Origin: Halalkaliarchaeum sp. AArc-CO
GTDB taxonomy: Archaea; Halobacteriota; Halobacteria; Halobacteriales; Haloferacaceae
Direction: 5' to 3'
Assembly (NCBI RefSeq): GCF_024972735.1
Contig: NZ_CP087722.1
Span: 1-64,000 of the forward strand
DNA: 64,000 nucleotides
The notes under the pieces: generated by a model
What the model was told of the DNA's origin: nothing
Database searches by the model: none
What the model saw: only the letters and a program-made list of their open reading frames with translations
Made by a program: the position numbers and the translations under genes
Shown here: piece after piece, positions 1-64,000 of the stretch
Position numbering within the stretch: position 1 is the first letter of the stretch
Layout: each line of letters opens with the position of its first letter

Positions 1-51
1 TTTATATACTATTGGCTCTGTTGAAATACATCAACCTTGACAGGATCTCCA

Positions 52-78
52 TGCTGCATACACAGCGCGAGTCTTGCA
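52..78 (-). repeat. Dispersed short repeat, copy R1
   Basis: One of six related 27-31 bp repeats in this window. On the + strand it reads TGCTGCATAC, a variable 8-10 bp, then TCTTGCA. It shares the two outer blocks exactly with copy R2 at 1693-1719, so the two bracket selO as direct repeats. The family looks like termini of decayed insertion sequences or MITEs; this is inference, since no associated transposase is recognisable here. Confidence 0.5.
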
Positions 79-208
79 TTTGTGAATACTGCTCTCTCAA
101 TCGGCGATGCCCAACAGTTCATCAACAGTAACTGCTGTTTGCCCGATGATAGTGTCCTCGCCTGAGCAATGGTGAGTTGATGAGTATACCTACTTTGGTA
201 CTATTGGC

Positions 209-1603
209 TCACGTATTACAGTACGTTGTATACTCCGTATCGAATTCTCGTGGCGGTGGTTGCTGGAATTGCGAACCGATATCCTTCGATGTATAGGGGT
301 TTTCCAACACGGTCAATAACCGTTCGAATTTGGATAGAGTCCCAGTTTCGAGATACTCGTCCAGTGCCTCTTCAACCAGGTAGTTGCGGGGAATGTACCG
401 CGGATTGGCTTCCTGCATCAACTCTTCATCTAGGCCGACAGCAGCCAGTTCATCCCTGAGCTGTTCGAATTCTGTAGTTGCAAACGCTGGGTAATCAAAC
501 GTACCGGGCGTCTCTAATTCGAGGAACGTATTGGTATAGTCTGCATTCGACTTGCGGAGCCACTCCAGAAATTCATCGACGAGTGCTTCGTCGTCATCCG
601 AGGTGATCCCCAGCTTCTTTCGCATCATCGTGAAGTATTGGGCATCAAATCGATCGTCAAATTCGTCCAGTTTACCCTCGAGTTCATCATACGTGAGCGC
701 CGTTCGTGTACACATCGGTTGGAGCGCCTCTGCGAGGCGTTCGAGATTCCACCGCAAAATGGGTCGCTGGTTGCCGAACGCATATCGCCCGTGCTTGTCG
801 ATCGAGCTGAAGACCGCCTCCTCATCATAGTAATTCATGAACGCACAGGGCCCGTAATCAAATGTTTCTCCATCGATACTCATGTTGTCCGTATTCATCA
901 CGCCATGGACGAATCCGACACGCAGCCAGTCGACAACCATCTCAATCGACGACTGCATGACTGCATCAAAGAAACCGAGGTATGGACGATCCGTTGCAGT
1001 TAGCTGTGGGTAGTGTCTGTCAATAACGTAGTCAGTGAATCGCTGTAGTTCGTCGGCTGCTCGTCTTGCAACATACTGAAAGGTCCCGTATCGAATGTGG
1101 CTGTTCATCACCCGGACAAGAATGGCTCCAGGTTCCGTCCGTCGTCGTCGGATCGCTTCGTCAGTTTCGAGGACCGCCAGGCTTCTCGATGTTTTGATGT
1201 GTAGATTCTGCATCGCATTTGAATACAGATACTCTCTGAGCATCGAGCTGACAGTTGCGTTGCCGTCGCCTCTCCCCGAGTACGGCGTTCGACCGGAGCC
1301 TTTCAATTGAATATCGTATCTATCACCATCGCGTACATGTTCGCCGAGTATCATCGCTCTCCCATCGCCCAGGACGGTAAAACTCCCATACTGGTGGCCT
1401 GCATATGCCTGGGCGATTGGTTCTTCCAAGAGGTCTTGGCCTGCTAGAATGGTAGCATTGAGTTCCGCTGGATCCAATCCAAGATCAGCACAGAGCCCGT
1501 CATTACGAACCACGATTTCTGGATTAGCGATACTTTTCGGCGTTACTCTCGAATAGAGGCTTGGGTCCAAATTATTATAAGTGGTGTCAAATGAAAAGGT
1601 CAT
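209..1603 (-). CDS. selO: SelO-type protein adenylyltransferase (YdiU/UPF0061 family)
   Basis: The protein (464 aa) is full length for the SelO pseudokinase family, which transfers AMP from ATP to Ser/Thr/Tyr of target proteins. Family motifs run in order: AGHQYGSF then LGDGRAMILGE (about 68-88), QLKGSGRTPYSGRGDG (about 100-115), the REYLYSNAM block, SHIRYGTFQY (about 169-178), and the catalytic-lobe segment GVMNTDNMSIDGETFDYGP (about 235-253), where N and D would bind the metal. The C-terminus ends in a Cys-containing tail (TYCNT), equivalent to the redox-active tail position of other members. The start sits about 30 nt below a TATA-like element, consistent with a leaderless transcript. It is flanked by two dispersed repeats. 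The link to oxidative stress comes from the family, not from this context. Confidence 0.93.
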   Translation of the reverse strand: MTFSFDTTYNNLDPSLYSRVTPKSIANPEIVVRNDGLCADLGLDPAELNATILAGQDLLEEPIAQAYAGHQYGSFTVLGDGRAMILGEHVRDGDRYDIQLKGSGRTPYSGRGDGNATVSSMLREYLYSNAMQNLHIKTSRSLAVLETDEAIRRRRTEPGAILVRVMNSHIRYGTFQYVARRAADELQRFTDYVIDRHYPQLTATDRPYLGFFDAVMQSSIEMVVDWLRVGFVHGVMNTDNMSIDGETFDYGPCAFMNYYDEEAVFSSIDKHGRYAFGNQRPILRWNLERLAEALQPMCTRTALTYDELEGKLDEFDDRFDAQYFTMMRKKLGITSDDDEALVDEFLEWLRKSNADYTNTFLELETPGTFDYPAFATTEFEQLRDELAAVGLDEELMQEANPRYIPRNYLVEEALDEYLETGTLSKFERLLTVLENPYTSKDIGSQFQQPPPREFDTEYTTYCNT

Positions 1604-1630
1604 TTTGTCTTAAGCAGTGTTATCTTGCTT

Positions 1631-1641
1631 GTTTAATAAAC
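1631..1641 (-). promoter_or_regulatory. Likely TATA box of selO
   Basis: On the coding strand this reads GTTTATTAAAC preceded by a purine-rich BRE-like stretch, centred about 33 nt upstream of the selO ATG. That spacing fits a haloarchaeal leaderless promoter. Confidence 0.5.
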
Positions 1642-1692
1642 TTACCTTTGGGGATATTAAGATACGGTCAGTAGAGAGATACAAATCGGCGC

Positions 1693-1719
1693 GTGCTGCA
1701 TACGCTCTGTATCTTGCAC
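1693..1719 (-). repeat. Dispersed short repeat, copy R2
   Basis: Same family as R1. The + strand reads TGCTGCATAC, 8 bp, then TCTTGCA. It lies about 90 bp upstream of the selO start, in the same orientation as R1 on the other side of that gene. Confidence 0.5.
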
Positions 1720-2689
1720 TGTCTTCTCTAACCATTTCTATTTCAACACTTTGCCACTCCGGTGCAACGCGATAAATCGGCTGTAAACGTTTCTATGACA
1801 CGCTAGAACAGTGGAAGGACCCATAAAGCGTCGTCAGGTAACCTTGTTTCGAGTTCTAATGCTGTCGGTGCGGTTGCAATGTCCTGGCGTGTAGATCGAG
1901 GTCAGTAAATCAGTGATACCACGAGGAGTGCCGACCGCTAAACTGATGACGACAATCGGAAGGGTCCCCCGGAGAATCATTCGGTCGTAGCTGGTCGATA
2001 TCATGTCGTCACAGATCGATTGACCACGAGGAATGCGTACGTCTCCCAATATAGACACTTGTCTCAAATCTACTTCCACAATCTCTCTGTGGTCTCGGAA
2101 ACGATTCGCTTGACTGAATCTGAGATGGTTTCCATGCTGGATTCAGGTCTTGTTTTTGAGAGTGCACTGTATAGTCTCTTTTCTGGTACATACTCCTGTT
2201 CCTCTGAGTTTTCGCTTCGGTACCCATCTGGTCTCCGAGATGAGGTATTTGGATATTGAATCTACTGCTACAGGGAGTCGTTGCTCTGCGTCAAGGTGTT
2301 CTGAACTGCGAATATGGGCGTATATCTTTGGAAAAATTCCCCAATCTGTCCAGATCTCCTACCGGTTTAAATCGAGCTAAATGACCGTCGGGCGATTCTG
2401 AAGGAGTAATAGAGTCATCGACAGCTGGTTATCGCATGAAAATACTCGAACTTCTCGTTGACAGCAGTTACTACCTCCAGATTTTGGGGAAAATAGGTCT
2501 ATTGAGTCCCCCCCTGCGATTTGCTTGGGACCGGTCATTGACTCGCCATCTTCGAATCTATCCAGCGACTATGAATCCAAATCTCGCACAAACCGGTGGT
2601 ACAGCCCCTACTTCGTCCATGACGACCTTTGAGATAGAAATTAGACCTTCGAGTATCAACAGTTATATTATTCTGATAGTATAGAGGAA

Positions 2690-4213
2690 TCAGAACGGGT
2701 CCATCTCTTGATTAGATTTGTTTGAAATCAGATCATACATTTGCTCTGGGAACGGTAGACTACCCCAAATCGAATACGGACATTGATCTTGTCCGATGCA
2801 ATACCGCTGCAGATCATCGTTGTCACAATTCATCGGTAGCGGTGGATCTCCATCGATCGTATTGGAGAACTCATAGCGGATCTGATATTCAGTAATTTCC
2901 TCGTCATACCAGGGCCACCGTGAGAATATTTCTTTGAGATCCGCAAGGATCGCATCCAGACTCCTGTCGTGATACTGGGGGAGCCACATCACGAGTCGGA
3001 CGAAGCTGTAGAGGTCCTTCCGAACTGGTTTTTCCTCGTGTAACCTGGACTCCATAGCAGCAAAACATGGAAGCTGGAACACATCGTCGATTGTTTCGAT
3101 ATCAAGTCGTTGCGAGCTCCGGGAAGCATAGCCGATGCGATACCTGTTGACCGTTCCGTCCCGGTCGACGGTTACAGCCGGATGTGACTCGTTGTCTGTG
3201 AGACTTTTCGCGAGACTACTGGGACTCGAGATACTATCGAGGACTGTTTGCTCCCAGTTGGAGTCTGTGTCATACGACTCGAGCGCGTTGTAGAGTTCTT
3301 CAGCAGTATGGAATTCGCCAGTTTCGGCGTGACCATCCGTTGCATGACGGACCGCAGTACGAACGACGCGAATAAGCCGTTGCCCAGGTTGCCAGTCCCG
3401 CCAAAGGCGTTCAGTATGGCCGGTATTTTGGAACCGTTCAAGTTGTTCGGAGATTGCACTCTCGTTCGTCGTTAACCACGTCCGTTGCTCCTCAGTGATC
3501 TCGTTTTCCTGTATACGAAGAAGCTTTTTGAACGCCTGTTCAGCGTAGGATCGGTACTTGCTGTCGAAATCCCCCACCGGAACGTAGAGGTGATTATTCG
3601 CTATTCGCGTGAGGATTTCTCCTTGAGTATTGGACCCAGTTTCCGTGGAGGTTGCTCTAACCAGGCATTTTCGAGAGGCAGCAGCCATGGGAATCTCGAG
3701 ATAGAGACCACCGCCGAACTCCGGTTTCTCGGTGATTGCCGTACAGACGCGGCCAGGATGGGGGCCATCCTCACTATCTTCCTTTCCATACAGGAGTTCA
3801 GCGATTTCCTGATATAGCGTTGGATCAGCATATTCCCGAAGGAGCGATGCGAGGTTGTTGACGTAGAGCTCTCGGATATCGTACAGCGGCTGGATTCGTC
3901 GTGGTGGTGTATCCTCAAACATCGACTGAGATTTGACACAGATTGCACTCAATGTCGCCAATACTGCTAGCGTCGCTGGTTCGTCGACGAATGGGTCATC
4001 AAGTGCGGAAGAACGGACACGGGGTTTGAATGCCGCTGTACCGAACTGTTCGACGTCGTCCAATAGATCGTTGGCTTGGTATTCTCCATCAACACGGTAC
4101 CGATCGTACCCTCGTGAAAACAACTCAGCAATCTGTGTGTCCTGGTGCTCTGGTGGGAGGGCAGCGATTCGATAGGCTATCCGTTCCTCAGTGTTGGCAG
4201 TTTCACTCTTCAT
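2690..4213 (-). CDS. PriL-like primase partner with cysteine cluster
   Basis: A 507-aa protein, probably the large-subunit-like partner of the primase encoded just upstream. Four cysteines near the C-terminus (one in LPCFAAM, then NCDNDD, YCIGQ and QCPYS) resemble the Fe-S domain of archaeal/eukaryotic PriL or the PriCT modules of plasmid primases. The rest is helical and not recognised. I chose the ATG at 4213 because it overlaps the stop of the preceding gene as ATGA; the open frame extends 24 codons further up, inside that gene. The gene is last in a three-gene operon. The cysteines and the gene order are seen directly; the PriL assignment is an inference of moderate strength. Confidence 0.55.
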   Translation of the reverse strand: MKSETANTEERIAYRIAALPPEHQDTQIAELFSRGYDRYRVDGEYQANDLLDDVEQFGTAAFKPRVRSSALDDPFVDEPATLAVLATLSAICVKSQSMFEDTPPRRIQPLYDIRELYVNNLASLLREYADPTLYQEIAELLYGKEDSEDGPHPGRVCTAITEKPEFGGGLYLEIPMAAASRKCLVRATSTETGSNTQGEILTRIANNHLYVPVGDFDSKYRSYAEQAFKKLLRIQENEITEEQRTWLTTNESAISEQLERFQNTGHTERLWRDWQPGQRLIRVVRTAVRHATDGHAETGEFHTAEELYNALESYDTDSNWEQTVLDSISSPSSLAKSLTDNESHPAVTVDRDGTVNRYRIGYASRSSQRLDIETIDDVFQLPCFAAMESRLHEEKPVRKDLYSFVRLVMWLPQYHDRSLDAILADLKEIFSRWPWYDEEITEYQIRYEFSNTIDGDPPLPMNCDNDDLQRYCIGQDQCPYSIWGSLPFPEQMYDLISNKSNQEMDPF

Positions 4214-5094
4214 GTCTCGATTACCTCCGGGGTAGCGGATCGGAAATCGAAATCTGGACTCGATATTGGCTGAACGAGACGACAAACGTCGGCGTGTAGC
4301 GAGTACGGAAGACGCGCCACACGGCGGCGATCGGGTGTGACGACCGGATCGATAGGGATGTCGTACGATTCCGATAGCAAATCGACGACAACTTCACGAC
4401 TTTTCTCATCGTATCGGTGGGCAGGGTCAGAATCCAGGAGATAGACGTGCACACCCTGTCCTGTGTATACGACCATCGTTTCCTCAGCCGCAAAGTCTTG
4501 CTCGAAGATGTCCTGTACCTCAAATCCGTACTCGAGAGCCTGCTCGATGTCCTCAAATGCGTACGGATAGCCGGCAGGGGGTGCATCAAGTATCCCCGCC
4601 ATATCGAGAAGATCCGTGAGATCGTTTTCGTCGACACCGAAGGGGACAATTTCGGTTGCCCGTTCACGAGCGATATCTTTCGCATCGATGTCCACGAGAA
4701 GTATCCAGGGTCGGTCCCAATGAGCAAGAGCGTAGTAGACGGCAGCTGGCCGTGGGGCTGTGTTCTCCAACAGAGCAGGATCAGCAAGGGCGTACTCACT
4801 CGGGGCTAGCGGATCGTTACGAGCGGGTTGCCGAATAAAATCGATGACGTCTTCGAACTGATCGAAGACCTGGATAGTTGGCTCTCCTGCTTCGTTTGTC
4901 TGCCTCGTATCCCGACGGATGAACTCCTTATTCGGTCGTTCATCTGATCTGACCGGGTGTGCTTCTCGAAACGCCAACGCATACTGCTTCGGACCAGTAG
5001 CAGTGAGAAACCCCGGAAGATGATCTACATGGGTAGGGAACTCTTCAGCGTAGTACCGATCAATCTCTTCGTCGGTTGCTGGCCGCCACGTCAT
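4210..5094 (-). CDS. PriS-like (AEP superfamily) primase catalytic protein
   Basis: The 294-aa product carries archaeo-eukaryotic primase motifs in the right order: LLVDIDAKD (about 132-140, the metal-binding DxD), VVYTGQGVHVYLLD (about 211-224, motif II, with His) and RRRVARLPYSLH (about 257-268, motif III). It would synthesise primers for the element, with its downstream neighbour as accessory subunit. It is shorter than a chromosomal PriS, and I do not see the PriS zinc knuckle. The start overlaps the stop of the upstream ATPase gene (ATGA) and its own stop overlaps the next start, so the three genes are translationally coupled. Such small AEP proteins are typical of haloarchaeal plasmids and integrated elements. 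Confidence 0.75.
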   Translation of the reverse strand: MTWRPATDEEIDRYYAEEFPTHVDHLPGFLTATGPKQYALAFREAHPVRSDERPNKEFIRRDTRQTNEAGEPTIQVFDQFEDVIDFIRQPARNDPLAPSEYALADPALLENTAPRPAAVYYALAHWDRPWILLVDIDAKDIARERATEIVPFGVDENDLTDLLDMAGILDAPPAGYPYAFEDIEQALEYGFEVQDIFEQDFAAEETMVVYTGQGVHVYLLDSDPAHRYDEKSREVVVDLLSESYDIPIDPVVTPDRRRVARLPYSLHADVCRLVQPISSPDFDFRSATPEVIET

Positions 5095-8000
5095 CGGTTG
5101 ACCTCCCCATCAAGCGTATGGAAACTCCTGATTGTCGTCATCCCGGCGGCGTCGAAGTCCTCTGCTGTATCTCGAATATCGGCGAACGAACGTGCGGCTC
5201 TGCCTGTCACCTTGTGTTCGACACGATCTGCCTCGGCAAGCCAATTGATAACCTCAACCGCAGTTTCTCGCCTATCGAACGCCCAGACTGCTTTCGCATC
5301 GACAGTACCCAGTTTATCATAGTCGGAGAGGACCGCTTGTTTGTTGTTGCTGGGTAGTTCCACCTCACCCACCCAAACGAGAGTATTCTCGCCATCGAAG
5401 GCAGCGACATCGAAAACCGTCTCCTCGTCGTATTCGTAGTAGCATTCGACACGACTGACCGTTTCCTTTTCGGCTAACCACAGTTCCAGGAGTCGGACGC
5501 CGACTTTATGCGGAGTTTTCTCTCCGATGTCGCCCTCCCCCGGACCGACATTGAGCGATTGGCCAAGGAGATCTCGGCCTTCCGGGAGTACTGTGTAGTA
5601 CTTTCGCCGACACGCAGAAGCTTCCTCCAGTAAATCTTGGTTGATGAGACGCTGAACATTGAGTTCCTCGTATTCGTCTCTGAGTGCACGCATCGAATCC
5701 AGTAATGTGTACTCGGAAGATTCCCTGTTCATTACCGACAATACCCGATCCAAAAAGCGGACGTCGTCGCGACTGAGCCCTCTGTTTTGGAGCGTTTCGT
5801 CGGAGACTCGAACACCGAGTTCTGCTATTGGGGACCGTTCCGTTCCAGTATCCGCGTCACGCTCAGTTTCCGTAGTCTGTAGCTGATTTTCTACAGTAGA
5901 GGCAGTCGATTCAGACTCCGAAATTAGCGGGGACAGCTCGGATGAACCCAGAGAATCTTCAGAACCGGGTTCCGAATTGGCTGTGGTTGTGCCAATAAAC
6001 GACGACTCGGAAGGCGTGGATGAATGGGCAGACGTCTCTACAGAATCACTTGTGGTCGACTGGCTACCCCACGTATGCTGTTCGTCTGTCTCTTCGGATT
6101 CTGAGCCCCCAGAGAGACCGTACTCGCGCCGTGTGCGATTGGTAAGTTCCGGTAGTACCACAGTCTCGAAGTACTCCGCTTGCTCTGGAGAAAGCGGATC
6201 GTCACTCTCTGGATGGCCAGATGCAATCGGCAGTGGCTTCATCGAGAACGGCGCTGGTCCAGTTTCCCCGAAGGATGGACTGGGAAGTTGAGTAATCCAC
6301 TCTCCACTTGGTAGAGTATTAATTCGATTGCGGAGCTCGGTCGGACTGAGATCCTCGTGAGCCATCGATTCTGCGAGATCGTGTTCAATCGAGATGTTCC
6401 CGATTAGTTTCGTTTTGACGTTGTTGAGAACTTCATCGTACGCTCGCTGGCTTTCATTCCGCACCTGTTCGGGGAACTGCATGACGAGCCCCATGCTCAA
6501 TCCGAAGGACCGCCCCTGCGGGAGCAACTGTTCGTACACCAATTTCGTCGAGGCGATGGGAGCGGATTCTTCGATGATGAGATTTGTGAGGGCATCGTAC
6601 TCCTCTTGATCATCCCGCCGTCTGACCTGGACAGCGTCCCAGAGATTGCTCAACAGAAGCAGCGTGATCGCTCGCTGCGCTTCTGGCCTGAGATCTCCGA
6701 GGTCGAATAATAGTGTGACGTCTTCTTCAAGGAAATCCCGAAAGTCGAAATGGTTGTCCAGATACTCGCCGGTGTCAGCCTGGGTGGGGACGTGACTGAA
6801 GATTCGTCGGAGATGTACGTCCTCATTGAGTTTATCCAGACGATTTCCAACTGCGTCCATCGACACCTGAAACTGGTGGTCGTCCTTCGCGAAGTGGCGT
6901 GTGAGTGATTCCTCGACGCTTTGGTTATCCGCTGCAACGGGAGGGATTATCTGCTCCCGCTGCATCTTGATTGCAGCCTCGAAAAGGTTGTCCAGACCGA
7001 ACACATCGCTACCGTATTCCTTGTCGAATAGTGCTTTGATGAGATAGCTCAGGATTTCATTCGCAACGAACGCCCGTTCGTACCGCTCAGATCCCATGAT
7101 CATCCCCAGAATATCGTGGAAATGATCCACTTTATCCTGAATTGCATCTTCTCGGGGGCGCCCGGCTGCTAATGCTGGGCGGATATCGAAAAAGGAGAAT
7201 GCTGGCACGACATCGGGGACCCGGAACTGATAGACGTCATCGACTGAACCGAACTTGTCGTAGTGACACCGGAGATAATTCGAGCACATGCCGTCGCCCT
7301 TGGGATCGACGACGACAACAGGCCCACCAGTGGTTTCTCGAAGAGACAGCGCATCGTTGATGATCGCCTTGGATTTCCCGCTTCCAGTCGAGGCAAATCG
7401 TCCATAGTGGGTGGTTAGCAGTTTTGGAGGAATTCGAATAGGTGTCGGTTGTGTTTCACCGTTCTCATCAAGCGGGTACCCGAGAGCCATCCCATCATCG
7501 AATTGTCCGACAAGATCCGGATTCGGGCAAGGGAGCGGATTACGACTTTGTTGCTCGGCCCGAGTCCCACGTTGCCCCTCGACTGTAAGCTGTGCTGACG
7601 AGGGAACGAGAACGAAATTAGCCAGTTCTTTTCCGCTTAAAACCAGATCAGGGCGGGTTTTCCCCCGGCCAGTGGTGATCTCTCGGTCGAGGAGTCTTTG
7701 TAACTCTGCACGGGCGTGCTTTACTTTCGTCTTGTCTCGAAATCCTTTGGACTGGAACCGTTTCCCGACGACTTCGTAGAATGGTCCATCCAATGGGTCA
7801 AATACTGGGCATAAGGCGTCCATCAGCGACTCGAGTTCCTTCCGCTCTTCCTCTCGAACAGGGACTACGAGTGCTCGAATGTTCGCAGTGAATGTTCGTT
7901 TTGGGTTTTTGGCATCAATATAGTCGAGACGCTTCGCGACGGACGTACTCTGCTGAGAGAGGTCGTCACCGGATTGTTGGGAGTTGACCTCCAGAACAGA

Positions 8001-8906
8001 GCCGACGATTTCTTGGAATAACGTATCCCGTCCGTCAGTGAGAGCTTCTTTTCGAACGACTGCATCGCTATGCCAGTTATCCCGTCGTTGGAAGACGACT
8101 TGGAACGCGACTGGGATGGAAGCTTCCATCAAGTGCTCGATGAGTGTGGCCAACGTGGCTCCAGATTGTTCAACTGGAGTCACGTGGTCGGCCGGATCGT
8201 CGTGAGCAAACGGGAGAAGTGAAGTCATCCAGTCCTGCTTTCGAGTTGCGTCCCCGTACCAACGAACCCCGATCGGAGAGACACTGTCAACAGAAGGCCG
8301 AGCGAGAATCGTCTCATCAGGAGTTATCGTTGGCTTTTGGATTTTTCGAAGGCCATCTTCTTCGGGAGTTTCGTGGGTCCGAGCTAGTTCGAAGACAGTA
8401 TCATTGACTCTCAGTGATCCCTCAGAGGTGAGATTCCACAGCGTGGAGGTATTTGAGATGCTAGAATCTTTGATCGTGTTTCTCTCTTCATCTGTTTCGA
8501 TGTTGTACTGTTCTTCGGGATCAAATTGATAACGCAGATTGTTATTCTGGACTCGATTTGCAAAGTCAGAACAACTGTACTCCACGGGTCGTATCAAACG
8601 AGTTGCAAGGTCTAAATCGACTTTTTCTATGTCGAACGTCTCGGGGTAGATTGTCCGGAGTCGTTTTTCGAGTGTGCGGAAGTGTTCATCAGCTCCATAA
8701 TAGAATTGGATTGGTTCTTGGTGTCCCTCACTGAGTGCTAAAAATTCAAACCGTGGAGGAGTCGACGTGGAAAACGGATTCAACGTAGTTCGAAATGAGG
8801 AGGTTTCATTGGCACAGAGTTTGTGGAGGCTTGCAATAGCTTTAGGAACATTCTCCGTATCGATTGCTTCAGATGTCGGAATTACACGAAGGTACTCACG
8901 CTTCAC
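5091..8906 (-). CDS. TraG/VirD4-HerA-like DNA-transfer ATPase, 1271 aa
   Basis: A very large P-loop ATPase. Walker A is STGSGKS near residue 507, followed by VVVVDPKGDG; a second acidic strand, TNLIIEESAPI (Walker B), lies near residue 775. These are features of conjugative coupling/HerA-type ATPases that pump DNA. The N-terminal 480 residues are probably the partner-binding part. After the ATPase comes a Ser/Glu-rich linker (about 960-1060), then a winged-helix-like stretch and a C-terminal fold with FDVAAFDGEN followed by WVGEVEL, which resembles a PD-(D/E)XK core but has EVE where ExK would be expected, so it may be inactive. The start is GTG. It is first gene of an operon with the two primase-like proteins, which points to transfer and replication of an integrative or plasmid element. 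Confidence 0.75.
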   Translation of the reverse strand: MKREYLRVIPTSEAIDTENVPKAIASLHKLCANETSSFRTTLNPFSTSTPPRFEFLALSEGHQEPIQFYYGADEHFRTLEKRLRTIYPETFDIEKVDLDLATRLIRPVEYSCSDFANRVQNNNLRYQFDPEEQYNIETDEERNTIKDSSISNTSTLWNLTSEGSLRVNDTVFELARTHETPEEDGLRKIQKPTITPDETILARPSVDSVSPIGVRWYGDATRKQDWMTSLLPFAHDDPADHVTPVEQSGATLATLIEHLMEASIPVAFQVVFQRRDNWHSDAVVRKEALTDGRDTLFQEIVGSVLEVNSQQSGDDLSQQSTSVAKRLDYIDAKNPKRTFTANIRALVVPVREEERKELESLMDALCPVFDPLDGPFYEVVGKRFQSKGFRDKTKVKHARAELQRLLDREITTGRGKTRPDLVLSGKELANFVLVPSSAQLTVEGQRGTRAEQQSRNPLPCPNPDLVGQFDDGMALGYPLDENGETQPTPIRIPPKLLTTHYGRFASTGSGKSKAIINDALSLRETTGGPVVVVDPKGDGMCSNYLRCHYDKFGSVDDVYQFRVPDVVPAFSFFDIRPALAAGRPREDAIQDKVDHFHDILGMIMGSERYERAFVANEILSYLIKALFDKEYGSDVFGLDNLFEAAIKMQREQIIPPVAADNQSVEESLTRHFAKDDHQFQVSMDAVGNRLDKLNEDVHLRRIFSHVPTQADTGEYLDNHFDFRDFLEEDVTLLFDLGDLRPEAQRAITLLLLSNLWDAVQVRRRDDQEEYDALTNLIIEESAPIASTKLVYEQLLPQGRSFGLSMGLVMQFPEQVRNESQRAYDEVLNNVKTKLIGNISIEHDLAESMAHEDLSPTELRNRINTLPSGEWITQLPSPSFGETGPAPFSMKPLPIASGHPESDDPLSPEQAEYFETVVLPELTNRTRREYGLSGGSESEETDEQHTWGSQSTTSDSVETSAHSSTPSESSFIGTTTANSEPGSEDSLGSSELSPLISESESTASTVENQLQTTETERDADTGTERSPIAELGVRVSDETLQNRGLSRDDVRFLDRVLSVMNRESSEYTLLDSMRALRDEYEELNVQRLINQDLLEEASACRRKYYTVLPEGRDLLGQSLNVGPGEGDIGEKTPHKVGVRLLELWLAEKETVSRVECYYEYDEETVFDVAAFDGENTLVWVGEVELPSNNKQAVLSDYDKLGTVDAKAVWAFDRRETAVEVINWLAEADRVEHKVTGRAARSFADIRDTAEDFDAAGMTTIRSFHTLDGEVNR

Positions 8907-9082
8907 AGTCGAACGCCTCCTGGTAGAGATTCACCGGTGAGTGAGGTGGGTGAGTACGGTTGCATAATTTGTCCAGCCCTCATATTATTTCACAGATTAT
9001 AATACTAATATAAGAGTTTTGGACTAGACGCGAAAAGTGGCCGCCTAGCGGTGTGATGGTGAACGTCAAAGCGCTCTGTGGC

Positions 9083-9222
9083 ATCGGTCTGCAGTTAAGA
9101 CTTAAACCCCGGTTGAGTAGCGGTAGCGAGTGTTTCTTGTAAGATCGGTTGTTGCTTGTGGATCTTCTGAGCGTCTTCGAATAGCCGTTCGAGAAGTGGC
9201 GGCGGTGAGTACCGAGATCGGT
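9083..9222 (-). pseudogene. Remnant of ISH8-like IS4 transposase 3' end
   Basis: This stretch matches the 3' end of the intact ISH8-like element at 30216-31617. It encodes the C-terminal residues ILQETLATATQPGFKS and a stop, as against VLQETLATATQPRCES in the intact copy, and continues beyond the stop into the element end. A one-base deletion near the YSPPPLL motif breaks the frame. Only about 140 bp remain. Confidence 0.8.
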
Positions 9223-9459
9223 TATCGTCTCCATATCCCGGCGACCTACAGTCAGCTGGAAGCGGGCTGAACTGCCCGCGTCCAGCGGCAGTCCTGTCCG
9301 TGAGCGACAGCTTCGCCTGTTGTCTGGACTGACGGCGATGTCACTGGCGTGAGATCGCCATCTTTGTTCGACTCACTGAATCGGTTGCTCTGATCTCGTT
9401 CATATCCCTCCAGAAATTGAGTTAGCAATCAAGGACGATGGGAACTACCGATAATATAT

Positions 9460-9740
9460 TATATAAATTCTGTTAATGATGGTAATTATATCACCAAAAC
9501 TGATCGTTCACGCCGGCTTGATTAGGCTGTTATCCATCGAAATTCTTACATCGTAGTATCTCTTTAGATCGCACGAAAAGTACCGATTTCATAGCTATAT
9601 AATTTACAATATTATATTAAATATTAATTTATACAATTATATTTAGATATTTATGGCATCATATTCATTTGTATAACTAATGACCAATTTGGATTCTTCA
9701 TCAACCAGCTCATGAATCATCATAGAACGTATAGTAATGT
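9460..9740. other. AT-rich block beside Orc1/Cdc6 gene, candidate unwinding region
   Basis: Long runs of A and T, densest at about 9590-9680, stand out in this GC-rich window. It lies 100-380 bp past the stop of the Orc1/Cdc6 gene. Archaeal origins usually sit next to such genes and contain an AT-rich duplex-unwinding element. I saw no clear ORB-type repeats inside this block, so it is only a candidate. Confidence 0.35.
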
Positions 9741-9841
9741 AAATTTATAATTTTCATTAAATAATGGCATTGGTCGCCACTAATGCCGTCTCCTCCCGCA
9801 ATAGAGCCCCATTACACACGTATTAATGTAATTTCAAAAAC

Positions 9842-10996
9842 TCACCACTGTATCGTCCGATGTATCTCCGAAAATGCTGTCGCCTCCTCAAGCGACCGCT
9901 GCAGTCGTTCAAGAGGTACCACGAGCGAATACTCCCGATATCGTCCCCCGTTTCGGCCCTCGTTTACTTCCTCATAGGTCAGTATGCCGTCGTCACAGAG
10001 GCGTCGAAACCGATCGCGCAACCGTCGTCGACTGAGTGGTTCGACGGGGATCGAGGCACACCAGCTCTCATACTCCGTCCGTAGTGTTGCGCTGGCTGCG
10101 GGGGTCCGTCCGGTTGACGCAAGTTCACCTGCCGCATACAAGACGAGCACGGAGTGTTCGTCCAACGTCCGAACCCTAGACATGAGATTCGCGTCTTTGA
10201 GCCGGGTTTTGGCCTCTTCGACGTGCTTACCGACGACCTCGGGAGCCAGGTTCTCTTGTGCGACTTTCGCGGATCGCGTAAACACGTCGAGCATGCTGTG
10301 GGCGTAGTCGCCGCGTTCAATCCCGTAAGCGGCACACAGGGGAACGACCTCCGGAGAGATCCGTTCGGCGTCGCACCCGCAATCGATACGATGGTTCAGT
10401 ATCTGCATCAATTCGTCGATGGAGAAGAACGTTGTGACCTCCTCGACTGAATACTCTTCCGGAATGAGCGACGCGTTCTCCTGCCTGGTGGTCACAACGA
10501 CGGCGATCCGAGCCGTAGTAGTCTCAGCCACATACGACAGGAGGGCCCGGATCAACGTCTCGTGTGTCGCGGCGGTTGCCCCGTCTATCGCGATTCCGTG
10601 GGGACCGACGACAGTCTCTAGTTCCCGCGCTAATTCGGTTAGAACAGTGTCCCGTGCGTATCCGGTTTTGCTAAGTGGTGGCCCGGATCGGAGTCTGTTG
10701 ATGAACTGAATTTGTTCGCGATACGAGCTGTTGTTTGGATCCGCTTCGAAATACGTCCACTCGTCAGGGGAACCGTCCACATCGGCGTCTACGACCCTCC
10801 GGGCGATGGTCGTTTTCCCAGTCCCGGAGGGGCCCCGAACCACGATCGCACCAGTCTGCTGTCTAAGTGCACGTCGGACCCCCTCTTGAACCCGGGTGAC
10901 GCCCTCCTCGCGAACTGGCAACGGAGCCGGGAGGTAATCCTCCCGGAACACCTCGTTCCGCTCGATCGGATCAGGTTGAACGTCGAAGAGTGACAC
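9842..10996 (-). CDS. Orc1/Cdc6-type replication initiator
   Basis: A 384-aa AAA+ protein of the archaeal Orc1/Cdc6 class, which binds origin repeats and loads MCM helicase. Walker A is RGPSGTGKTT (about 52-61). The N-terminal FREDYLPAPLPVREE matches the usual opening of haloarchaeal Cdc6 proteins. AAA+ Walker B and sensor positions are less canonical (IAIDGATAA, VVVTTRQEN). The C-terminal third (about 270-380) fits a winged helix. The start is GTG. Upstream lie two 28-30 bp direct repeats around a perfect 12-bp palindrome, plausible origin or autoregulatory sites. Divergent short Orc proteins like this commonly serve plasmid origins. Confidence 0.85.
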   Translation of the reverse strand: MSLFDVQPDPIERNEVFREDYLPAPLPVREEGVTRVQEGVRRALRQQTGAIVVRGPSGTGKTTIARRVVDADVDGSPDEWTYFEADPNNSSYREQIQFINRLRSGPPLSKTGYARDTVLTELARELETVVGPHGIAIDGATAATHETLIRALLSYVAETTTARIAVVVTTRQENASLIPEEYSVEEVTTFFSIDELMQILNHRIDCGCDAERISPEVVPLCAAYGIERGDYAHSMLDVFTRSAKVAQENLAPEVVGKHVEEAKTRLKDANLMSRVRTLDEHSVLVLYAAGELASTGRTPAASATLRTEYESWCASIPVEPLSRRRLRDRFRRLCDDGILTYEEVNEGRNGGRYREYSLVVPLERLQRSLEEATAFSEIHRTIQW

Positions 10997-11010
10997 ACTT
11001 GAGTTGTTAT

Positions 11011-11038
11011 CCGGGTTTCTCTTAAACCTTTGCGTCCG
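11011..11038. repeat. Origin/operator-like direct repeat, copy 1
   Basis: Begins CCGGGTTTCTC and ends TTTGCGTCCG. It aligns over its whole length with copy 2 at 11082-11111, with only a few substitutions and a 2-bp length difference. It lies just upstream of the Orc1/Cdc6 start. Confidence 0.6.
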
Positions 11039-11053
11039 GAGAAAAGACTATTC

Positions 11054-11065
11054 CGATAATTATCG
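11054..11065. promoter_or_regulatory. Perfect 12-bp palindrome CGATAATTATCG
   Basis: A perfect AT-centred palindrome midway between the two direct repeats upstream of the Orc1/Cdc6 gene. It could be a dimer-binding site or part of an origin. Confidence 0.5.
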
Positions 11066-11081
11066 AATATAGCCAGGAAAG

Positions 11082-11111
11082 CCGGGTTTTCTCACCCAAC
11101 CTTGGCGTCCG
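11082..11111. repeat. Origin/operator-like direct repeat, copy 2
   Basis: Begins CCGGGTTTTCTC and ends CTTGGCGTCCG. Same orientation as copy 1, with starts 71 bp apart. The spacing and location suggest initiator binding sites. Confidence 0.6.
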
Positions 11112-11164
11112 CTGTAATTGGGCCTCTGACGCCGAACACAAGAACTGCAGTCACGAGGGAATAC

Positions 11165-11175
11165 TTTTATACACT
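11165..11175 (+). promoter_or_regulatory. TATA-like element of the amidase gene
   Basis: CTTTTATACAC lies about 30 nt upstream of the amidase ATG, as expected for a leaderless or short-leader haloarchaeal transcript. Confidence 0.5.
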
Positions 11176-11201
11176 TCCCACGTGAGTAAATAGTACGCGG
11201 T

Positions 11202-12764
11202 ATGTTACGAACACCCTCGGAGAGAGAGTTGGCCGAAATCGCAGAGAGTCTCGGAATCGACCTCTCACAGGACGAGATTAGTGACTATCACAAGCTGGCG
11301 GAGATCACGTTCGACGACTACGAGACGATTCAGGAAACGCCCGAGCCGGGGAAACAACCCACGGAATTCACATACGGGGACCGCACGCCGGGAAAACAAC
11401 CGGAGGAGAACCCCCACAACATGTGGATTACCAAAGCGAAGGTCGAAACCGACGCGGGTGGGCTACTGAAGGATAAACGGATCGGACTCAAAGACAACAT
11501 CGCGCTTGCGGGCGTGGAGATGACCAGCGGATCCCGACTACTCAAGGGATACATTCCAGACATCGAAGCGACAGTGGTCCAGCGCCTGCTCGAAGCCGGC
11601 GGGACCATCGCGGGGAAACTCAACATGGACGAGTTTGGGTTCTCAGCATCCGGCGATTACTCGGGATACGGGCCGGTGACGAACCCCTGGGACGACGAAT
11701 ACCTCACGGGGGGATCCTCAAGCGGTTGTGGCGCGGCACTGGCGGCCGAGGAGGTAGACATCGCCGTCGGCGCCGATCAGGGCGGGTCGATCCGCATTCC
11801 GGCCGCCTGGTGTGGGGTAGTCGGACTCAGCCCCACGACGGGATTGATACCCTACACCGGGGTCATCCCGATGGACGCGTCAATCGACCACGTCGGTCCG
11901 ATGGCTCGGTCGGTTCGCGAGGTCGCAGAGGCGTTGACTGTGATGGCCGGGACTGACGGGATTGACCCGCGCCAGCCTAAGGAAATACCCGACCGGGACT
12001 TCACGACCGCACTTGAAGCCGAAGTTTCGGACCTCACGATCGCCGTCCTCGAAGAGGGGTTTAGCCACCCCGAGAGCGATCCGAAAATCAACGACAAAGT
12101 GCATGACGCACTCGCCAGGCTCGAAGAGGAAGGTGCCTCCGTCTCGACCGTCTCGATCCCAATGCACCTCAAGGCACCGCCGATCGCCCTGTTGATCTGG
12201 AGCTACGGTGGACTCCAAGTGCTTCAACAGGGGGCCCAGGGTTCGCTTCTCGACGGCTGGTATAATACGAAACTCTCACAGATCTTCTCGAAGTCCTGGC
12301 GCTCGTCGACGGATCAGCTTACCGACGCCGCCAAGGCGACCCTGCTCGCGATGGAGTATCTCAACCAGAAACAGCAGAACACACTGTACGCCAAAGCGCA
12401 GAACCTCAGTTACGCACTCACCGACGAGTACGCGAACGTCCTAGCTGACGCCGACGTCATCGCCATGCCAACGGTCCCGACGAAACCTCTCAAACACAAC
12501 CCCGAGCTCGATCGGGTCGACAAGATCCTGCGAACGTTCCCCCCGACAAAAAACACCTGTCCGTTCGTCCTCACGGGACACCCATCTATCACGGTACCGG
12601 CGGGAACTGTCGAAGGACTCCCCGTCGGGATGATGTTCGTGGGGAACCACTTCGAAGAGGATACGTTGCTTCGGATCGCATACACGCTCGAAGAGATCCT
12701 GAATCTCCCGCAAAGCCCTGAATCTCAACCGACGGAATCGGCGACCACAAACGATGCCGTATGA
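11202..12764 (+). CDS. Amidase-signature family hydrolase
   Basis: A 520-aa amidase-signature enzyme. The catalytic Lys is in IGLKDNI (about residue 98), the cis-Ser in TGGSSSGCGAALAA (about 170-183) and the nucleophile Ser in GADQGGSIRIPAAWCG (about 190-205). Such enzymes hydrolyse carboxamides or related C-N bonds; the substrate cannot be read from sequence. It resembles GatA but has no GatB/GatC neighbour. A polyamine-type ABC importer follows in the same direction (128 bp gap), so a catabolic role on an imported nitrogen compound is plausible. Confidence 0.85.
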   Translation: MLRTPSERELAEIAESLGIDLSQDEISDYHKLAEITFDDYETIQETPEPGKQPTEFTYGDRTPGKQPEENPHNMWITKAKVETDAGGLLKDKRIGLKDNIALAGVEMTSGSRLLKGYIPDIEATVVQRLLEAGGTIAGKLNMDEFGFSASGDYSGYGPVTNPWDDEYLTGGSSSGCGAALAAEEVDIAVGADQGGSIRIPAAWCGVVGLSPTTGLIPYTGVIPMDASIDHVGPMARSVREVAEALTVMAGTDGIDPRQPKEIPDRDFTTALEAEVSDLTIAVLEEGFSHPESDPKINDKVHDALARLEEEGASVSTVSIPMHLKAPPIALLIWSYGGLQVLQQGAQGSLLDGWYNTKLSQIFSKSWRSSTDQLTDAAKATLLAMEYLNQKQQNTLYAKAQNLSYALTDEYANVLADADVIAMPTVPTKPLKHNPELDRVDKILRTFPPTKNTCPFVLTGHPSITVPAGTVEGLPVGMMFVGNHFEEDTLLRIAYTLEEILNLPQSPESQPTESATTNDAV

Positions 12765-12892
12765 CCGTCAGAACGATGTACGTACGAAGGTTCATCTACG
12801 AACGTACGATCCACCCAGCGACAAACGCGAAAACGACACAAAAAGTTAAGTTCCCCCATGATTGATACACACACACACGCCAACTGCAAACT

Positions 12893-14008
12893 ATGACAGA
12901 CGAGAATCCGAACAACCCTCGGTCAAGTAGTGTAAACTCAACGAAAACCCACGTTTCCCGGAGGGCTGTCTTGGCGACAGCGGCGGCCGGCACGACCGTC
13001 GGTCTGACAGGCTGTATCGGCGGAGGTGGAGATGACCTCGAACTCAACGTCGCTGTCTGGGCCGGCACGTACGCCGACAGGTTCGAGGAAGTAGTCGCAG
13101 GAGGATACGAAGAGGAAACGGGAACCACCGTAAACGTTACTCCTGCTGGCGGAGAGATCCTTTCGGAGCTCCAGGCGGCGCCCGATGACAACCCGCCGTA
13201 CGACGTGGTTTCTGCAGACGAACTGTACTACCACCTCGGCGTGAACGATGGTCTCTACAACGAACTACGGGAGGAGAACGTCCCCAACCTGGAGAATGTC
13301 TATCCGTTCCTCAAAGACAAGCCGGGACAAGGGACCGAGTACGGAGTTCCAACCGACGGCGAGTTACTAGCGATTGCGTACGATGAAAGTGATGTTTCGT
13401 CTACAGACTGGGAGAAACTGCAAGATACTGATGAATATATCGGGTTCGAAGGAGTCTTCTACATCTATCCGATGATGATCGGAGCCCTCCTCGCCGGCGA
13501 GCGCGACGGTATTGGCGAGCTCTATCACGAAGAAAATCACGAGGCGGTATACGAGGAGGTCGAACAGCTCGCCGAAAACGTCGACATCTGGACAGGGTCC
13601 GCCGCGGAAATCTTCAACGGGATCGAACAAGGGATCATTACGCAAGCGATGTGGTATTCCGGAATGGCGTTCTCCGAAGCTGACGTAAACGACAACATTA
13701 GCGTCACGATCCCCGAATCGACGGGAGGATACGTCAACAACTACTGTACTGTAAGTGGGACAGACCACCGCGAGGAAGGGGAACGATTCCTCAACTACAT
13801 GCTGGAGCCGGAAGTCCAAACGGAGTGGGCTGAGACCGGATTCAACTTCATGGCGAGCATGGAGGCCGACCATCCGAATCTCACGGCGGAGGCCTACCCG
13901 TCGACGAACGAGGAGCTCGAAGCGGTCAACTTCGTCAACTTCGATCGGCTCGGTGATCTCCAGGGATATCTCAACGACCAGTTCCAGGAGATCCGGCAAG
14001 ACAACTGA
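12893..14008 (+). CDS. ABC substrate-binding lipoprotein, spermidine/putrescine type
   Basis: A 371-aa extracellular binding protein of the PotD/iron family. The N-terminus has a twin-arginine signal (SRRAVL, about 22-27) and a lipobox ending at Cys41 (GLTGC), so it should be exported folded by Tat and lipid-anchored. The mature part keeps family features such as LNVAVWAGTYADRF and YGVPTDGELLAIAYD. It is the first transporter gene; the ATPase and two permeases follow. Confidence 0.88.
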   Translation: MTDENPNNPRSSSVNSTKTHVSRRAVLATAAAGTTVGLTGCIGGGGDDLELNVAVWAGTYADRFEEVVAGGYEEETGTTVNVTPAGGEILSELQAAPDDNPPYDVVSADELYYHLGVNDGLYNELREENVPNLENVYPFLKDKPGQGTEYGVPTDGELLAIAYDESDVSSTDWEKLQDTDEYIGFEGVFYIYPMMIGALLAGERDGIGELYHEENHEAVYEEVEQLAENVDIWTGSAAEIFNGIEQGIITQAMWYSGMAFSEADVNDNISVTIPESTGGYVNNYCTVSGTDHREEGERFLNYMLEPEVQTEWAETGFNFMASMEADHPNLTAEAYPSTNEELEAVNFVNFDRLGDLQGYLNDQFQEIRQDN

Positions 14009-14077
14009 CGAACGAGCCTTCCCGGAGGACCCGTGCTATGACCGCCGAACCAAAACTTTGAAAAAATACTCAATACG

Positions 14078-15277
14078 ATGGCGACAACGAAAGCATCCGA
14101 AATGGCATCAGACTATCCTCAGTCAACAGAGGCGGCAGAAAAGAGACGGTCCAAGACAGGCGAGATAGCGCTGCGTACCGACGACCTCACGAAACACTTC
14201 GGACACATCACTGCGATCGACGAGACGAGTATCTCAGTAAAGGAGGGGGAACTCTTGTGTTTTCTGGGCCCCAGCGGATGTGGGAAGTCCACTCTCCTGC
14301 GAACGATCGCTGGCCTCGAGACTCCGACGACCGGGGACGTGTACATCGACGGCGACGTGGTCACCGACACACCACCCTACGACCGAGACTGTGCGATGGT
14401 GTTTCAAGAGTGGGCCCTTTTCCCGCAAAAGACCGTCCTGGAAAACATCACGTTCGGACTCAAAGTAAACGGCGTCGACAAGTCCGAGCGAATCACGAAG
14501 GCGGAGTCGTTCCTCGAGACGATCGAATTGGTGGACCACCGCGACAAGTACCCTTCGGAACTGAGCGGCGGGCAGCAACAGCGTGTCGCTCTCGCCCGAT
14601 CGCTGATTTTGAATCCGGAGGTCCTGCTTTTGGACGAACCTCTCTCGAGTCTGGACAAGCGCCTCCGCGAGCAGATGCAAATCGAGCTCAAACGCATCCA
14701 AGAAGAGTTCGATCAAACGATGGTCCACGTGACTCACGACCAGGAGGAAGCATTCACGATCGCCGATCGCATCGCGGTCATCAACGACGGCTCAGTCGTA
14801 CAGATCGGTACGCCTGACGAGGTATACAGCGATCCGAACAGCCTGTTCGTCGAAACGTTCCTCGGTGATACGAACGTCGTTACAGCCACCGTAACTGACA
14901 GCCACGTCGAAGAAGTCGATATTCCTTCGCTCGGCGAGAGAGTAACGGTACCCGACAGCGTACCCGACGCGATCAGCACCGAGACTCCTGTCGACACAGA
15001 AATATCCGTCTCGTTACGGCCGGATCGACTCAAATTGCGAATTGAGGGCGACTGGGACGACGTGACAGAGACTACCACTGGTCGGGTTATCGACGTGATT
15101 TACCGGGGTAAAAACGTCCGCTACTACATCGGGACAAGTGGCGAGTCAGATCTCTTCATCGACCGACCCGAGCGGAACTCCCCAGATATCAAGAGAGGGG
15201 AAGACGTGACGATCGGCTGGGACGCGTCCGACGCCCTGTACTTCACGCCGCAGGGGGACCGCATCGACGATGTCTGA
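14078..15277 (+). CDS. ABC importer ATPase, PotA-like
   Basis: A 399-aa ATPase of the polyamine/iron/maltose type. Walker A is GPSGCGKST, the signature is LSGGQQQRVALARSL, Walker B is VLLLDEPLSSLD and the H-loop is VHVTHDQEEA. Past residue 250 there is a C-terminal TOBE-like regulatory domain. An internal Met at codon 9 could also be the start. The stop overlaps the start of the first permease by 8 nt. Confidence 0.92.
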   Translation: MATTKASEMASDYPQSTEAAEKRRSKTGEIALRTDDLTKHFGHITAIDETSISVKEGELLCFLGPSGCGKSTLLRTIAGLETPTTGDVYIDGDVVTDTPPYDRDCAMVFQEWALFPQKTVLENITFGLKVNGVDKSERITKAESFLETIELVDHRDKYPSELSGGQQQRVALARSLILNPEVLLLDEPLSSLDKRLREQMQIELKRIQEEFDQTMVHVTHDQEEAFTIADRIAVINDGSVVQIGTPDEVYSDPNSLFVETFLGDTNVVTATVTDSHVEEVDIPSLGERVTVPDSVPDAISTETPVDTEISVSLRPDRLKLRIEGDWDDVTETTTGRVIDVIYRGKNVRYYIGTSGESDLFIDRPERNSPDIKRGEDVTIGWDASDALYFTPQGDRIDDV

Positions 15278-16184
15278 AATCACGCGGCAGTCGGGACTGC
15301 TCGGCCGCTTGGGTGCGTTCGCTGATTCCGACCGGAAGAACCTCCTTTTGATCCTCCCGCTGGCGATGCTCGAACTTTTGTTCTTTACCCTCCCGATTCT
15401 TCTGCTTGTCCGGATGAGCCTGTATGAACCAACGCCGGACTCGATATATGAATCCGGAACGATCTCTCTGGCTAGCTACCGGGAAATCGCAACGAATCCG
15501 TTACTACATGACATTATCGGGTTCACCGTGTTGTTTACGCTCCTCGTGACAGCAGTTACAGTAGTTTTGAGCACCTTTTACGCGTATGTTCTCTGGCGTG
15601 CCGACGGCGTCCTGAAGCAAACGTTATTGATATCTGTCATACTTGTTTTACTGACTACTCTGGTCGTTCGGCTGTTCGCCTTGATCCTAATATTTTCCCC
15701 GACAGGCCCGACGAACGAACTGCTACTCGCGTTTAACGTCATCCAGGAGCCGATCCGGCTGGTCAACAACATGTTCGGCGCGACCGCCGGGCAAGTCTAC
15801 ACAATCTTCCCGTACGCCGTACTAGCGATTTACAGTGTTATGACCACCATCGACGAGGACGTTCTGGAAGCGGCATGGGTCCACGGCGCCTCCCGTTTCC
15901 AGGCGTTTTACGAGGTGGTCCTTCCTGAAGCGAAACCCGGGATCGCTGTCGGGGCCGTTATCAGTCTCGCATGGACGTTTGGATCCTTCGCGGCTCCGGA
16001 TCTACTCGGTGGGAGCGGGCAGCGTACTATCGCCATAGAGATTCACTCGCTCATGCTCACGGAGTTTAACTGGCCCGTCGCCAGCGCGCTCGGGATACTC
16101 ATCATCGTTGGTGTCATCGTCGCGACGCTCCTCCTGTTCCGGTTCCTCGGCGTCGGTGGAGGTGATCTCGAATATGCGAACTAG
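15270..16184 (+). CDS. ABC importer permease 1, PotB-like
   Basis: A 304-aa integral membrane protein with about six hydrophobic helices. The EAA loop (EAAWVHGASRFQAFYEV, about 197-213), which docks to the ATPase, and the downstream VVLPEAKPGI mark it as a permease of binding-protein-dependent importers. It overlaps the genes on either side by 8-11 nt, so the operon is tightly coupled. Confidence 0.9.
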   Translation: MSEITRQSGLLGRLGAFADSDRKNLLLILPLAMLELLFFTLPILLLVRMSLYEPTPDSIYESGTISLASYREIATNPLLHDIIGFTVLFTLLVTAVTVVLSTFYAYVLWRADGVLKQTLLISVILVLLTTLVVRLFALILIFSPTGPTNELLLAFNVIQEPIRLVNNMFGATAGQVYTIFPYAVLAIYSVMTTIDEDVLEAAWVHGASRFQAFYEVVLPEAKPGIAVGAVISLAWTFGSFAAPDLLGGSGQRTIAIEIHSLMLTEFNWPVASALGILIIVGVIVATLLLFRFLGVGGGDLEYAN

Positions 16185-16977
16185 AGAGCGGTTCCTGCTG
16201 GGGCTCTTCCGGGCAGTGTACGTTGCGCTGTTTCTTCTGCTCGTAACGCCGCTTTTGATTGTCGTTATCACGTCCTTTACGGAGGCGCGCTACCTCACGT
16301 TCCCTCCGGAAGCGCTCACGCTCCAGTGGTACGGCGAGTTCCTCCAAGATTCCAGTTGGATTGCTGCCGTCTTCAACAGCCTCATCGTCGGTGTGGGAAC
16401 CATGGTGATCTCCACGGTACTGGGTGTCTCAGCGGCGCTCGGCGTCAGGGACCGCGACTCCCGCCTTACGAACGGGTTGATGCTCGTGAGCGTCCTTCCG
16501 CTGTTCATCCCCCCAGTCATCATCGGTGTGGCGTTGCTCAGCCTTTTGAGTCAGTACGGACTCCACCAGTCGTATGTCGGGGTTATTATCGCCCACACGT
16601 TGTGGGCCACACCGCTTGTGTTTTTCATCATGCAGGCGGTGTTCTCCCGGTTCAACTGGAATCTCAGGGACGCGGCGCTCGATCTGGGTGCTGGCCCGTA
16701 CCGCACGTTCTTTGAGATAGTCCTCCCTGAAATTCGGGAAGGACTAATCGCAGCCGGGGTGATCGCATTCATCGTCAGTCTTCAGGAGTTCATCATGGCG
16801 ATGTTCCTCACCGGTGTCGATACCCGGACGATCCCGGTGCTCGCGTATACGGCAATTCGGCAGGTCTTGGATCCGGTCGTCAGCGTGGTTTCGACAGTGC
16901 TCGTCTTCAGCGTCCTCGTCCTCGTGATCGTCGCCGCCCTCCTCTTGGGGACCGAGCGGTTGGCGCGTCAACTGTGA
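16174..16977 (+). CDS. ABC importer permease 2, PotC-like
   Basis: The second permease, with about six transmembrane helices and an EAA-type loop (DAALDLGAGPYRTFFEIVLP). I start it at the ATG at 16174 (MRTRERFL), which overlaps the previous stop by 11 nt and immediately precedes the first helix; the frame is open 22 codons further up but that would lie inside permease 1. With its neighbours it completes a polyamine-type importer (lipoprotein, ATPase, two permeases). Confidence 0.9.
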   Translation: MRTRERFLLGLFRAVYVALFLLLVTPLLIVVITSFTEARYLTFPPEALTLQWYGEFLQDSSWIAAVFNSLIVGVGTMVISTVLGVSAALGVRDRDSRLTNGLMLVSVLPLFIPPVIIGVALLSLLSQYGLHQSYVGVIIAHTLWATPLVFFIMQAVFSRFNWNLRDAALDLGAGPYRTFFEIVLPEIREGLIAAGVIAFIVSLQEFIMAMFLTGVDTRTIPVLAYTAIRQVLDPVVSVVSTVLVFSVLVLVIVAALLLGTERLARQL

Positions 16978-17081
16978 GTACCACCGTCCAGTCCACTCAT
17001 GTTTTCCCCCCTCAAGGACCCGACTGTGACCCGCCTCCACGTTCTTCTCACGAACGACGACGAGATCGACGCGTACGCGTG

Positions 17082-17189
17082 CTCGAGGAGAAAGCGGTAC
17101 ACCGCGCCCTGGGTGGTGTCCGGCGCGAGGTCGGGGAGCGATGGCCCGTCCTCGTCGATAGAGCGGAACTCGTCTTTCGAGATGGGCAT
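17082..17189 (-). pseudogene. 5' fragment of a duplicated winged-helix gene
   Basis: The first 36 codons (from MPISKDEFRSIDEDG to FLLEHA) are nearly identical to the start of the wHTH gene at 22413-22805. The similarity also continues upstream of the start codon to about 17214. After LLEHA the frame runs into unrelated sequence next to the permease gene, so the rest was lost in a recombination event. Confidence 0.85.
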
Positions 17190-17207
17190 CTTGAGTATTG
17201 GTTTGTA

Positions 17208-18071
17208 TTAGAAGTCCGCGGTCTCGAACCGCATGTAACCAACGAGGAATCCGACGAGGGGCCACAGCACGAGCACGACGACCCCGATCTCGGGGGTAAC
17301 GTAGAACGGTTCGACCTCGGTCGGCGACACCCCGATACCCGCCTGGCCACCCGCACCGACACTCCCCGCGAGATCCGGCAGCAGCGTGACGACGGTCGAA
17401 AAGTACGCCGACGACGGCGACACCTGCATCACTGGGAAGATCCAGTCAGGCATCGACGTCGGCAGTGCGAATCCGTTGACCACGTACAGTATAGCCACCG
17501 GAACCACGTCCCAGAACAACTCGAAGACGACGAAGAATCCGAGCGCGAGCGTCGTCGCACGCGTCGTCGACCCCGTCGTCGCGGAGAGTCCGACCATGAT
17601 GCTCGCGTAGGCGGCCGCAAAGCCGAGGGTTGCAACCAGAAACAGCACTATCGGAACGACGGCCACGGTACCGAGAAGCACAGCCCCAAAGCCGAGCCCG
17701 ACGAGGAGTCCGACGCCGAGCCCGAACGCGAGAACCGCCGCTCGACCGATCGTCTTCCCGGCGTAGACGTGCAGACGGGTCGTGGGGAGCGACAACAGGA
17801 GTTTGATGCTGCCGAGCTCGCGTTCGCCGGCGAGCGACTTGTAACAGACCACGATGGCGGCCAGCGGCACGAACAGGCTCGTGAGCCCGACCGTGAAGAA
17901 CACGAGTCCCCCGAACGTCGCGCCGGCCGGCTCGCCGAACAGCTGTGGCACCTCGACGTAGGCGTACGACGAGAGTACCGACAGCAGAACGAAAACACTC
18001 ACGAGCGCCCACAGCGCGCGGGACTGGATCGCGTCCCGGAAATCCTTTTTCGCGACGACAGTCCACGTCAT
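17208..18071 (-). CDS. ABC-2 type exporter permease
   Basis: A 287-aa membrane protein with about six hydrophobic segments, of the ABC-2/NosY class common in haloarchaea. It opens with TVVAKKDFRDAIQSRALW, the cytoplasmic amphipathic start typical of the family, and contains ERELGSIKLLLSLPTTR in the first loop. The start overlaps the stop of its ATPase gene (ATGA). The substrate is unknown. Its stop codon lies inside the segment duplicated between 17.1 and 22.8 kb. Confidence 0.88.
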   Translation of the reverse strand: MTWTVVAKKDFRDAIQSRALWALVSVFVLLSVLSSYAYVEVPQLFGEPAGATFGGLVFFTVGLTSLFVPLAAIVVCYKSLAGERELGSIKLLLSLPTTRLHVYAGKTIGRAAVLAFGLGVGLLVGLGFGAVLLGTVAVVPIVLFLVATLGFAAAYASIMVGLSATTGSTTRATTLALGFFVVFELFWDVVPVAILYVVNGFALPTSMPDWIFPVMQVSPSSAYFSTVVTLLPDLAGSVGAGGQAGIGVSPTEVEPFYVTPEIGVVVLVLWPLVGFLVGYMRFETADF

Positions 18072-18988
18072 ACCCGCACCTCCTGTTCGTCGTTCGTGTA
18101 GCGGACGAACAGGTCCTCGAGCGAGGATTCGACGACAGAAAAGTCCCGTACTGGCGTCACGCTCGTATCGATCGCCTGCAACACGGCGAACTTGGTGGCG
18201 TCGGCGACGACGACTCGAAGCCGACCGTCCTGCATCGAGGCGTCGGCCACTGACTCCAACCCCGCCACTCGTTCGACGACGGTCTCCGAGACGTCGTCGA
18301 CGTCGACGTACAGCACCTCACCAGTCTCCGAGGCGTCACGAAGCCCGTCGATGGTGTCGACCGCGACGAGCTCCCCGCGGTTGATGATCGCCACCCGGTC
18401 ACACACCGCCTCCACCTGCTCCATGATGTGGCTGGAGAAGAACACGGTCGTCCCGCGGTCGTTCTCCTCACGGATCAACTCGCGCATCTCTCGCGCGCCG
18501 TTCGGGTCGAGTCCCGTCGACGGCTCGTCGAGTACAAGCAGATCCGGATCCCCAGCAAGCGCCATCGCCAGCGCGAGTCGCTGTCGCATCCCTTTCGAAT
18601 AGCCCCCGGCCTTTCGGTCGGCGGCGTCGGCAATGTTCACCCGTTCGAGCAGTTCCATCGGGTCGTCGTCTACCTCCTTCAACTCCACGACGAACTCCAG
18701 ATGTTGTCGTCCCGTGAGCCGGTCGTAGACGTGGTAGCCGTCCGGAAGCACGCCGGTGCGCCGGCGGACCGCCTGTCCCTCAGACTGGGCGTCGTGACCG
18801 AGCACCGTCACGGAGCCGCTCGTCGGCCGGATGAAGTCGAGGAGAACGTCGATCGTCGTCGACTTCCCCGCACCGTTCGGCCCGAGGAAACCGAATATCT
18901 CCCCCTCCTCGATCTGCAGGTCGAGATCGTTCACCGCGACGACGTCACCGTAGTGTTTCGTGAGGCCGTCGATGTCGATCGCCGTCAT
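18068..18988 (-). CDS. ABC-2 exporter ATPase
   Basis: A 306-aa ATPase with Walker A GPNGAGKST (about 36-44), signature YSKGMRQRLALAMAL and Walker B LLVLDEPSTGLDP, then a C-terminal regulatory extension (about 215-306) as in CcmA/NosF-type drug or copper exporter subunits. It is encoded directly upstream of the permease, with an overlapping stop and start. Confidence 0.92.
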   Translation of the reverse strand: MTAIDIDGLTKHYGDVVAVNDLDLQIEEGEIFGFLGPNGAGKSTTIDVLLDFIRPTSGSVTVLGHDAQSEGQAVRRRTGVLPDGYHVYDRLTGRQHLEFVVELKEVDDDPMELLERVNIADAADRKAGGYSKGMRQRLALAMALAGDPDLLVLDEPSTGLDPNGAREMRELIREENDRGTTVFFSSHIMEQVEAVCDRVAIINRGELVAVDTIDGLRDASETGEVLYVDVDDVSETVVERVAGLESVADASMQDGRLRVVVADATKFAVLQAIDTSVTPVRDFSVVESSLEDLFVRYTNDEQEVRV

Positions 18989-19291
18989 CGCCGTCCGCAG
19001 CGTCCGAACGCGTCATCCAGGCAGTCATCAGTGCGTACATCGGCGTCTATCCGTACAGGACAGTACATAAAGACGAGTGACTCTGCGTACAGAGATAAGT
19101 CTACCTACGAGGTGACATATTCGGTCGCGTGGTCATCCCACCCGTTTGTACGGCAAGTGACCGAGACGTGATCGAATCGGGCTCAGTTCGTCGCTGCGAG
19201 CACCGATTCAAGTTGTATGAGCTGCAGGAGACATCACGAGTTAACGCTCCCGGCACCGAAGCTTAACCTGTTCTGGACCGCACGGTCGCGT

Positions 19292-19681
19292 ATGATACGA
19301 CCCCTTCTTGGTGCGCTTGGCCTTGTCACAGCGCTCGTTCCGGACCAGATCGTGGATCTCTTTGAGGCAGTCGCGGTCAAAAATCCGGACGAGATTACCG
19401 TCCATTCGTGGTTCACCCATCTAATTCGGGTGGAAGGAGTAGTGATCGTGCTTGCAGCTCTCCGTGACGGCCGCCTCTACGCGTGGCTGATGAATCTCAC
19501 CGGGCTCTTTGGAGCTGTCCTAGTACTCGTTCCCGGCCTGTATGAACGGATTGCGGGGCCGCTCGTGTATGAGGACCCGGGCTCGGTGGAGTGGCACGAT
19601 CACCTCAGTGATGGCATTCGCGTGATCGGAGTTGTATACGGACTGCTCGCGCTTTTAAATCAACGGCGGACGGAGTCGTGA
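19292..19681 (+). CDS. Small integral membrane protein
   Basis: A 129-aa protein with three to four hydrophobic helices (LLGALGLVTALV, VEGVVIVLAAL, LFGAVLVLVPGLY, VIGVVYGLLALL). I choose the ATG at 19292 because it begins directly with the first helix; an upstream in-frame ATG at 19217 would add a charged 25-residue tail. No function is recognised. It overlaps the following SDR remnant by 4 nt. Confidence 0.6.
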   Translation: MIRPLLGALGLVTALVPDQIVDLFEAVAVKNPDEITVHSWFTHLIRVEGVVIVLAALRDGRLYAWLMNLTGLFGAVLVLVPGLYERIAGPLVYEDPGSVEWHDHLSDGIRVIGVVYGLLALLNQRRTES

Positions 19682-20425
19682 CCGACGATCTCTCCGACCG
19701 GACGATCCTTCTTACCGGCGGCACGAGCGGGTTCGGACGCGTGACAGCAGTCGACCTCGCGAAACGAGGTGCGACCGTTGCAGTTGTCGGACGCAACGAG
19801 TCGAAGGGAGCTGCTCTCGTAGAGCGGTCGGGTAATCTCACTGGAACGATCGCGTTCCATCAGGCTGACCTCGCCTCCCAATCCGTCGTCCGATCCCTCG
19901 CAGAAAGCGTGAAACGCGAGTACGACCGGATCGACGTACTCGCCCACAACGCCGGACTCTCGGCCGGATCGCGACGCGAGAGCCCGGACGGAATCGAGCT
20001 GACACTCGCGGTGAATCACTTGGCCCCGTACCTCCTGACGTTCGAGCTACTTGACTGTCTCCGTGACTCACCCGATCCGCGGGTCGTCGTCACCGCCTCG
20101 GACATCCATCGGCGGGCAACGCTCGATTTCGATGACTTGCAGCTAGCGGACGGATACGACTCACTTGACGCGTGCGCTCGAAGCTGGCGAACATCGCGTT
20201 CACGGTCGAACTGGATGACCGACTTCCGGACGATTCTGCGATCACAGTCAACTGCGTTCATCCGGGGTTCGTTCCGTCGGCGGGTCTGTTCCGCGAGGCG
20301 TCGCTTCGAACGCGGCTGCTGGTTCGGATCGCCGGGCTGGTTCCGGGGCGTCGCCACCTCGGAGCAGGCGGCCGCCGATCGCCTTCAGAGCCTTCTGGTG
20401 GATCGCAGATACGGTTCTATAACAG
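19678..20425 (+). pseudogene. Frameshifted short-chain dehydrogenase/reductase
   Basis: The N-terminal half is a good SDR Rossmann fold: LLTGGTSGFGRVTAV (about 11-25, cofactor loop), HNAGLSAG (the NNAG position) and VVVTASD. Near 20175 the frame shifts. The continuation ARSKLANIAF, containing the catalytic Lys of YxxxK, is in another frame and the Tyr is lost. A second shift near 20350 returns to the first frame (VATSEQAAAD). The GTG start overlaps the previous stop. The gene is not expected to be functional. Confidence 0.8.
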
Positions 20426-20471
20426 TAGTTGGCAATATGACTCAGGTTTATATACGAATCCGCGGTAATCG

Positions 20472-20503
20472 AGTTCGGAACGCCAGTTTACGCGTTCCGA
20501 GCT
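20472..20503. terminator. 12-bp stem-loop after the SDR remnant
   Basis: Arms AGTTCGGAACGC and GCGTTCCGAGCT pair with one wobble around an 8-nt loop. It is nested in a looser inverted repeat (about 20423-20443 and 20510-20532, sharing GTTGGCAAT). It may be a terminator or the core of a small MITE. Confidence 0.35.
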
Positions 20504-20805
20504 AACTAAAGTAAATCACATTGCCAACAACTGATAAGTGGCCAATACGTCGGCGGTGACGGTCCCACTGAGCCTGCCCCAGAAGTAACGAACCGAGCGG
20601 TTCGTCGGCAGCTCTGGCGAGTGAGCGCTGACCTAGTTGACATTACACGCGACTGGCCGACGCCGACCACCGACTAGAAACGGGCAGCATGGTCTTCATC
20701 TGCCCCAGACATATCCGTACCGCTCAAGATCCAATTCCTCAGCGACAAAACCGAATGGCTCTGCGAAATCATTGCGATGATAGCACCTGTCCGATCTCGA
20801 TGAAT

Positions 20806-22053
20806 CTAGTGCGGGATACTATCGATCTCATCAAGAGCCTCAGTAGCGACATCACCGAGCTCACCCGCCTCAATATGTGAGTACCGTTCGCGAACCATCT
20901 CCTCAGAATTGTCGAGATATCGGGCTGCAACTGTGTATCCAAAGGCCCGGACGAGAACCTCACCCATCCCGCGGCGACCACCGTGGGGAGCGAGATAATC
21001 GTGTTTCGGATGGTCGATGTCGATCTCCGCGGCCTCTGAGAGCCGTTGGAGAATCGACCGTGCGCCGTCCGTCGTGATCGACGGCGGCCGAATGTCCTCA
21101 TCGAGTGCCAGCAGTAGGTCGCGAGCATATTCTTCACGGCACTCAGTAATTGTTTCTAGGCGTTCCCCTTGTTCGGCTAGCTCTTCCCCGACGAGCTCTG
21201 CGAGCGTCCGCTGGTCGAATGTCGGAAACACCGGCCAGCGCTCGGTTGGTGGGTCCATGAGCTTCCAGTAACTCCGCAGGGGCGAGATCACGGGGTCAGG
21301 GAGACTCGCGGCGTCCCACTGTTGTTTCTTCCGGTAGACGTCCATACTCCCGTCGCCGAGCGAGAGGTCCTCCCAGCGGACGCCGCGCCGGCGCGGGTCG
21401 TTCGGGTCCCGGAGAAGTTCCCCGACGCGGACGGCGGTGTACGCCAGAACGAACACCAGGGCCCGGTCGCGAGTCGCCTTCAGCGCCGCGTAGCGCGCTC
21501 GTTGCTTGTCGAGGGAGTCAGCATCCGCCGGAAGTGTCGTGTACGCCTCGACAGCCTCGCGAGCTCGTTCGTCGACGTAGCGGGTGAGGGCGTGGCGCTG
21601 TTCGGTCGTCCAGGCCTGCTGGTCGCCGGGCTTGCGGCCGTCGTCCTCCGGCAGCGGCGCCATCGCACTCGCCCGCTGGGCGTAGTGCGCTTCCAGGTAC
21701 CCCTCGTTGACACACCAGCCACACCACGCAGAGATATAGCGATAATAGGTTTGTACAGTGTTCTGTTTGAGCCCTCGATCGCCGGCGAGATGTCGGGCAT
21801 ACGCCCGGAAGACCCGTTCCTCGAGGTCCTCGAAGGTAGGTTCACGGTCGACGTCGTCGGGAACGATCCCAGTCCAGTCGTCGCCGCGGTCGCCGGCGGC
21901 CCACTCGGCGAACCGTTCGAGCTCGCGGGCCGCGTTTCGTCGATAGTTCCCGCCGTCCCCCCCGCGGCCCTTCCCTTTGTCCTGGAGGTACCGCTCGAAG
22001 GAGTACTTCAACGACCACTTTGTGCGTTCTTGGGTGGTACTGTCGTCGATCAT
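20806..22053 (-). CDS. Tyrosine recombinase / integrase
   Basis: A 415-aa site-specific recombinase. The N-terminal SAM-like DNA-binding half contains LKQNTVQTYYRYISAWCGWC. The catalytic residues are visible: Arg in AYTAVRVGELL (about 215-225), Lys in VYRKKQQW, the HxxR box in APHGGRRGMGEV, and the nucleophile Tyr in MVRERYSHIEAG near the C-terminus. The start overlaps the toxin stop (ATGA), so it is the last gene of an antitoxin-toxin-integrase operon. I found no tRNA or att site in the window, so its target is unknown. Confidence 0.93.
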   Translation of the reverse strand: MIDDSTTQERTKWSLKYSFERYLQDKGKGRGGDGGNYRRNAARELERFAEWAAGDRGDDWTGIVPDDVDREPTFEDLEERVFRAYARHLAGDRGLKQNTVQTYYRYISAWCGWCVNEGYLEAHYAQRASAMAPLPEDDGRKPGDQQAWTTEQRHALTRYVDERAREAVEAYTTLPADADSLDKQRARYAALKATRDRALVFVLAYTAVRVGELLRDPNDPRRRGVRWEDLSLGDGSMDVYRKKQQWDAASLPDPVISPLRSYWKLMDPPTERWPVFPTFDQRTLAELVGEELAEQGERLETITECREEYARDLLLALDEDIRPPSITTDGARSILQRLSEAAEIDIDHPKHDYLAPHGGRRGMGEVLVRAFGYTVAARYLDNSEEMVRERYSHIEAGELGDVATEALDEIDSIPH

Positions 22054-22406
22054 GCGGAGTCAGCAACCTCCGAGTTATCGAGATAGGTGATCACGGCCGA
22101 CGTGACCTGTTCGGTGAATTCGTCAGTGACTGAGCCCTGCCGACCGACGACGTGGAGGTCGTCTTTCAGCGTGGCGAGCGTCCAGGGCAATACGAAGCTC
22201 TGCTGGCCCGGCTCCCCACGGATCCACGCCTCACTCGGTACGGCGAAGCTGCCTGGGTGGTGAGACTGCGTCGTGAATGCGACGGCGATCGACTCCTCGT
22301 CGGGATAGGGCATCCGCTCGCCGGAAACGACTAACCACGGACGAGGATTCCCGCCGTCCGTCTTGAACGGATCGGGCGCCCAGACGACGGCTCCACGGTC
22401 AGTCAT
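22050..22406 (-). CDS. MazF/PemK-like toxin
   Basis: A 118-aa protein with the compact beta-barrel pattern of MazF/PemK ribonucleases. It opens with RGAVVWAPDPFKTDGGNPRP, which resembles the N-terminal strand-loop of PemK, followed by WLVVSGE. It lies 6 bp downstream of a winged-helix protein that would be its partner and regulator and overlaps the integrase start. The family cleaves mRNA; activity here is inferred. Confidence 0.75.
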   Translation of the reverse strand: MTDRGAVVWAPDPFKTDGGNPRPWLVVSGERMPYPDEESIAVAFTTQSHHPGSFAVPSEAWIRGEPGQQSFVLPWTLATLKDDLHVVGRQGSVTDEFTEQVTSAVITYLDNSEVADSA

Positions 22407-22412
22407 CCAGGA

Positions 22413-22805
22413 TCACGACTCCTTCGGGTCGGTCGCTGACTCGATAGGATTGACAGCGGTCTCCATCCAGGCCTCGACGTCGTCGTCAGAGAACCCTCCA
22501 TCGATGTCGTCAGCCGTGGCGGCGCCGTGAAGCCCTGCCGACGCGACCGCGTGCTCGGCGTCGGCGATCGTCCAGAAGCGATCGCGATGCTCGACGAGAC
22601 CGTGTTCTTCGAGTCGCTTCAGCGTTGGACCCACGCTTCCTTCAGGGACGTCGACAGCGTCGACGATCTCTCGTTGGCGAAACGCCTGGTCGGCGTGCTC
22701 GAGAAGGAAGCGATACACGGTCCCCTGCGTGGTGTCCGGCGCGAGGTCGGGAAGTGACGGCCCATCCTCGTCGATGGACCGGAACTCGTCTTTCGAGATG
22801 GGCAT
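22413..22805 (-). CDS. Winged-helix DNA-binding protein, probable antitoxin/regulator
   Basis: A 130-aa protein with a wHTH core (about 28-75: GTVYRFLLEHADQAFRQREI, then SVGPTLKRLEEHGLVEHRD) and an acidic C-terminal tail that could wrap the toxin. It is the first gene of the wHTH-toxin-integrase operon and probably represses it. An almost identical 5' fragment with its upstream region is duplicated at 17082-17214. The palindrome at 22968-22995 is a possible operator. Confidence 0.75.
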   Translation of the reverse strand: MPISKDEFRSIDEDGPSLPDLAPDTTQGTVYRFLLEHADQAFRQREIVDAVDVPEGSVGPTLKRLEEHGLVEHRDRFWTIADAEHAVASAGLHGAATADDIDGGFSDDDVEAWMETAVNPIESATDPKES

Positions 22806-23501
22806 CGTGAGTATTGGTTTGTATTAGAAGCTATTAGATCTTATCGACAGGGCGTTCAACACGGACCGGTGGATGGTGATGTTCGCAGGCTTTTCCCGGG
22901 TGTAAGGCCCTCTTTGTGCGGTTCCACGTTTCGTGCTTCACCGACAGCGCGGGGGTACTTCAAAGTGGTCATGATTATTGGAGTAATCATAACCACACGG
23001 TAATTCCTCTTTATCCTTTGAATTCAGTAGTTAGAGCACCTGTAGACACAATATGTACTGTTATAAACTCCATGTCGCTATACTAAATTTTCAATCGCTT
23101 ACCTGGCGATGTGGCTGTCGACGTATCCATCATCCGTATCCCAAAATCTCGTAGTAGAGGCCTTTAAATCCGGGAAAACGTAAACTATGATATCTACAAA
23201 GTTCATCTCCCGCAGACGTACACCGCACTGACTGGCGGTTTGATTTGACTCAGACGGGCTCTCGATCGGACCGGTCACCTTTGTACCCCCACTCGTGGAG
23301 CGCGTCAACAGACTTCTGAGCAGTTTTTGTCCCACGGCTGCTTACCTTTCTCAAAGAAGCCCACACACGCGTTCGATAAACCATCAGAGATTTTTCGGAC
23401 CCCCCGTAAGACAAATCGCGACTGTTTCTTCCAGAACACGTCGAGCAGCCTGTTATTGAGATCCCGAAGTCTCCGGGGGTAAATCGCAGTACGTAATCGT
23501 G
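22806..23501. other. Intergenic region between TA-integrase operon and parA iterons
   Basis: It contains one clear inverted repeat (22968-22995) and a weak 89-codon reverse frame (23250-23519) with no recognised motif that starts inside the iteron array. I do not support a gene here. Confidence 0.5.
22968..22995. promoter_or_regulatory. Inverted repeat, possible operator
   Basis: Arms GGTCATGATTA and TAATCATAACC, a 6-bp spacer, one mismatch. It lies about 165 bp upstream of the winged-helix gene start. Confidence 0.4.
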
Positions 23502-23644
23502 TTCAGTAATAATATTCATTGTCTACATCCACTATTTGTGTTCATTACGAATGTTCAGTGGTTGTGTTCATTGATTGTGTTCACTACATACATTCATTGT
23601 GTGTATCCACCCATTGTATTCATCACTACAATCAACTACAACCC
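23502..23644 (+). repeat. 13-bp phased iteron array upstream of parA
   Basis: The tetramer TTCA (or TCCA/TCAA) recurs every 13 bp, at 23502, 23515, 23528, 23541, 23554, 23567, 23580, 23593, 23606, 23619 and 23632. The unit approximates TTCAYTRNNTGTG. Eleven units in strict phase cannot be chance. The array ends about 40 bp before parA, where plasmid centromeres (parS) and autoregulatory operators of ParA loci usually lie; it could also be an origin iteron set. Confidence 0.85.
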
Positions 23645-23686
23645 ATAGTGTCAACAATTAATGAATGTGTCTGACGAACTTTCAAG

Positions 23687-24586
23687 ATGAATGGCTGTAA
23701 TGAACGAATCATGTTAGCGTACTCAACGTACAGTGAGGCAGGTGGGGTCGGGAAGACAACGACAGCTGCTAATCTAGCAGTCGCTCATGCTCGCGCCGGG
23801 CTGAAACCGCTCGTGGTGCCACTTGATCCACAGGACGGTAATTTGTCTCGCCTCTTCGGCGTCGATGAACAAAGAACCGAATCGGTCGATAATCTGGTCC
23901 GACATATGATTCGTCGACCAAACGGAGATTTCGACGATATGATCAGGACCGTCGAGGGTGTAGATATCGTCCCGGAACACAACATGTTGTCCGATCTCGC
24001 GGAATATCTACAGCGCGAGAAGGATCAAGCCGAAGCGATGGGAGAAGCGTTTGGAATGCACGCACAGTTGCTCCGCGTGCTTCGCGAGGCTAATGTCCCC
24101 GATAAATATGATGTCCTTATCTGTGACCCACCCGCCACCGAAGGTCCGCATCTCTACAACGCGATCCACGCAACGCGATCGTTGGTCATCCCCATTGAGC
24201 CCAGCGCAAAAGGACGAGCTGCTGTACAAGGACTTGAGTCACTCGTAACTGGGCTCGAAAATCAACTTGACGTCGAGGTAGGCGTGCTTGCTGCGGTTCC
24301 AATGGGATTCAAAAATACACGAGACCAGCGAACGATTCTCGATGAGATAAACTATTCAATTCCGGAAGTCATCGGGGAACGCGCTTCCCTGATGGAAGGA
24401 TGCTGGATGCAACAGTGCTCGGCTTTTAGATACGTCCAGGACTTCCGCGACCGTGAGCGTGATTATGAACTGGAAACGCTCGCTCAATTTGATAAAATTG
24501 CACGCCACCTCGAGAAAGAAGTCGGACTCGAAGCGCCATCGCCACCGGAGCCCGGTGATCTCGATCACGAGGTGGTGACGGTATGA
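23687..24586 (+). CDS. parA: ParA-type partition ATPase
   Basis: A 299-aa deviant-Walker ATPase. GGVGKTTTAANLAVAHARAG (about 20-39) is the ParA/Soj P-loop, VVPLDPQDGNLSRLFG the switch I region and DVLICDPPATEGP the Walker B-like strand. ParA dimers on DNA move plasmid cargo. An alternative start is the ATG at 23711. The gene follows the iteron array and overlaps the start of a small partner gene (ATGA), the classic layout of a partition operon. Confidence 0.92.
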   Translation: MNGCNERIMLAYSTYSEAGGVGKTTTAANLAVAHARAGLKPLVVPLDPQDGNLSRLFGVDEQRTESVDNLVRHMIRRPNGDFDDMIRTVEGVDIVPEHNMLSDLAEYLQREKDQAEAMGEAFGMHAQLLRVLREANVPDKYDVLICDPPATEGPHLYNAIHATRSLVIPIEPSAKGRAAVQGLESLVTGLENQLDVEVGVLAAVPMGFKNTRDQRTILDEINYSIPEVIGERASLMEGCWMQQCSAFRYVQDFRDRERDYELETLAQFDKIARHLEKEVGLEAPSPPEPGDLDHEVVTV

Positions 24587-24981
24587 CGGGGATGAAAGAG
24601 GGGGCTGGCGAGAATCCCTTCGCCGAAGATGATGAACCAACTGAGAAGAAATCAAGAAACCAACGAGAGTCACCCGAGACTCAATCTACACCTGAATCAC
24701 GCTCAGAGACATCGGAAAGACAACGCAGTCAGCAGCAAGTACAGATACCGTACAAATTCCGTCGTGATGGCGTCCAAGATGGTCGCGACCGAGTACCGCT
24801 GTTTCTGCAAGAGGATACTAGGAGGGCAGAACGAGAGGCTTTGCGAGAACTCGAAGAGCGGTTCGATAACGGCGTTTCTACTACGGACTTACGAGAGGCT
24901 TTGATGAAAGTTGGACTTCAGCACCTGGGAGAAGTCGAAGCGGAACTTGAGGAATGGGGATATGGGATGAAATTCGATTGA
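24583..24981 (+). CDS. Probable small ParB-like partner of ParA
   Basis: A 132-aa protein with a disordered Gln/Ser/Glu-rich N-terminus (about 1-55) and a basic-to-helical C-terminus. No classical ParB motif is visible, but its size, position and translational coupling to parA match centromere-binding adaptors of archaeal and plasmid partition loci. The N-terminal tail would stimulate ParA and the C-terminal half would bind the iterons; both are inferences. Confidence 0.6.
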   Translation: MTGMKEGAGENPFAEDDEPTEKKSRNQRESPETQSTPESRSETSERQRSQQQVQIPYKFRRDGVQDGRDRVPLFLQEDTRRAEREALRELEERFDNGVSTTDLREALMKVGLQHLGEVEAELEEWGYGMKFD

Positions 24982-25135
24982 CTCATAGACGAATCTATCG
25001 GACATAATCTCTTCAGGCTAATTCGTGCTGTACATTTTTCACGGATTCGTCTGACCCCTTTCAGATAGACCGTGCCATTACACTATGTCCGGTGAGATTT
25101 CCCGCTATGTCACCGTTTCTGGAAGAACTTGAGAT

Positions 25136-28100
25136 TCATCGTGTTTGCTCAGCAGAGTAGAGCTTTGTGGCTGTGCTCTCACCTCCAAACTGGATCTGTG
25201 GATCACCATTGAACTCGTCGACTTCGATGTTCTCAAACCGGTACCAACTCCCTTCCTCGACTGTTGGTGGCGACTCGTTGTCCCACGAAACGAACCGAAT
25301 CGTTCCAGATTTATCTTCGAGGATTCCCGCTTGATGCTGTGTCTCGTGTAGATCATCCCAGAGAAGCCGTACCTTCGCGGTGATCGACTCCCCGTCGCCA
25401 CCGGAATCAAGACTAGCGACGGATTGAGTGACTGTTAGATACGGGCGAATCTCATCGATGAATGGTGACCACTGCCCCTTGCGGGTCAGCACATGCACTT
25501 TCGATTTCGCGCGGGTCAACGCTACGTAGAACAGTCGCCGTTCCTCCTCGATCGTCGCCGTCTCGAGGTCTTGGACAGGCGCAACCAGCGAGTTCTCCCG
25601 GTGCTCCGCCGGAAGGCCGTACATCCCCGAAACGACGTTCACCACGATTACCTGCTCGGCTTCTCGACCCTTTGCCTGGTGAACTGAGTACACGGCAACC
25701 CCAGCATCAGGGTCAAAACCAGGATCGTATTCATCAGGCATGCCCTCGGGTCGGTAGTGATCGTCTTTCCCGTCGTAGGGGATGTTTCGTCGCTCGAATT
25801 CCGCTTTCACGCGGTCGATGAACGGGGCCCCGGAATCGTATCGACAGAGAACCATCGCTTCGCCTGGTTCGGTGTTGGCGGACTCTTCGATGCGCTGTTC
25901 GACGAGCTCGGCGGCGTACTCCCCGACTCTGCGTTCGTAGGCGTTCTGGGTGTACCCGTCGAGGACATGGAGCGTCGGCTTGCAGTCGTGTTCCGTCGCC
26001 GCTCGAACGGTCTTCGAAATCTGGTGATCGTTGCTGGCGATCAAGTCGTTACCTGCCTCAAGGACTGTCTCCGGGTTTCGATAGTTTTCCGTAAGATGAG
26101 TTTCCGCTGCCGGTCCGAAATACTCCTCAAACGAAATGAACTGGTCGACATCCGCCCCCTGGAACGAGTAAATGCTCTGCCAGTCATCGCCAACACAAAA
26201 TAACCGCGGGGTGTCCTGTCGGTCGTCATCACCGGTAAGTGCCCGAATGAGTTCCAGTTGGTGTTTCGATACATCCTGAAATTCATCCACCAGCAGGTGA
26301 TCGTACTGTGCCCGGTACGATTCGGGTTCGGCCCGGATAGCGGCGATTGCATCGTTGATCATATCGTCGAAGTCGACCAATCCTGCCCGGTCCAGATACG
26401 CATTGTACGCTTCAAGGACAAGCGCACCGCAGTGGCCGAAGTGAAATTGCCGAGCATTGGTCGGAGACAATCGTACTCTAACCTCGCTGGCGTCGATTCG
26501 GAACGTCTTGGCGTTGTGGACAAACGACGCCAGTGACTTTTTGATGTCCCGCTCTTTTTCGTTGTACTCGAAGGCTCGATCGACGAACTCGGCGAAGTCG
26601 AGTCGGCTGAGCTCCACGCCCGCATGGGTGAGCCGATGGCGGAGTGCTGCTTCGAGGCGTCCTGCCTCGTACTCGAACTCGTAGGTTTCAACGAGGGTCT
26701 TGTCGGAGTCTGTGAACTGCTTGCGGGCCCAGAGTAGTTTCTCATGGTACTGGTCGGTACTCCAGGAGAACCACGGTGCGACTTCGCCGTTCTCATCGAG
26801 GCCCCAATGTTCGATGTACAGATCGTACTCCGGGAGGTAGAAGTCCGGCCGGTACTCACCCTTGTCGTCAGCGCTGTCCGTCCAGGCTGCGACCGCCTCG
26901 TACTGGTAGGTGACATCGTGTGTGAACAGGAAGTCGGCGATAACGCGTTCAGCTCGCGAGGCGACGGTCTCGCCAGCGAGCGTCTCATAGGATTCCTCGC
27001 GACGCTCGGCGACGTACTCGGTTCGCGAATCGAAGTCAGTCTCTTCGAGATGCGTATGGTCGTAATGGAACAGAAACTGCGTGTAATGTTCGAGGAACTG
27101 TTCGCGCTGTCCGTCCTCTGCTTCACGGATGACGTCGTCGATGAGATTATTGAGGTCCTGGCTGTCCGCAACATCGAGTTGGTGCTCGGTGGTCTGCTGG
27201 GCGATTTCGTAAGCGAATGAATGAATCGTCCGGACGTCGGCTTGTTCGATCCCAAATTGGTTTTGCAGTCGAAGTTCCATCTCGCGTGCGGCCTGGCGAG
27301 TGAAAGTCAACGCAGCAATCCGGTTGGGATCGACTCCCTCGGCGACGAGGTAGGCAACCCGGTAAGTCAACGCGAGGGTCTTCCCCGTCCCAGCGGCAGC
27401 GACAACGAGATTTCGGATGTCGTTGGTAACGACGGCTTCCCGCTGCGCCCGATTGAGGTCATTGCCATCCTCGTCTATCTCGGAAAAGAGGTCGTCGTAT
27501 TTCGCACACTGCCGATCAATGAACTCGTCGTTGTAGTCCCCCAGTAGCTCCGCAAGCGTGTCGAGCGTTGATTCCAGATCGGCCAGTCGTTGGCGATCGG
27601 TCTCCGCAAGCACAGCTGAATGGAGTTCATTTCGAAAATTGTCTATCCGGTTTCCGAGCTGACGACACAATTGGTCGAGTTCGTCCCTCTCTGGTCGGGT
27701 GAGATATCGTTCGTACGAGCGGTAGCACTGCGTTCGATCCTCGAGTTGGTTGACTTCACGTTCGATTCCAGGAAATCGGGCGTCAAACGTGCTTTTTGTT
27801 TCGAGGAATGATTCTATGCGGTCGAGCTGATGTTCCCAGTCAGCAATCGTCTCTTGCTCTTGGGCACGAAGGAACGCTTTTGGGGGGTGATCGACCGAGA
27901 GCTGCTTGTCCAAATCTTCGAAGAAGACATCGATGGTAGTGCGTATCCGATCGATTCTCGTTTTATACTGCTCGGTCTGGCCGAGGGGCTTTCCCTTTTC
28001 CAACGCAGGTGCGAGTTCCGTCGATAGGGCTTCGAAATCCTGTTCGATAGTTTCCTCAAGTTCGTCGTACTGGTCTTTGACTTGCCGTCGTGCCGTTTCG

Positions 28101-28210
28101 TACCGCTGCCGCCGTTTTTCCGGATCGCCGAATAGCCAAACGTGAATAGATCGGGGAAGCAACCGCCGAATCCAGTTTCGGTCATCTTCCTGGAGTTCTT
28201 CCCATGTCAT
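25136..28210 (-). CDS. UvrD/Rep-like SF1A helicase with internal PD-(D/E)XK-like insert
   Basis: A 1024-aa helicase. After a 250-residue coiled-coil N-terminus, the Q-motif LNRAQREAVV and Walker A VVAAAGTGKT (about 270) begin the motor; HLLVDEFQDVS is motif II and YVALTRAKSKVHV motif VI. Inserted at about 450-470, YRPDFYLPEYDLYIEHWG resembles the nuclease-fold segment found in helicase IV-like proteins. The C-terminal 90 residues (TAKVRLLWDD through IEVDEFNGDPQIQFGG) look like an OB fold of the RPA type. This suggests a DNA-repair or defence motor that binds ssDNA itself. It is monocistronic. Confidence 0.9.
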   Translation of the reverse strand: MTWEELQEDDRNWIRRLLPRSIHVWLFGDPEKRRQRYETARRQVKDQYDELEETIEQDFEALSTELAPALEKGKPLGQTEQYKTRIDRIRTTIDVFFEDLDKQLSVDHPPKAFLRAQEQETIADWEHQLDRIESFLETKSTFDARFPGIEREVNQLEDRTQCYRSYERYLTRPERDELDQLCRQLGNRIDNFRNELHSAVLAETDRQRLADLESTLDTLAELLGDYNDEFIDRQCAKYDDLFSEIDEDGNDLNRAQREAVVTNDIRNLVVAAAGTGKTLALTYRVAYLVAEGVDPNRIAALTFTRQAAREMELRLQNQFGIEQADVRTIHSFAYEIAQQTTEHQLDVADSQDLNNLIDDVIREAEDGQREQFLEHYTQFLFHYDHTHLEETDFDSRTEYVAERREESYETLAGETVASRAERVIADFLFTHDVTYQYEAVAAWTDSADDKGEYRPDFYLPEYDLYIEHWGLDENGEVAPWFSWSTDQYHEKLLWARKQFTDSDKTLVETYEFEYEAGRLEAALRHRLTHAGVELSRLDFAEFVDRAFEYNEKERDIKKSLASFVHNAKTFRIDASEVRVRLSPTNARQFHFGHCGALVLEAYNAYLDRAGLVDFDDMINDAIAAIRAEPESYRAQYDHLLVDEFQDVSKHQLELIRALTGDDDRQDTPRLFCVGDDWQSIYSFQGADVDQFISFEEYFGPAAETHLTENYRNPETVLEAGNDLIASNDHQISKTVRAATEHDCKPTLHVLDGYTQNAYERRVGEYAAELVEQRIEESANTEPGEAMVLCRYDSGAPFIDRVKAEFERRNIPYDGKDDHYRPEGMPDEYDPGFDPDAGVAVYSVHQAKGREAEQVIVVNVVSGMYGLPAEHRENSLVAPVQDLETATIEEERRLFYVALTRAKSKVHVLTRKGQWSPFIDEIRPYLTVTQSVASLDSGGDGESITAKVRLLWDDLHETQHQAGILEDKSGTIRFVSWDNESPPTVEEGSWYRFENIEVDEFNGDPQIQFGGESTATKLYSAEQTR

Positions 28211-28538
28211 ACAGTGTCCGTACTGGTCCCTGCATGCCGACCCTCAAAGATATTAGTCATTATCCGAGATCACGGCTAACGGTGGTTTCGAAACCACTTG
28301 TTAGACTCCAGACTTGAGAGAAGACGGTTATTGTTGGCACAATAGTGGTTCTGTTGAATAGCAGTAGTTGAGTGAACAGGCAAATGTGCATCGGCCCATG
28401 AGATGGTGGGATACGTGATCCTAAGGTTATGGTCGCTTCGCTCGTACTCGGGGGGCGCTATTCAACACAGCATTCTACTCTAGTCTGCTGTGATTTTCCC
28501 GAGTCATTAATAACGTAACACGAGGAAGATTCCACGAT
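28211..28538. other. Intergenic region with MITE-like element
   Basis: This is the divergent promoter region between the helicase and the NucS-like gene. It holds the inverted-repeat element at 28349-28470 and nothing else recognisable. Confidence 0.5.
28349..28470. mobile_element. MITE-like remnant with IS6-type ends
   Basis: A 122-bp segment bounded by the inverted repeat TGTTGAATAGC (28352-28362) and GCTATTCAACA (28457-28467). Ends of the form GGTTCTGTTGAAT resemble those of haloarchaeal IS6-family elements. No transposase remains, so this is a non-autonomous or deleted copy. Confidence 0.5.
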
Positions 28539-29561
28539 ATGAGCATTGATTCGGCGGTTGGAAAGTTGCGGGCGGCAGACAGAGATATGAGAGACGATCC
28601 GCCCAACTCGATCAAAGCTAAAGATGACGTTCTTGAAGAGTACCAGCCGATTTTCCAGTTCCAAGAGATTGGTGAACTCACCAAACAGGAATTCAAAGAT
28701 TTCCTTCTGTTTGAGAATAACCGTCACTGGACCGGACTGCATCGCAAACGGTCCATGATGACGGAAGACATGGATCGGCTCAGAGATGGATTACAGACGC
28801 TTGTGAACGAGGAAAAAGACCTTGCGTCACGTGTTCAGACGGCTAAAGAGCAAGTGGATGGTATGGGAAAAGCAACCATTTCCGCGATTCTTGTGACTGC
28901 CTTTCCCGATAAGTACGGAGTCTGGAACAACCGGTCGGAAGAAGCTCTCAAACAGTTGGATGTCTGGCCTGATTTCGAGCGCGGGAGTGACTTTGGTCAC
29001 CGGTACGTACGGGTGAATGACGTACTGTTGAACCTCAGCAACGAGCTTGATCTTGATCTCTGGGAGTTGGACGCGCTGCTTGGATATGTCGTTAAGTACG
29101 ATGAAGATCAGCAGGAAACGATAGAAGATACGGAAGCAACTGGAGAATTTGTCAAGGAACGTCATCTACATCAGTATCTCATCAATCACTGGGAGCAAAT
29201 GGAATTTTCTGAAGAGTGGGAAATCTATAGTGATGCTGATGATCCGGAAGCCGGGGTTGAGTTCTCGACTGGTATCGGGCGTCCAGATATACTGCTTACG
29301 CACACGTCGGAACCAAAGGTCTGTGTTCTTGAGCTGAAAAAAGGCAGCACTAGTGACCGGGCAGTCGGCCAGTTGCTTCGTTACGTCGGGTGGGTTCGTG
29401 GTAACCTCAAAGATCTGGAAGGTGTGAGTCCTAACGCTGACGTTGAAGGCCGTCTTGTTGTTAACGAACCATCTGAGAAACTCGAATATGCAATTTCCGT
29501 GGTTCCCGAGTTGATGCTGTATGAATACGAGATGCAAGTCACGCTAAACCAATCGGCCTGA
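28539..29561 (+). CDS. NucS/DUF91-like nuclease with helical N-terminal domain
   Basis: A 340-aa protein. The C-terminal domain has a PD-(D/E)XK core: GIGRPDILLT (about 244-253) then VCVLELKKG (about 262-270), followed by AVGQLLRYVGWVRG, the signature arrangement of EndoMS/NucS and DUF91 endonucleases. The N-terminal 180 residues include MGKATISAILVTAFPDKYGV, reminiscent of a helix-hairpin-helix glycosylase-like fold. It probably cuts damaged or foreign DNA. It stands alone beside the UvrD-like helicase (divergent). Confidence 0.8.
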   Translation: MSIDSAVGKLRAADRDMRDDPPNSIKAKDDVLEEYQPIFQFQEIGELTKQEFKDFLLFENNRHWTGLHRKRSMMTEDMDRLRDGLQTLVNEEKDLASRVQTAKEQVDGMGKATISAILVTAFPDKYGVWNNRSEEALKQLDVWPDFERGSDFGHRYVRVNDVLLNLSNELDLDLWELDALLGYVVKYDEDQQETIEDTEATGEFVKERHLHQYLINHWEQMEFSEEWEIYSDADDPEAGVEFSTGIGRPDILLTHTSEPKVCVLELKKGSTSDRAVGQLLRYVGWVRGNLKDLEGVSPNADVEGRLVVNEPSEKLEYAISVVPELMLYEYEMQVTLNQSA

Positions 29562-29642
29562 TGATGTCATTCTATAAGTCCCTCATACGCGCCCTTAATC
29601 TTGCACAGCCGGAGCATTCTATCTGGATTCTATCACAAGTGC

Positions 29643-29673
29643 CGTGCAAGACTCAGAGGGTTGATACAGCAGT
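29643..29673 (+). repeat. Dispersed short repeat, copy R3
   Basis: CGTGCAAGACTC followed by a variable stretch and ATACAGCAGT; same family as R1-R6, direct orientation. An inverted partial copy of the CTTGCAC end lies about 45 bp to the left. Confidence 0.45.
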
Positions 29674-29713
29674 CGGTCACTGTTGATTCCACCTCGCAAC
29701 TGTCGGTTGAGAC

Positions 29714-30193
29714 TTAACACTCTACCCATGGACACGTCCATGGTGGTATCGTCCCCGTCGTAAGGAGATCGCAGCCCTGGGGATTAAACACAATTTCGTT
29801 GTCCCGATATATCTGAATTTCAACGGCGACAACATTCCGATGCTCATCTGGGACTACATCGAGATTTTTTGCGATTTCGTTGGCTACCCAGTCTCCGTCA
29901 TTTAAGCGGGCCTCAATGACGTACTCAGCCTCGTCATCTCTCCAAGTACACTCAATCGGGTACTGTTCGAACGTTGTTCCAGACCCGTTCTCAGCTGCCT
30001 GAACTTCCACGCATTCAGTTTGTACTGTCGAACCGGCCTTCTGTATCACTACATCAATTTTAATGGGTTCGTCCATAAAGTTCGCCACCCTGACGCCTGC
30101 TAATTGGACAGTTGGTTCGGAATTTCCAATACATCCGGCCGTTGCAACCACTGGTACGGTAATACCCTTAATTAGAAACTGGCGGCGGTCCAT
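29714..30193 (-). CDS. Tat-exported lipoprotein of unknown function
   Basis: A 159-aa protein opening with a twin-arginine signal (MDRRQFLIKG) and lipobox (TAGC, Cys21), so a membrane-anchored extracellular domain. The rest is beta-rich, with Cys residues near the middle and C-terminus (two in PWTCPWVEC) that could form disulfides. No family is recognised. An ISH8-like element has inserted a few bases upstream of its start (target copy at 30205-30215), probably separating it from its native promoter. Confidence 0.75.
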   Translation of the reverse strand: MDRRQFLIKGITVPVVATAGCIGNSEPTVQLAGVRVANFMDEPIKIDVVIQKAGSTVQTECVEVQAAENGSGTTFEQYPIECTWRDDEAEYVIEARLNDGDWVANEIAKNLDVVPDEHRNVVAVEIQIYRDNEIVFNPQGCDLLTTGTIPPWTCPWVEC

Positions 30194-30215
30194 GTGTACA
30201 CTTTAGCAGTGAGTT

Positions 30216-31617
30216 TATTCGTCTTTAGCTAAGACTCACACCTCGGTTGCGTAGCGGTAGCGAGCGTCTCTTGTAACACTGGCCGTTGCTGGTGGATCTT
30301 CTGTGCATCGTCGATCAGTCGGTCGAGCAGCGGTGGCGGCGAGTAGCCGAGGTATTCGCCAAGTTCGTGGAGGATGAGCTGGGCGTGCGACCGAAAGGTC
30401 GCCGCCCAGCGTTCCGGCGGGAACACGATCTCATCGTCCGCCTGTTCGGTGACCAGATCGAGCAATTCACGACTCACCAGCAGTGACAGCAACGCCGCGT
30501 ACAGCAGAGTTTCGACAACATGCTTCTTTGTCGTGTCGAACTCGTCCAGTTCGTACTGCGTCTTCAACTCCCGAAACAGCAACTCCACCTCCCACCGACA
30601 GCGATAGATCGTCCCTAGATTCGACGGCAGGAACTCCTCTCTCGGTAGATTCGTAATATACAGGTGGTAGTCGTCGGCGTCCTCCTTGCGGACGCCGACG
30701 ACGCGAAACCGCTTCCTGTCGCGTGATTGCGTCCCTCCGTACGGTCTTCGGTCGAATTCAGCTTCGACTTCTACGTCGATGTACTCGCGGTGCAGATCAT
30801 CCACAACATCGTGGATCTTCTCACCTTCCAAGGGAATGGCGCGCCCGCGCCATTCCCGTAATTCCTCCGTTACGACCGGGTTTGCGTTCTCTTTCAGCCG
30901 ACTCACGAAGTAGCCGTCGTTCTCATCGATCAACGCGAAGCGGCGATACTTGAAGTAGGCTCGGTCGAACAGAACGAGCCGATCTTCGAGCCACGACCCT
31001 GTGTTAAACAACGTGCTGTCGTGCGTTTTCTCGTCAGTCACGTCGAGCCGTTCTATGGTCTGCTCAGTGGCATTGTGGAGCAGGTGGAGCTTCGCTCCAG
31101 CCTGCTCCTCGTGGCGGGCTTGGAACTCATCGGTGAGGAACTCGTGTAACCGCAATACCGTTCCATCAGCAATCATCACGTCCCTGAAGCGGTCGATATC
31201 GGCGTCAACAGTGTCAGGGACAGCGACCTCGTCGAGACCGTGCTCGACAAGGTCGCGGAAGTACTCTGCAAGAGACGGCGTCAACCGGTGATAGAAGCCG
31301 CCGGGAGAGATCGTCTCATCAGCTGTCGAGTTGTAGCTGCGTCTGAAGCCAGCGAGTGTTCGGCTTTCGCCTGCGGCGAAACCGAACACGAATGCCCAGA
31401 CGAATGCGGGAATCTGGAGCTTGCGGTCGCGTTCGACCACGCCGAGTTCCTCGGCGTGCTCTTCGAGGAACTCGGAGGGAAACAATGTAGTGAGCCGACG
31501 CATAATCCGAGATGAGGAGGTTTCGTTGTGCACACTCGACACCTCCTCATTCCTTCCGAAAAGTATCCACGATAAGCCGTCGCTGTCACGTGGTTTCACG
31601 CTTAGCTAAAGACGGAT
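30216..31617 (-). mobile_element. Intact ISH8-like IS4-family insertion sequence
   Basis: Exactly 1402 bp, with terminal inverted repeats sharing CGTCTTTAGCTAAG and flanked by an 11-bp target duplication AGCAGTGAGTT at 30205-30215 and 31618-31628. It encodes one transposase. The unmutated ends and perfect duplication indicate a recent insertion. A decayed relative lies at 9083-9222. Confidence 0.93.
30229..31599 (-). CDS. IS4-family transposase (ISH8 group)
   Basis: A DDE transposase of up to 456 aa. The first catalytic Asp lies in FRDVMIADGTVLRL, the second in LVLFDRAYFKYRRF (the YREK-type family places it before a Tyr/Arg stretch), and the Glu in YRCRWEVELLFRELKTQYEL. The frame is open from 31599; an internal Met (MRRLTTLFPSEF) about 28 codons in matches the usual start of ISH8 transposases and is the more likely one. 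Confidence 0.93.
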   Translation of the reverse strand: MKPRDSDGLSWILFGRNEEVSSVHNETSSSRIMRRLTTLFPSEFLEEHAEELGVVERDRKLQIPAFVWAFVFGFAAGESRTLAGFRRSYNSTADETISPGGFYHRLTPSLAEYFRDLVEHGLDEVAVPDTVDADIDRFRDVMIADGTVLRLHEFLTDEFQARHEEQAGAKLHLLHNATEQTIERLDVTDEKTHDSTLFNTGSWLEDRLVLFDRAYFKYRRFALIDENDGYFVSRLKENANPVVTEELREWRGRAIPLEGEKIHDVVDDLHREYIDVEVEAEFDRRPYGGTQSRDRKRFRVVGVRKEDADDYHLYITNLPREEFLPSNLGTIYRCRWEVELLFRELKTQYELDEFDTTKKHVVETLLYAALLSLLVSRELLDLVTEQADDEIVFPPERWAATFRSHAQLILHELGEYLGYSPPPLLDRLIDDAQKIHQQRPVLQETLATATQPRCES

Positions 31618-31728
31618 AGCAGTGAGTTACAAAATGATTCCATTGACAATAAACGCTATTTTAGCAAGAACCGGCTCGAAAGTCACTGACTGTGTTCACT
31701 GACCACAATCTCAAACGTACCGAGCCGT

Positions 31729-31759
31729 CGTGCAAGACTCGCGCGCTGTATTCAGCAGT
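31729..31759 (+). repeat. Dispersed short repeat, copy R4
   Basis: CGTGCAAGACTCGCGCGC then TGTATTCAGCAGT. The reverse complement aligns closely with R1. Confidence 0.5.
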
Positions 31760-31804
31760 AGGTTCTCACCTAAGAGAGTGAAACAGCGGAATCTGTCTGG
31801 ATTT

Positions 31805-31831
31805 CGTGCAAGATATAGAGTGTGTATTCAG
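31805..31831 (+). repeat. Dispersed short repeat, copy R5
   Basis: CGTGCAAGATATAGAG then TGTGTATTCAG. It faces R6 (32994-33019) in inverted orientation across the HNH gene. Confidence 0.45.
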
Positions 31832-32071
31832 AAAACGATTGAGGTATATTTTTGAATTCTCACGAGTTAACTATAGATTCTCCGTGAAGGATGATCACTG
31901 AGCATCCTACCGGTTCCAAGACTTATTCGTGTAACCGCATATAAATGCAGCCTACGCTCATCGTCGGAATCCCCACCAAGAATACAGATAGTTGGAATAT
32001 CCTATAAAGAATATGAAATTTCTGATATAGAGCTTCTAAAGTTCCCGGCAAAGGTTTATCAACTGCTAAAG

Positions 32072-32936
32072 ATGGATAACATATATCGGATCAAAGTACC
32101 CAGATGATTGGCCTTCTCGCCGTCGTCGTGTATACTCACGTGACAACTACACTTGCCAATCATGTGGGGCTAAGGGTGGGACGTGGGGGAATACAGAGCT
32201 CCATGCACACCACAAGACCCCAATTGTGGATGGTGGTGGGCATGAACTCACAAATCTAATTACCTTATGTTCCATTTGCCACGAAGAGACCCATGGACAT
32301 CCAATCTTCCCGACCGAAAATAGTTCTCAAGAAAGTTCCGATCTGAATATCTTCTCACTCGGTATCCAGAATCTGTGGTCGGATTCGGCAAATTCGACCG
32401 ACAATAACGCTGACACCAGCGAGTTTTACGAATGGGATGAGAATGAGTCCAAACCAGAGGAGAAGAGCACGTTCGCGGGCATGTTCATAATCGGGATTTT
32501 TCTAACGCCCGCACTATTTATTTTCACGTCTATCTTCTGGATCGCACTCTTCGACGGAGAGAGCTTCTTGTTCGCACTTGGTGCCCTCGCAATATTTCTA
32601 GTGTTCTTAGGAATTCCCCTACTGTTCGCTGCAGTCATTGGCGGGATGATTCCTACCGTGATCGTTTACAGTGTACTTGATTTCTTCTTGGTTGAGGGTG
32701 AGCTGGGTCGAGAGCTCTCCGATATTGAAGCGGCATGTTATTTGCTTGTATCCTTGTCTATGCCCACGCTGTTCAATATCTCTCTGTTTAGATCGGTATC
32801 TACGGAAACAACGCTTATACAGGCGTTGTGGCCGGCCACGAGATCTGCGATCATCGGCTGTCTAGTCCTATTGATCCTAACAACAGTATTCCTATTTCTG
32901 CGTTGGGTTGTCATAACCCCCGTAGATACGGAATAA
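32072..32936 (+). CDS. HNH nuclease fused to a membrane domain (apparent 5' frameshift)
   Basis: From 32097 the frame encodes a zinc-bound HNH domain: YPDDWPSRRRRVYSRDNYTC, CQSCG, LHAHHKTPIVDGGG and LCSICHEETHGH, with two CxxC pairs and the catalytic His. After an acidic linker come four hydrophobic helices (residues about 80-230 of the downstream frame). The problem is the start: the HNH frame has an in-frame stop at 32067 and no ATG/GTG/TTG before the Met at 32226, which lies inside the HNH fold. An ATG at 32072 would join with a one-base shift near 32096. Either the start is lost or there is a frameshift or sequence error. Membrane-tethered nucleases are known defence effectors; that role is inference. 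Confidence 0.7.
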
Positions 32937-32993
32937 TGATCACTCGTGTGTACTGACCGATCTGTAAACTCTAACATGACCTAATCTCCGCGC

Positions 32994-33019
32994 AATATAC
33001 AGACCGTGTATCTTGCGTG
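32994..33019 (-). repeat. Dispersed short repeat, copy R6
   Basis: ATATACAGACCGTG then TATCTTGCGTG, the inverted partner of R5, downstream of the HNH gene. Confidence 0.4.
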
Positions 33020-33537
33020 TTAGTTGAGGATAATGTTCTGCATCTAATAGCTGTTCCACTAGATTAGGTAAGAACCCAGCAGTAAGTTGGTGTCGAATAT
33101 GTAGGGTTTCAACAGTGCCACAATAGTATGAGTTCGGGTTCTATATTTTCGTATCAGCAGACACCCATGTCGGTTTACCTATCGTCTCGCAATTTGGTCC
33201 AATATTGGTGGATCAGTGGGATCTGTTGTCGTTTGCGGACTTTGTCCAAAATAGGCCATAATGTTATAGGTGTTAGAGCAATTCCCTCCTGCTTGCTAGA
33301 GAACTGAGAGCTTTTCAAGGCCCGATATCGGCAATACCAGAACCTGAATCATATGTTCTCACGTTCCGATTACACATTGTCATCACTAGACCGTCACTAT
33401 CGTTGCTACGCTCAACTCAACTAAAAAGAAAGATTCACCCGACATGTACCCTGGCCCATGTCCCCGAGCGCTTCTCCGCGAGCATCGACTCCAGACACGG
33501 GTGGACCCTTTCGGAATCCCAAAGCATGGCGGACCAG
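33020..33537. other. Intergenic region, nothing recognised
   Basis: About 500 bp without a supported gene or clear repeat. The open frames around 33400-33800 on the + strand are antisense shadows of the zinc-ribbon part of the disrupted SprT gene. Confidence 0.5.
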
Positions 33538-34101
33538 TTACTCATGGCCGTTGGTTTCCGGATCGGGGGATTCGGATTGGTCGCCGGCCGGATAGGCGAT
33601 TGTTCGCGCGCCACACTCGCCACAACGGTAGCGCTCTGGCTGTCTGGTCTGCTCGATGTGCTCTCCGTAGCCCGTGCTGAAACAGCCGTTGGGACAGGCA
33701 TGGACGACCTGTGAGTCCTGCCAAGGGATACTCGCCACGTGACAGCGTCCGGGTCCGAGATCGGGTGGGCGGTCGTCAATATCACAACTCAGGAGCGTCG
33801 CATCACAATCCGGACAGGAGTACAGCCACGGGTTCTTGATCCGCTTGGTGCGCCGCTGGTAGGACCAGGCCGTACACCCGTTTGGACAGGCCAGCAGGTA
33901 TCGCGCTGTGCTTCTGGTATCGTCCGGATCGTCCCGATCGTCGGATGTCTGCCACGGAATACTCTCGACGTAGCACATACCGGGGTCGGGATCGTCCGGT
34001 CGCTCCGAGACATCATAGCTGATCGTGGGCGTCCCACACTCGTCACAGCTGTACTGCCAGGGGTTTTTGATCCGTTTGGATCGCTGGACGTACCGGCACT
34101 C

Positions 34102-35027
34102 GGCTCTGTAGTTTCGCTAGACGGAGACACCGCGACTGCGTTATTGCCGTAGAAAGCGAAGAGACGGAATGTTGTGGTATCGGAATTCCGTCTCCTCACG
34201 CGTGTTACGGTGGCTAAGGCTAAATCAGTTGTCGCTAACCCGGACGAACCCGCCGACCCCGAAGGGGGTGGCGGGTTCGCCGAGTGGGCGATGCTCACGC
34301 TGCATGCACTCCGCATCGAGCTGGGCAAATCCTACCGCGTCACGGTGGATTTGCTCAGTGAGATGCCCGGTGTCCTCGAAGAGATCGGCCTTACACGGCT
34401 TCCTCACTACACTGTCCTCCGCACGTGGTTTGCACGGATTCCAACGAAGACGTGGCGTGCGTTTCTCGGCGCGTCAGCCGAGAAACGCACTGGCCACGCC
34501 GCCATCGATTCGACTGGCTTCGACCGCGACCACCCCAGTCGCCACTACGCCAACCGCACGCACTACCGCGTCCGGGCGCTGAAAGTCACTGCCTTGGTGG
34601 ATGTCGAAACGCTGTACATCACCGACATCCACTCTACAACGAGCAAGAAACACGATGCGAAGATCGGCCCGCAGGTCGCTCGGCGTAACGCCGGCGACCT
34701 GCGGAGCCTCGCGGCTGATCGTGGCTACGACGCGAAAGCCTTCCGCGATGAACTCCGCGAAAACGGTGTGAGACCGCTGATTAAACACCGTATCATGAAC
34801 CCGCTCGATCACGCTCACAACGCCCGCATAGACCGTGATCGGTACAATCGCCGCTCGATGAACGAAACCGTCTTCTCAAGCATCAAGCGCACGCTCGGGG
34901 CAGCCGTGCGTGCGCGAAGCTGGTGGCTTGAGTTCCGTGAAATGCTGCTGAAAGCCACCGTCTACAACCTCCGCCGGAGCGTGAGATATCCGTGAAATCA
35001 ACCGCCGTGTACCGAAACTACAGAGCC
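34102..35027 (+). mobile_element. IS5-family insertion sequence, 926 bp
   Basis: Terminal inverted repeats GGCTCTGTAGTTTCG and its complement lie at the exact ends, and the flanks carry the 8-bp target duplication CGGCACTC (34094-34101 and 35028-35035). It encodes one transposase and has interrupted the SprT-like gene. Confidence 0.93.
34174..34995 (+). CDS. IS5-family transposase
   Basis: A 273-aa DDE transposase. The catalytic residues fall in AAIDSTGFDRD (first Asp), LAADRGYDAKAFRDEL (second Asp) and RRSMNETVFSSIKRTLG (Glu). The listed start is GTG; a start a few codons downstream is possible. The element looks intact and recent. Confidence 0.92.
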   Translation: MVSEFRLLTRVTVAKAKSVVANPDEPADPEGGGGFAEWAMLTLHALRIELGKSYRVTVDLLSEMPGVLEEIGLTRLPHYTVLRTWFARIPTKTWRAFLGASAEKRTGHAAIDSTGFDRDHPSRHYANRTHYRVRALKVTALVDVETLYITDIHSTTSKKHDAKIGPQVARRNAGDLRSLAADRGYDAKAFRDELRENGVRPLIKHRIMNPLDHAHNARIDRDRYNRRSMNETVFSSIKRTLGAAVRARSWWLEFREMLLKATVYNLRRSVRYP

Positions 35028-35442
35028 CGGCACTCGAAACACCCATTCGGACACGCAAGGACATAGGACGCGTCAACGAGATCCTCGTCCTCACACCGGG
35101 CGACAGGATTCGCACCCGCTCGGCGTGCTGCATCCTTCCACTCCGGCCCGTGAGGATCGACGTCCGACCCGATTGTTTCGAAGACGTATGCGTGTGCAAC
35201 CTCGTGGCGGACGGTATCGCGCCACCGATTCCCGTGGTCGCCCTCGAACAGTCGGCGAGCGATCCGGATTTCGTACTCGGCTGTTTCTTCTCCCTCGTGG
35301 TCAGCGGCGGGTATTCGACGACAGGCGCCGAGTTTGCGGCGAAAGGAATCAGTGATGACGACGCGGATTGCAGCTGGATTCAACGGGTCGAAGCCAGCCC
35401 GATTGATTGTGGCTTCGATCTCTTCACGAACTGCGTCTTCTT

Positions 35443-35727
35443 TCATGCGTCTATTGCAGGGCCGTATTGGTCTGCAGCCTGTTTCAGATCGAACTGGTGT
35501 GAGCCGTCGAAGGTTCGTAGCCGGTCGGAGTTAATCAACCGACCGATAACGGTCAACGATTGCACGCAGACTTTGTCGGGAGTCTCCACCAGATAGTTAA
35601 GATCCGTTACTGGCTCACAGAATTGGGGAAAACCCGGGAGGCCTTGTTCGAAGGTTTCGTACGTGACCTCAAACTGCTGCTCCAATGGTTCGGTTTCGCT
35701 GACGAGGAAGTCATTCCGGAACTTCAC
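35443..35727 (-). CDS. Hypothetical protein coupled to the SprT-like gene
   Basis: A 94-aa soluble protein with no recognised motif. It starts with GTG overlapping the stop of the xseA fragment, and its own stop overlaps the SprT-like start (ATGA). The chain of overlaps suggests a former operon of exonuclease VII, this gene and the SprT-like protease. Confidence 0.5.
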   Translation of the reverse strand: MKFRNDFLVSETEPLEQQFEVTYETFEQGLPGFPQFCEPVTDLNYLVETPDKVCVQSLTVIGRLINSDRLRTFDGSHQFDLKQAADQYGPAIDA

Positions 35728-36060
35728 GATGTACCTGCCGGGGCTATCGGTATGAATGCGGCCATATCCGCAATCCGGTCCGCAATCAACCGGTCGTCAG
35801 TGTGGCCGATAGTGGTCACGACCGTCGTTTTCGCGGTGAAGATAGTTACCGCGACCCGCCCAGTGTTGAACGCCTGAAGGTTGGAATCGCTTCCGCCTCC
35901 GCAGCCGACGATTATCGCGTCGACCTTCTCCAAGCGGCCCAAATAATGGACACCGTTCGCGATGGACGTCCGCGCCTCCGATCCCTTGACACTCGTATCC
36001 TTCACCAGGATGTCGACGGTGGAGTCCTGATCGTGAATCGTGTTCTGGATGTTGTACGGA
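35724..36060 (-). pseudogene. Fragment of exonuclease VII large subunit (XseA)
   Basis: The reverse frame carries the conserved XseA core: DILVKDTSVKGSEA, VDAIIVGCGGGSDSNLQAFN (usual GRGGGS motif with Cys for Arg), TTIGHTDDRLIADRIADMAA (usual GHETD). The N-terminal half of the enzyme is missing; beyond about 36060 the DNA belongs to a decayed orc gene in the opposite direction. Confidence 0.8.
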
Positions 36061-36169
36061 GCGACTACTCGGAGGGATGTAACGACACTAACACGCTCCT
36101 GGAACGCTCAACGTTGTTGTTTCTGCTCGTCGTCGAACCTGCAACACTCTTTGAGTTCGCCACTCAGGC

Positions 36170-37107
36170 GCTCGACGGCGACCCTCTGGACGCCATCGCC
36201 CTCGTCAAAGAATTTCGTGAAAGTCATGACAAAGACCGCATCAGTACCTCCGACTACTCTCAGCAACGGGTTTTCGACATCCTCTACGAGAAACTCGACG
36301 CGCTCGGTGGCATCTACGTGATCGTCTTGGACAAAATCGACAACATCGGCCACTCCGACGACATCTTCTACGGGCTCCCACGAGCACGGTCGAACGGCTA
36401 TGTCGACGACGTTCGTCCGGTGATCGTTGGCATCAGCAACGACTTCCAGTTCCGGGATAACTCTCGCCGAAGGTCAAAGACACGCTCGCCGATAAGAAGA
36501 TTCTCTTCCCCACATCCGACCCGAATCAACCACGTTCGATTCTCAATCCACGTGCTATGAAAGCGTTCCACTACGATGTCTTAGCGGATGACGTCGTCCC
36601 GCTCTGTGCGGTGTTTGCCGCCCAGGACACGGGATCGGCCCGACAGGCGATCCGACCGCTCCGTGAGGCCGGCGAGCTCGCGCAAGCCGCCGGTTCTGAC
36701 ACCGTGACCGAGGAGCACGTCCGGTACGCCCAGGACGAACTCGAAAAGAACCACCTCTACGAGGGGATGCAGAAACTCACAACACAGTGACACACCGTCC
36801 TCTCTGCGCTAGCGTACCACCAGGCGCTGGACGACGTCCCGGTTCGCTCTCTCGATCTCTACGAACGATACGTGAAAATCTGCGACCAGCTTGACGCCGA
36901 CAGCGTGAGCAAACGCCGTGTTCGCGACCACCTCTCGGATATGAGTATGCTCGGCTCATCAGCATCTATGAACGGAACGAAGGGCTCTTGGCTGGTCGGT
37001 ATCACGAGTACGAGCTCGACGTTCCGCTGAAAGCCGTACTTGAGGCGCTCCTGTCGACGACTCTCTTCGAAGAACTCGAAAAGCATCATCAAGTCGACGG
37101 CCGGTGA
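36170..37107 (+). pseudogene. Decayed Orc1/Cdc6 initiator gene
   Basis: Pieces of one haloarchaeal Orc1/Cdc6 protein appear in order but in different frames: RVFDILYEKLDALGG and VIVLDKIDNIGH (Walker B), VIVGISNDFQFRDN (sensor 1), then after a shift near 36465 DVVPLCAVFAAQDTGSARQA, an in-frame TGA at 36788, then VRSLDLYERYVKICDQL, and after another shift near 36950 YHEYELDVPLKAVLEALL (winged helix). The N-terminus with Walker A is gone, truncated where the xseA fragment begins. Confidence 0.88.
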
Positions 37108-37266
37108 TAACAACCAACTCCAGTTGGACATCCCCGACTATTGAGTCCGTTTACGATCTCCAGAGGAAAACCGAGCCGAATCCTGTCGCTGAAATATTCG
37201 GAAACAGTGGAGGTGTGGATACCAGCGTGTATTGAGGACTCGGAAATGGTGTGCTGCCTTGTGATG

Positions 37267-39594
37267 TTACTGTAGTGATGAGAGCTCTACGGCTAGTCCG
37301 GGACCAATTCCATCAACCTGTTCGAACGTCGCCGAATCCGCATCCTCAAAGGCTGTGTAGCTCTCGAAATGGTCCGCGATATTCCACGCACGGTACGTAC
37401 CTACCCCGTCGACACTCCGGGCAGTCTCAAACACCTGCAGTTTTTCGTCGGTTCGGAGAATGTGCTCGTCCCCACGGACGTCTGCTGTGATAATCTCTCC
37501 ACGGTCGTCTAACATTGAAAGGGCAAACCGTCCAGTGCTTTCGTCGATCCCTCGTGTGGTTGCGGTGTCTAATACTGCCTCTTGAGTGATTGAATCAGCC
37601 GGCGAATCGAGTGCCTCGTCGATGATTTTCTGGATGGTGTGAAGGACAAGATCATCGGTATCTAACCAGGTATAGTCGACATTCTCCGGGATCGACGGAT
37701 GGTCCGCTCGCAAGTCGTCGATTCGGTCTATAAGCTCATCCCGTGTCAGATCGGTCGTGTCGATGTCGTAGTGGTTGATCGATCCTCTGTCGACGAAGAG
37801 TTCTATCTGGTCGTCGTAGGAATCCTGACGCAGTACAAGGATGGTGTGACCGTCGTCTGATTGTCCATATCCGATAAGCTGTTTGTTGAGATCTGTGTAA
37901 AGGGAAAGATCGAGATCGCGACCGTAGTTCGTCGCGGGTGTCAATGCCTGACTAGGAACACCGAAGTAAGTGAAATATGCGGAACTGTTGATCGTGATCA
38001 TACACTTCAAGATATCGAACAGCAGCAGAACCGCGTTTAGATAATTCGCGTTGCTGTAACGTAATTGGCCGTGAGTGAGCCGATTCCGGAGGTTCATCCC
38101 CTGACGACTCGTGTATCGCCACCGCAAATAGACGGCGTAGTGCTGTCCGAAAATCTCCGTACCGTTCCGAAAAAGCCCGCCGAGAAGCTGTTGGCGTGTA
38201 CCACGGTCGACGATGCTGTATGCGGGGCGGCCAATCGATTGGAGTGTATCGACGATGGCAGCCTCGAGGTGTGGCATCAACACAAAGAGAGCTTGAAGAT
38301 GGTTGCCATCATACAAATCGAGGATGCCGTCAGTGAGGAAGGCCCCAGTGTCGGGTGAGAGCGAGTCTCCAATCCAAAAGAGCTGAAAGACATCAGCGGG
38401 CGTAAGATGGCCTTCGTTGATCAACTGGTACAGTGCGTTCCCAAGGGAGGTCATAGTGCTGCCAGCGTGTTGCGCGTAGGCGTTGGGAATCGTCTCAACT
38501 TCCGTCGGATCGATGGCTAACGAGTGTGCTTCTGGCGAGTAAATCCGCCGCTGGACCAATTGAGAAATCACGAACTCCTCCGACGTGAGCCGCATTTTGT
38601 TCACGTCTGGGATGAGTTTACTCGAGAAGACTAAACAATAGAGTGCATAGGCGCTGGAGCCAGTTTCCTGCTTTACCTGCTTGAACCACTCGACGAGTGT
38701 CTCGGTGTTCTGCTCCATCTCTTGGAGCAGTGCATCCTCAAGGCTGTCACCGTCCTCTTCAGAAAGATTCTCGATAGGAATCTGGGTCAGTTCGCTCTCT
38801 ATTCCTGACCGACGGGCCTGGAGTGCTTCCTGTTTCCAGTCCCGCCTTTGCTCATCATCCATATACTCGCCACATTCTGCGACCCCGCTTTGTAGGATGT
38901 CGGCCTTCTGAAGCTGGCTTTTAGACGCCATCAGGCTGGCCTCAGTCTGATACGACTCGATGAGAGTACGTTCTACGTCGGCCGTGTCACGACCGTCCTG
39001 CTGTTTGAACTGTCGAAGGAGACGGCGACTTTCTCGTTCTTGATTAAATCGGTTGTTAGCCCGATGCGTGTCCGCAATATTCTCCAGTAGCACGACCCAT
39101 CTGTCCTTGATGCTCTCCGAAAGGTCGTCTAGGTTCTCAATGACGATCTCGATGATCGGCGTGATGAATGTCGATGAAATCGCTTCGTGATGATCGAGGA
39201 GAAAATCGAGGACTTCTTCGATCTCATCTTTGGCATTATGGCCCTGGAGACCAGCACGTAACTGAATCCGCCTATATTGATACTGAGCAGCCACACTCAG
39301 CCAGTCTTTCTGTTCTGCATCGGCAATCGCGGTTTCTAACTGATCCAGAGCATCCAGCGCTGATTGGAACTGATTGTCATCATACCACTCAGAGAGATCA
39401 TCTACGAGTTCCGGGAGAGGATTGTCGTCTTCCATTTCGTCGAGCTGAAGCCGAGTGTTCTCGCTGAGACGGCTTGACTCTCTAACAGCATCAAAGAGCC
39501 TGTCCAGTTGTAGAGCGTAGTGACTCTCTTTTTCAGGGTCGCTACGTGCCCTATCGAGAGCGTCCAGCAACCGGACCATACTGGTATCCGTCAC
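37267..39594 (-). CDS. DUF4209/HEPN-like protein with C-terminal HhH
   Basis: A 775-aa protein. The first 300 residues are helical and repeat-like. The central region (about 380-540) ends in NLRNRLTHGQLRY, the RN-x3-H pattern of DUF4209 and HEPN ribonuclease-type domains. A winged-helix-like part follows, then a C-terminal helix-hairpin-helix pair (VDGVGTYRAWNIADHF and VDGIGPGLAVELSSL, about 740-775). HEPN proteins often act as RNases in abortive infection; here the role is inference from the motif and the defence-like neighbourhood. The start is GTG, with an ATG five codons in. Confidence 0.65.
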   Translation of the reverse strand: MTDTSMVRLLDALDRARSDPEKESHYALQLDRLFDAVRESSRLSENTRLQLDEMEDDNPLPELVDDLSEWYDDNQFQSALDALDQLETAIADAEQKDWLSVAAQYQYRRIQLRAGLQGHNAKDEIEEVLDFLLDHHEAISSTFITPIIEIVIENLDDLSESIKDRWVVLLENIADTHRANNRFNQERESRRLLRQFKQQDGRDTADVERTLIESYQTEASLMASKSQLQKADILQSGVAECGEYMDDEQRRDWKQEALQARRSGIESELTQIPIENLSEEDGDSLEDALLQEMEQNTETLVEWFKQVKQETGSSAYALYCLVFSSKLIPDVNKMRLTSEEFVISQLVQRRIYSPEAHSLAIDPTEVETIPNAYAQHAGSTMTSLGNALYQLINEGHLTPADVFQLFWIGDSLSPDTGAFLTDGILDLYDGNHLQALFVLMPHLEAAIVDTLQSIGRPAYSIVDRGTRQQLLGGLFRNGTEIFGQHYAVYLRWRYTSRQGMNLRNRLTHGQLRYSNANYLNAVLLLFDILKCMITINSSAYFTYFGVPSQALTPATNYGRDLDLSLYTDLNKQLIGYGQSDDGHTILVLRQDSYDDQIELFVDRGSINHYDIDTTDLTRDELIDRIDDLRADHPSIPENVDYTWLDTDDLVLHTIQKIIDEALDSPADSITQEAVLDTATTRGIDESTGRFALSMLDDRGEIITADVRGDEHILRTDEKLQVFETARSVDGVGTYRAWNIADHFESYTAFEDADSATFEQVDGIGPGLAVELSSLQ

Positions 39595-39727
39595 CCAAAT
39601 TACGTAAAACTACACGCTCTCACACCGTTGATCAGGCCCTCTGGTTAAATTGGGCTATGTCGTTTCCTCGGCATCCCCTACAGAGGGCGGATTTAAATAC
39701 GAATAGCAAATCATCATTCAAGTAAAT

Positions 39728-39964
39728 ATGCCGAATTCCACTGACCCTGCTGCCGTGGCTCACGATATTGAAACCGGTGACAAGGTACGATTCCATTTTG
39801 ACGGCAGCATCAGTACACACCAGTTTCAACCAAGCTCCCCGTTTGAAACTGAAGTCTCGCTCTCGCTGTCTCTCCCTGATAGCGAAACAGAGAACCCGAC
39901 GACTCGAATTGATGTTGCCTTGTTGAACGCAAGACAGCGACGGGGTAGGGTCGATTGTTTGTAG
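39728..39964 (+). pseudogene. Small gene, probably truncated by the second IS5 element
   Basis: The 78-codon frame (MPNSTDPAAVAHDIETGD...) reads as a genuine small beta-rich protein but ends at the left edge of the IS. A coding-like stretch on the far side (about 41030-41215, ADTYFFEVITPATEDSFV to a stop) may be its 3' part. I could not find a matching target duplication, so the joining is tentative. Confidence 0.4.
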
Positions 39965-41008
39965 TCTCAAGCTGTCAGAGGCGCGTTCTTACGATCAGAA
40001 GATGCAGTAGCTGTTACTGACGGCGGTTGTCGAAGGGTCAAAACTATGGTATCTTGTTTCGTTGTGTCACTGACGACGGCGATGCCTCTCCCGGATACGT
40101 CCGGAGAAAGGGAGCAGGCGGCGAGGCCTAACTCGCCGCCTGCGTCAGGTTATGTACGATGCACTTCCGTGTCAGCTCCCGGAACTGGCCGTGCCAGCTC
40201 CGGGAGCGGAGCTTCTCGCCGTCGTCTTCCTTCAATTGCGAGAAGCCCGTTTCACTCATCCACCGCTGGTTGTAATCCTCGTTCATCCGGGAGTTATGAG
40301 CCTTCTGTAGCGGTGTCTGCTCTCTGTGCTTGATCAACGGTCGCGTTGATTCGGAGCGACACTCCTCACGGAGGTCGCTCCACGAGTAATTCGCGTCAGC
40401 AGACAACACCCGCAGGTCTTCCGCGTTCCGGCGGAAGACCTGCATCCCGATATGGCCGTCCCACGCCTTCTGTGTCGTGAAATGAACGTCTTTGATCGCT
40501 AGTGAGTTCACGTCGATCAAAATCGTCGTCTTCATCGACTGGAACGAGTAGTTCGCGCGGTCGCGGTAGTGGTAGCTGGTCTGATCGCGTTGGAAGCCAC
40601 TGGCGTCAATTGCGGCTTCACCGCTCCACCCCGCCTGCTCCGCACTTCGGCGGAGCAAGCGGCGGAGTTCACGCATTCGGTACTCGTTTTCCCACCGACA
40701 AAATGAACTGTAGTGCGGTGCCTCGTCGAGATCAAACACGGCGAGAATGCCGGGCATCTCGTTGAGGTAGTCTTCAGTCTCACGGAGACTCTTTTCGAGC
40801 TCAACGCGGTACAGAATCAACGCGATCTGTACCCACTCGGCGTACCCGTCCGCGCCTTCCGGCGCGGCGGGTACGTCGGAGTCGTCAACGTGCTGTTTGG
40901 CAAGCTTTCGACACATCCACGCCAGCCGTCTGAGCGATGCCATATCGCCAGACGGCGTCCATTTCCGGGTTAATCTGACGGAAGATCACAGTAAGAGCGT
41001 TTGAGACT
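39963..41008 (-). mobile_element. Second IS5-like element, boundaries approximate
   Basis: It contains an intact transposase. Imperfect inverted ends share AGTCTCAA at 39963 and TTGAGACT at 41001-41008, but no clean target duplication is visible, so the ends are provisional. Confidence 0.6.
40128..40943 (-). CDS. IS5-family transposase
   Basis: A 271-aa DDE transposase, related in layout to the one at 34174 but clearly a different group. The catalytic residues lie in AAIDASGFQRD (Asp), VLSADANYSWSDLREE (Asp) and QRWMSETGFSQLKEDDG (Glu). Confidence 0.92.
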   Translation of the reverse strand: MASLRRLAWMCRKLAKQHVDDSDVPAAPEGADGYAEWVQIALILYRVELEKSLRETEDYLNEMPGILAVFDLDEAPHYSSFCRWENEYRMRELRRLLRRSAEQAGWSGEAAIDASGFQRDQTSYHYRDRANYSFQSMKTTILIDVNSLAIKDVHFTTQKAWDGHIGMQVFRRNAEDLRVLSADANYSWSDLREECRSESTRPLIKHREQTPLQKAHNSRMNEDYNQRWMSETGFSQLKEDDGEKLRSRSWHGQFRELTRKCIVHNLTQAAS

Positions 41009-41256
41009 GTCGTCACTAGGCGGCAAAACAAGGCAATTGATGTTCAACCACCAGCTGGCGACCAGAAAGCTGACACCTACTTCTTCGAGGTTATCACACC
41101 CGCTACCGAGGATTCATTCGTCACTCCGCTCCGAGTGGAAAAGAAGGATGACGGGCACAAATCTGAGTGGGGAATCAACGGCATCGAGCGGCTTGAGAAT
41201 CTCTCGCAGCCATAATCCTGTTGCTCAATCCTCTGGCTGACAAGGGTCTCTCGATA

Positions 41257-41302
41257 TCTTACCAAATCTTGGGAACTAAATAGCTCAAATTGTTTGGTAA
41301 GA
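41257..41302. promoter_or_regulatory. Spaced palindrome, copy 1 (upstream of the nuclease gene)
   Basis: Perfect inverted arms TCTTACCAAA and TTTGGTAAGA separated by 26 bp. An identical pair with the same 26-bp spacing is at 43121-43166. The spacer contains an AT-rich TATA-like stretch, so this may be an operator straddling the promoter of the nuclease gene. Confidence 0.75.
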
Positions 41303-41347
41303 ACAGGAAGCGTTGGTTTATCGGACTACCATCTCAATCAGTCGATA

Positions 41348-43087
41348 ATGGGCGTGAATGAGGATCCTCCCTTTGCGAATTCTCCTGAACATCTCGACCC
41401 CTCTGAAGTCCATCGTCGAGATGAGAAACTCCAACGTGGAAATCACTCCCTCGCCCACTCCGACCACGATGAAATTCTCTCTTCTCTGCTTCAGACGATT
41501 CGTACGAATGGGACTCGCCGAACACTAACCCAGTTCTATGTCCACAATCTCCTTCGGATGAGTCTATTGCGGCACGGAGATCAAAGTCGCGCAACATCGA
41601 ACCCGACTGGCCTAGAGCTCTCACCGGAGCAAGATCCTGGTCTCCCACCACGACTCGTTCAGTTCGGCGTCGGAATTACCCTCGAGACGGATACTGAAAC
41701 GACCGATCCACAGTCGTTCGAGCAGATTGCGACATATCTCCTCGAACTCAAGAACTGGTACGTTCGGCAGGGTAGCTCACACCTCCCACTCGACTCACCG
41801 ATGGCGGATCCGTACTTCGGGATGGTGTGGCGTGAACTCACGACCCTGCGTCACGCAGATGGCTTTCAGATGCTCGAAAAAGCGTACCGGGCATACAAAC
41901 CCTGGGAGCAGGAGATGGAGGAACTTCTCGGCTTTTCTATCGAGGATGCCGTCTACTATACCCGTGAACTCACGGATTGGATTACACCAAGATTAGAGGA
42001 ACAGGATACGGAAGTCGCGAGGTGGTCATCTTCATTGCTAGATTTCTCTGAAAAAGCGATTGATCTCACGGACGAGGCGGTGTGGGTGTCCGACGAGACT
42101 CTTTTGGACTGGTGCGACGACAGCCCACGTTTCCAGAACTTCCTCGAACGACTAACCGTCGAACCGGGCACCGTGTCCGGATTTCGAACGCCGGTAGATG
42201 TGAATCCACTAGAGCGAGCGCCGTTCGTCCGAGCTGGTGATGAATACCTGCTTCCGCTTCCCCGTACCGTTCTCTATGCTCTCGCCAACACCTTCTTCTA
42301 CGATTTGATCGATTCGGAGTACCAGGGCGGATTTCAACTACGGTTCGGTGATTGGCTCGAGGAGTGGACTGAGGACTGTCTCTCGAAGGTCTTCTCGAAA
42401 GACGATATCATCCAGAACTACACCTATGAGTACGACGGTGAGGAAGTAGAGGGTGATATACTGATCCTCCACGACGATGAACCCATCATAATCGAATGTA
42501 AGGGGAAGAAGCTCCGCGCTGAGACTCGGAAAGGAAACTTCGGGGGCATCGACGCGATCAAGGAAGACATCGAACGAGGGATCGGAGACGCGTACCACCA
42601 GGCTGATCGGCTGGTGACGGGCGTTCAATCCGGCCAGATTACTGAGATCGAAACGTCGGATGGGACGACGATCTGCTTGGAACCCTCCACTCTTGAGGAT
42701 GCACATCGGTGGCTTGTACTTGGAGAATCGTATGGGTCAATCGCGACTCGAGACTTCGCGAAAATACTCGATATTACGCCTGTTCCGTACGTCTGCGATA
42801 TCTATGACCTGCAGGTACTTGTCGAGGTCCTTGAGTCCCCGGAGCGACTTCTCCACTACGTCCGGCAACGAACTCGGCAAACGACGGTTCAACTCCGGCG
42901 TCCTGGTACTCAATATGCGAACTCGAAAACCTTCAGTTCTGATGAGATTGACTACTTAGCCGTCTACAAGCGCAATGGCTGGGAGTTCCCGCCGGGTGCT
43001 CGACGCATCACAGGGGCTGGAAACAACCTTCGAGAAGACGCTATCGATTCGATAATGGACAGCGGGGAGTTTCAATTCACATTCTAA
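41348..43087 (+). CDS. PD-(D/E)XK-type protein, putative DNA-cleaving defence protein
   Basis: A protein of about 579 aa. I start at ATG 41348; the frame is open from a TTG at 41294, but that lies inside the palindrome. The N-terminal two thirds are helical and unrecognised. Near residues 365-390 VEGDILILHDDEPIIIECKG gives the D-x(n)-ExK core of restriction-type nucleases, followed by a helix with basic residues and Gln (GDAYHQADRL). The gene sits alone, preceded by one palindrome and followed by its exact copy. A nuclease guarding against foreign DNA is plausible; the partner is unknown. Confidence 0.65.
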   Translation: MGVNEDPPFANSPEHLDPSEVHRRDEKLQRGNHSLAHSDHDEILSSLLQTIRTNGTRRTLTQFYVHNLLRMSLLRHGDQSRATSNPTGLELSPEQDPGLPPRLVQFGVGITLETDTETTDPQSFEQIATYLLELKNWYVRQGSSHLPLDSPMADPYFGMVWRELTTLRHADGFQMLEKAYRAYKPWEQEMEELLGFSIEDAVYYTRELTDWITPRLEEQDTEVARWSSSLLDFSEKAIDLTDEAVWVSDETLLDWCDDSPRFQNFLERLTVEPGTVSGFRTPVDVNPLERAPFVRAGDEYLLPLPRTVLYALANTFFYDLIDSEYQGGFQLRFGDWLEEWTEDCLSKVFSKDDIIQNYTYEYDGEEVEGDILILHDDEPIIIECKGKKLRAETRKGNFGGIDAIKEDIERGIGDAYHQADRLVTGVQSGQITEIETSDGTTICLEPSTLEDAHRWLVLGESYGSIATRDFAKILDITPVPYVCDIYDLQVLVEVLESPERLLHYVRQRTRQTTVQLRRPGTQYANSKTFSSDEIDYLAVYKRNGWEFPPGARRITGAGNNLREDAIDSIMDSGEFQFTF

Positions 43088-43120
43088 TTGCTTGGCCTCA
43101 ACGATCTGGTGTTGGGTATG

Positions 43121-43166
43121 TCTTACCAAACTACTGTTCAGTACTCGCCGCTAATGTTTGGTAAGA
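43121..43166. promoter_or_regulatory. Spaced palindrome, copy 2
   Basis: Same arms (TCTTACCAAA / TTTGGTAAGA) and the same 26-bp spacer length as copy 1; the spacer sequence differs. It lies just after the nuclease gene and 172 bp before the next operon. Confidence 0.75.
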
Positions 43167-43284
43167 AACGGGTGGATTTCCAGGAGAAGCCTCGGAAATG
43201 GTAGAGGTAGCAAAGCATCTGGAACACCGGAATGGTAGTATCAAAGGATCTCTTACGTACTCATACAGACCCATACAGACCCAC

Positions 43285-43310
43285 AAAAAATATAAATACT
43301 CATAGAGTAT
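43285..43310 (+). promoter_or_regulatory. Promoter with palindrome ATACTC-ATA-GAGTAT
   Basis: AAAAATATAAATACT gives a TATA box; overlapping its end is a perfect 6-bp inverted repeat with a 3-bp spacer (43296-43310), 28 bp before the GTG start of an RHH-containing gene. Two tandem ATACAGACCC copies lie just upstream (43263-43282). This is an autoregulatory operator candidate. Confidence 0.5.
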
Positions 43311-43337
43311 GGTAAGGGGTACGAGGGGATACAAAGG

Positions 43338-44483
43338 GTGAATATCGTAATAGACGTGCCCGATTCACTCGTCGGGCGGATGAAACGCGCTGTCGCTGCG
43401 GGCAACTACGATGACCCGCAGGAGTTCGTTCGGACGGCGATCGAGAATCAAATCCAGCTCGAAGAGGAGGAGACTTCCCAGGAGGTCAAATCGCTTGAAG
43501 AAGCTCTCAATTCTGTAGAGCCAGAGTCCGAAATAGAAGCATCGCCTGGGGAGAGCCAGCCCGACGATTCGGCTCACAAACAGGCGCAAGAGCGCCAGTC
43601 TGACGATGCTGCGCCGGCTGATCGGACGAACGAAACAACGCTGTCGCTGGCTCGACGCCAGTACGACGACATTCCGACGGTTGCACCGCCCGACGAGTCG
43701 CGGTTGGACAAAGGTCCTCTCTGGGGACAGTACAATCGTATTTTCCCCGTCAAGCTGGTCGTTCGGGGATTAGCGAATGCTTTTCTGGACTCGTCCGAGG
43801 AGGGGCTCCCCGACGGTCCGTGGCTTGATCTCCAGCCGTTTCAGCGACGCGCCGCGAGGACGGCTCGGAAGATCGGGACTGAAATCGCAACTCACGATGA
43901 GCGAGCAGGGCGCAAACGAGGTGAGAAGCTTGCTGCCGCGTTGCCCACGGGCGATGATCCCGACAAATCGATGGATCGATTCGAAACGCATTTCATCGGA
44001 CGCGTCGAGCACGACGATGAATTAACTGGGGCACTACCGCACCTGTCCTTCGTCGACATCGTTCGAGAAAGCCCCCAGCAGATCGGGCTCACGGACGCTG
44101 GCCAGGAATTTGCAAGCCTCTCGAACCCACTTCTCGACGACGGCGTCGACGCCGACACGTCCCTCTCACAGGAGGAGCGACAGTTCTACATCTCGCATGT
44201 ACGGGACGTGCGAGAAGAAGAATACACGGCGATGCAAAAGGTCGCTCAAGCAATCGAAGAGGGAGATAACCGGCCAACGTCGCTGACCGAGCGGGTAGCT
44301 TATCTGAATCCGGAGTGGTCGAACTCGCAGGCTGAGACGATTCGCTCCGGCCTCACGAGTCGAATGTACGAGCTGGGGCTGGTCGACCGGAGCCAGGTCG
44401 GTCAGCGGGGTATTGCTTATGAACTAACAGCTGCTGGCGAGACGTTCCGATCCAACGACACAGAATCCACACAACCTCATTAG
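43338..44483 (+). CDS. RHH-type DNA-binding protein with C-terminal winged-helix-like region
   Basis: A 381-aa protein starting with GTG. Residues 1-40 (MNIVIDVPDSLVGRMKRAVA...EFVRTAIENQI) have the strand-helix-helix pattern of ribbon-helix-helix proteins. A charged linker (about 45-110) leads to a helical core, and the C-terminus (SRMYELGLVDRSQVGQRGIA) looks like a winged helix. It is the first gene of a co-directional set with two module-repeat proteins and an SF2 helicase (gaps of 10, -4 and 32 bp). It may recruit the others to DNA and repress its own promoter. Confidence 0.6.
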   Translation: MNIVIDVPDSLVGRMKRAVAAGNYDDPQEFVRTAIENQIQLEEEETSQEVKSLEEALNSVEPESEIEASPGESQPDDSAHKQAQERQSDDAAPADRTNETTLSLARRQYDDIPTVAPPDESRLDKGPLWGQYNRIFPVKLVVRGLANAFLDSSEEGLPDGPWLDLQPFQRRAARTARKIGTEIATHDERAGRKRGEKLAAALPTGDDPDKSMDRFETHFIGRVEHDDELTGALPHLSFVDIVRESPQQIGLTDAGQEFASLSNPLLDDGVDADTSLSQEERQFYISHVRDVREEEYTAMQKVAQAIEEGDNRPTSLTERVAYLNPEWSNSQAETIRSGLTSRMYELGLVDRSQVGQRGIAYELTAAGETFRSNDTESTQPH

Positions 44484-44493
44484 ACTAACACCA

Positions 44494-45381
44494 ATGGCCG
44501 ATAACGAAACATCCACCCCCGAATCGACGATCGACGCGCTGAGTCCTGGTGATGAGTGGCCGTTCCACTATCGTGGCTACGGGCTGAGCATAAACCAGGA
44601 CGGCGACATCTGGTGGCAGGCGTATAACGGAACCGACCGTTTCGACCTGGAGCCGGTACCATCCGGCCTCGTCACTGAGTTGCTTGAGCTGAAACGGAGC
44701 GGTGGCGCTCTCCGTGTTACCGAAGGCGGAGCCGTTATCACGCGAATCGAGACCGGAGACGGCAGTTCAGACGCATACAAGACCGTGTACGTCGGTCAAA
44801 TGGACCTCGACGGCCGGCTCGTCCCCCGTGATGAGCCGAGGCACGCCGTCCCGATCAGTCCGAACGGACTCGATCCCGGTGATCTCTGGAAGAGCGTCTA
44901 TGATGGAGCGACGTACTCGTTCAGTGGCGAGCGGTTCTGGTGGCAGGACGGCGAAACGAAGCTTCGGCACTCATTTGCCGATACGTTGCCCCGAGAGATC
45001 ACCGACGAGCTGAAACGGCTTCGAATGAACGGCGGTCGGTTCGTGATCACGCCCTGTGGTGACGTCGTCACGCAGATCCCCAACGAGAAAACGCCTCCCG
45101 ATATCCGAGCGCAATTCCGGGAGCTGTCTCGCCCGGTGAAACGGTTCCTCCAGCTTCGGCGCGACCGCGGCAACGTCGATATGGTCCCCGTCTACGTTGG
45201 CCATCTCTCCGCTGACGAGCGGCCGATCGAAGTCGAAGAGCCGACCCGGCTGACCGATCCGCTCTCTGAGCAAGAGGAAGCCTCGTTAGAGGCCTGGGTC
45301 GCCGCGATGGGGTCCTACGAAGAGAGCGATCTCTCGGAAGACGATCACCGCCGCGACGATCGGGGGGAGGGGTCACGATGA
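44494..45381 (+). CDS. Protein with two copies of a novel beta-rich module
   Basis: A 295-aa protein of unrecognised family. Two internal copies (about 18-107 and 128-252) each have an aromatic start (WPFHYRGYGLSI; DLWKSVYDGATYSF), a WWQ motif (DIWWQAY; FWWQDG), a short helix, a Gly-Gly strand pair (GGALRVTEGGAVITRI; GGRFVITPCGDVVTQI) and an end motif (TVYVGQM; PVYVGHL). The same module recurs in the next gene and at the C-terminus of the helicase. The stop overlaps the next start (ATGA). Confidence 0.7.
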   Translation: MADNETSTPESTIDALSPGDEWPFHYRGYGLSINQDGDIWWQAYNGTDRFDLEPVPSGLVTELLELKRSGGALRVTEGGAVITRIETGDGSSDAYKTVYVGQMDLDGRLVPRDEPRHAVPISPNGLDPGDLWKSVYDGATYSFSGERFWWQDGETKLRHSFADTLPREITDELKRLRMNGGRFVITPCGDVVTQIPNEKTPPDIRAQFRELSRPVKRFLQLRRDRGNVDMVPVYVGHLSADERPIEVEEPTRLTDPLSEQEEASLEAWVAAMGSYEESDLSEDDHRRDDRGEGSR

Positions 45382-46268
45382 GCGCTGAGGGAAACGGGTC
45401 GCTCAGGCAGGAGCCGACCCAGGTCCCGACCGTCAACCGGCGACAGCTGACGGTTGAACCGGGACATCCGTGGCCCTCTGCATATCGCGGTTCGAAATAC
45501 AGTATCGTTTCGTCCCGGAAGTTCGGTGATGTGGCCCAGTGGAGCCACATGGGCGACATCCAGGCGATGACCGAACGGCCAGGCGGACTCAAAACTGCCC
45601 TCACCGAACTCGGGAAAACCAACGGGCGTGGGAGCTTTCGGCTGACCGCTACCGGGGAAGTACTGACAAAAGTCCCAGCTGACCAGTACCAACGGACTTC
45701 GCAGGCTCGTGCTAACCGTGGTCATATCCCCGTTTATGTCGGCAAGCTCGATGGCGACTTTGATTTCGAGGAGATCTCCAACGACCCTACGCCGCCCAGC
45801 GACACAAACGCCGTGGAAATCTGGACGGGCCTCCCGTTCAATCACGGCGAGACTTGGGCGGTTTGTACAGATGATGTGCTCCGATGGAGCTGGCAGGACT
45901 ACCGCTTTGAATCGGCCTTTGATCATCCGGAACTTGTTGCGGCGTACAAATCTCTCCGTCCAGAGGGCGGGCGGATCTATATCAACGAACACGGTCACAT
46001 CTGGGGGAATGTCGATCGCGATACAGTCCCCTCAAGCGAACGGGGACGGATCCGCGACGCTTTCGACGAGTGGGAACGAACGGCGTCGAATGCTGAACGC
46101 CGACTTGTAACTCGTCGACTGAACCGTACTGAGAGTGAGGCCGCTGCGAACGGTCTCCTCCCCGTGTATCTCGGTCATATTTCACAGTTCGACGGAGGGA
46201 TCGTTCCGAAACCAGTGGTCACTGACAACAGCTACTTCGGAGACAGTGCGATGGACCCGGATCAGTAG
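45378..46268 (+). CDS. Paralogue with two copies of the same module
   Basis: A 296-aa paralogue of the preceding protein. Its copies (about 23-130 and 150-288) keep the aromatic start (WPSAYRGSKYSI), a central GSFRLTATGEVLTKV or GGRIYINEHGHIWGNV and an end motif (IPVYVGKL; LPVYLGHI). The copies differ strongly, suggesting old duplication and specialised roles, perhaps as a hetero-oligomer with the neighbour. It is translationally coupled to the upstream gene and 32 bp before the helicase gene. Confidence 0.7.
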   Translation: MSAEGNGSLRQEPTQVPTVNRRQLTVEPGHPWPSAYRGSKYSIVSSRKFGDVAQWSHMGDIQAMTERPGGLKTALTELGKTNGRGSFRLTATGEVLTKVPADQYQRTSQARANRGHIPVYVGKLDGDFDFEEISNDPTPPSDTNAVEIWTGLPFNHGETWAVCTDDVLRWSWQDYRFESAFDHPELVAAYKSLRPEGGRIYINEHGHIWGNVDRDTVPSSERGRIRDAFDEWERTASNAERRLVTRRLNRTESEAAANGLLPVYLGHISQFDGGIVPKPVVTDNSYFGDSAMDPDQ

Positions 46269-46300
46269 CGCACCTCAAATAATGACTGCCGACTAACATC

Positions 46301-49201
46301 ATGGGACGGCGTTTTCCAACACCGATCTTCGGGATTGAACGCGGACCGGAATGGGTGCCGACACTGGTAGAGATCGCTATCGAGAACGACGACGAACTCA
46401 CTCGAGATCAGTTCGAGGAGCGCTGTCGTGAGCGCTTGCGGAAACCCGACGGCAGTCGGTATTCGCCGAGTTACATCGAACGAACGCTTTCGACGTTCAT
46501 CCAGATGGGTGTCCTCAGAGAACACGACGATAAGATCACCGTCTGGGAGTTCGCGCGCCGGTTCCACGACGGCGATATCGAGTATGCGGAGTTCCTCTGG
46601 CGTGGTATCAAACAGAGCTGGGTTCTCCAAGGCAATTATCCAGAAGGAATTGAAGGGCTCCAGGATGCGCATTACGTCGTTCGACACGCTGATCGGCCGT
46701 TACAAGCGGGAGAGATTCGTGAACGGCTGACCGACGAGTTTGGATACGAGTACAACGATGCTGGGATACGCGGTTATCCGGAACTGTTGACCCAGCTCGG
46801 TGCGCTCCAAGAAACCGATGACGGCTACGTTCCTGGCCCTAGATCGAGCACCTACGAGGGTCGGTGGCGGGATGTCGACATCTTCCACAACCTCGAACGG
46901 TGGATCCATCATCGGGGCCCGACGTTCGATGTCCCAGCTGCTGACATCAAACAGGCGCTCGTAAAGTACTACATGTACCGGGAATCCGGGGGGTGGGGAC
47001 GGCACCGCAGCCTGTACAACCGCTTCCTCGACGACTATGTTCGTGAGACGTCGCGTGAGAGCGACGTGGCTCATCCCCAGATTCATCTGTCCGAAGAATA
47101 CCAGGAGGATGAACGCATTCGAGACACCCTCAGCGAACAAATCAAAGCGAAATTCGATGATATCGACGGCCGCGATCTCGCTGGACTCTATGCCGAGACA
47201 CTCGAGGACATCCTCGCTGCCGAGACCGAGGCGGAAGCCAAGGACCTCCTCTCAGCGGCGAGCCCCGGCATCTCCCGCCGGGACGTCAGAAATGCGTTTG
47301 ACGAGGAGAGAGAACCGTACACGTTCCCTGCTGGATTTTCGCTTTACGACTGGCAGTCTGAAGCGATTGACACGTGGTTCGACAATGAGGCCAGCCCATC
47401 TGAACGCGGTATCGCGCAGGTGGTGACTGGGGCCGGTAAAACGGTGATGGCGCTTGGTGCCATCGACGAGTGGCTGGACAAGCATCCCGACGGCGTCGTC
47501 ACGGTTGTTGTGCCGACGAAGGTGTTAATGCACCAGTGGCTCCGCGAGTTCCTCGAGAAATTGAACGTCCCTCCGTCGGAAATCGGCTGGGCGGGAGGAG
47601 GCCACAAAGACGATCATAGTGACCGTCGCATCATCGTGAGCATCGTCAACTCCGCGGTCAAGGACGGTTTCCTGGCCCGGTCGCTCGACGCTGCCGATAC
47701 TGATGAGCACCTCTTGGTCGCCGATGAGTGCCACCGGTATACGGGAGACGTCCACTCGAAAGTCCTCGAATATCCCAACACAGCGACGATGGGGCTGTCT
47801 GCGACACCACTGTCGACGATCGATCCGGAGAACGACGAACTCACCGACGACGACGAGTTCCTCCTCGAGAACTTGGGCTCGCTTTTCTACAGGCTGAGTT
47901 ACGACGAGGGGGTTGACCGCGGCCTCATCTCCGAGTTCACCATCAACTACGTCGGCTTCGAGCTAACGCCGGCCGAACGTCACACCTACGAACAGTTCTC
48001 GAAGAAGGTGTCATCCGCTGTTCGGGATATCGAAGCGCGCCATGGCCACCGACTCTCCGAATTGCGGGGAAACTATTCACAGAACCTGCAGACGATTCGC
48101 GAGTCGACGGACTCGCCGACGCCGGCGATTGCCGACTTCTTCGAGTACACGAAACGACGGCGCGAGCTGATCGCCGAGGCGGTTTCCCGACAAGCGATCA
48201 CGCACCGTCTCCTCGAGGACGCAATTGAAGAGGACAAGAAGACGATCGTGTTCCAGGAACGAATCAAACACTTAGAGCAGATGGTCGCCCCGTATGATCA
48301 GCGGGATGAGAAGACCCAAACGGGCAAGTATGGCTCGAAGGAGAGCGAACGGGCGAGTCTCTACCAGCAGTACGAGGACGAACTCGACGATATCAATCGC
48401 GACCTCGAAAACCTGTTTTTCCGTCGCGATTACGCACCCGTGATGTACCACTCCGGGCACCGCAATTCGGAGTGGAACGAGTGGGGTATCGAATGGTTCC
48501 GGGACGAAGGGTTTGCGAACGTGATGCTGAGTGTCCAGGCTCTCAAGGAAGGGGTTGACGTCCCCTCGGCAGACGTTGGGATCATTCGTGTCTCGTCTGG
48601 AAACGTCCGTGATCGCATCCAGACACTCGGGCGCATCCTGCGAACCGGCCACGATCCGGACAAGCCCTCGACGCTGTACGTGCTCTATGCCCAGGATACA
48701 GTTGACGAACGAATCTTCGAGGAAGTCGACTGGGAAGCCGAAATCGGCGGCACCCATCACTACTACAAGTGGGAGACCAGCGACGAAATCATCAAAGGCG
48801 AACTGGAGGGCCCTTCGAAGGAGCACGAACCGGACGTCTCTGCGTATCAACAACCGGAGATTCCCGATCCGGCCGACCTCGAACGTGGGGATCCATATGA
48901 GGGGCCTCGTCGTGGGCGGACTGTGAGCGTCGACACTCAGGGGCGCCCGTTTCGAGACACAGCCGATGGCCGTCAGTATATCACGACCCCGGAAGTCGAA
49001 GAAGTGGCTGAGTACGTCCACCGCCTTCGCGGCGGCGGTCGCATCATCATTAATGATGCCGACCACATGATCACCGTCTCCGATGAGGGGCCGGTCTTTC
49101 TGGGAATTCTCGAAGCCGACTCACTTGACTACGAAGAACAGACGGAGGACGAGGAGGAGGTCCCCGAAACCTTCGAGGAATTCATGAATGAGGGGGATTG
49201 A
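46301..49201 (+). CDS. SF2 helicase (XPB/restriction-helicase type) with C-terminal copy of the module
   Basis: A 966-aa protein. The N-terminal 340 residues are winged-helix-like (SPSYIERTLSTFIQMGVLRE; GIRGYPELLTQLGALQETDD). The helicase core follows: YDWQSEAI, VVTGAGKT (about 373-380), VVVPTKVLMHQW, VADECHRY (DECH, about 471), GLSATPL, then in lobe 2 VMLSVQALKEGVDVPSADVG and RIQTLGRILRTG. The last 90 residues contain a single copy of the module of the two upstream proteins (GRPFRD, GGRIIINDADHMITV, GPVFLGIL). A shared module between a motor and its neighbours suggests one complex. Confidence 0.8.
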   Translation: MGRRFPTPIFGIERGPEWVPTLVEIAIENDDELTRDQFEERCRERLRKPDGSRYSPSYIERTLSTFIQMGVLREHDDKITVWEFARRFHDGDIEYAEFLWRGIKQSWVLQGNYPEGIEGLQDAHYVVRHADRPLQAGEIRERLTDEFGYEYNDAGIRGYPELLTQLGALQETDDGYVPGPRSSTYEGRWRDVDIFHNLERWIHHRGPTFDVPAADIKQALVKYYMYRESGGWGRHRSLYNRFLDDYVRETSRESDVAHPQIHLSEEYQEDERIRDTLSEQIKAKFDDIDGRDLAGLYAETLEDILAAETEAEAKDLLSAASPGISRRDVRNAFDEEREPYTFPAGFSLYDWQSEAIDTWFDNEASPSERGIAQVVTGAGKTVMALGAIDEWLDKHPDGVVTVVVPTKVLMHQWLREFLEKLNVPPSEIGWAGGGHKDDHSDRRIIVSIVNSAVKDGFLARSLDAADTDEHLLVADECHRYTGDVHSKVLEYPNTATMGLSATPLSTIDPENDELTDDDEFLLENLGSLFYRLSYDEGVDRGLISEFTINYVGFELTPAERHTYEQFSKKVSSAVRDIEARHGHRLSELRGNYSQNLQTIRESTDSPTPAIADFFEYTKRRRELIAEAVSRQAITHRLLEDAIEEDKKTIVFQERIKHLEQMVAPYDQRDEKTQTGKYGSKESERASLYQQYEDELDDINRDLENLFFRRDYAPVMYHSGHRNSEWNEWGIEWFRDEGFANVMLSVQALKEGVDVPSADVGIIRVSSGNVRDRIQTLGRILRTGHDPDKPSTLYVLYAQDTVDERIFEEVDWEAEIGGTHHYYKWETSDEIIKGELEGPSKEHEPDVSAYQQPEIPDPADLERGDPYEGPRRGRTVSVDTQGRPFRDTADGRQYITTPEVEEVAEYVHRLRGGGRIIINDADHMITVSDEGPVFLGILEADSLDYEEQTEDEEEVPETFEEFMNEGD

Positions 49202-49274
49202 CACCTTACATTGGTAGCTGCTGAAATTTCTCAACCACCTAATTTTAGGGAGGTCGCAAACACCTCTGAAACGA

Positions 49275-51095
49275 ATGGAGATCTCGTTTCAACACACGAA
49301 TCCTCTCGCAGGCCACGAATCAACAATCCTGCATGTATCTACACGGGATGACGATACCTACAGCTATCTTATTGATGCTGGCGAGAGTGTCTCCCCTGCA
49401 GCGTTTTTGGACACGGATGACGAGTTGGACGGCGTCTTCCTAACGCATTCCCATACTGACCACTATGCAAGCCTCAGTCAAATTCTCTCGACAGCTTCCG
49501 ATACGCAACTCTATACGTCACCTGGAACGGCGACCATGTTTGAAGATGTCTACACTGAGGCCGATCGGTATCAAGACCTCGGCGACGTCACTCACATCAC
49601 AGAAGCACTGACTCCGATCGATACTTGGACGCCCCTCAATGATGGCGTGTTTGTCCTCCCGGTGCCTGCAGGGCACACGCTAGGCGCAGCCGGCTTTCTC
49701 TTCCGAATCGATGATCTACAGAACAATGAAACCGTGACAATACTCACAACGGGTGACTTCACAACTCGTCCAGTCGGGGGGTATCCTAGCTTAACGATCC
49801 CCGAATCGATCGACATTGATATTATGATCGCGAACGCCGCTACTTCGCCACACTTCGAAGACAAGCTCAACGATGCACTCGAAGTCCTCCTCGAACGGGG
49901 ACTCAGTGGTGCCACGACACTTGTCGCGGCAAGTGCCCTGACCGGAGTTCACATGGCATACCTCCTTGGACATGTCCTCGACGAGATTGACCGTCAACTT
50001 CCGATCCACCTCGCTGGCCAAGCGGCGAAGCTCTACACTACGCTCGATTACGATGTCCCCTTCGTCTCTGCCCATCCTCAGTTCGAGCACACTGACGAGG
50101 TACTTGCCTCCGGTGCGATCACTTTCGCTGGGCCCGAGGCTCCGACACAAGGAAGCATCGCCCGTCTTTACGGGGTAATCAAGGACGATCCAGACGCCGT
50201 CTTCGTCCAGCTCACGACCTCAGGCGTAGAGGCTGTTGATGATGGTGAGTGTACCACGCACTACGCCGAACTCGCAAACCACCCGACCAAGCAACAATTC
50301 ATCAACACCGTTGAAGAAAATCTTCCTCGGCACCTGATTCTAAAACACGTCCGACCGGAGCACGGCAAGGAAATCGGGGCGAACTTCGATAATCTGTTTC
50401 ACTGGAGCAACGACGATACACAGGCCCACGTCCTCTATGATGACGGTGACTGGCCGGCCCCACATTGGGTGGATGACGGGACCGCAAGCAGAATTCGGCG
50501 GCGAAATTACCAGCAGAGTGGCTCTCGCCTCCTGATCGACCGCCCTATCGATGAGCTCCCAACGGTCTCCATGACACGGCAATCCCCAGAACTGTCGGCA
50601 GAGGGCGTCGAAATTACCCAATTCAAAGACCGTTATGAGTCGATACAGTCAATCCAACAGCCACCAAGCGATGAATCAGCGAGTGGAGAGGAAGAACAGG
50701 AATCGCCTGGAGTCCATTCCAATGCCGAGGATTCGAATCAACCACCGTCGATTGATACGGAACTCTTGACGGACATCACCGAACGACTGGATGCGCTTGA
50801 AGCCGCACTGGACGATATCAGGGATACGATCCCGACGGAGGAGACGGTCGCGAGCGGAATCGACACGTTAGAGGGTCGAATCGACGATATTGAAGCAGGC
50901 ATCAGCAGCCTCCCCGACCAAATAGATTCAGACGACGGGAACACAATCTCCAGCACCGTTCTTCGGCAGGAAGATCTTGTCCTGTTCCGGGTGAACTCAG
51001 ATGTACTTGCCGATCACGACCTCTCGCTTAGTCACCAACAAGATGTCGAAATCAAAATTGTTGAACTCTCTGATGAACAATCTAAAGAAAAGTAG
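49275..51095 (+). CDS. Metallo-beta-lactamase-fold protein with C-terminal coiled coil
   Basis: A 606-aa protein. The N-terminal 330 residues are an MBL fold: TYSYLIDAG, LTHSHTDHYASL (HxHxDH metal site, about 56-67), VPAGHTLGAAGF (next His), LTTGDF (Asp), and LKHVRPEHG late in the domain, a layout like beta-CASP nucleases. After an acidic linker (about 445-490), residues about 490-560 form a coiled coil with repeating LDALEAALDDI/LEGRIDDIEAGI heptads. It starts 73 bp after the helicase and probably belongs to the same transcript. Nuclease activity is inferred. Confidence 0.75.
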   Translation: MEISFQHTNPLAGHESTILHVSTRDDDTYSYLIDAGESVSPAAFLDTDDELDGVFLTHSHTDHYASLSQILSTASDTQLYTSPGTATMFEDVYTEADRYQDLGDVTHITEALTPIDTWTPLNDGVFVLPVPAGHTLGAAGFLFRIDDLQNNETVTILTTGDFTTRPVGGYPSLTIPESIDIDIMIANAATSPHFEDKLNDALEVLLERGLSGATTLVAASALTGVHMAYLLGHVLDEIDRQLPIHLAGQAAKLYTTLDYDVPFVSAHPQFEHTDEVLASGAITFAGPEAPTQGSIARLYGVIKDDPDAVFVQLTTSGVEAVDDGECTTHYAELANHPTKQQFINTVEENLPRHLILKHVRPEHGKEIGANFDNLFHWSNDDTQAHVLYDDGDWPAPHWVDDGTASRIRRRNYQQSGSRLLIDRPIDELPTVSMTRQSPELSAEGVEITQFKDRYESIQSIQQPPSDESASGEEEQESPGVHSNAEDSNQPPSIDTELLTDITERLDALEAALDDIRDTIPTEETVASGIDTLEGRIDDIEAGISSLPDQIDSDDGNTISSTVLRQEDLVLFRVNSDVLADHDLSLSHQQDVEIKIVELSDEQSKEK

Positions 51096-51241
51096 GTCGA
51101 CCAGAGTAGCGAAGGCATTTATAATCTCCAGACAGTGCTGGATAGTTCAGAACTGGGCTGAACGTTGGAGTACATAGCGTATCTGTCCGAGAGTTTCTCC
51201 AAATCAACATCTTGATGCGGAGGGGTGTGCTTGATTGTGTA

Positions 51242-54154
51242 ATGCCAGTTGTGGTTTGTCCGGACTGTGAGTCATCCTTTGCGTTGTGGTCAATGTTTGC
51301 TGATCATTTTTGGTCGGAACATATTGAAAATACAGAATTTTCGGGAGAGGGGTGCCCTTCATGTGATTACCCGCTTACTGAGGACAATGTACTTTATCAC
51401 CTCGCGTGTTTGACTGAAGTTGACCCCGGGACAGTCTGGACAGGAATATCAACCGATAATTCGTTGTGTCCGGTCTGCGGTGAGTCGCTCACCCTAGACC
51501 ACATATCCAACCACGTCCGGTCACACGCTGGTACTGTTCAGAAAGAGGTGCTTGGCGGTGATCTTTCTTGTAGAGTGTGTGGTGAGATCCCTAACGATGA
51601 GAACCGGTTTACTGGTCATCTTGACTGTTTAATCCAGCACCTTGCTCTTTCGAATGATGGCGACAACAGGTATACGTGTCCCTACTGCGAAGAGCAAATG
51701 TCTCACGAAGGGGCCTTGGAATGGCATATTTGGCTAGATCATTTTGAGGCAAACGGGTTCCAGTCCAACTGTCCAGGTTGTGACCAGACTCTCTCATTCG
51801 GTGCTCTCAAGCAACACATACTCTGTCAAGATGATGTTCATGGGCCGGATGCGGCACGACTCTATGATCTACGGATTGATGACTGCTTTCTGTGCGATGT
51901 CTCGGTCCTGAACCCGCAGGTCCTCCAGCGGCACATCTCAGGGGATCATCTATCCCAGATACAAGACATTCATGGCAAATGTCACATTTGCGGTGAGACA
52001 ATTGACGATGGCCAAGTTACCCTCCATTATCCATGCCTTGCCGCATCTGCCGACTCCGATATCAATTTTCGACAGCAACCGACGTGGCGCTGCCCTATTT
52101 GTAACGAGGTCACGGGTGCTCGGGATGATTTTATCACTCATCTTGAAACGGATCACGAACTGGATCTGTTCGTGGCCGACAACTGCCGTGTCTGTGGTGA
52201 CTCCCTAACAGAAATCGCGGATCATTACTCATGTCTTGACGCGCTGGTCGGGAAGGAAGTCGGTACGGATACTTTGGATGCTGATATTCAGGTACCGCCT
52301 GTACTTTCCCACCACCCCGATAAAGTCACGTATACGGCTACGGCACCGGTACCGGAAGACGAGCGAACCTTATTCTATCATGGTTTGAAGGGTTTCGTTG
52401 AGCGGGAACGACAGTCGGCCCGAGATGAAGCGTGGCGTCGCTACGAAGAAATACCATTAGCCCAGCTAAAGTACAGAGAAGACTTGATACTAGACCTGAT
52501 GCCGCTTGGACGCCAGTCCCACCCACACTATGATCTGCAGTTTGTGTTTGAGCGGCCCGTCCCTGAATATGAACATGAGCCCGATGATTTGGCAACACGG
52601 TTCGGGATCTATCCACGGCAAAAAGTGATCGTCGGTGCTGATGCCGACATACTAGGTCTACCTATGGAGGCTGAAGTGACATTCGTCGATGACCAGACTA
52701 TCGGTATCTCGCCTGACCCCGACCAGTCGTACCGTGAATCAGAACTCCAAACAGCACTGACCAACGATAGCACTGCCTACCATCTCGTTGACTTACTTAC
52801 GCCTACACCCTACGACCGGAAGCAAGAGGCCATCACAAAGGTACAGTCAACTACCACAGCGGATAGCTTAGTGATGGGCGATACAGCCTTGGTTGAGCAT
52901 CCACGTGACGTCGGATCGTTCTATGCCGGGGCGTTAAATCAACAGCAGCGAGAAGCGGTTGGTCGAGCGCTGGGTGAACCAACGCTGTGTTGTATCCATG
53001 GCCCGCCCGGGACCGGGAAGACGCGGACCTTGACAGCAGCTATTGAACTGGCAGTTGCCCGTGGTGACCGGGTTCTGGCCTGCGCTCATTCAAATCAGGC
53101 CATTGACAATCTGCTCAGTGGATCCAGTACGGTGGACGAGCCAGAGGATTCCAGTCTCCATGCCTTCGTGATGGACGAACGCGAGATAACGATGGCTCGT
53201 GTCGGACATCATTCCGAGGATCCGGTCGTCCAACAGTATTACCAGAGTGTCGATCCTACTCGTGCGGACGTCGTCGGTGCGACGACGAGCGCTGCGGCGG
53301 AACTCGATGTCGATGAATTCGATCTTGTGATCATTGATGAGGCGACCCAAGCCGACCAACCAGCAACGTTCATTCCGCTACTGCGGGGTGAGAACCTTGT
53401 GTTGGCAGGCGATCACAAGCAGTTGCCACCCTTCTGTTCAGATGAAACCGCTCGTGAAGAGGATATGCATATCTCGCTGTTCGAACATTTCCAACGCGTC
53501 TACGGTGAGCAGGTATCGACTCGGCTGATCCGGCAGTACCGGATGCACAAGGATATCGCGGCATTCCCCAGCGCCCAGTTCTATGATGGTCAACTGGAGC
53601 ATGGGAATGACAATCAAAGGTGGCAGATCACCGATCTCAAACCGATGGTGGGGCACCATGTCCAGAGTACTGAACAAATACGTGATGAGACCAAATCACG
53701 GTACAATCCCGATGAAGCTGAACTGGTCGCCCAACAGGCGCGACTCTTACAGATGCACGATGTCGACTCCTCCGATATCGGGATTATCACGGCATATTCC
53801 GCCCAAATTGGTGAAACCACTGACGCGTTACGAAACGAGGATGTCGAGGACCCGGAGAAGATTGAGATCGATACGATCGACAGCTTCCAAGGTGCTGAAC
53901 GTGAGGCGATCATCGTTTCATTCGTTCGAAGTAATGAAGCCCACGCCAGCGGGTTCTTGGCCTTCCCTGATGAGGGTAAACGTCGTCTCAATGTCGCCTT
54001 GACTCGGGCAAAAAAGCGGCTCGTAGTGATTGGTGACTTTGGGACACTCGGAGCGACAAGTGAACACAGGACAGAAGGTGAATCATGTGCCCATATCTAT
54101 CGGGCACTATATGACCACTTACGTGAGCGGGATTGCTTGAAAAACCACAACTAA
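51242..54154 (+). CDS. Zinc-finger array fused to an SF1B (Upf1/Dna2-like) helicase
   Basis: About 970 aa. I prefer ATG 51242 because the first CPDC finger starts at once; the frame is open to 51212. The first 340 residues carry about ten Cys/His fingers in series (CPDC, CPSCD, CPVCG, CRVCG, CPYCE, CPGCD, CFLCD, CHICG, CPICN, CRVCG, each followed by one or two His). The motor follows: IHGPPGTGKTRTL (about 585), LVIIDEATQAD, LAGDHKQLPPF, RLIRQYRMHKDI, ITAYSAQIGE, DTIDSFQGAE and LNVALTRAKKRLVV. Upf1/Dna2/Mov10-type helicases translocate on RNA or DNA; substrate and partners are unknown here. No ZnF-array version is known to me in standard repair pathways. Confidence 0.88.
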   Translation: MPVVVCPDCESSFALWSMFADHFWSEHIENTEFSGEGCPSCDYPLTEDNVLYHLACLTEVDPGTVWTGISTDNSLCPVCGESLTLDHISNHVRSHAGTVQKEVLGGDLSCRVCGEIPNDENRFTGHLDCLIQHLALSNDGDNRYTCPYCEEQMSHEGALEWHIWLDHFEANGFQSNCPGCDQTLSFGALKQHILCQDDVHGPDAARLYDLRIDDCFLCDVSVLNPQVLQRHISGDHLSQIQDIHGKCHICGETIDDGQVTLHYPCLAASADSDINFRQQPTWRCPICNEVTGARDDFITHLETDHELDLFVADNCRVCGDSLTEIADHYSCLDALVGKEVGTDTLDADIQVPPVLSHHPDKVTYTATAPVPEDERTLFYHGLKGFVERERQSARDEAWRRYEEIPLAQLKYREDLILDLMPLGRQSHPHYDLQFVFERPVPEYEHEPDDLATRFGIYPRQKVIVGADADILGLPMEAEVTFVDDQTIGISPDPDQSYRESELQTALTNDSTAYHLVDLLTPTPYDRKQEAITKVQSTTTADSLVMGDTALVEHPRDVGSFYAGALNQQQREAVGRALGEPTLCCIHGPPGTGKTRTLTAAIELAVARGDRVLACAHSNQAIDNLLSGSSTVDEPEDSSLHAFVMDEREITMARVGHHSEDPVVQQYYQSVDPTRADVVGATTSAAAELDVDEFDLVIIDEATQADQPATFIPLLRGENLVLAGDHKQLPPFCSDETAREEDMHISLFEHFQRVYGEQVSTRLIRQYRMHKDIAAFPSAQFYDGQLEHGNDNQRWQITDLKPMVGHHVQSTEQIRDETKSRYNPDEAELVAQQARLLQMHDVDSSDIGIITAYSAQIGETTDALRNEDVEDPEKIEIDTIDSFQGAEREAIIVSFVRSNEAHASGFLAFPDEGKRRLNVALTRAKKRLVVIGDFGTLGATSEHRTEGESCAHIYRALYDHLRERDCLKNHN

Positions 54155-54196
54155 TTCTTCGACTGACGCGCAGATTGGGGCGAAGTAACTCCGAGT

Positions 54197-54634
54197 TTAT
54201 TCTCGGAGTTTAACTGGTTCCCCGATGAGGTATCCGTCCCCCTTCTTGAGGTTGATACGCCGCTTTTCACCAGGAGTTCCACCCTCAACGTGAACTTGGT
54301 GATTTTTGTACTGTGCAATAGTGTCTAACGTCCCGCCGTAGTCCTCAATCTGTACAGTAACGGTAGTCCCCACCGCTTCGTCCTGTGAGATGCGGTCGCC
54401 ACTCGTACTGGGCTGTTTTTGCTGCTGATTCTTGTTATCGACTTCCGTGGTAGATCGGCGGTTCGATTCGATCGACTGTACCTTGTCACCAACGATAACG
54501 TTCTGGTCTTGTCGCGCTCGATCGTGGAAAGTACCCTGACTATCACCGACCTCGCCCGGTTTCGCATCACCAACATCATAGGCTTGGTCCTTCCGGTGTC
54601 GATAGCCATAGCGATCCTTGTTATCTCGCCCCAT
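54197..54634 (-). CDS. TRAM-like OB-fold protein with disordered N-terminus
   Basis: A 145-aa protein. The start is taken at ATG 54634 (MGRDNKDRYG); an in-frame GTG lies two codons up. The first 90 residues are polar and low-complexity. The last 58 (VGTTVTVQIEDYGGTLDTIA through PGEKRRINLKKGDGYLIGEP) match the TRAM RNA-binding barrel of haloarchaeal proteins. It faces the helicase gene, convergent and 43 bp apart. Confidence 0.65.
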   Translation of the reverse strand: MGRDNKDRYGYRHRKDQAYDVGDAKPGEVGDSQGTFHDRARQDQNVIVGDKVQSIESNRRSTTEVDNKNQQQKQPSTSGDRISQDEAVGTTVTVQIEDYGGTLDTIAQYKNHQVHVEGGTPGEKRRINLKKGDGYLIGEPVKLRE

Positions 54635-54765
54635 GCACACCCTTCAGAAGCCGCTCAACAATAAATTTCGGGTCAACTGAACGGAGGAGAGCAGTGTGGC
54701 CCGTTCCGGTGTCAAAGCGACGCTTCTCCCTACCGACTTAGTTACTGCGGTGTCATGAGTGGCGC

Positions 54766-55233
54766 ATGACCTTGTGGCTCGTGCCTGTTGACGAACCGTC
54801 CTTTCAGCGGACACTCGCTGAACCAATCGACCTGTCGGATTGGGACAACCGTCCCGATTCATTCCCGGAACGTGCCCGCGTATGGGGAATTCGGACGGAT
54901 CAGGAACAGGGGTCTTGGGAGCGCAACCGACGGGATCTCAAATGTATGGAGCGTGGTGACCCGCTCCTGATCTACCGCAACGTGATGAGTCAGTACACTG
55001 CGACTGGGCGTGTCGGGTCGATGGCCCACACGGAACACGTCCGTGACGAGTATTGGGACGGTGGCCCGGCCCTTGACATCTATGTCGTAGAGGGGTACGA
55101 CGACTCTATTGATGTGGAACCCGAAACGGTCAATCGGTTACTCGGCTACGAAGAGTCGTTCTGGCCACAGGGACTCTGGCGGGTGAGTGACGGTCGTCCA
55201 ACAGAGCGGGTCATTCGGAAGTTCGATATCTGA
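54766..55233 (+). CDS. EVE-domain protein
   Basis: A 155-aa single-domain protein: TLWLVPVDEPSFQR at the start, WGIRTDQEQGSWERNRRDLK, then LLIYRNVMSQYTATGRVGSM and the closing WPQGLWRVSDGRPTERVIRK. This is the EVE fold, a PUA-like barrel that reads modified bases and is often the specificity module of modification-dependent restriction proteins. It stands next to the ATPase-translocase operon, so a role in sensing modified DNA is plausible but inferred. Confidence 0.75.
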   Translation: MTLWLVPVDEPSFQRTLAEPIDLSDWDNRPDSFPERARVWGIRTDQEQGSWERNRRDLKCMERGDPLLIYRNVMSQYTATGRVGSMAHTEHVRDEYWDGGPALDIYVVEGYDDSIDVEPETVNRLLGYEESFWPQGLWRVSDGRPTERVIRKFDI

Positions 55234-55377
55234 ATTACTGGCGGATTCCTTATAGAACGCGTCAAGAATTTGAACACAAAAACGCTGGCTGTCGTTTGAG
55301 GTGGATCTCCCGATATGCGACGCTGACCGGCTCTTCATTGGCACTCTTACCAAGCAGTTGGATGCGAGAGCGAAGAC

Positions 55378-55391
55378 CTATTTATTAATAG
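55378..55391 (+). promoter_or_regulatory. TATA-like element for the 55408 gene
   Basis: TATTTATTAATAGG lies about 25-30 nt upstream of the ATG, consistent with a leaderless transcript. Confidence 0.5.
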
Positions 55392-55407
55392 GCGTGATTA
55401 CTCAGGT

Positions 55408-55752
55408 ATGGCCCGGAGTTGGTTTGAACGGGCAAAAGACAACGAAACTGACTGGATAGAACGACTGGCTGAATCCGGAGACCGCCCGACCTTCGAAGAA
55501 ATCTCATCTGCTGCGGAAGAAGTGGCAGACGTATCTGGCGGCAGGCTCATCGTCACTACGTACGATCCTTATACCGGTGAGACCTACACTAACGACGTCC
55601 GAGTCTACGAAATAGACGACTCACGAATTATTGGCGGCGACGGGCAAATCCGGATCTTCGTCCTCCCCGATTTGACAGCAGGCCAATTCGATACGCAAGG
55701 TGGGACAGACAGAATGCCGGATCTTGTGACAGACTTTGACGTGAAAAAGTAA
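55408..55752 (+). CDS. Hypothetical small soluble protein
   Basis: A 114-aa acidic protein with a promoter-like TATA element at the right distance. No family is recognised; the middle (GGRLIVTTYDPYTGETYTND) is beta-rich. Confidence 0.55.
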   Translation: MARSWFERAKDNETDWIERLAESGDRPTFEEISSAAEEVADVSGGRLIVTTYDPYTGETYTNDVRVYEIDDSRIIGGDGQIRIFVLPDLTAGQFDTQGGTDRMPDLVTDFDVKK

Positions 55753-55763
55753 TCTGCGGTATA

Positions 55764-55979
55764 TTACTGACTGGCTTTAGCAGAGATCAGGTATTCATGT
55801 TCGTGCTCTTCAAGGACATCTACTTCGATATTCTCCAGTTGTTCAGCTTGTTCTAGTTGGTTTGTAGGGACGTACGTGGTCACGGTGTCATCGCTGACGT
55901 GGATATCGTCTTTCAATACACCGCTAATCGCCGCTAACTGGTCTACTATGTATTCCGTTCCGCCTGTAGATGAAGTCAT
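55764..55979 (-). CDS. Hypothetical small protein
   Basis: A 71-aa acidic protein, convergent with the preceding gene by 11 bp. The composition is typical of haloarchaeal proteins. No motif is recognised, and it may be the last gene of the ATPase operon transcript or independent. Confidence 0.45.
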   Translation of the reverse strand: MTSSTGGTEYIVDQLAAISGVLKDDIHVSDDTVTTYVPTNQLEQAEQLENIEVDVLEEHEHEYLISAKASQ

Positions 55980-56040
55980 GTTTCTCGACTTTATTGTGGT
56001 TTAGACGGGTGAAATCATTTTGGGAGGCAAATACCTCGGA

Positions 56041-59000
56041 CTACCGGTACTGGTTGATGAGTTCGCGGATGTCATCGGAGTCCACGTAGAGGCCTTGGAG
56101 ACGGGTGGTTCTGTCTGCTTCTTTCAGTAGCATGTCGCCGTCACCTCCGAGTTCTTCAGCTCCCCCTTCGTCGATCAGGATCCGGGAATCGGATTGTTTC
56201 GGGAGTCGGAAAGCCACTCGGGTATCTAGGTTGGCACGGAGGTCCGTGTCGATCGCCTCGTGGGAAGGTCGCTGGGTGGAGATGACGAGATGGACGCCCT
56301 GTGCCCGTGCGATCTGGGCGATACGCCGGACGTTGTCCTCGGTATCATCAGCGTCCTCCCCGAGCTGCTGGAGAAGGTCGCTGTATTCGTCGATGATGAC
56401 AACGATAGGCTTCATCTGGTCGTCCGGATTCTGCTCGTTGTATTCTCCGATGTCCCGGCAGACGCTTTCCCGCAGCAGTTGTTTCCTACGCGGGATTTCG
56501 TCCTCGACCAGCCACTCAAACAGATTGGCAGCGTCTTCGGCGTCGGTAATCACTTCGCCGTTGGAAAGGTTCGGCAGGGAATCGAAGAAGATGAAGTCAG
56601 TCTCCTTCGGGTCGACCAGGGCGAACTCAACGTTGTCCTCGCCTTTCTGCTCTATGAAGTTCAAAATCAGGGAGTACAGGAACACAGTTTTCCCGCTGCC
56701 TGTTGCTCCACCGACCAGCATATGCGGTGCTTCAGAGAGATCCGAGCGGTGGACAATGCCGTCTGGTGTGACTCCTGCCAAGAAGGGTAGTGAGGCCGTC
56801 TCGATGTCGTCGGACGGCTTGTACCGGTCCCTGTAGTCGCGTAGAGGGACCACGACGTTGTTCTCCCGGGGAACGTCCAGGGCAATGTATTCAGTTCCAG
56901 GCAGTCGCTGGACGATCGGTTCTTTCTCGAACGCCATTTCCCGGGCTATATCCTGTGTCCGTTGCTCCAAGGAGCTCTGTTTCTCGCCTGGTGCCAGCCG
57001 GATTTTGAAGCGAACGACGTTTGGCCCGACCTCGATATCGTCGGGGTCGATGTTCCGGATCTTGATCTTGAAATCGTTGAGAACCCGTTTCAGAGTTTCT
57101 ACCAGGTCGGTGTATTCTTCGGGGTCACCGAATCGGTCAGCAGATTCCGTGTCGACATCTGTCTCCTCGTCGTCACTGACGGTGTCTTCCTCTTCTCCGC
57201 CGGCTTTCTCTTCGTCATCTTCTGTCTCAGCTTCGTCGAAGTCGTCCGTTTCCTCTGCTTCCACAGCTTCTTTTTCGGTATCCTGTTCTGGCTCCTGGTC
57301 TTCCCGGTCCTCGATGCCACTGACGATCAGCCGCTTAATCGACTGGCGAGGAAGCTTGTCAACCCTGATGGACTGGGCGTTCGGAGTTACGCCGTCGATT
57401 CGTTCGTCCGACGTGGCTTCGCTGGTGACTTCCACCGAGACGATCCTCGGGTTGATCTCGATTTGAGCATCCCCGTTGAATACGTCGTTAATCCTGTCTG
57501 CCCACTCCTGCTTGCCCTCCATGCCTTCTGCGGAGGTCAGCTCGTAGTACAGTTGTTCGCGGAGAGCCTCTTTCCGGGGCGACGTAGTGAGGTTTTTGTC
57601 GCCGGTGAACAGGCCGCGGATCGTGTCTGTCGTCTCGAAGACTTGGTCGACGGCACTTCCTTCGACGACCTTGGTACCGCCTTCGTCTTTGACGGTGTAG
57701 GCGCTGCTGGTTTCTTCCAGAGTCTTGATTTCAATGATGTCGAGGATGAGGCCGCCGTCGTCGTCGAACTGGACGGTGAGGATGTCAGCCCGGCTCTCGC
57801 TGTCTCCCAGGTTCAGCCATTCCCGGGTACGTGGGTTGTCGATAGAGAAGATCAGCTTGGGGTCGGCCAGTGTCTGCTGAAGCCACTGGACTGCGATGAT
57901 CGAGCCAAGCAGGCCTTTCGTATTCCGGGATTTTCCGCTGCCGAGGGTTTCCCGGGTTATCAGGCGGAGAAGACCGCTTTGCTGCAGGTCGGCTATTCTC
58001 TCCGCGATCTCCTCCAGGTCGGTGTCGTCAGGAGCTAGGCGGTATTCGTTGATGATACGGCGGAGGACTCGTCGGAAGTAGTCTATGTCCTCCGAGTACG
58101 TGGCGAAGTCGCGTTCGCCGCGTCGTTCCCTGGAGATCAGGTTGTCCTTCCAGAACGGGTTGCCGTTCATCGGCGGTGAGGAGATGGAGACCCAAATCGC
58201 GGAGTCGAGGAGCTCGTCGATAGTCTCCTTTTCGACGTTGAGTTCGTTGACCTCGGCGTTGTGGACAGCCTGCCGCTGGTTATACAGCTGGTTGATCAAG
58301 TCCTGATACTCGGAGAAGAGGACCCCCTCCTTCGACGGCGAGATGTTGATCTTGTCCTCGAGCAGGTCGTAGTCGAACTCTTTCGGGACGTACAGTGGGT
58401 GGATTGTGGTCTCGGCGTCTCGTTCGAAGGTTTGGATGCTGAAGTCGCTCTGGTCGTTGATCAGAATGAAGTGCTGTGGGTCACCCTTCAGATCCTCAGC
58501 GTATGAGTCGTAACTGGGGTGTTCGGTTGTAACAATCTCGAACTTGCCAGAGTCGTTGTCAGGGCCGAACAGGTTGATGATGTCCTCAGAGACGCTGGAT
58601 GAGGCAGTACCGTTGAGGACAGGTTTCTCTTCGTCCTCGATGAAGGCGAACTCCACTGTTGCGCCTTGGATTTCCTCATTCTCCGCCAGGTCAGCGATAT
58701 CAGAGAGCAGGTCTACCGGATCCAAGGGATCGATGACGCTGATCTTGAGGTGACGTCGGGACGGTGGGTATGCTGACGTGAATTTGTCGAGGACGTAGTC
58801 GTAGAACTTGGAGTTCGTGCCTTCCGCTGCGTTCTCAATCCGGGTGTAGACTGGCAGCCTGTCGATTTCAGCTGACTGTACAAGGTAGGTCTCATCCGCC
58901 AGTCTGTAGTTCCCGCCGACATGGATACTGCGGAGGACGTGCGGCTGTTCTTCGACGCTGTTGATTAGGAAGTTGCGTTCCTCCTCGGTCAGCGATTCCT

Positions 59001-60648
59001 TCTCGTCCTTCATTTCCCGCGCCAGTTCGGAGTATTTCCAGAGGTGGAGCGGGTGCAGCGGGGAGAGGATGAGTTCTCTGTCGTCTTCGTATTCGAGGAT
59101 GATGGTATCAAATAGGAGGAAGTCGGAGAGGAGTTTGGAGGATCCTTCGGAGCTGACGTTCTGAATCTCTCGGTACTTCTTGTCCAGTTTGTCCTGGACT
59201 TCGCGGTATGCCTCGATGTACTCTTCTGCCGATTCCAACAGATCTTCGTCCCCAAGAAGCCGGATGAGCGGTGCGGAGAGTAGTCCGGGGAGGGCGTCGA
59301 CAAGTTCGCCGCGGGCTGTTACGTATCGGTCGATGGATTCAACCAGGTCCTCGAACTTGCCGCTGTTCTCGGCTACTCTACGGAGTTTTTCGAAGCTGCT
59401 GTCGTCGCCTCGCGGCTGAAAATTCTCGCTTCTCAGGGCTTGGAAGTTCTTGATCGCGCTCTGTCTGTCCTCTGGATTGTGTATGATGCCGCCGAAGAAG
59501 TCCTCGGTGACGAAATGTTCGACGAAGTAATAGAGGTCGTCGTTGACGTCGAAGGCCAGCTGTTCGTCCCCGGTGAACTCCATATCGACCCGGCTTTCTT
59601 CTTCCTCTACGGCTTCTCGGTACTGGTCGTCGAACTCTTCTGAAAGCCGTTCCAGTTCTTCGTCGTTGTCGTCGAAGACTGCTTCCACACTGGCGGATTC
59701 GACATCTCTACGGGTGCTGGTGGTTGAACGTCGCCGACTGGACTGGCCGGAGGTGAAGAAGATCTCCTTAACCTCGTTGTACGTCAGGTCGGCGAGAATC
59801 TCCGAGTCACCTGTTCGTTCGAACCGTCGAAGCTTGGCTACGAATTTTTCCCGTTCTTCCCTTTCGCTGTCGTCGACTTTGGTGACGCTATTAGTGAGGC
59901 GTCGTCGATCCCTGTTAGACATGTGAGAGACTCGCAGAACGAGGTCCAGGTTGTCGGAAAGCCTGTCCGGGATTTCGGCTGGGTTGTTGAGCCCTGGGTC
60001 GTTGAACAGCCGCAGTCTGTAGAGTTCAGTTCCGAGAGCATCAAGTGAGGCTTGTTCTGATTCCTTGAGCGTCGAGGTTGCGTAGTCTGCTACTGCAGGG
60101 ATTTCGAATCTATCGTAGAGGTCGGATCCAAGGGTTTCCCAGATGGCTTTTGCTGGGGGACTGTCGGCGAACTGTTCCTGGGCCTGCATCTGGTCCGTGA
60201 TTTCTCGAGTAATTTCTGCCAGAGGCAGGTCGACCATGCCCTCAAAGTCTTTCATCGAGTTCAGGCGGGCGTGGTCTCCCCGGACCAGGATTACCAGTTT
60301 CTCTGGCTCGATACGTCCCTCCCATTCGAATCCGGTGTCGGTGCCGTTTCGCCAGTTGACTGCGACACTGACTTTGTCTGTGAGTCTGACGGAGGAGTCC
60401 TCAGTCCGTGACTGGAGATCGTCGATGTCTGCTTCGTCGATGCTAACCAGACCCAGGCCGACATCGTATCGTGCGTTACTGCAGAGGATGTCGACGAACT
60501 CCTCGGCGTCGAACCGAGGCGGAGATTCGATGATGACCCCGATGTTTTCCTCAGTCAGTTGTTCGACTGTCTCGTTCGCGATTGCTTTGCCAATCAGATC
60601 CTCGTTGCTCTTGTATGAGTTGGCTTGTGTCTGTGGACTTTCGCTCAT
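56041..60648 (-). CDS. DptH/FtsK-HerA-like translocase with nuclease-like core, 1535 aa
   Basis: The C-terminal 400 residues are an FtsK/HerA motor: LVGGATGSGKTVFLYSLI (Walker A, about 1311), VEFALVDPKETDF, KPIVVIIDEYSDLLQQ (Walker B, about 1410) and HLVISTQRPS. Residues about 950-975 read RADILTVQFDD, then LDIIEIKT, a PD-(D/E)XK-like D...ExK core. A long acidic linker (about 1115-1175) joins the two. The rest is unrecognised. Size, order and motor match DptH/DndH, the translocase of phosphorothioate-dependent restriction, or its archaeal Pbe counterpart. It overlaps the upstream gene (ATGA). Confidence 0.7.
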   Translation of the reverse strand: MSESPQTQANSYKSNEDLIGKAIANETVEQLTEENIGVIIESPPRFDAEEFVDILCSNARYDVGLGLVSIDEADIDDLQSRTEDSSVRLTDKVSVAVNWRNGTDTGFEWEGRIEPEKLVILVRGDHARLNSMKDFEGMVDLPLAEITREITDQMQAQEQFADSPPAKAIWETLGSDLYDRFEIPAVADYATSTLKESEQASLDALGTELYRLRLFNDPGLNNPAEIPDRLSDNLDLVLRVSHMSNRDRRRLTNSVTKVDDSEREEREKFVAKLRRFERTGDSEILADLTYNEVKEIFFTSGQSSRRRSTTSTRRDVESASVEAVFDDNDEELERLSEEFDDQYREAVEEEESRVDMEFTGDEQLAFDVNDDLYYFVEHFVTEDFFGGIIHNPEDRQSAIKNFQALRSENFQPRGDDSSFEKLRRVAENSGKFEDLVESIDRYVTARGELVDALPGLLSAPLIRLLGDEDLLESAEEYIEAYREVQDKLDKKYREIQNVSSEGSSKLLSDFLLFDTIILEYEDDRELILSPLHPLHLWKYSELAREMKDEKESLTEEERNFLINSVEEQPHVLRSIHVGGNYRLADETYLVQSAEIDRLPVYTRIENAAEGTNSKFYDYVLDKFTSAYPPSRRHLKISVIDPLDPVDLLSDIADLAENEEIQGATVEFAFIEDEEKPVLNGTASSSVSEDIINLFGPDNDSGKFEIVTTEHPSYDSYAEDLKGDPQHFILINDQSDFSIQTFERDAETTIHPLYVPKEFDYDLLEDKINISPSKEGVLFSEYQDLINQLYNQRQAVHNAEVNELNVEKETIDELLDSAIWVSISSPPMNGNPFWKDNLISRERRGERDFATYSEDIDYFRRVLRRIINEYRLAPDDTDLEEIAERIADLQQSGLLRLITRETLGSGKSRNTKGLLGSIIAVQWLQQTLADPKLIFSIDNPRTREWLNLGDSESRADILTVQFDDDGGLILDIIEIKTLEETSSAYTVKDEGGTKVVEGSAVDQVFETTDTIRGLFTGDKNLTTSPRKEALREQLYYELTSAEGMEGKQEWADRINDVFNGDAQIEINPRIVSVEVTSEATSDERIDGVTPNAQSIRVDKLPRQSIKRLIVSGIEDREDQEPEQDTEKEAVEAEETDDFDEAETEDDEEKAGGEEEDTVSDDEETDVDTESADRFGDPEEYTDLVETLKRVLNDFKIKIRNIDPDDIEVGPNVVRFKIRLAPGEKQSSLEQRTQDIAREMAFEKEPIVQRLPGTEYIALDVPRENNVVVPLRDYRDRYKPSDDIETASLPFLAGVTPDGIVHRSDLSEAPHMLVGGATGSGKTVFLYSLILNFIEQKGEDNVEFALVDPKETDFIFFDSLPNLSNGEVITDAEDAANLFEWLVEDEIPRRKQLLRESVCRDIGEYNEQNPDDQMKPIVVIIDEYSDLLQQLGEDADDTEDNVRRIAQIARAQGVHLVISTQRPSHEAIDTDLRANLDTRVAFRLPKQSDSRILIDEGGAEELGGDGDMLLKEADRTTRLQGLYVDSDDIRELINQYR

Positions 60649-62147
60649 ATTTTCTCCTCCGGAACAGAGACGATGGTGACGCCGTCCGCGTATTCCTCGG
60701 CGTATCCAAGGCTGGATACGGCTTCTTTGAAGCCCTCGTAGTTCTGGTTGTTCAGCGGGTCACTTTCTGATGCGCTGGCACCGAGGCGGATGTCCCACTC
60801 GGCCAGGTGGCTGCGGTCCTGTTCAGTTCCGCCTACGATGATTCCGTACCGCTCTCGGAGTTCTTCTGAGAGGTCTTGGAGGGACATGCTCGCACCGGGT
60901 TCGATTACGGAGATAAGGATGGGTTCCAGCATCTCAGGGTCAGGTCGGTACCTGCGCTTGTTCGCCCGGTTTCCTCGTGGTTTGAGTATCCCGGCACGCC
61001 AGGCGAATGTCTGGGCCGTGGACTGCGGTGTGTACGTGTCGAACCGGTTCGAAAAGTCATGGATAACGTTGCTGACAGCGTCCACCAGCCTGTGGAAGGT
61101 GGTATCTTTTTCCGGATCCCGAGAGGCACGGAACACCTGTTCGAACTTCTCGTAGTCCTGTGCGATCTTGTCCTCCTTCTTCCGGTTCAACTCCAGGAAA
61201 TTGTGGTTCTCGATCTCTCGGAGGACATCGTCCTCGCTGTAGTCTTTGTAGCCCTGTAGGTCGAGGACGTGTTCGACGCCGAGCCGGGTGGCTAACTGGA
61301 TCTCTGATCCGACGACGCGGAAGGATTCGAGGCTGGCGTCGGCTACCGGGTTGTTCCTGTTCCCGGTGTAGTTCAGGACGAGTGGGACGGGTTCGTCTTT
61401 GCCTCCGTCTTCCCGTATCTCGTTGTGCCGGTTGGCCATGTAGACATAGAGTAGGAATCCGCCGAATTTGATAGTGCGGCGAAGGTCACGGGCGTAATTC
61501 AGATCGTAGTCGCCGTTGGAGTCTTTCAGGTGCTTCGACAGAGTTTCGAAGCCTACGACGAACTCGTCCGTGATCTTTCCGTCACCGAATGCGTCTCCGA
61601 GAACCGGCTCTTCCCAAGGTGATACCGTGACGTTGCCTTTCTCTCCACCTTTGGCGAGTGGCCGGAATAGGAGGGAGATGGCGTCGTGGTGGTCCTGAAG
61701 CTGGTCGGTTAGCTTCTGGTTGATGTCGTTGTCTGATTCGGCCAGTACGGTGTAGATGAACTGTGAAGGTGTTACACCTATTCGACGGTAGGCGACGAAC
61801 CAGTCGCTCATAGAGGTCATCGCGGAGTGCCGTGGACTACTTGCGTACAGGGCGTTGTCGTTGTCTAGGACCTTCCGCATCCTGTACCGGAGGTTGTCCA
61901 TCTGTTCGTCGCTGAGATCACGAGAGGACTCGAACAGGTCGTGGTATTTTTCGTCCAAGTCGCTGGAAGGGGTTTTCCCTGGTTTCTCGACGAACTTGAA
62001 TAGGTCCTCCGACTGGTGTGTGGAGCCGAGGACGTTGCTAAAGACGACCTGGGAGAGATGAACTGGTTTCAGAGAGGCAGAGGTTGCTTTGAATCCGAAT
62101 GCGGCTTCGGATGCGTCAGAGTTGATGTCGTTGAGTCTCATTGGCAT
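60645..62147 (-). CDS. Middle component of the DptF/DptH-like operon, function unknown
   Basis: A 500-aa protein with no motif I can name with confidence. It contains a conserved-looking mid-region (LVLNYTGNRNNPVADASLES, AFGFKATSASLKPVHLSQ) and a possible C-terminal winged helix (MSLQDLSEELRERYGIIVGG). Its position between the DptF-like ATPase and the DptH-like translocase is that of DptG, but length and sequence give only weak support. It overlaps the translocase start (ATGA) and is 6 bp behind the ATPase gene. Confidence 0.5.
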   Translation of the reverse strand: MPMRLNDINSDASEAAFGFKATSASLKPVHLSQVVFSNVLGSTHQSEDLFKFVEKPGKTPSSDLDEKYHDLFESSRDLSDEQMDNLRYRMRKVLDNDNALYASSPRHSAMTSMSDWFVAYRRIGVTPSQFIYTVLAESDNDINQKLTDQLQDHHDAISLLFRPLAKGGEKGNVTVSPWEEPVLGDAFGDGKITDEFVVGFETLSKHLKDSNGDYDLNYARDLRRTIKFGGFLLYVYMANRHNEIREDGGKDEPVPLVLNYTGNRNNPVADASLESFRVVGSEIQLATRLGVEHVLDLQGYKDYSEDDVLREIENHNFLELNRKKEDKIAQDYEKFEQVFRASRDPEKDTTFHRLVDAVSNVIHDFSNRFDTYTPQSTAQTFAWRAGILKPRGNRANKRRYRPDPEMLEPILISVIEPGASMSLQDLSEELRERYGIIVGGTEQDRSHLAEWDIRLGASASESDPLNNQNYEGFKEAVSSLGYAEEYADGVTIVSVPEEKI

Positions 62148-62153
62148 CGGTGT

Positions 62154-63713
62154 TCACCTCCGCTCCATCTGGTACCGGTCATCGTTGACTGTCAGGATCT
62201 CGAGTTCCCCGGTTTCCGTGTCCATGATGTGGACAGTGCCGTAGTCCTCATCGTGGCTTTCCCTGTACTCGATTTCCTCCATAAACTCTAGCAACTGCTG
62301 CTCTTCCTCTCTGCCGCGTAGGATGTAGGGGATGTTCCCTTCCAGAGTACCGAGTGTCTCTGATAGATCCGGGTCGATTCGGAGTCTAACTGTCGAGTCC
62401 CGGCCTTCGTATTCGAGGACGTGGTGGTCGTGGTTGTAGTCCATAGCATCGCTGATCTCTGGGTGGAGCTGCGGGACCCGGCGGTTTAGCTCGCGTTTCG
62501 GAATTTCTGTCCGGGAGATCAGGGACAGGGAGCTTTTGGACCGGTAGTTATGGGAGAGCCAGACTCGGAGGTCGGATCCTTTGGAGGAGTCCGGCATGAA
62601 GTAGCTGTTAATCATCTCTATGACGTCCTCTTTCACGCTTTCGTCCGGACGTTCTCTGTTCCGCTGGTTGTGGAAGGAGTAGTTGGTCTCGTGGTAGAGG
62701 TCGCGGGCGTCGTAGTCTTTGATGGCTACGTCCTCGAAGTAGAACTGGCGTTTCTTTTCGATGAAGCGTTGGTCGACTTCTTCCTCTGAGTCTTCTTCGT
62801 CCCTCCGTGAGACCTCTTCTTCGGCGTCTGCCCAGAGCTTGCTGTCGATGAATGGATGGGTGAGATCGCGGGGATGGAAGTATTCATTCAGGAGGGTGAA
62901 GATCTTCCCGCTGCCGTTGAAAGCGAGGTTGTAGTATTTCAGGTCTTCGTCGAAGTCGGTGACGCTCTCTTCTTTGGCTCCGGTGATACAGTAGGCGAGA
63001 AAGTTCAGTAGGTCACGGACGGTGACGTGGGCGTCCAGTTGGCCGACCGACTGTAGGAGGCGGATGATGTTTTCTCTGACCCGGTCGTTCCGCATCTTGT
63101 CCATGTTGTAGGCGATATGGCCGTCGATGTCGTCGCCGTTGTTCTCTTTCAGGAACTTGTTCGAGGTCAGGTTCTCGATGGCCTGGCCGATGACCTTGCG
63201 TGTGAGGATGTTCCTGTTGTTGAGGTCGATGACGACGATAGAGTCGAAGTCAGCGTTGTCGGCTTGGTCTTCGTCGTAGATGATCTGATTCTGGAACTGG
63301 CTTCGAACTTTCTCCAGGAAGGGATATTCGTCGGCGTGCTGGGTTGTCATCTCGTAAAGAGGGCCATCGTTGATAGCTAGGATACCGGGCCGGCCGTCGC
63401 CGAGGGCGTCCTTCCATTTGTCGAGTAGGACGGTGTAGTCGTCGTATTCGGAGGCGTCGGAGAGATAGAAATAGTCGGGCTCAGGGTACTCGGGCTTCAT
63501 CTGCAGGATGTACTGGGTTTTCCCGTCCCCAGGGTTCCCGGTGAGAACGATCTGTTTCCCGTTTTCCAGCGCGTCCTGCAGGTATTCTTCACCGTCCAGG
63601 CGGGTTGTTATGTGTATCTCTCTGCGTTGCTCGTCGGTGAGTTGTTCAGCGAAGCCTCCCTGTGCCAACTGCGAAAGGAATCGTAGATTCAGTGTCGATG
63701 CTTCAATTCCCAT
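62154..63713 (-). CDS. DptF-like P-loop ATPase
   Basis: A 519-aa ATPase. Walker A is VLTGNPGDGKTQYIL (about 54-68), the acidic strand DSIVVIDLNNRN (about 158-169) resembles Walker B, and the helical C-terminal part is rich in charged residues. The GNPGDGKT loop and operon order match DptF, the ATPase partner in phosphorothioate-dependent restriction; the same arrangement would fit the archaeal Pbe system. It follows a gene that runs off the window by 40 bp. Confidence 0.6.
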   Translation of the reverse strand: MGIEASTLNLRFLSQLAQGGFAEQLTDEQRREIHITTRLDGEEYLQDALENGKQIVLTGNPGDGKTQYILQMKPEYPEPDYFYLSDASEYDDYTVLLDKWKDALGDGRPGILAINDGPLYEMTTQHADEYPFLEKVRSQFQNQIIYDEDQADNADFDSIVVIDLNNRNILTRKVIGQAIENLTSNKFLKENNGDDIDGHIAYNMDKMRNDRVRENIIRLLQSVGQLDAHVTVRDLLNFLAYCITGAKEESVTDFDEDLKYYNLAFNGSGKIFTLLNEYFHPRDLTHPFIDSKLWADAEEEVSRRDEEDSEEEVDQRFIEKKRQFYFEDVAIKDYDARDLYHETNYSFHNQRNRERPDESVKEDVIEMINSYFMPDSSKGSDLRVWLSHNYRSKSSLSLISRTEIPKRELNRRVPQLHPEISDAMDYNHDHHVLEYEGRDSTVRLRIDPDLSETLGTLEGNIPYILRGREEEQQLLEFMEEIEYRESHDEDYGTVHIMDTETGELEILTVNDDRYQMERR

Positions 63714-63753
63714 ATTTTACCTTTGATGTTGGTGACCGAATATTCCCGCCATG

Positions 63754-64000
63754 TTAACTGTTGCTTATAATGAACTCGCTGAGGCTGGCTTGTCGTTTGT
63801 CGAAATCGATCTCGCTGCTTAGTTTGAACTCTTGCTTGTCGAATTTCCTGATGTTTTCCAGGACTTCTTGTTTTTGAGCTCTCATGCTTGCCCAGCGGTC
63901 GATCCAGTGCTGGTAGATTGACTCCTGTTCTTTCTTCGGGTCGTCGAACTCCCAGTAGTATTCTGGGTCGTCGTCGATTCCGAGGAGGTAGTTCTGTGAG
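63754..64000 (-). CDS. 3' end of the first visible operon gene, truncated by the window edge
   Basis: An open frame runs in from the right edge and ends at the TAA at 63754-63756. The last 81 residues include YYWEFDDPKKEQESIYQ, then WASMRAQKQEVLENIRKF and the tail SLSEFIISNS. It is charged and helical; no family is recognisable from this piece. It is co-directional with and 40 bp before the DptF-like gene, so it probably is the operon's upstream member. Confidence 0.65.
   Translation of the reverse strand, partial: SQNYLLGIDDDPEYYWEFDDPKKEQESIYQHWIDRWASMRAQKQEVLENIRKFDKQEFKLSSEIDFDKRQASLSEFIISNS

Follow-up and report, generated by a model that had tools for sequence, protein, structure and literature searches.

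The window, i.e. the whole stretch of DNA that was analysed, comprises 64,000 nucleotides of Halalkaliarchaeum sp. AArc-CO (contig NZ_CP087722.1, positions 1 to 64,000). It contains two copies of a spaced palindrome, one before and one after a gene for a nuclease-like protein (Table 1). The contig that carries them is 166,871 bp long, is separate from the main contig and looks like a plasmid. The original prediction had described both copies, and we could confirm their coordinates as well as the perfect 10-bp arms, the 26-bp spacers and the claim that the two spacer sequences differ. In the second copy, the match extends to 11 bases per arm. There is no third exact copy elsewhere in the 3.18 Mb genome, and none is expected by chance (100 dinucleotide-preserving shuffles).

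Table 1. Features of the locus and of the contig that carries it.
Feature	Position	Strand	Remarks
Decayed orc1/cdc6 gene	36191..37140	+	N-terminal 118 residues missing, frameshift
Two decayed ORBs (37195, 37237)	37195..37256	+	right after the broken orc gene
ISH1-like IS5 element	39914..41037	-	transposase 40128-40943; inserted in a 119-aa gene
Spaced palindrome, copy 1, type I	41257..41302	.	arms TCTTACCAAA-N26-TTTGGTAAGA; 46 bp 5' of the nuclease start
PD-(D/E)XK-type nuclease-like protein, 579 aa	41348..43087	+	weak GapS1/NERD/Card1 similarity
Spaced palindrome, copy 2, type I	43121..43166	.	34 bp past the nuclease stop; 172 bp before the RHH gene
Decayed ORB GCCTCGGAAATGGTAGAGGT	43189..43208	+	directly 3' of copy 2; 3 mismatches to the ORB consensus
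Second decayed ORB AAAGCATCTGGAACACCGGAATGG	43211..43236	+	aligns to the last ORB that follows orc in a Haloplanus plasmid
RHH-type protein	43338..44483	+	opens the next operon; no general palindrome binder
TTAACCAACA sites, six copies	79029, 83480, 87553, 90723, 149097, 155075		arms 21-22 bp apart; on the window's own plasmid
Intact orc	88743-90020		between the TTAACCAACA copies at 87553 and 90723
107-aa gene, TTAACCAACA family	90383-90706	-	preceded by the 90723 copy

The two copies do bracket a PD-(D/E)XK-type gene, as had been predicted, at the distances given in Table 1, and the family signals of its product are weak. The C-terminal half of the 579-aa protein has weak PD-(D/E)XK-type matches to NERD, to the Card1 endonuclease and to CARF-PDDEXK. 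A stretch of it (residues 287-436) resembles the antiphage nuclease GapS1 (NF047931, E = 2.8e-7), but the score of 29.8 bits is far below the curated NCBIfam cut-off of 320, and we do not count the protein as a GapS1 member. No homologs were found among solved structures. Close homologs (93-96% identity) are present in three genomes, G269, G017 and G058; another 12 genomes have remote homologs. The 119-aa gene that was hit by the ISH1-like element is found 5' of copy 1 in G269 and G017. Elsewhere in the window, a DEAD/ResIII helicase (46301-49201) resembles PbeA as well as the restriction protein of dnd, a defence linked to phosphorothioation, and it forms one operon with the genes at 43338, 44494 and 45378, which is common to four genomes at ~96% identity. 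Furthermore, there is a protein of 980 aa (51212-54154) that combines zinc fingers with an SF1 helicase resembling MkoA, and a minus-strand cluster of three genes (56041-63713) in which a large FtsK-like protein matches SspH.

Comparing both copies in three genomes, we found that none of the 40 positions of the 10-bp arms is changed, as against 7 of 52 spacer positions (Fisher p = 0.017); a fourth genome (G058) has lost the first copy and shows a single arm change in the second. We refer to sites with these arms as type I. Of 392 haloarchaeal genomes from the order to which the window's genome belongs, 30 have the type I pattern and none has the reversed control. An alignment of 77 unique copies confines the conservation to the arms. 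The half-site is about 12 bp long, TCTTACCWAACA, its logo ends sharply at both edges with no signal beyond, and the spacing is 24-28 bp, mostly 26. Since the 77 copies share the arms, a nearly fixed spacing and nothing else, the claim that selection acts on arms and spacing is supported. At 55345-55390 of the window, a TATTTATTAATA sequence has a degenerate type I half-site (TCTTACCAAGCA) beside it.

Several copies closely follow stop codons, which would suit an RNA hairpin or a terminator. Yet an A/T (W) variation in the type I arm is found on one arm only, where it breaks the pair and is not compensated by the other arm; compensatory changes in both arms, as expected of an RNA stem-loop, were not seen within type I. 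The arms therefore behave as two half-sites for a protein and not as an RNA stem. Together with the sites that overlap or precede a start codon (see below), this leaves the hairpin with hardly any credibility.

The genes around the sites were taken from open reading frames called in this analysis, and the counts of neighbours are descriptive and no formal sample, as loci were chosen because they carry sites. Among 38 independent sites (type I and a related type II, see below), the flanking genes are in tandem at 17, convergent at 12 and divergent at 9. With about a third of the sites between convergent genes, the palindrome is not simply a promoter operator. It had been suggested that the two copies co-regulate the nuclease and the next operon, with the RHH protein as the obvious binder. 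RHH proteins often bind inverted repeats, copy 1 abuts the promoter region of the nuclease gene, and the arms are conserved in three genomes that have the operon. However, dozens of loci carry the site with no RHH gene, copy 2 lies more than 120 bp upstream of the TATA-like sequence of the RHH gene, and G058 retains the operon with copy 1 gone. Given the share of convergent settings as well, an operator pair private to these two transcription units is very unlikely, and the RHH protein is not supported as its binder.

Type I sites most often have two kinds of neighbour, orc1/cdc6 genes and a DUF6788 gene of about 112 codons. At the latter, the type I site is at, overlapping or just before the start codon. 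We examined 85 DUF6788 loci, consisting of 40 more loci and some of the earlier ones, and found a palindrome with at most two mismatches at 81 of them, nearly always about 10 bp or less from the start codon. The arms are not the same everywhere: different DUF6788 clades have different arms (types ACCW, ATGT, GTGC, GTGT and ATCA). Placed on the DUF6788 tree, the arm types require 5 changes compared with a mean of 32.7 after shuffling, and none of 200 shuffles was as low. One genome (G027) has two arm types, each at its own DUF6788 gene. The type II arms (CTTATGTAAC) are likewise multi-copy in genomes with DUF6788 genes (control 0). Furthermore, DUF6788 is present in 21 of the 30 genomes with type I sites and in 60 of the 362 others (p ~ 1e-9).

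The plasmid of the window has another, resident arm type. When the whole contig was searched blindly for spaced inverted repeats, the six TTAACCAACA sites of Table 1 emerged, one of which precedes a 107-aa gene. The family of this gene has no Pfam entry; its full-length alignment with DUF6788 shows that the two are homologous (hhalign probability 95.9, E = 5e-9). A TTAACCAACA site is found 14-17 bp before the start in all nine members of the family that were examined, and the site is present in all 52 genomes that strongly match the family, compared with 3 of the 10 no-match genomes listed. The TTAACCAACA arms occur in 239 of 392 genomes, with up to 30 copies per genome (control 0), which means that, for this arm type alone, the pair of site and small gene is present in most haloarchaeal genomes sampled. 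The arms were also found in 50 stretches of viral contigs. Genes of the 107-aa family are carried by 221 haloarchaeal plasmid records, and the listed copies are annotated as "hypothetical protein" or not at all. For example, pNRC200 of Halobacterium salinarum NRC-1 has six exact TTAACCAACA sites and three copies of the gene. One of these copies, VNG_RS11815 (L346), has no site at its start within one mismatch per arm, so the rule of a site at the start has exceptions. Since the resident system of the plasmid is of the TTAACCAACA type, the two type I copies of the window are stray sites of a foreign type.

The other frequent neighbours, the orc1/cdc6 genes, relate the sites to replication origins. 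An orc gene is no more than 3 kb away from nine of the 38 independent sites; assuming about ten orc genes per haloarchaeal genome, we would expect this for less than one. Many other sites are far from orc or par genes. Related plasmids have an orc1/cdc6 origin with a type I site at either edge, and the ORBs of this origin (GCTYCGGAAAYGGTGGAGKG, with a G-string) form inverted arrays. In published work, 154 orc genes are reported from 15 haloarchaeal genomes, some with ORBs on both sides (PMC3528665), and in oriC2D of Haloarcula hispanica an ORB-rich region downstream of orc titrates the initiator (PMC3936714); the accessible text of these two papers makes no mention of the palindrome. Given its position at the edges of such origins, the palindrome could be thought of as a variant ORB bound by Orc1/Cdc6 itself. 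This is highly improbable, as separate ORBs with the G-string are found in the same regions, and the true ORBs with GGTGGAGKGAGGG adjoin the site, whose logo lacks the G-string. Unlike an ORB, the palindrome is a spaced inverted pair of 12-bp half-sites that follows the DUF6788 clades, and its arms also go with an Orc group that has few such ORBs in its regions (L054, L055).

Traces of such an origin are found in the window. Two decayed ORBs follow copy 2 and align with the ORBs downstream of orc in plasmids of Haloplanus and Halobacterium; the first of them is among the two best matches to the ORB consensus on the whole plasmid. Copy 2 is 6 kb away from a broken member of the same orc family. 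This gene is 69-72% identical in amino acids to the orc of Halobacterium sp. DL1, its DNA is 84-90% identical to annotated orc genes, and it is directly followed by two more decayed ORBs. Copy 2 and the two ORBs next to it are probably the remains of a type I origin that was invaded by the nuclease and neighbouring defence genes. On the simplest reading, about 5.9 kb of DNA (a DUF4209 gene, the gene interrupted by the insertion element, copy 1 and the nuclease) would split the two halves of one old origin. We can only infer this history, since three relatives keep the junction of nuclease, copy 2 and ORBs with no orc nearby. The window also has a second, divergent orc1/cdc6 gene (9842-10996, 384 aa), which is below the cut-off of the family.

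According to the original prediction, the copies could alternatively be recombination sites of a one-gene cassette. Between G058 and the window, homology starts inside copy 1, and the DNA upstream is unrelated. In a further pair of loci, a segment between two sites, which holds a 507-aa gene in L043, is missing in L083. There are 387 pairs of TTAACCAACA sites in which homology extends over up to 1500 bp on one flank and ends at the site on the other, often right past the near arm. We also counted the unique boundaries of homology blocks that are inside a site or at most 15 bp from it. For 57 TTAACCAACA sites, this is the case for 32 of 310 boundaries, compared with 11.3 for random intergenic positions (maximum 23), and for type I for 19 of 275, compared with 9.3 (maximum 19). 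The intergenic control leaves some bias, because breaks between operons are those that survive. From this excess, we conclude that the sites of both types are favoured junctions, two to three times over random intergenic positions.

These results can be explained if a recombinase swaps cassettes flanked by the palindromes, such as the nuclease, with the small protein as an accessory or a regulator. We consider this reading, which is the main rival, rather unlikely. The cores of tyrosine recombinase sites are 6-8 bp long, and spacers of 20-28 bp do not fit them; a lox/dif-type core (arms of 11-13 bp, spacer of 6-8 bp) was rejected for the same reason. Other homology breaks lie 16-200 bp away from the sites, and the crossover between L083 and L043 could be homologous recombination over shared leader DNA. 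Tyrosine integrases are near four type I loci only, and among the neighbours of the sites there is no recombinase gene that travels with them consistently. We also considered integron cassettes, which resemble the present case in that single genes stand between short palindromic sites with breakpoints at the sites. The attC core is RYYYAAC/GTTRRRY, however, and neither TCTTACCWAACA nor TTAACCAACA contains it; besides, the present sites are few and do not form arrays. In summary, the cassette idea has partial support from the G058 break inside copy 1, the loss in L083 and the enrichment of breakpoints for both types; neither a clean empty site for the nuclease nor a recombinase was found. Cassette recombination may also be a second effect of the same sites.

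The explanation that we prefer, with a probability of about 60%, is that the palindrome is recognised by a plasmid system of haloarchaea that serves replicon upkeep and its own regulation. The system would consist of a small protein of about 110 residues from the DUF6788 superfamily and of several bipartite sites, each made of two inverted half-sites of 10-12 bp that are 20-28 bp apart. We infer that the small protein binds DNA because arm types match protein clades, one site sits where the small gene starts, further copies of the same type lie at a distance, and sites surround origins. The protein bound to the site at its own start codon would shut its own promoter, and the remaining sites, around an orc1/cdc6 origin and between blocks of plasmid genes, would most likely act in origin or partition control. 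They would also mark preferred junctions between gene blocks. As each protein clade has its own arm sequence, coexisting systems would be kept separate, as is the case for ParB/parS and KorB/OB. These known systems have multi-copy, replicon-specific sites, one at their own promoter and others near the origin and elsewhere, with cognate specificity. The palindromes resemble them in being multi-copy and replicon-specific, and in having one site at the promoter of the candidate cognate gene. They differ in being bipartite with a spacer of 20-28 bp and in that binding is deduced here from sequence patterns; moreover, Pfam and PDB searches with the small proteins returned DUF6788 or no family, and no homology to ParB or KorB.

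Several observations speak against this plasmid system. The window's genome and several other genomes with type I sites contain no DUF6788 protein above the cut-off, although the arms in them look conserved. For DUF6788, AlphaFold predicts an N-terminal helix and four strands (pLDDT 84); this model gave no fold match to solved structures in the PDB at E <= 0.001 and resembles no DNA-binding protein among them. Also, the many sites far from orc and par genes do not fit easily. Finally, promoter DNA travels with its gene, and the link between arms and clades could therefore be due to inheritance alone, although the symmetric arms and the distant copies that have the matching type make this less likely.

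A more far-reaching version is put forward tentatively. DUF6788-superfamily proteins and their multi-copy bipartite palindromes may form a replicon-specific system not described so far, in which the palindromes would be centromere- or origin-type sites and at the same time exchange points where plasmids and proviruses swap gene blocks, including defence genes. The literature that we searched contained no paper on DUF6788 and nothing on the arm sequences in haloarchaea; a site family that is widespread on haloarchaeal plasmids has thus apparently not been described there. If the small protein does bind the sites, this would assign a function to DUF6788 and provide a sequence code that could distinguish archaeal megaplasmids, as well as a handle on the maintenance of megaplasmids and on the shuffling of defence genes among them.

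Some loci with type I palindromes deserve a separate mention. In two of them, paired plasmid paralogs of the TATA-binding protein (L040:17195-18466 and L054:14676-15946) have the palindrome in between, and other plasmid TATA-binding proteins end within 1 bp of a site. A Bacteroidia MAG (L067) matched too. In a Lentisphaerae MAG (L070:5310-5731), two tandem type I palindromes are followed by a 105-aa DUF6788-like gene, for which there is no Pfam match, and then by a nucleotidyltransferase gene. This locus suggests that the system of site and small gene has bacterial relatives.
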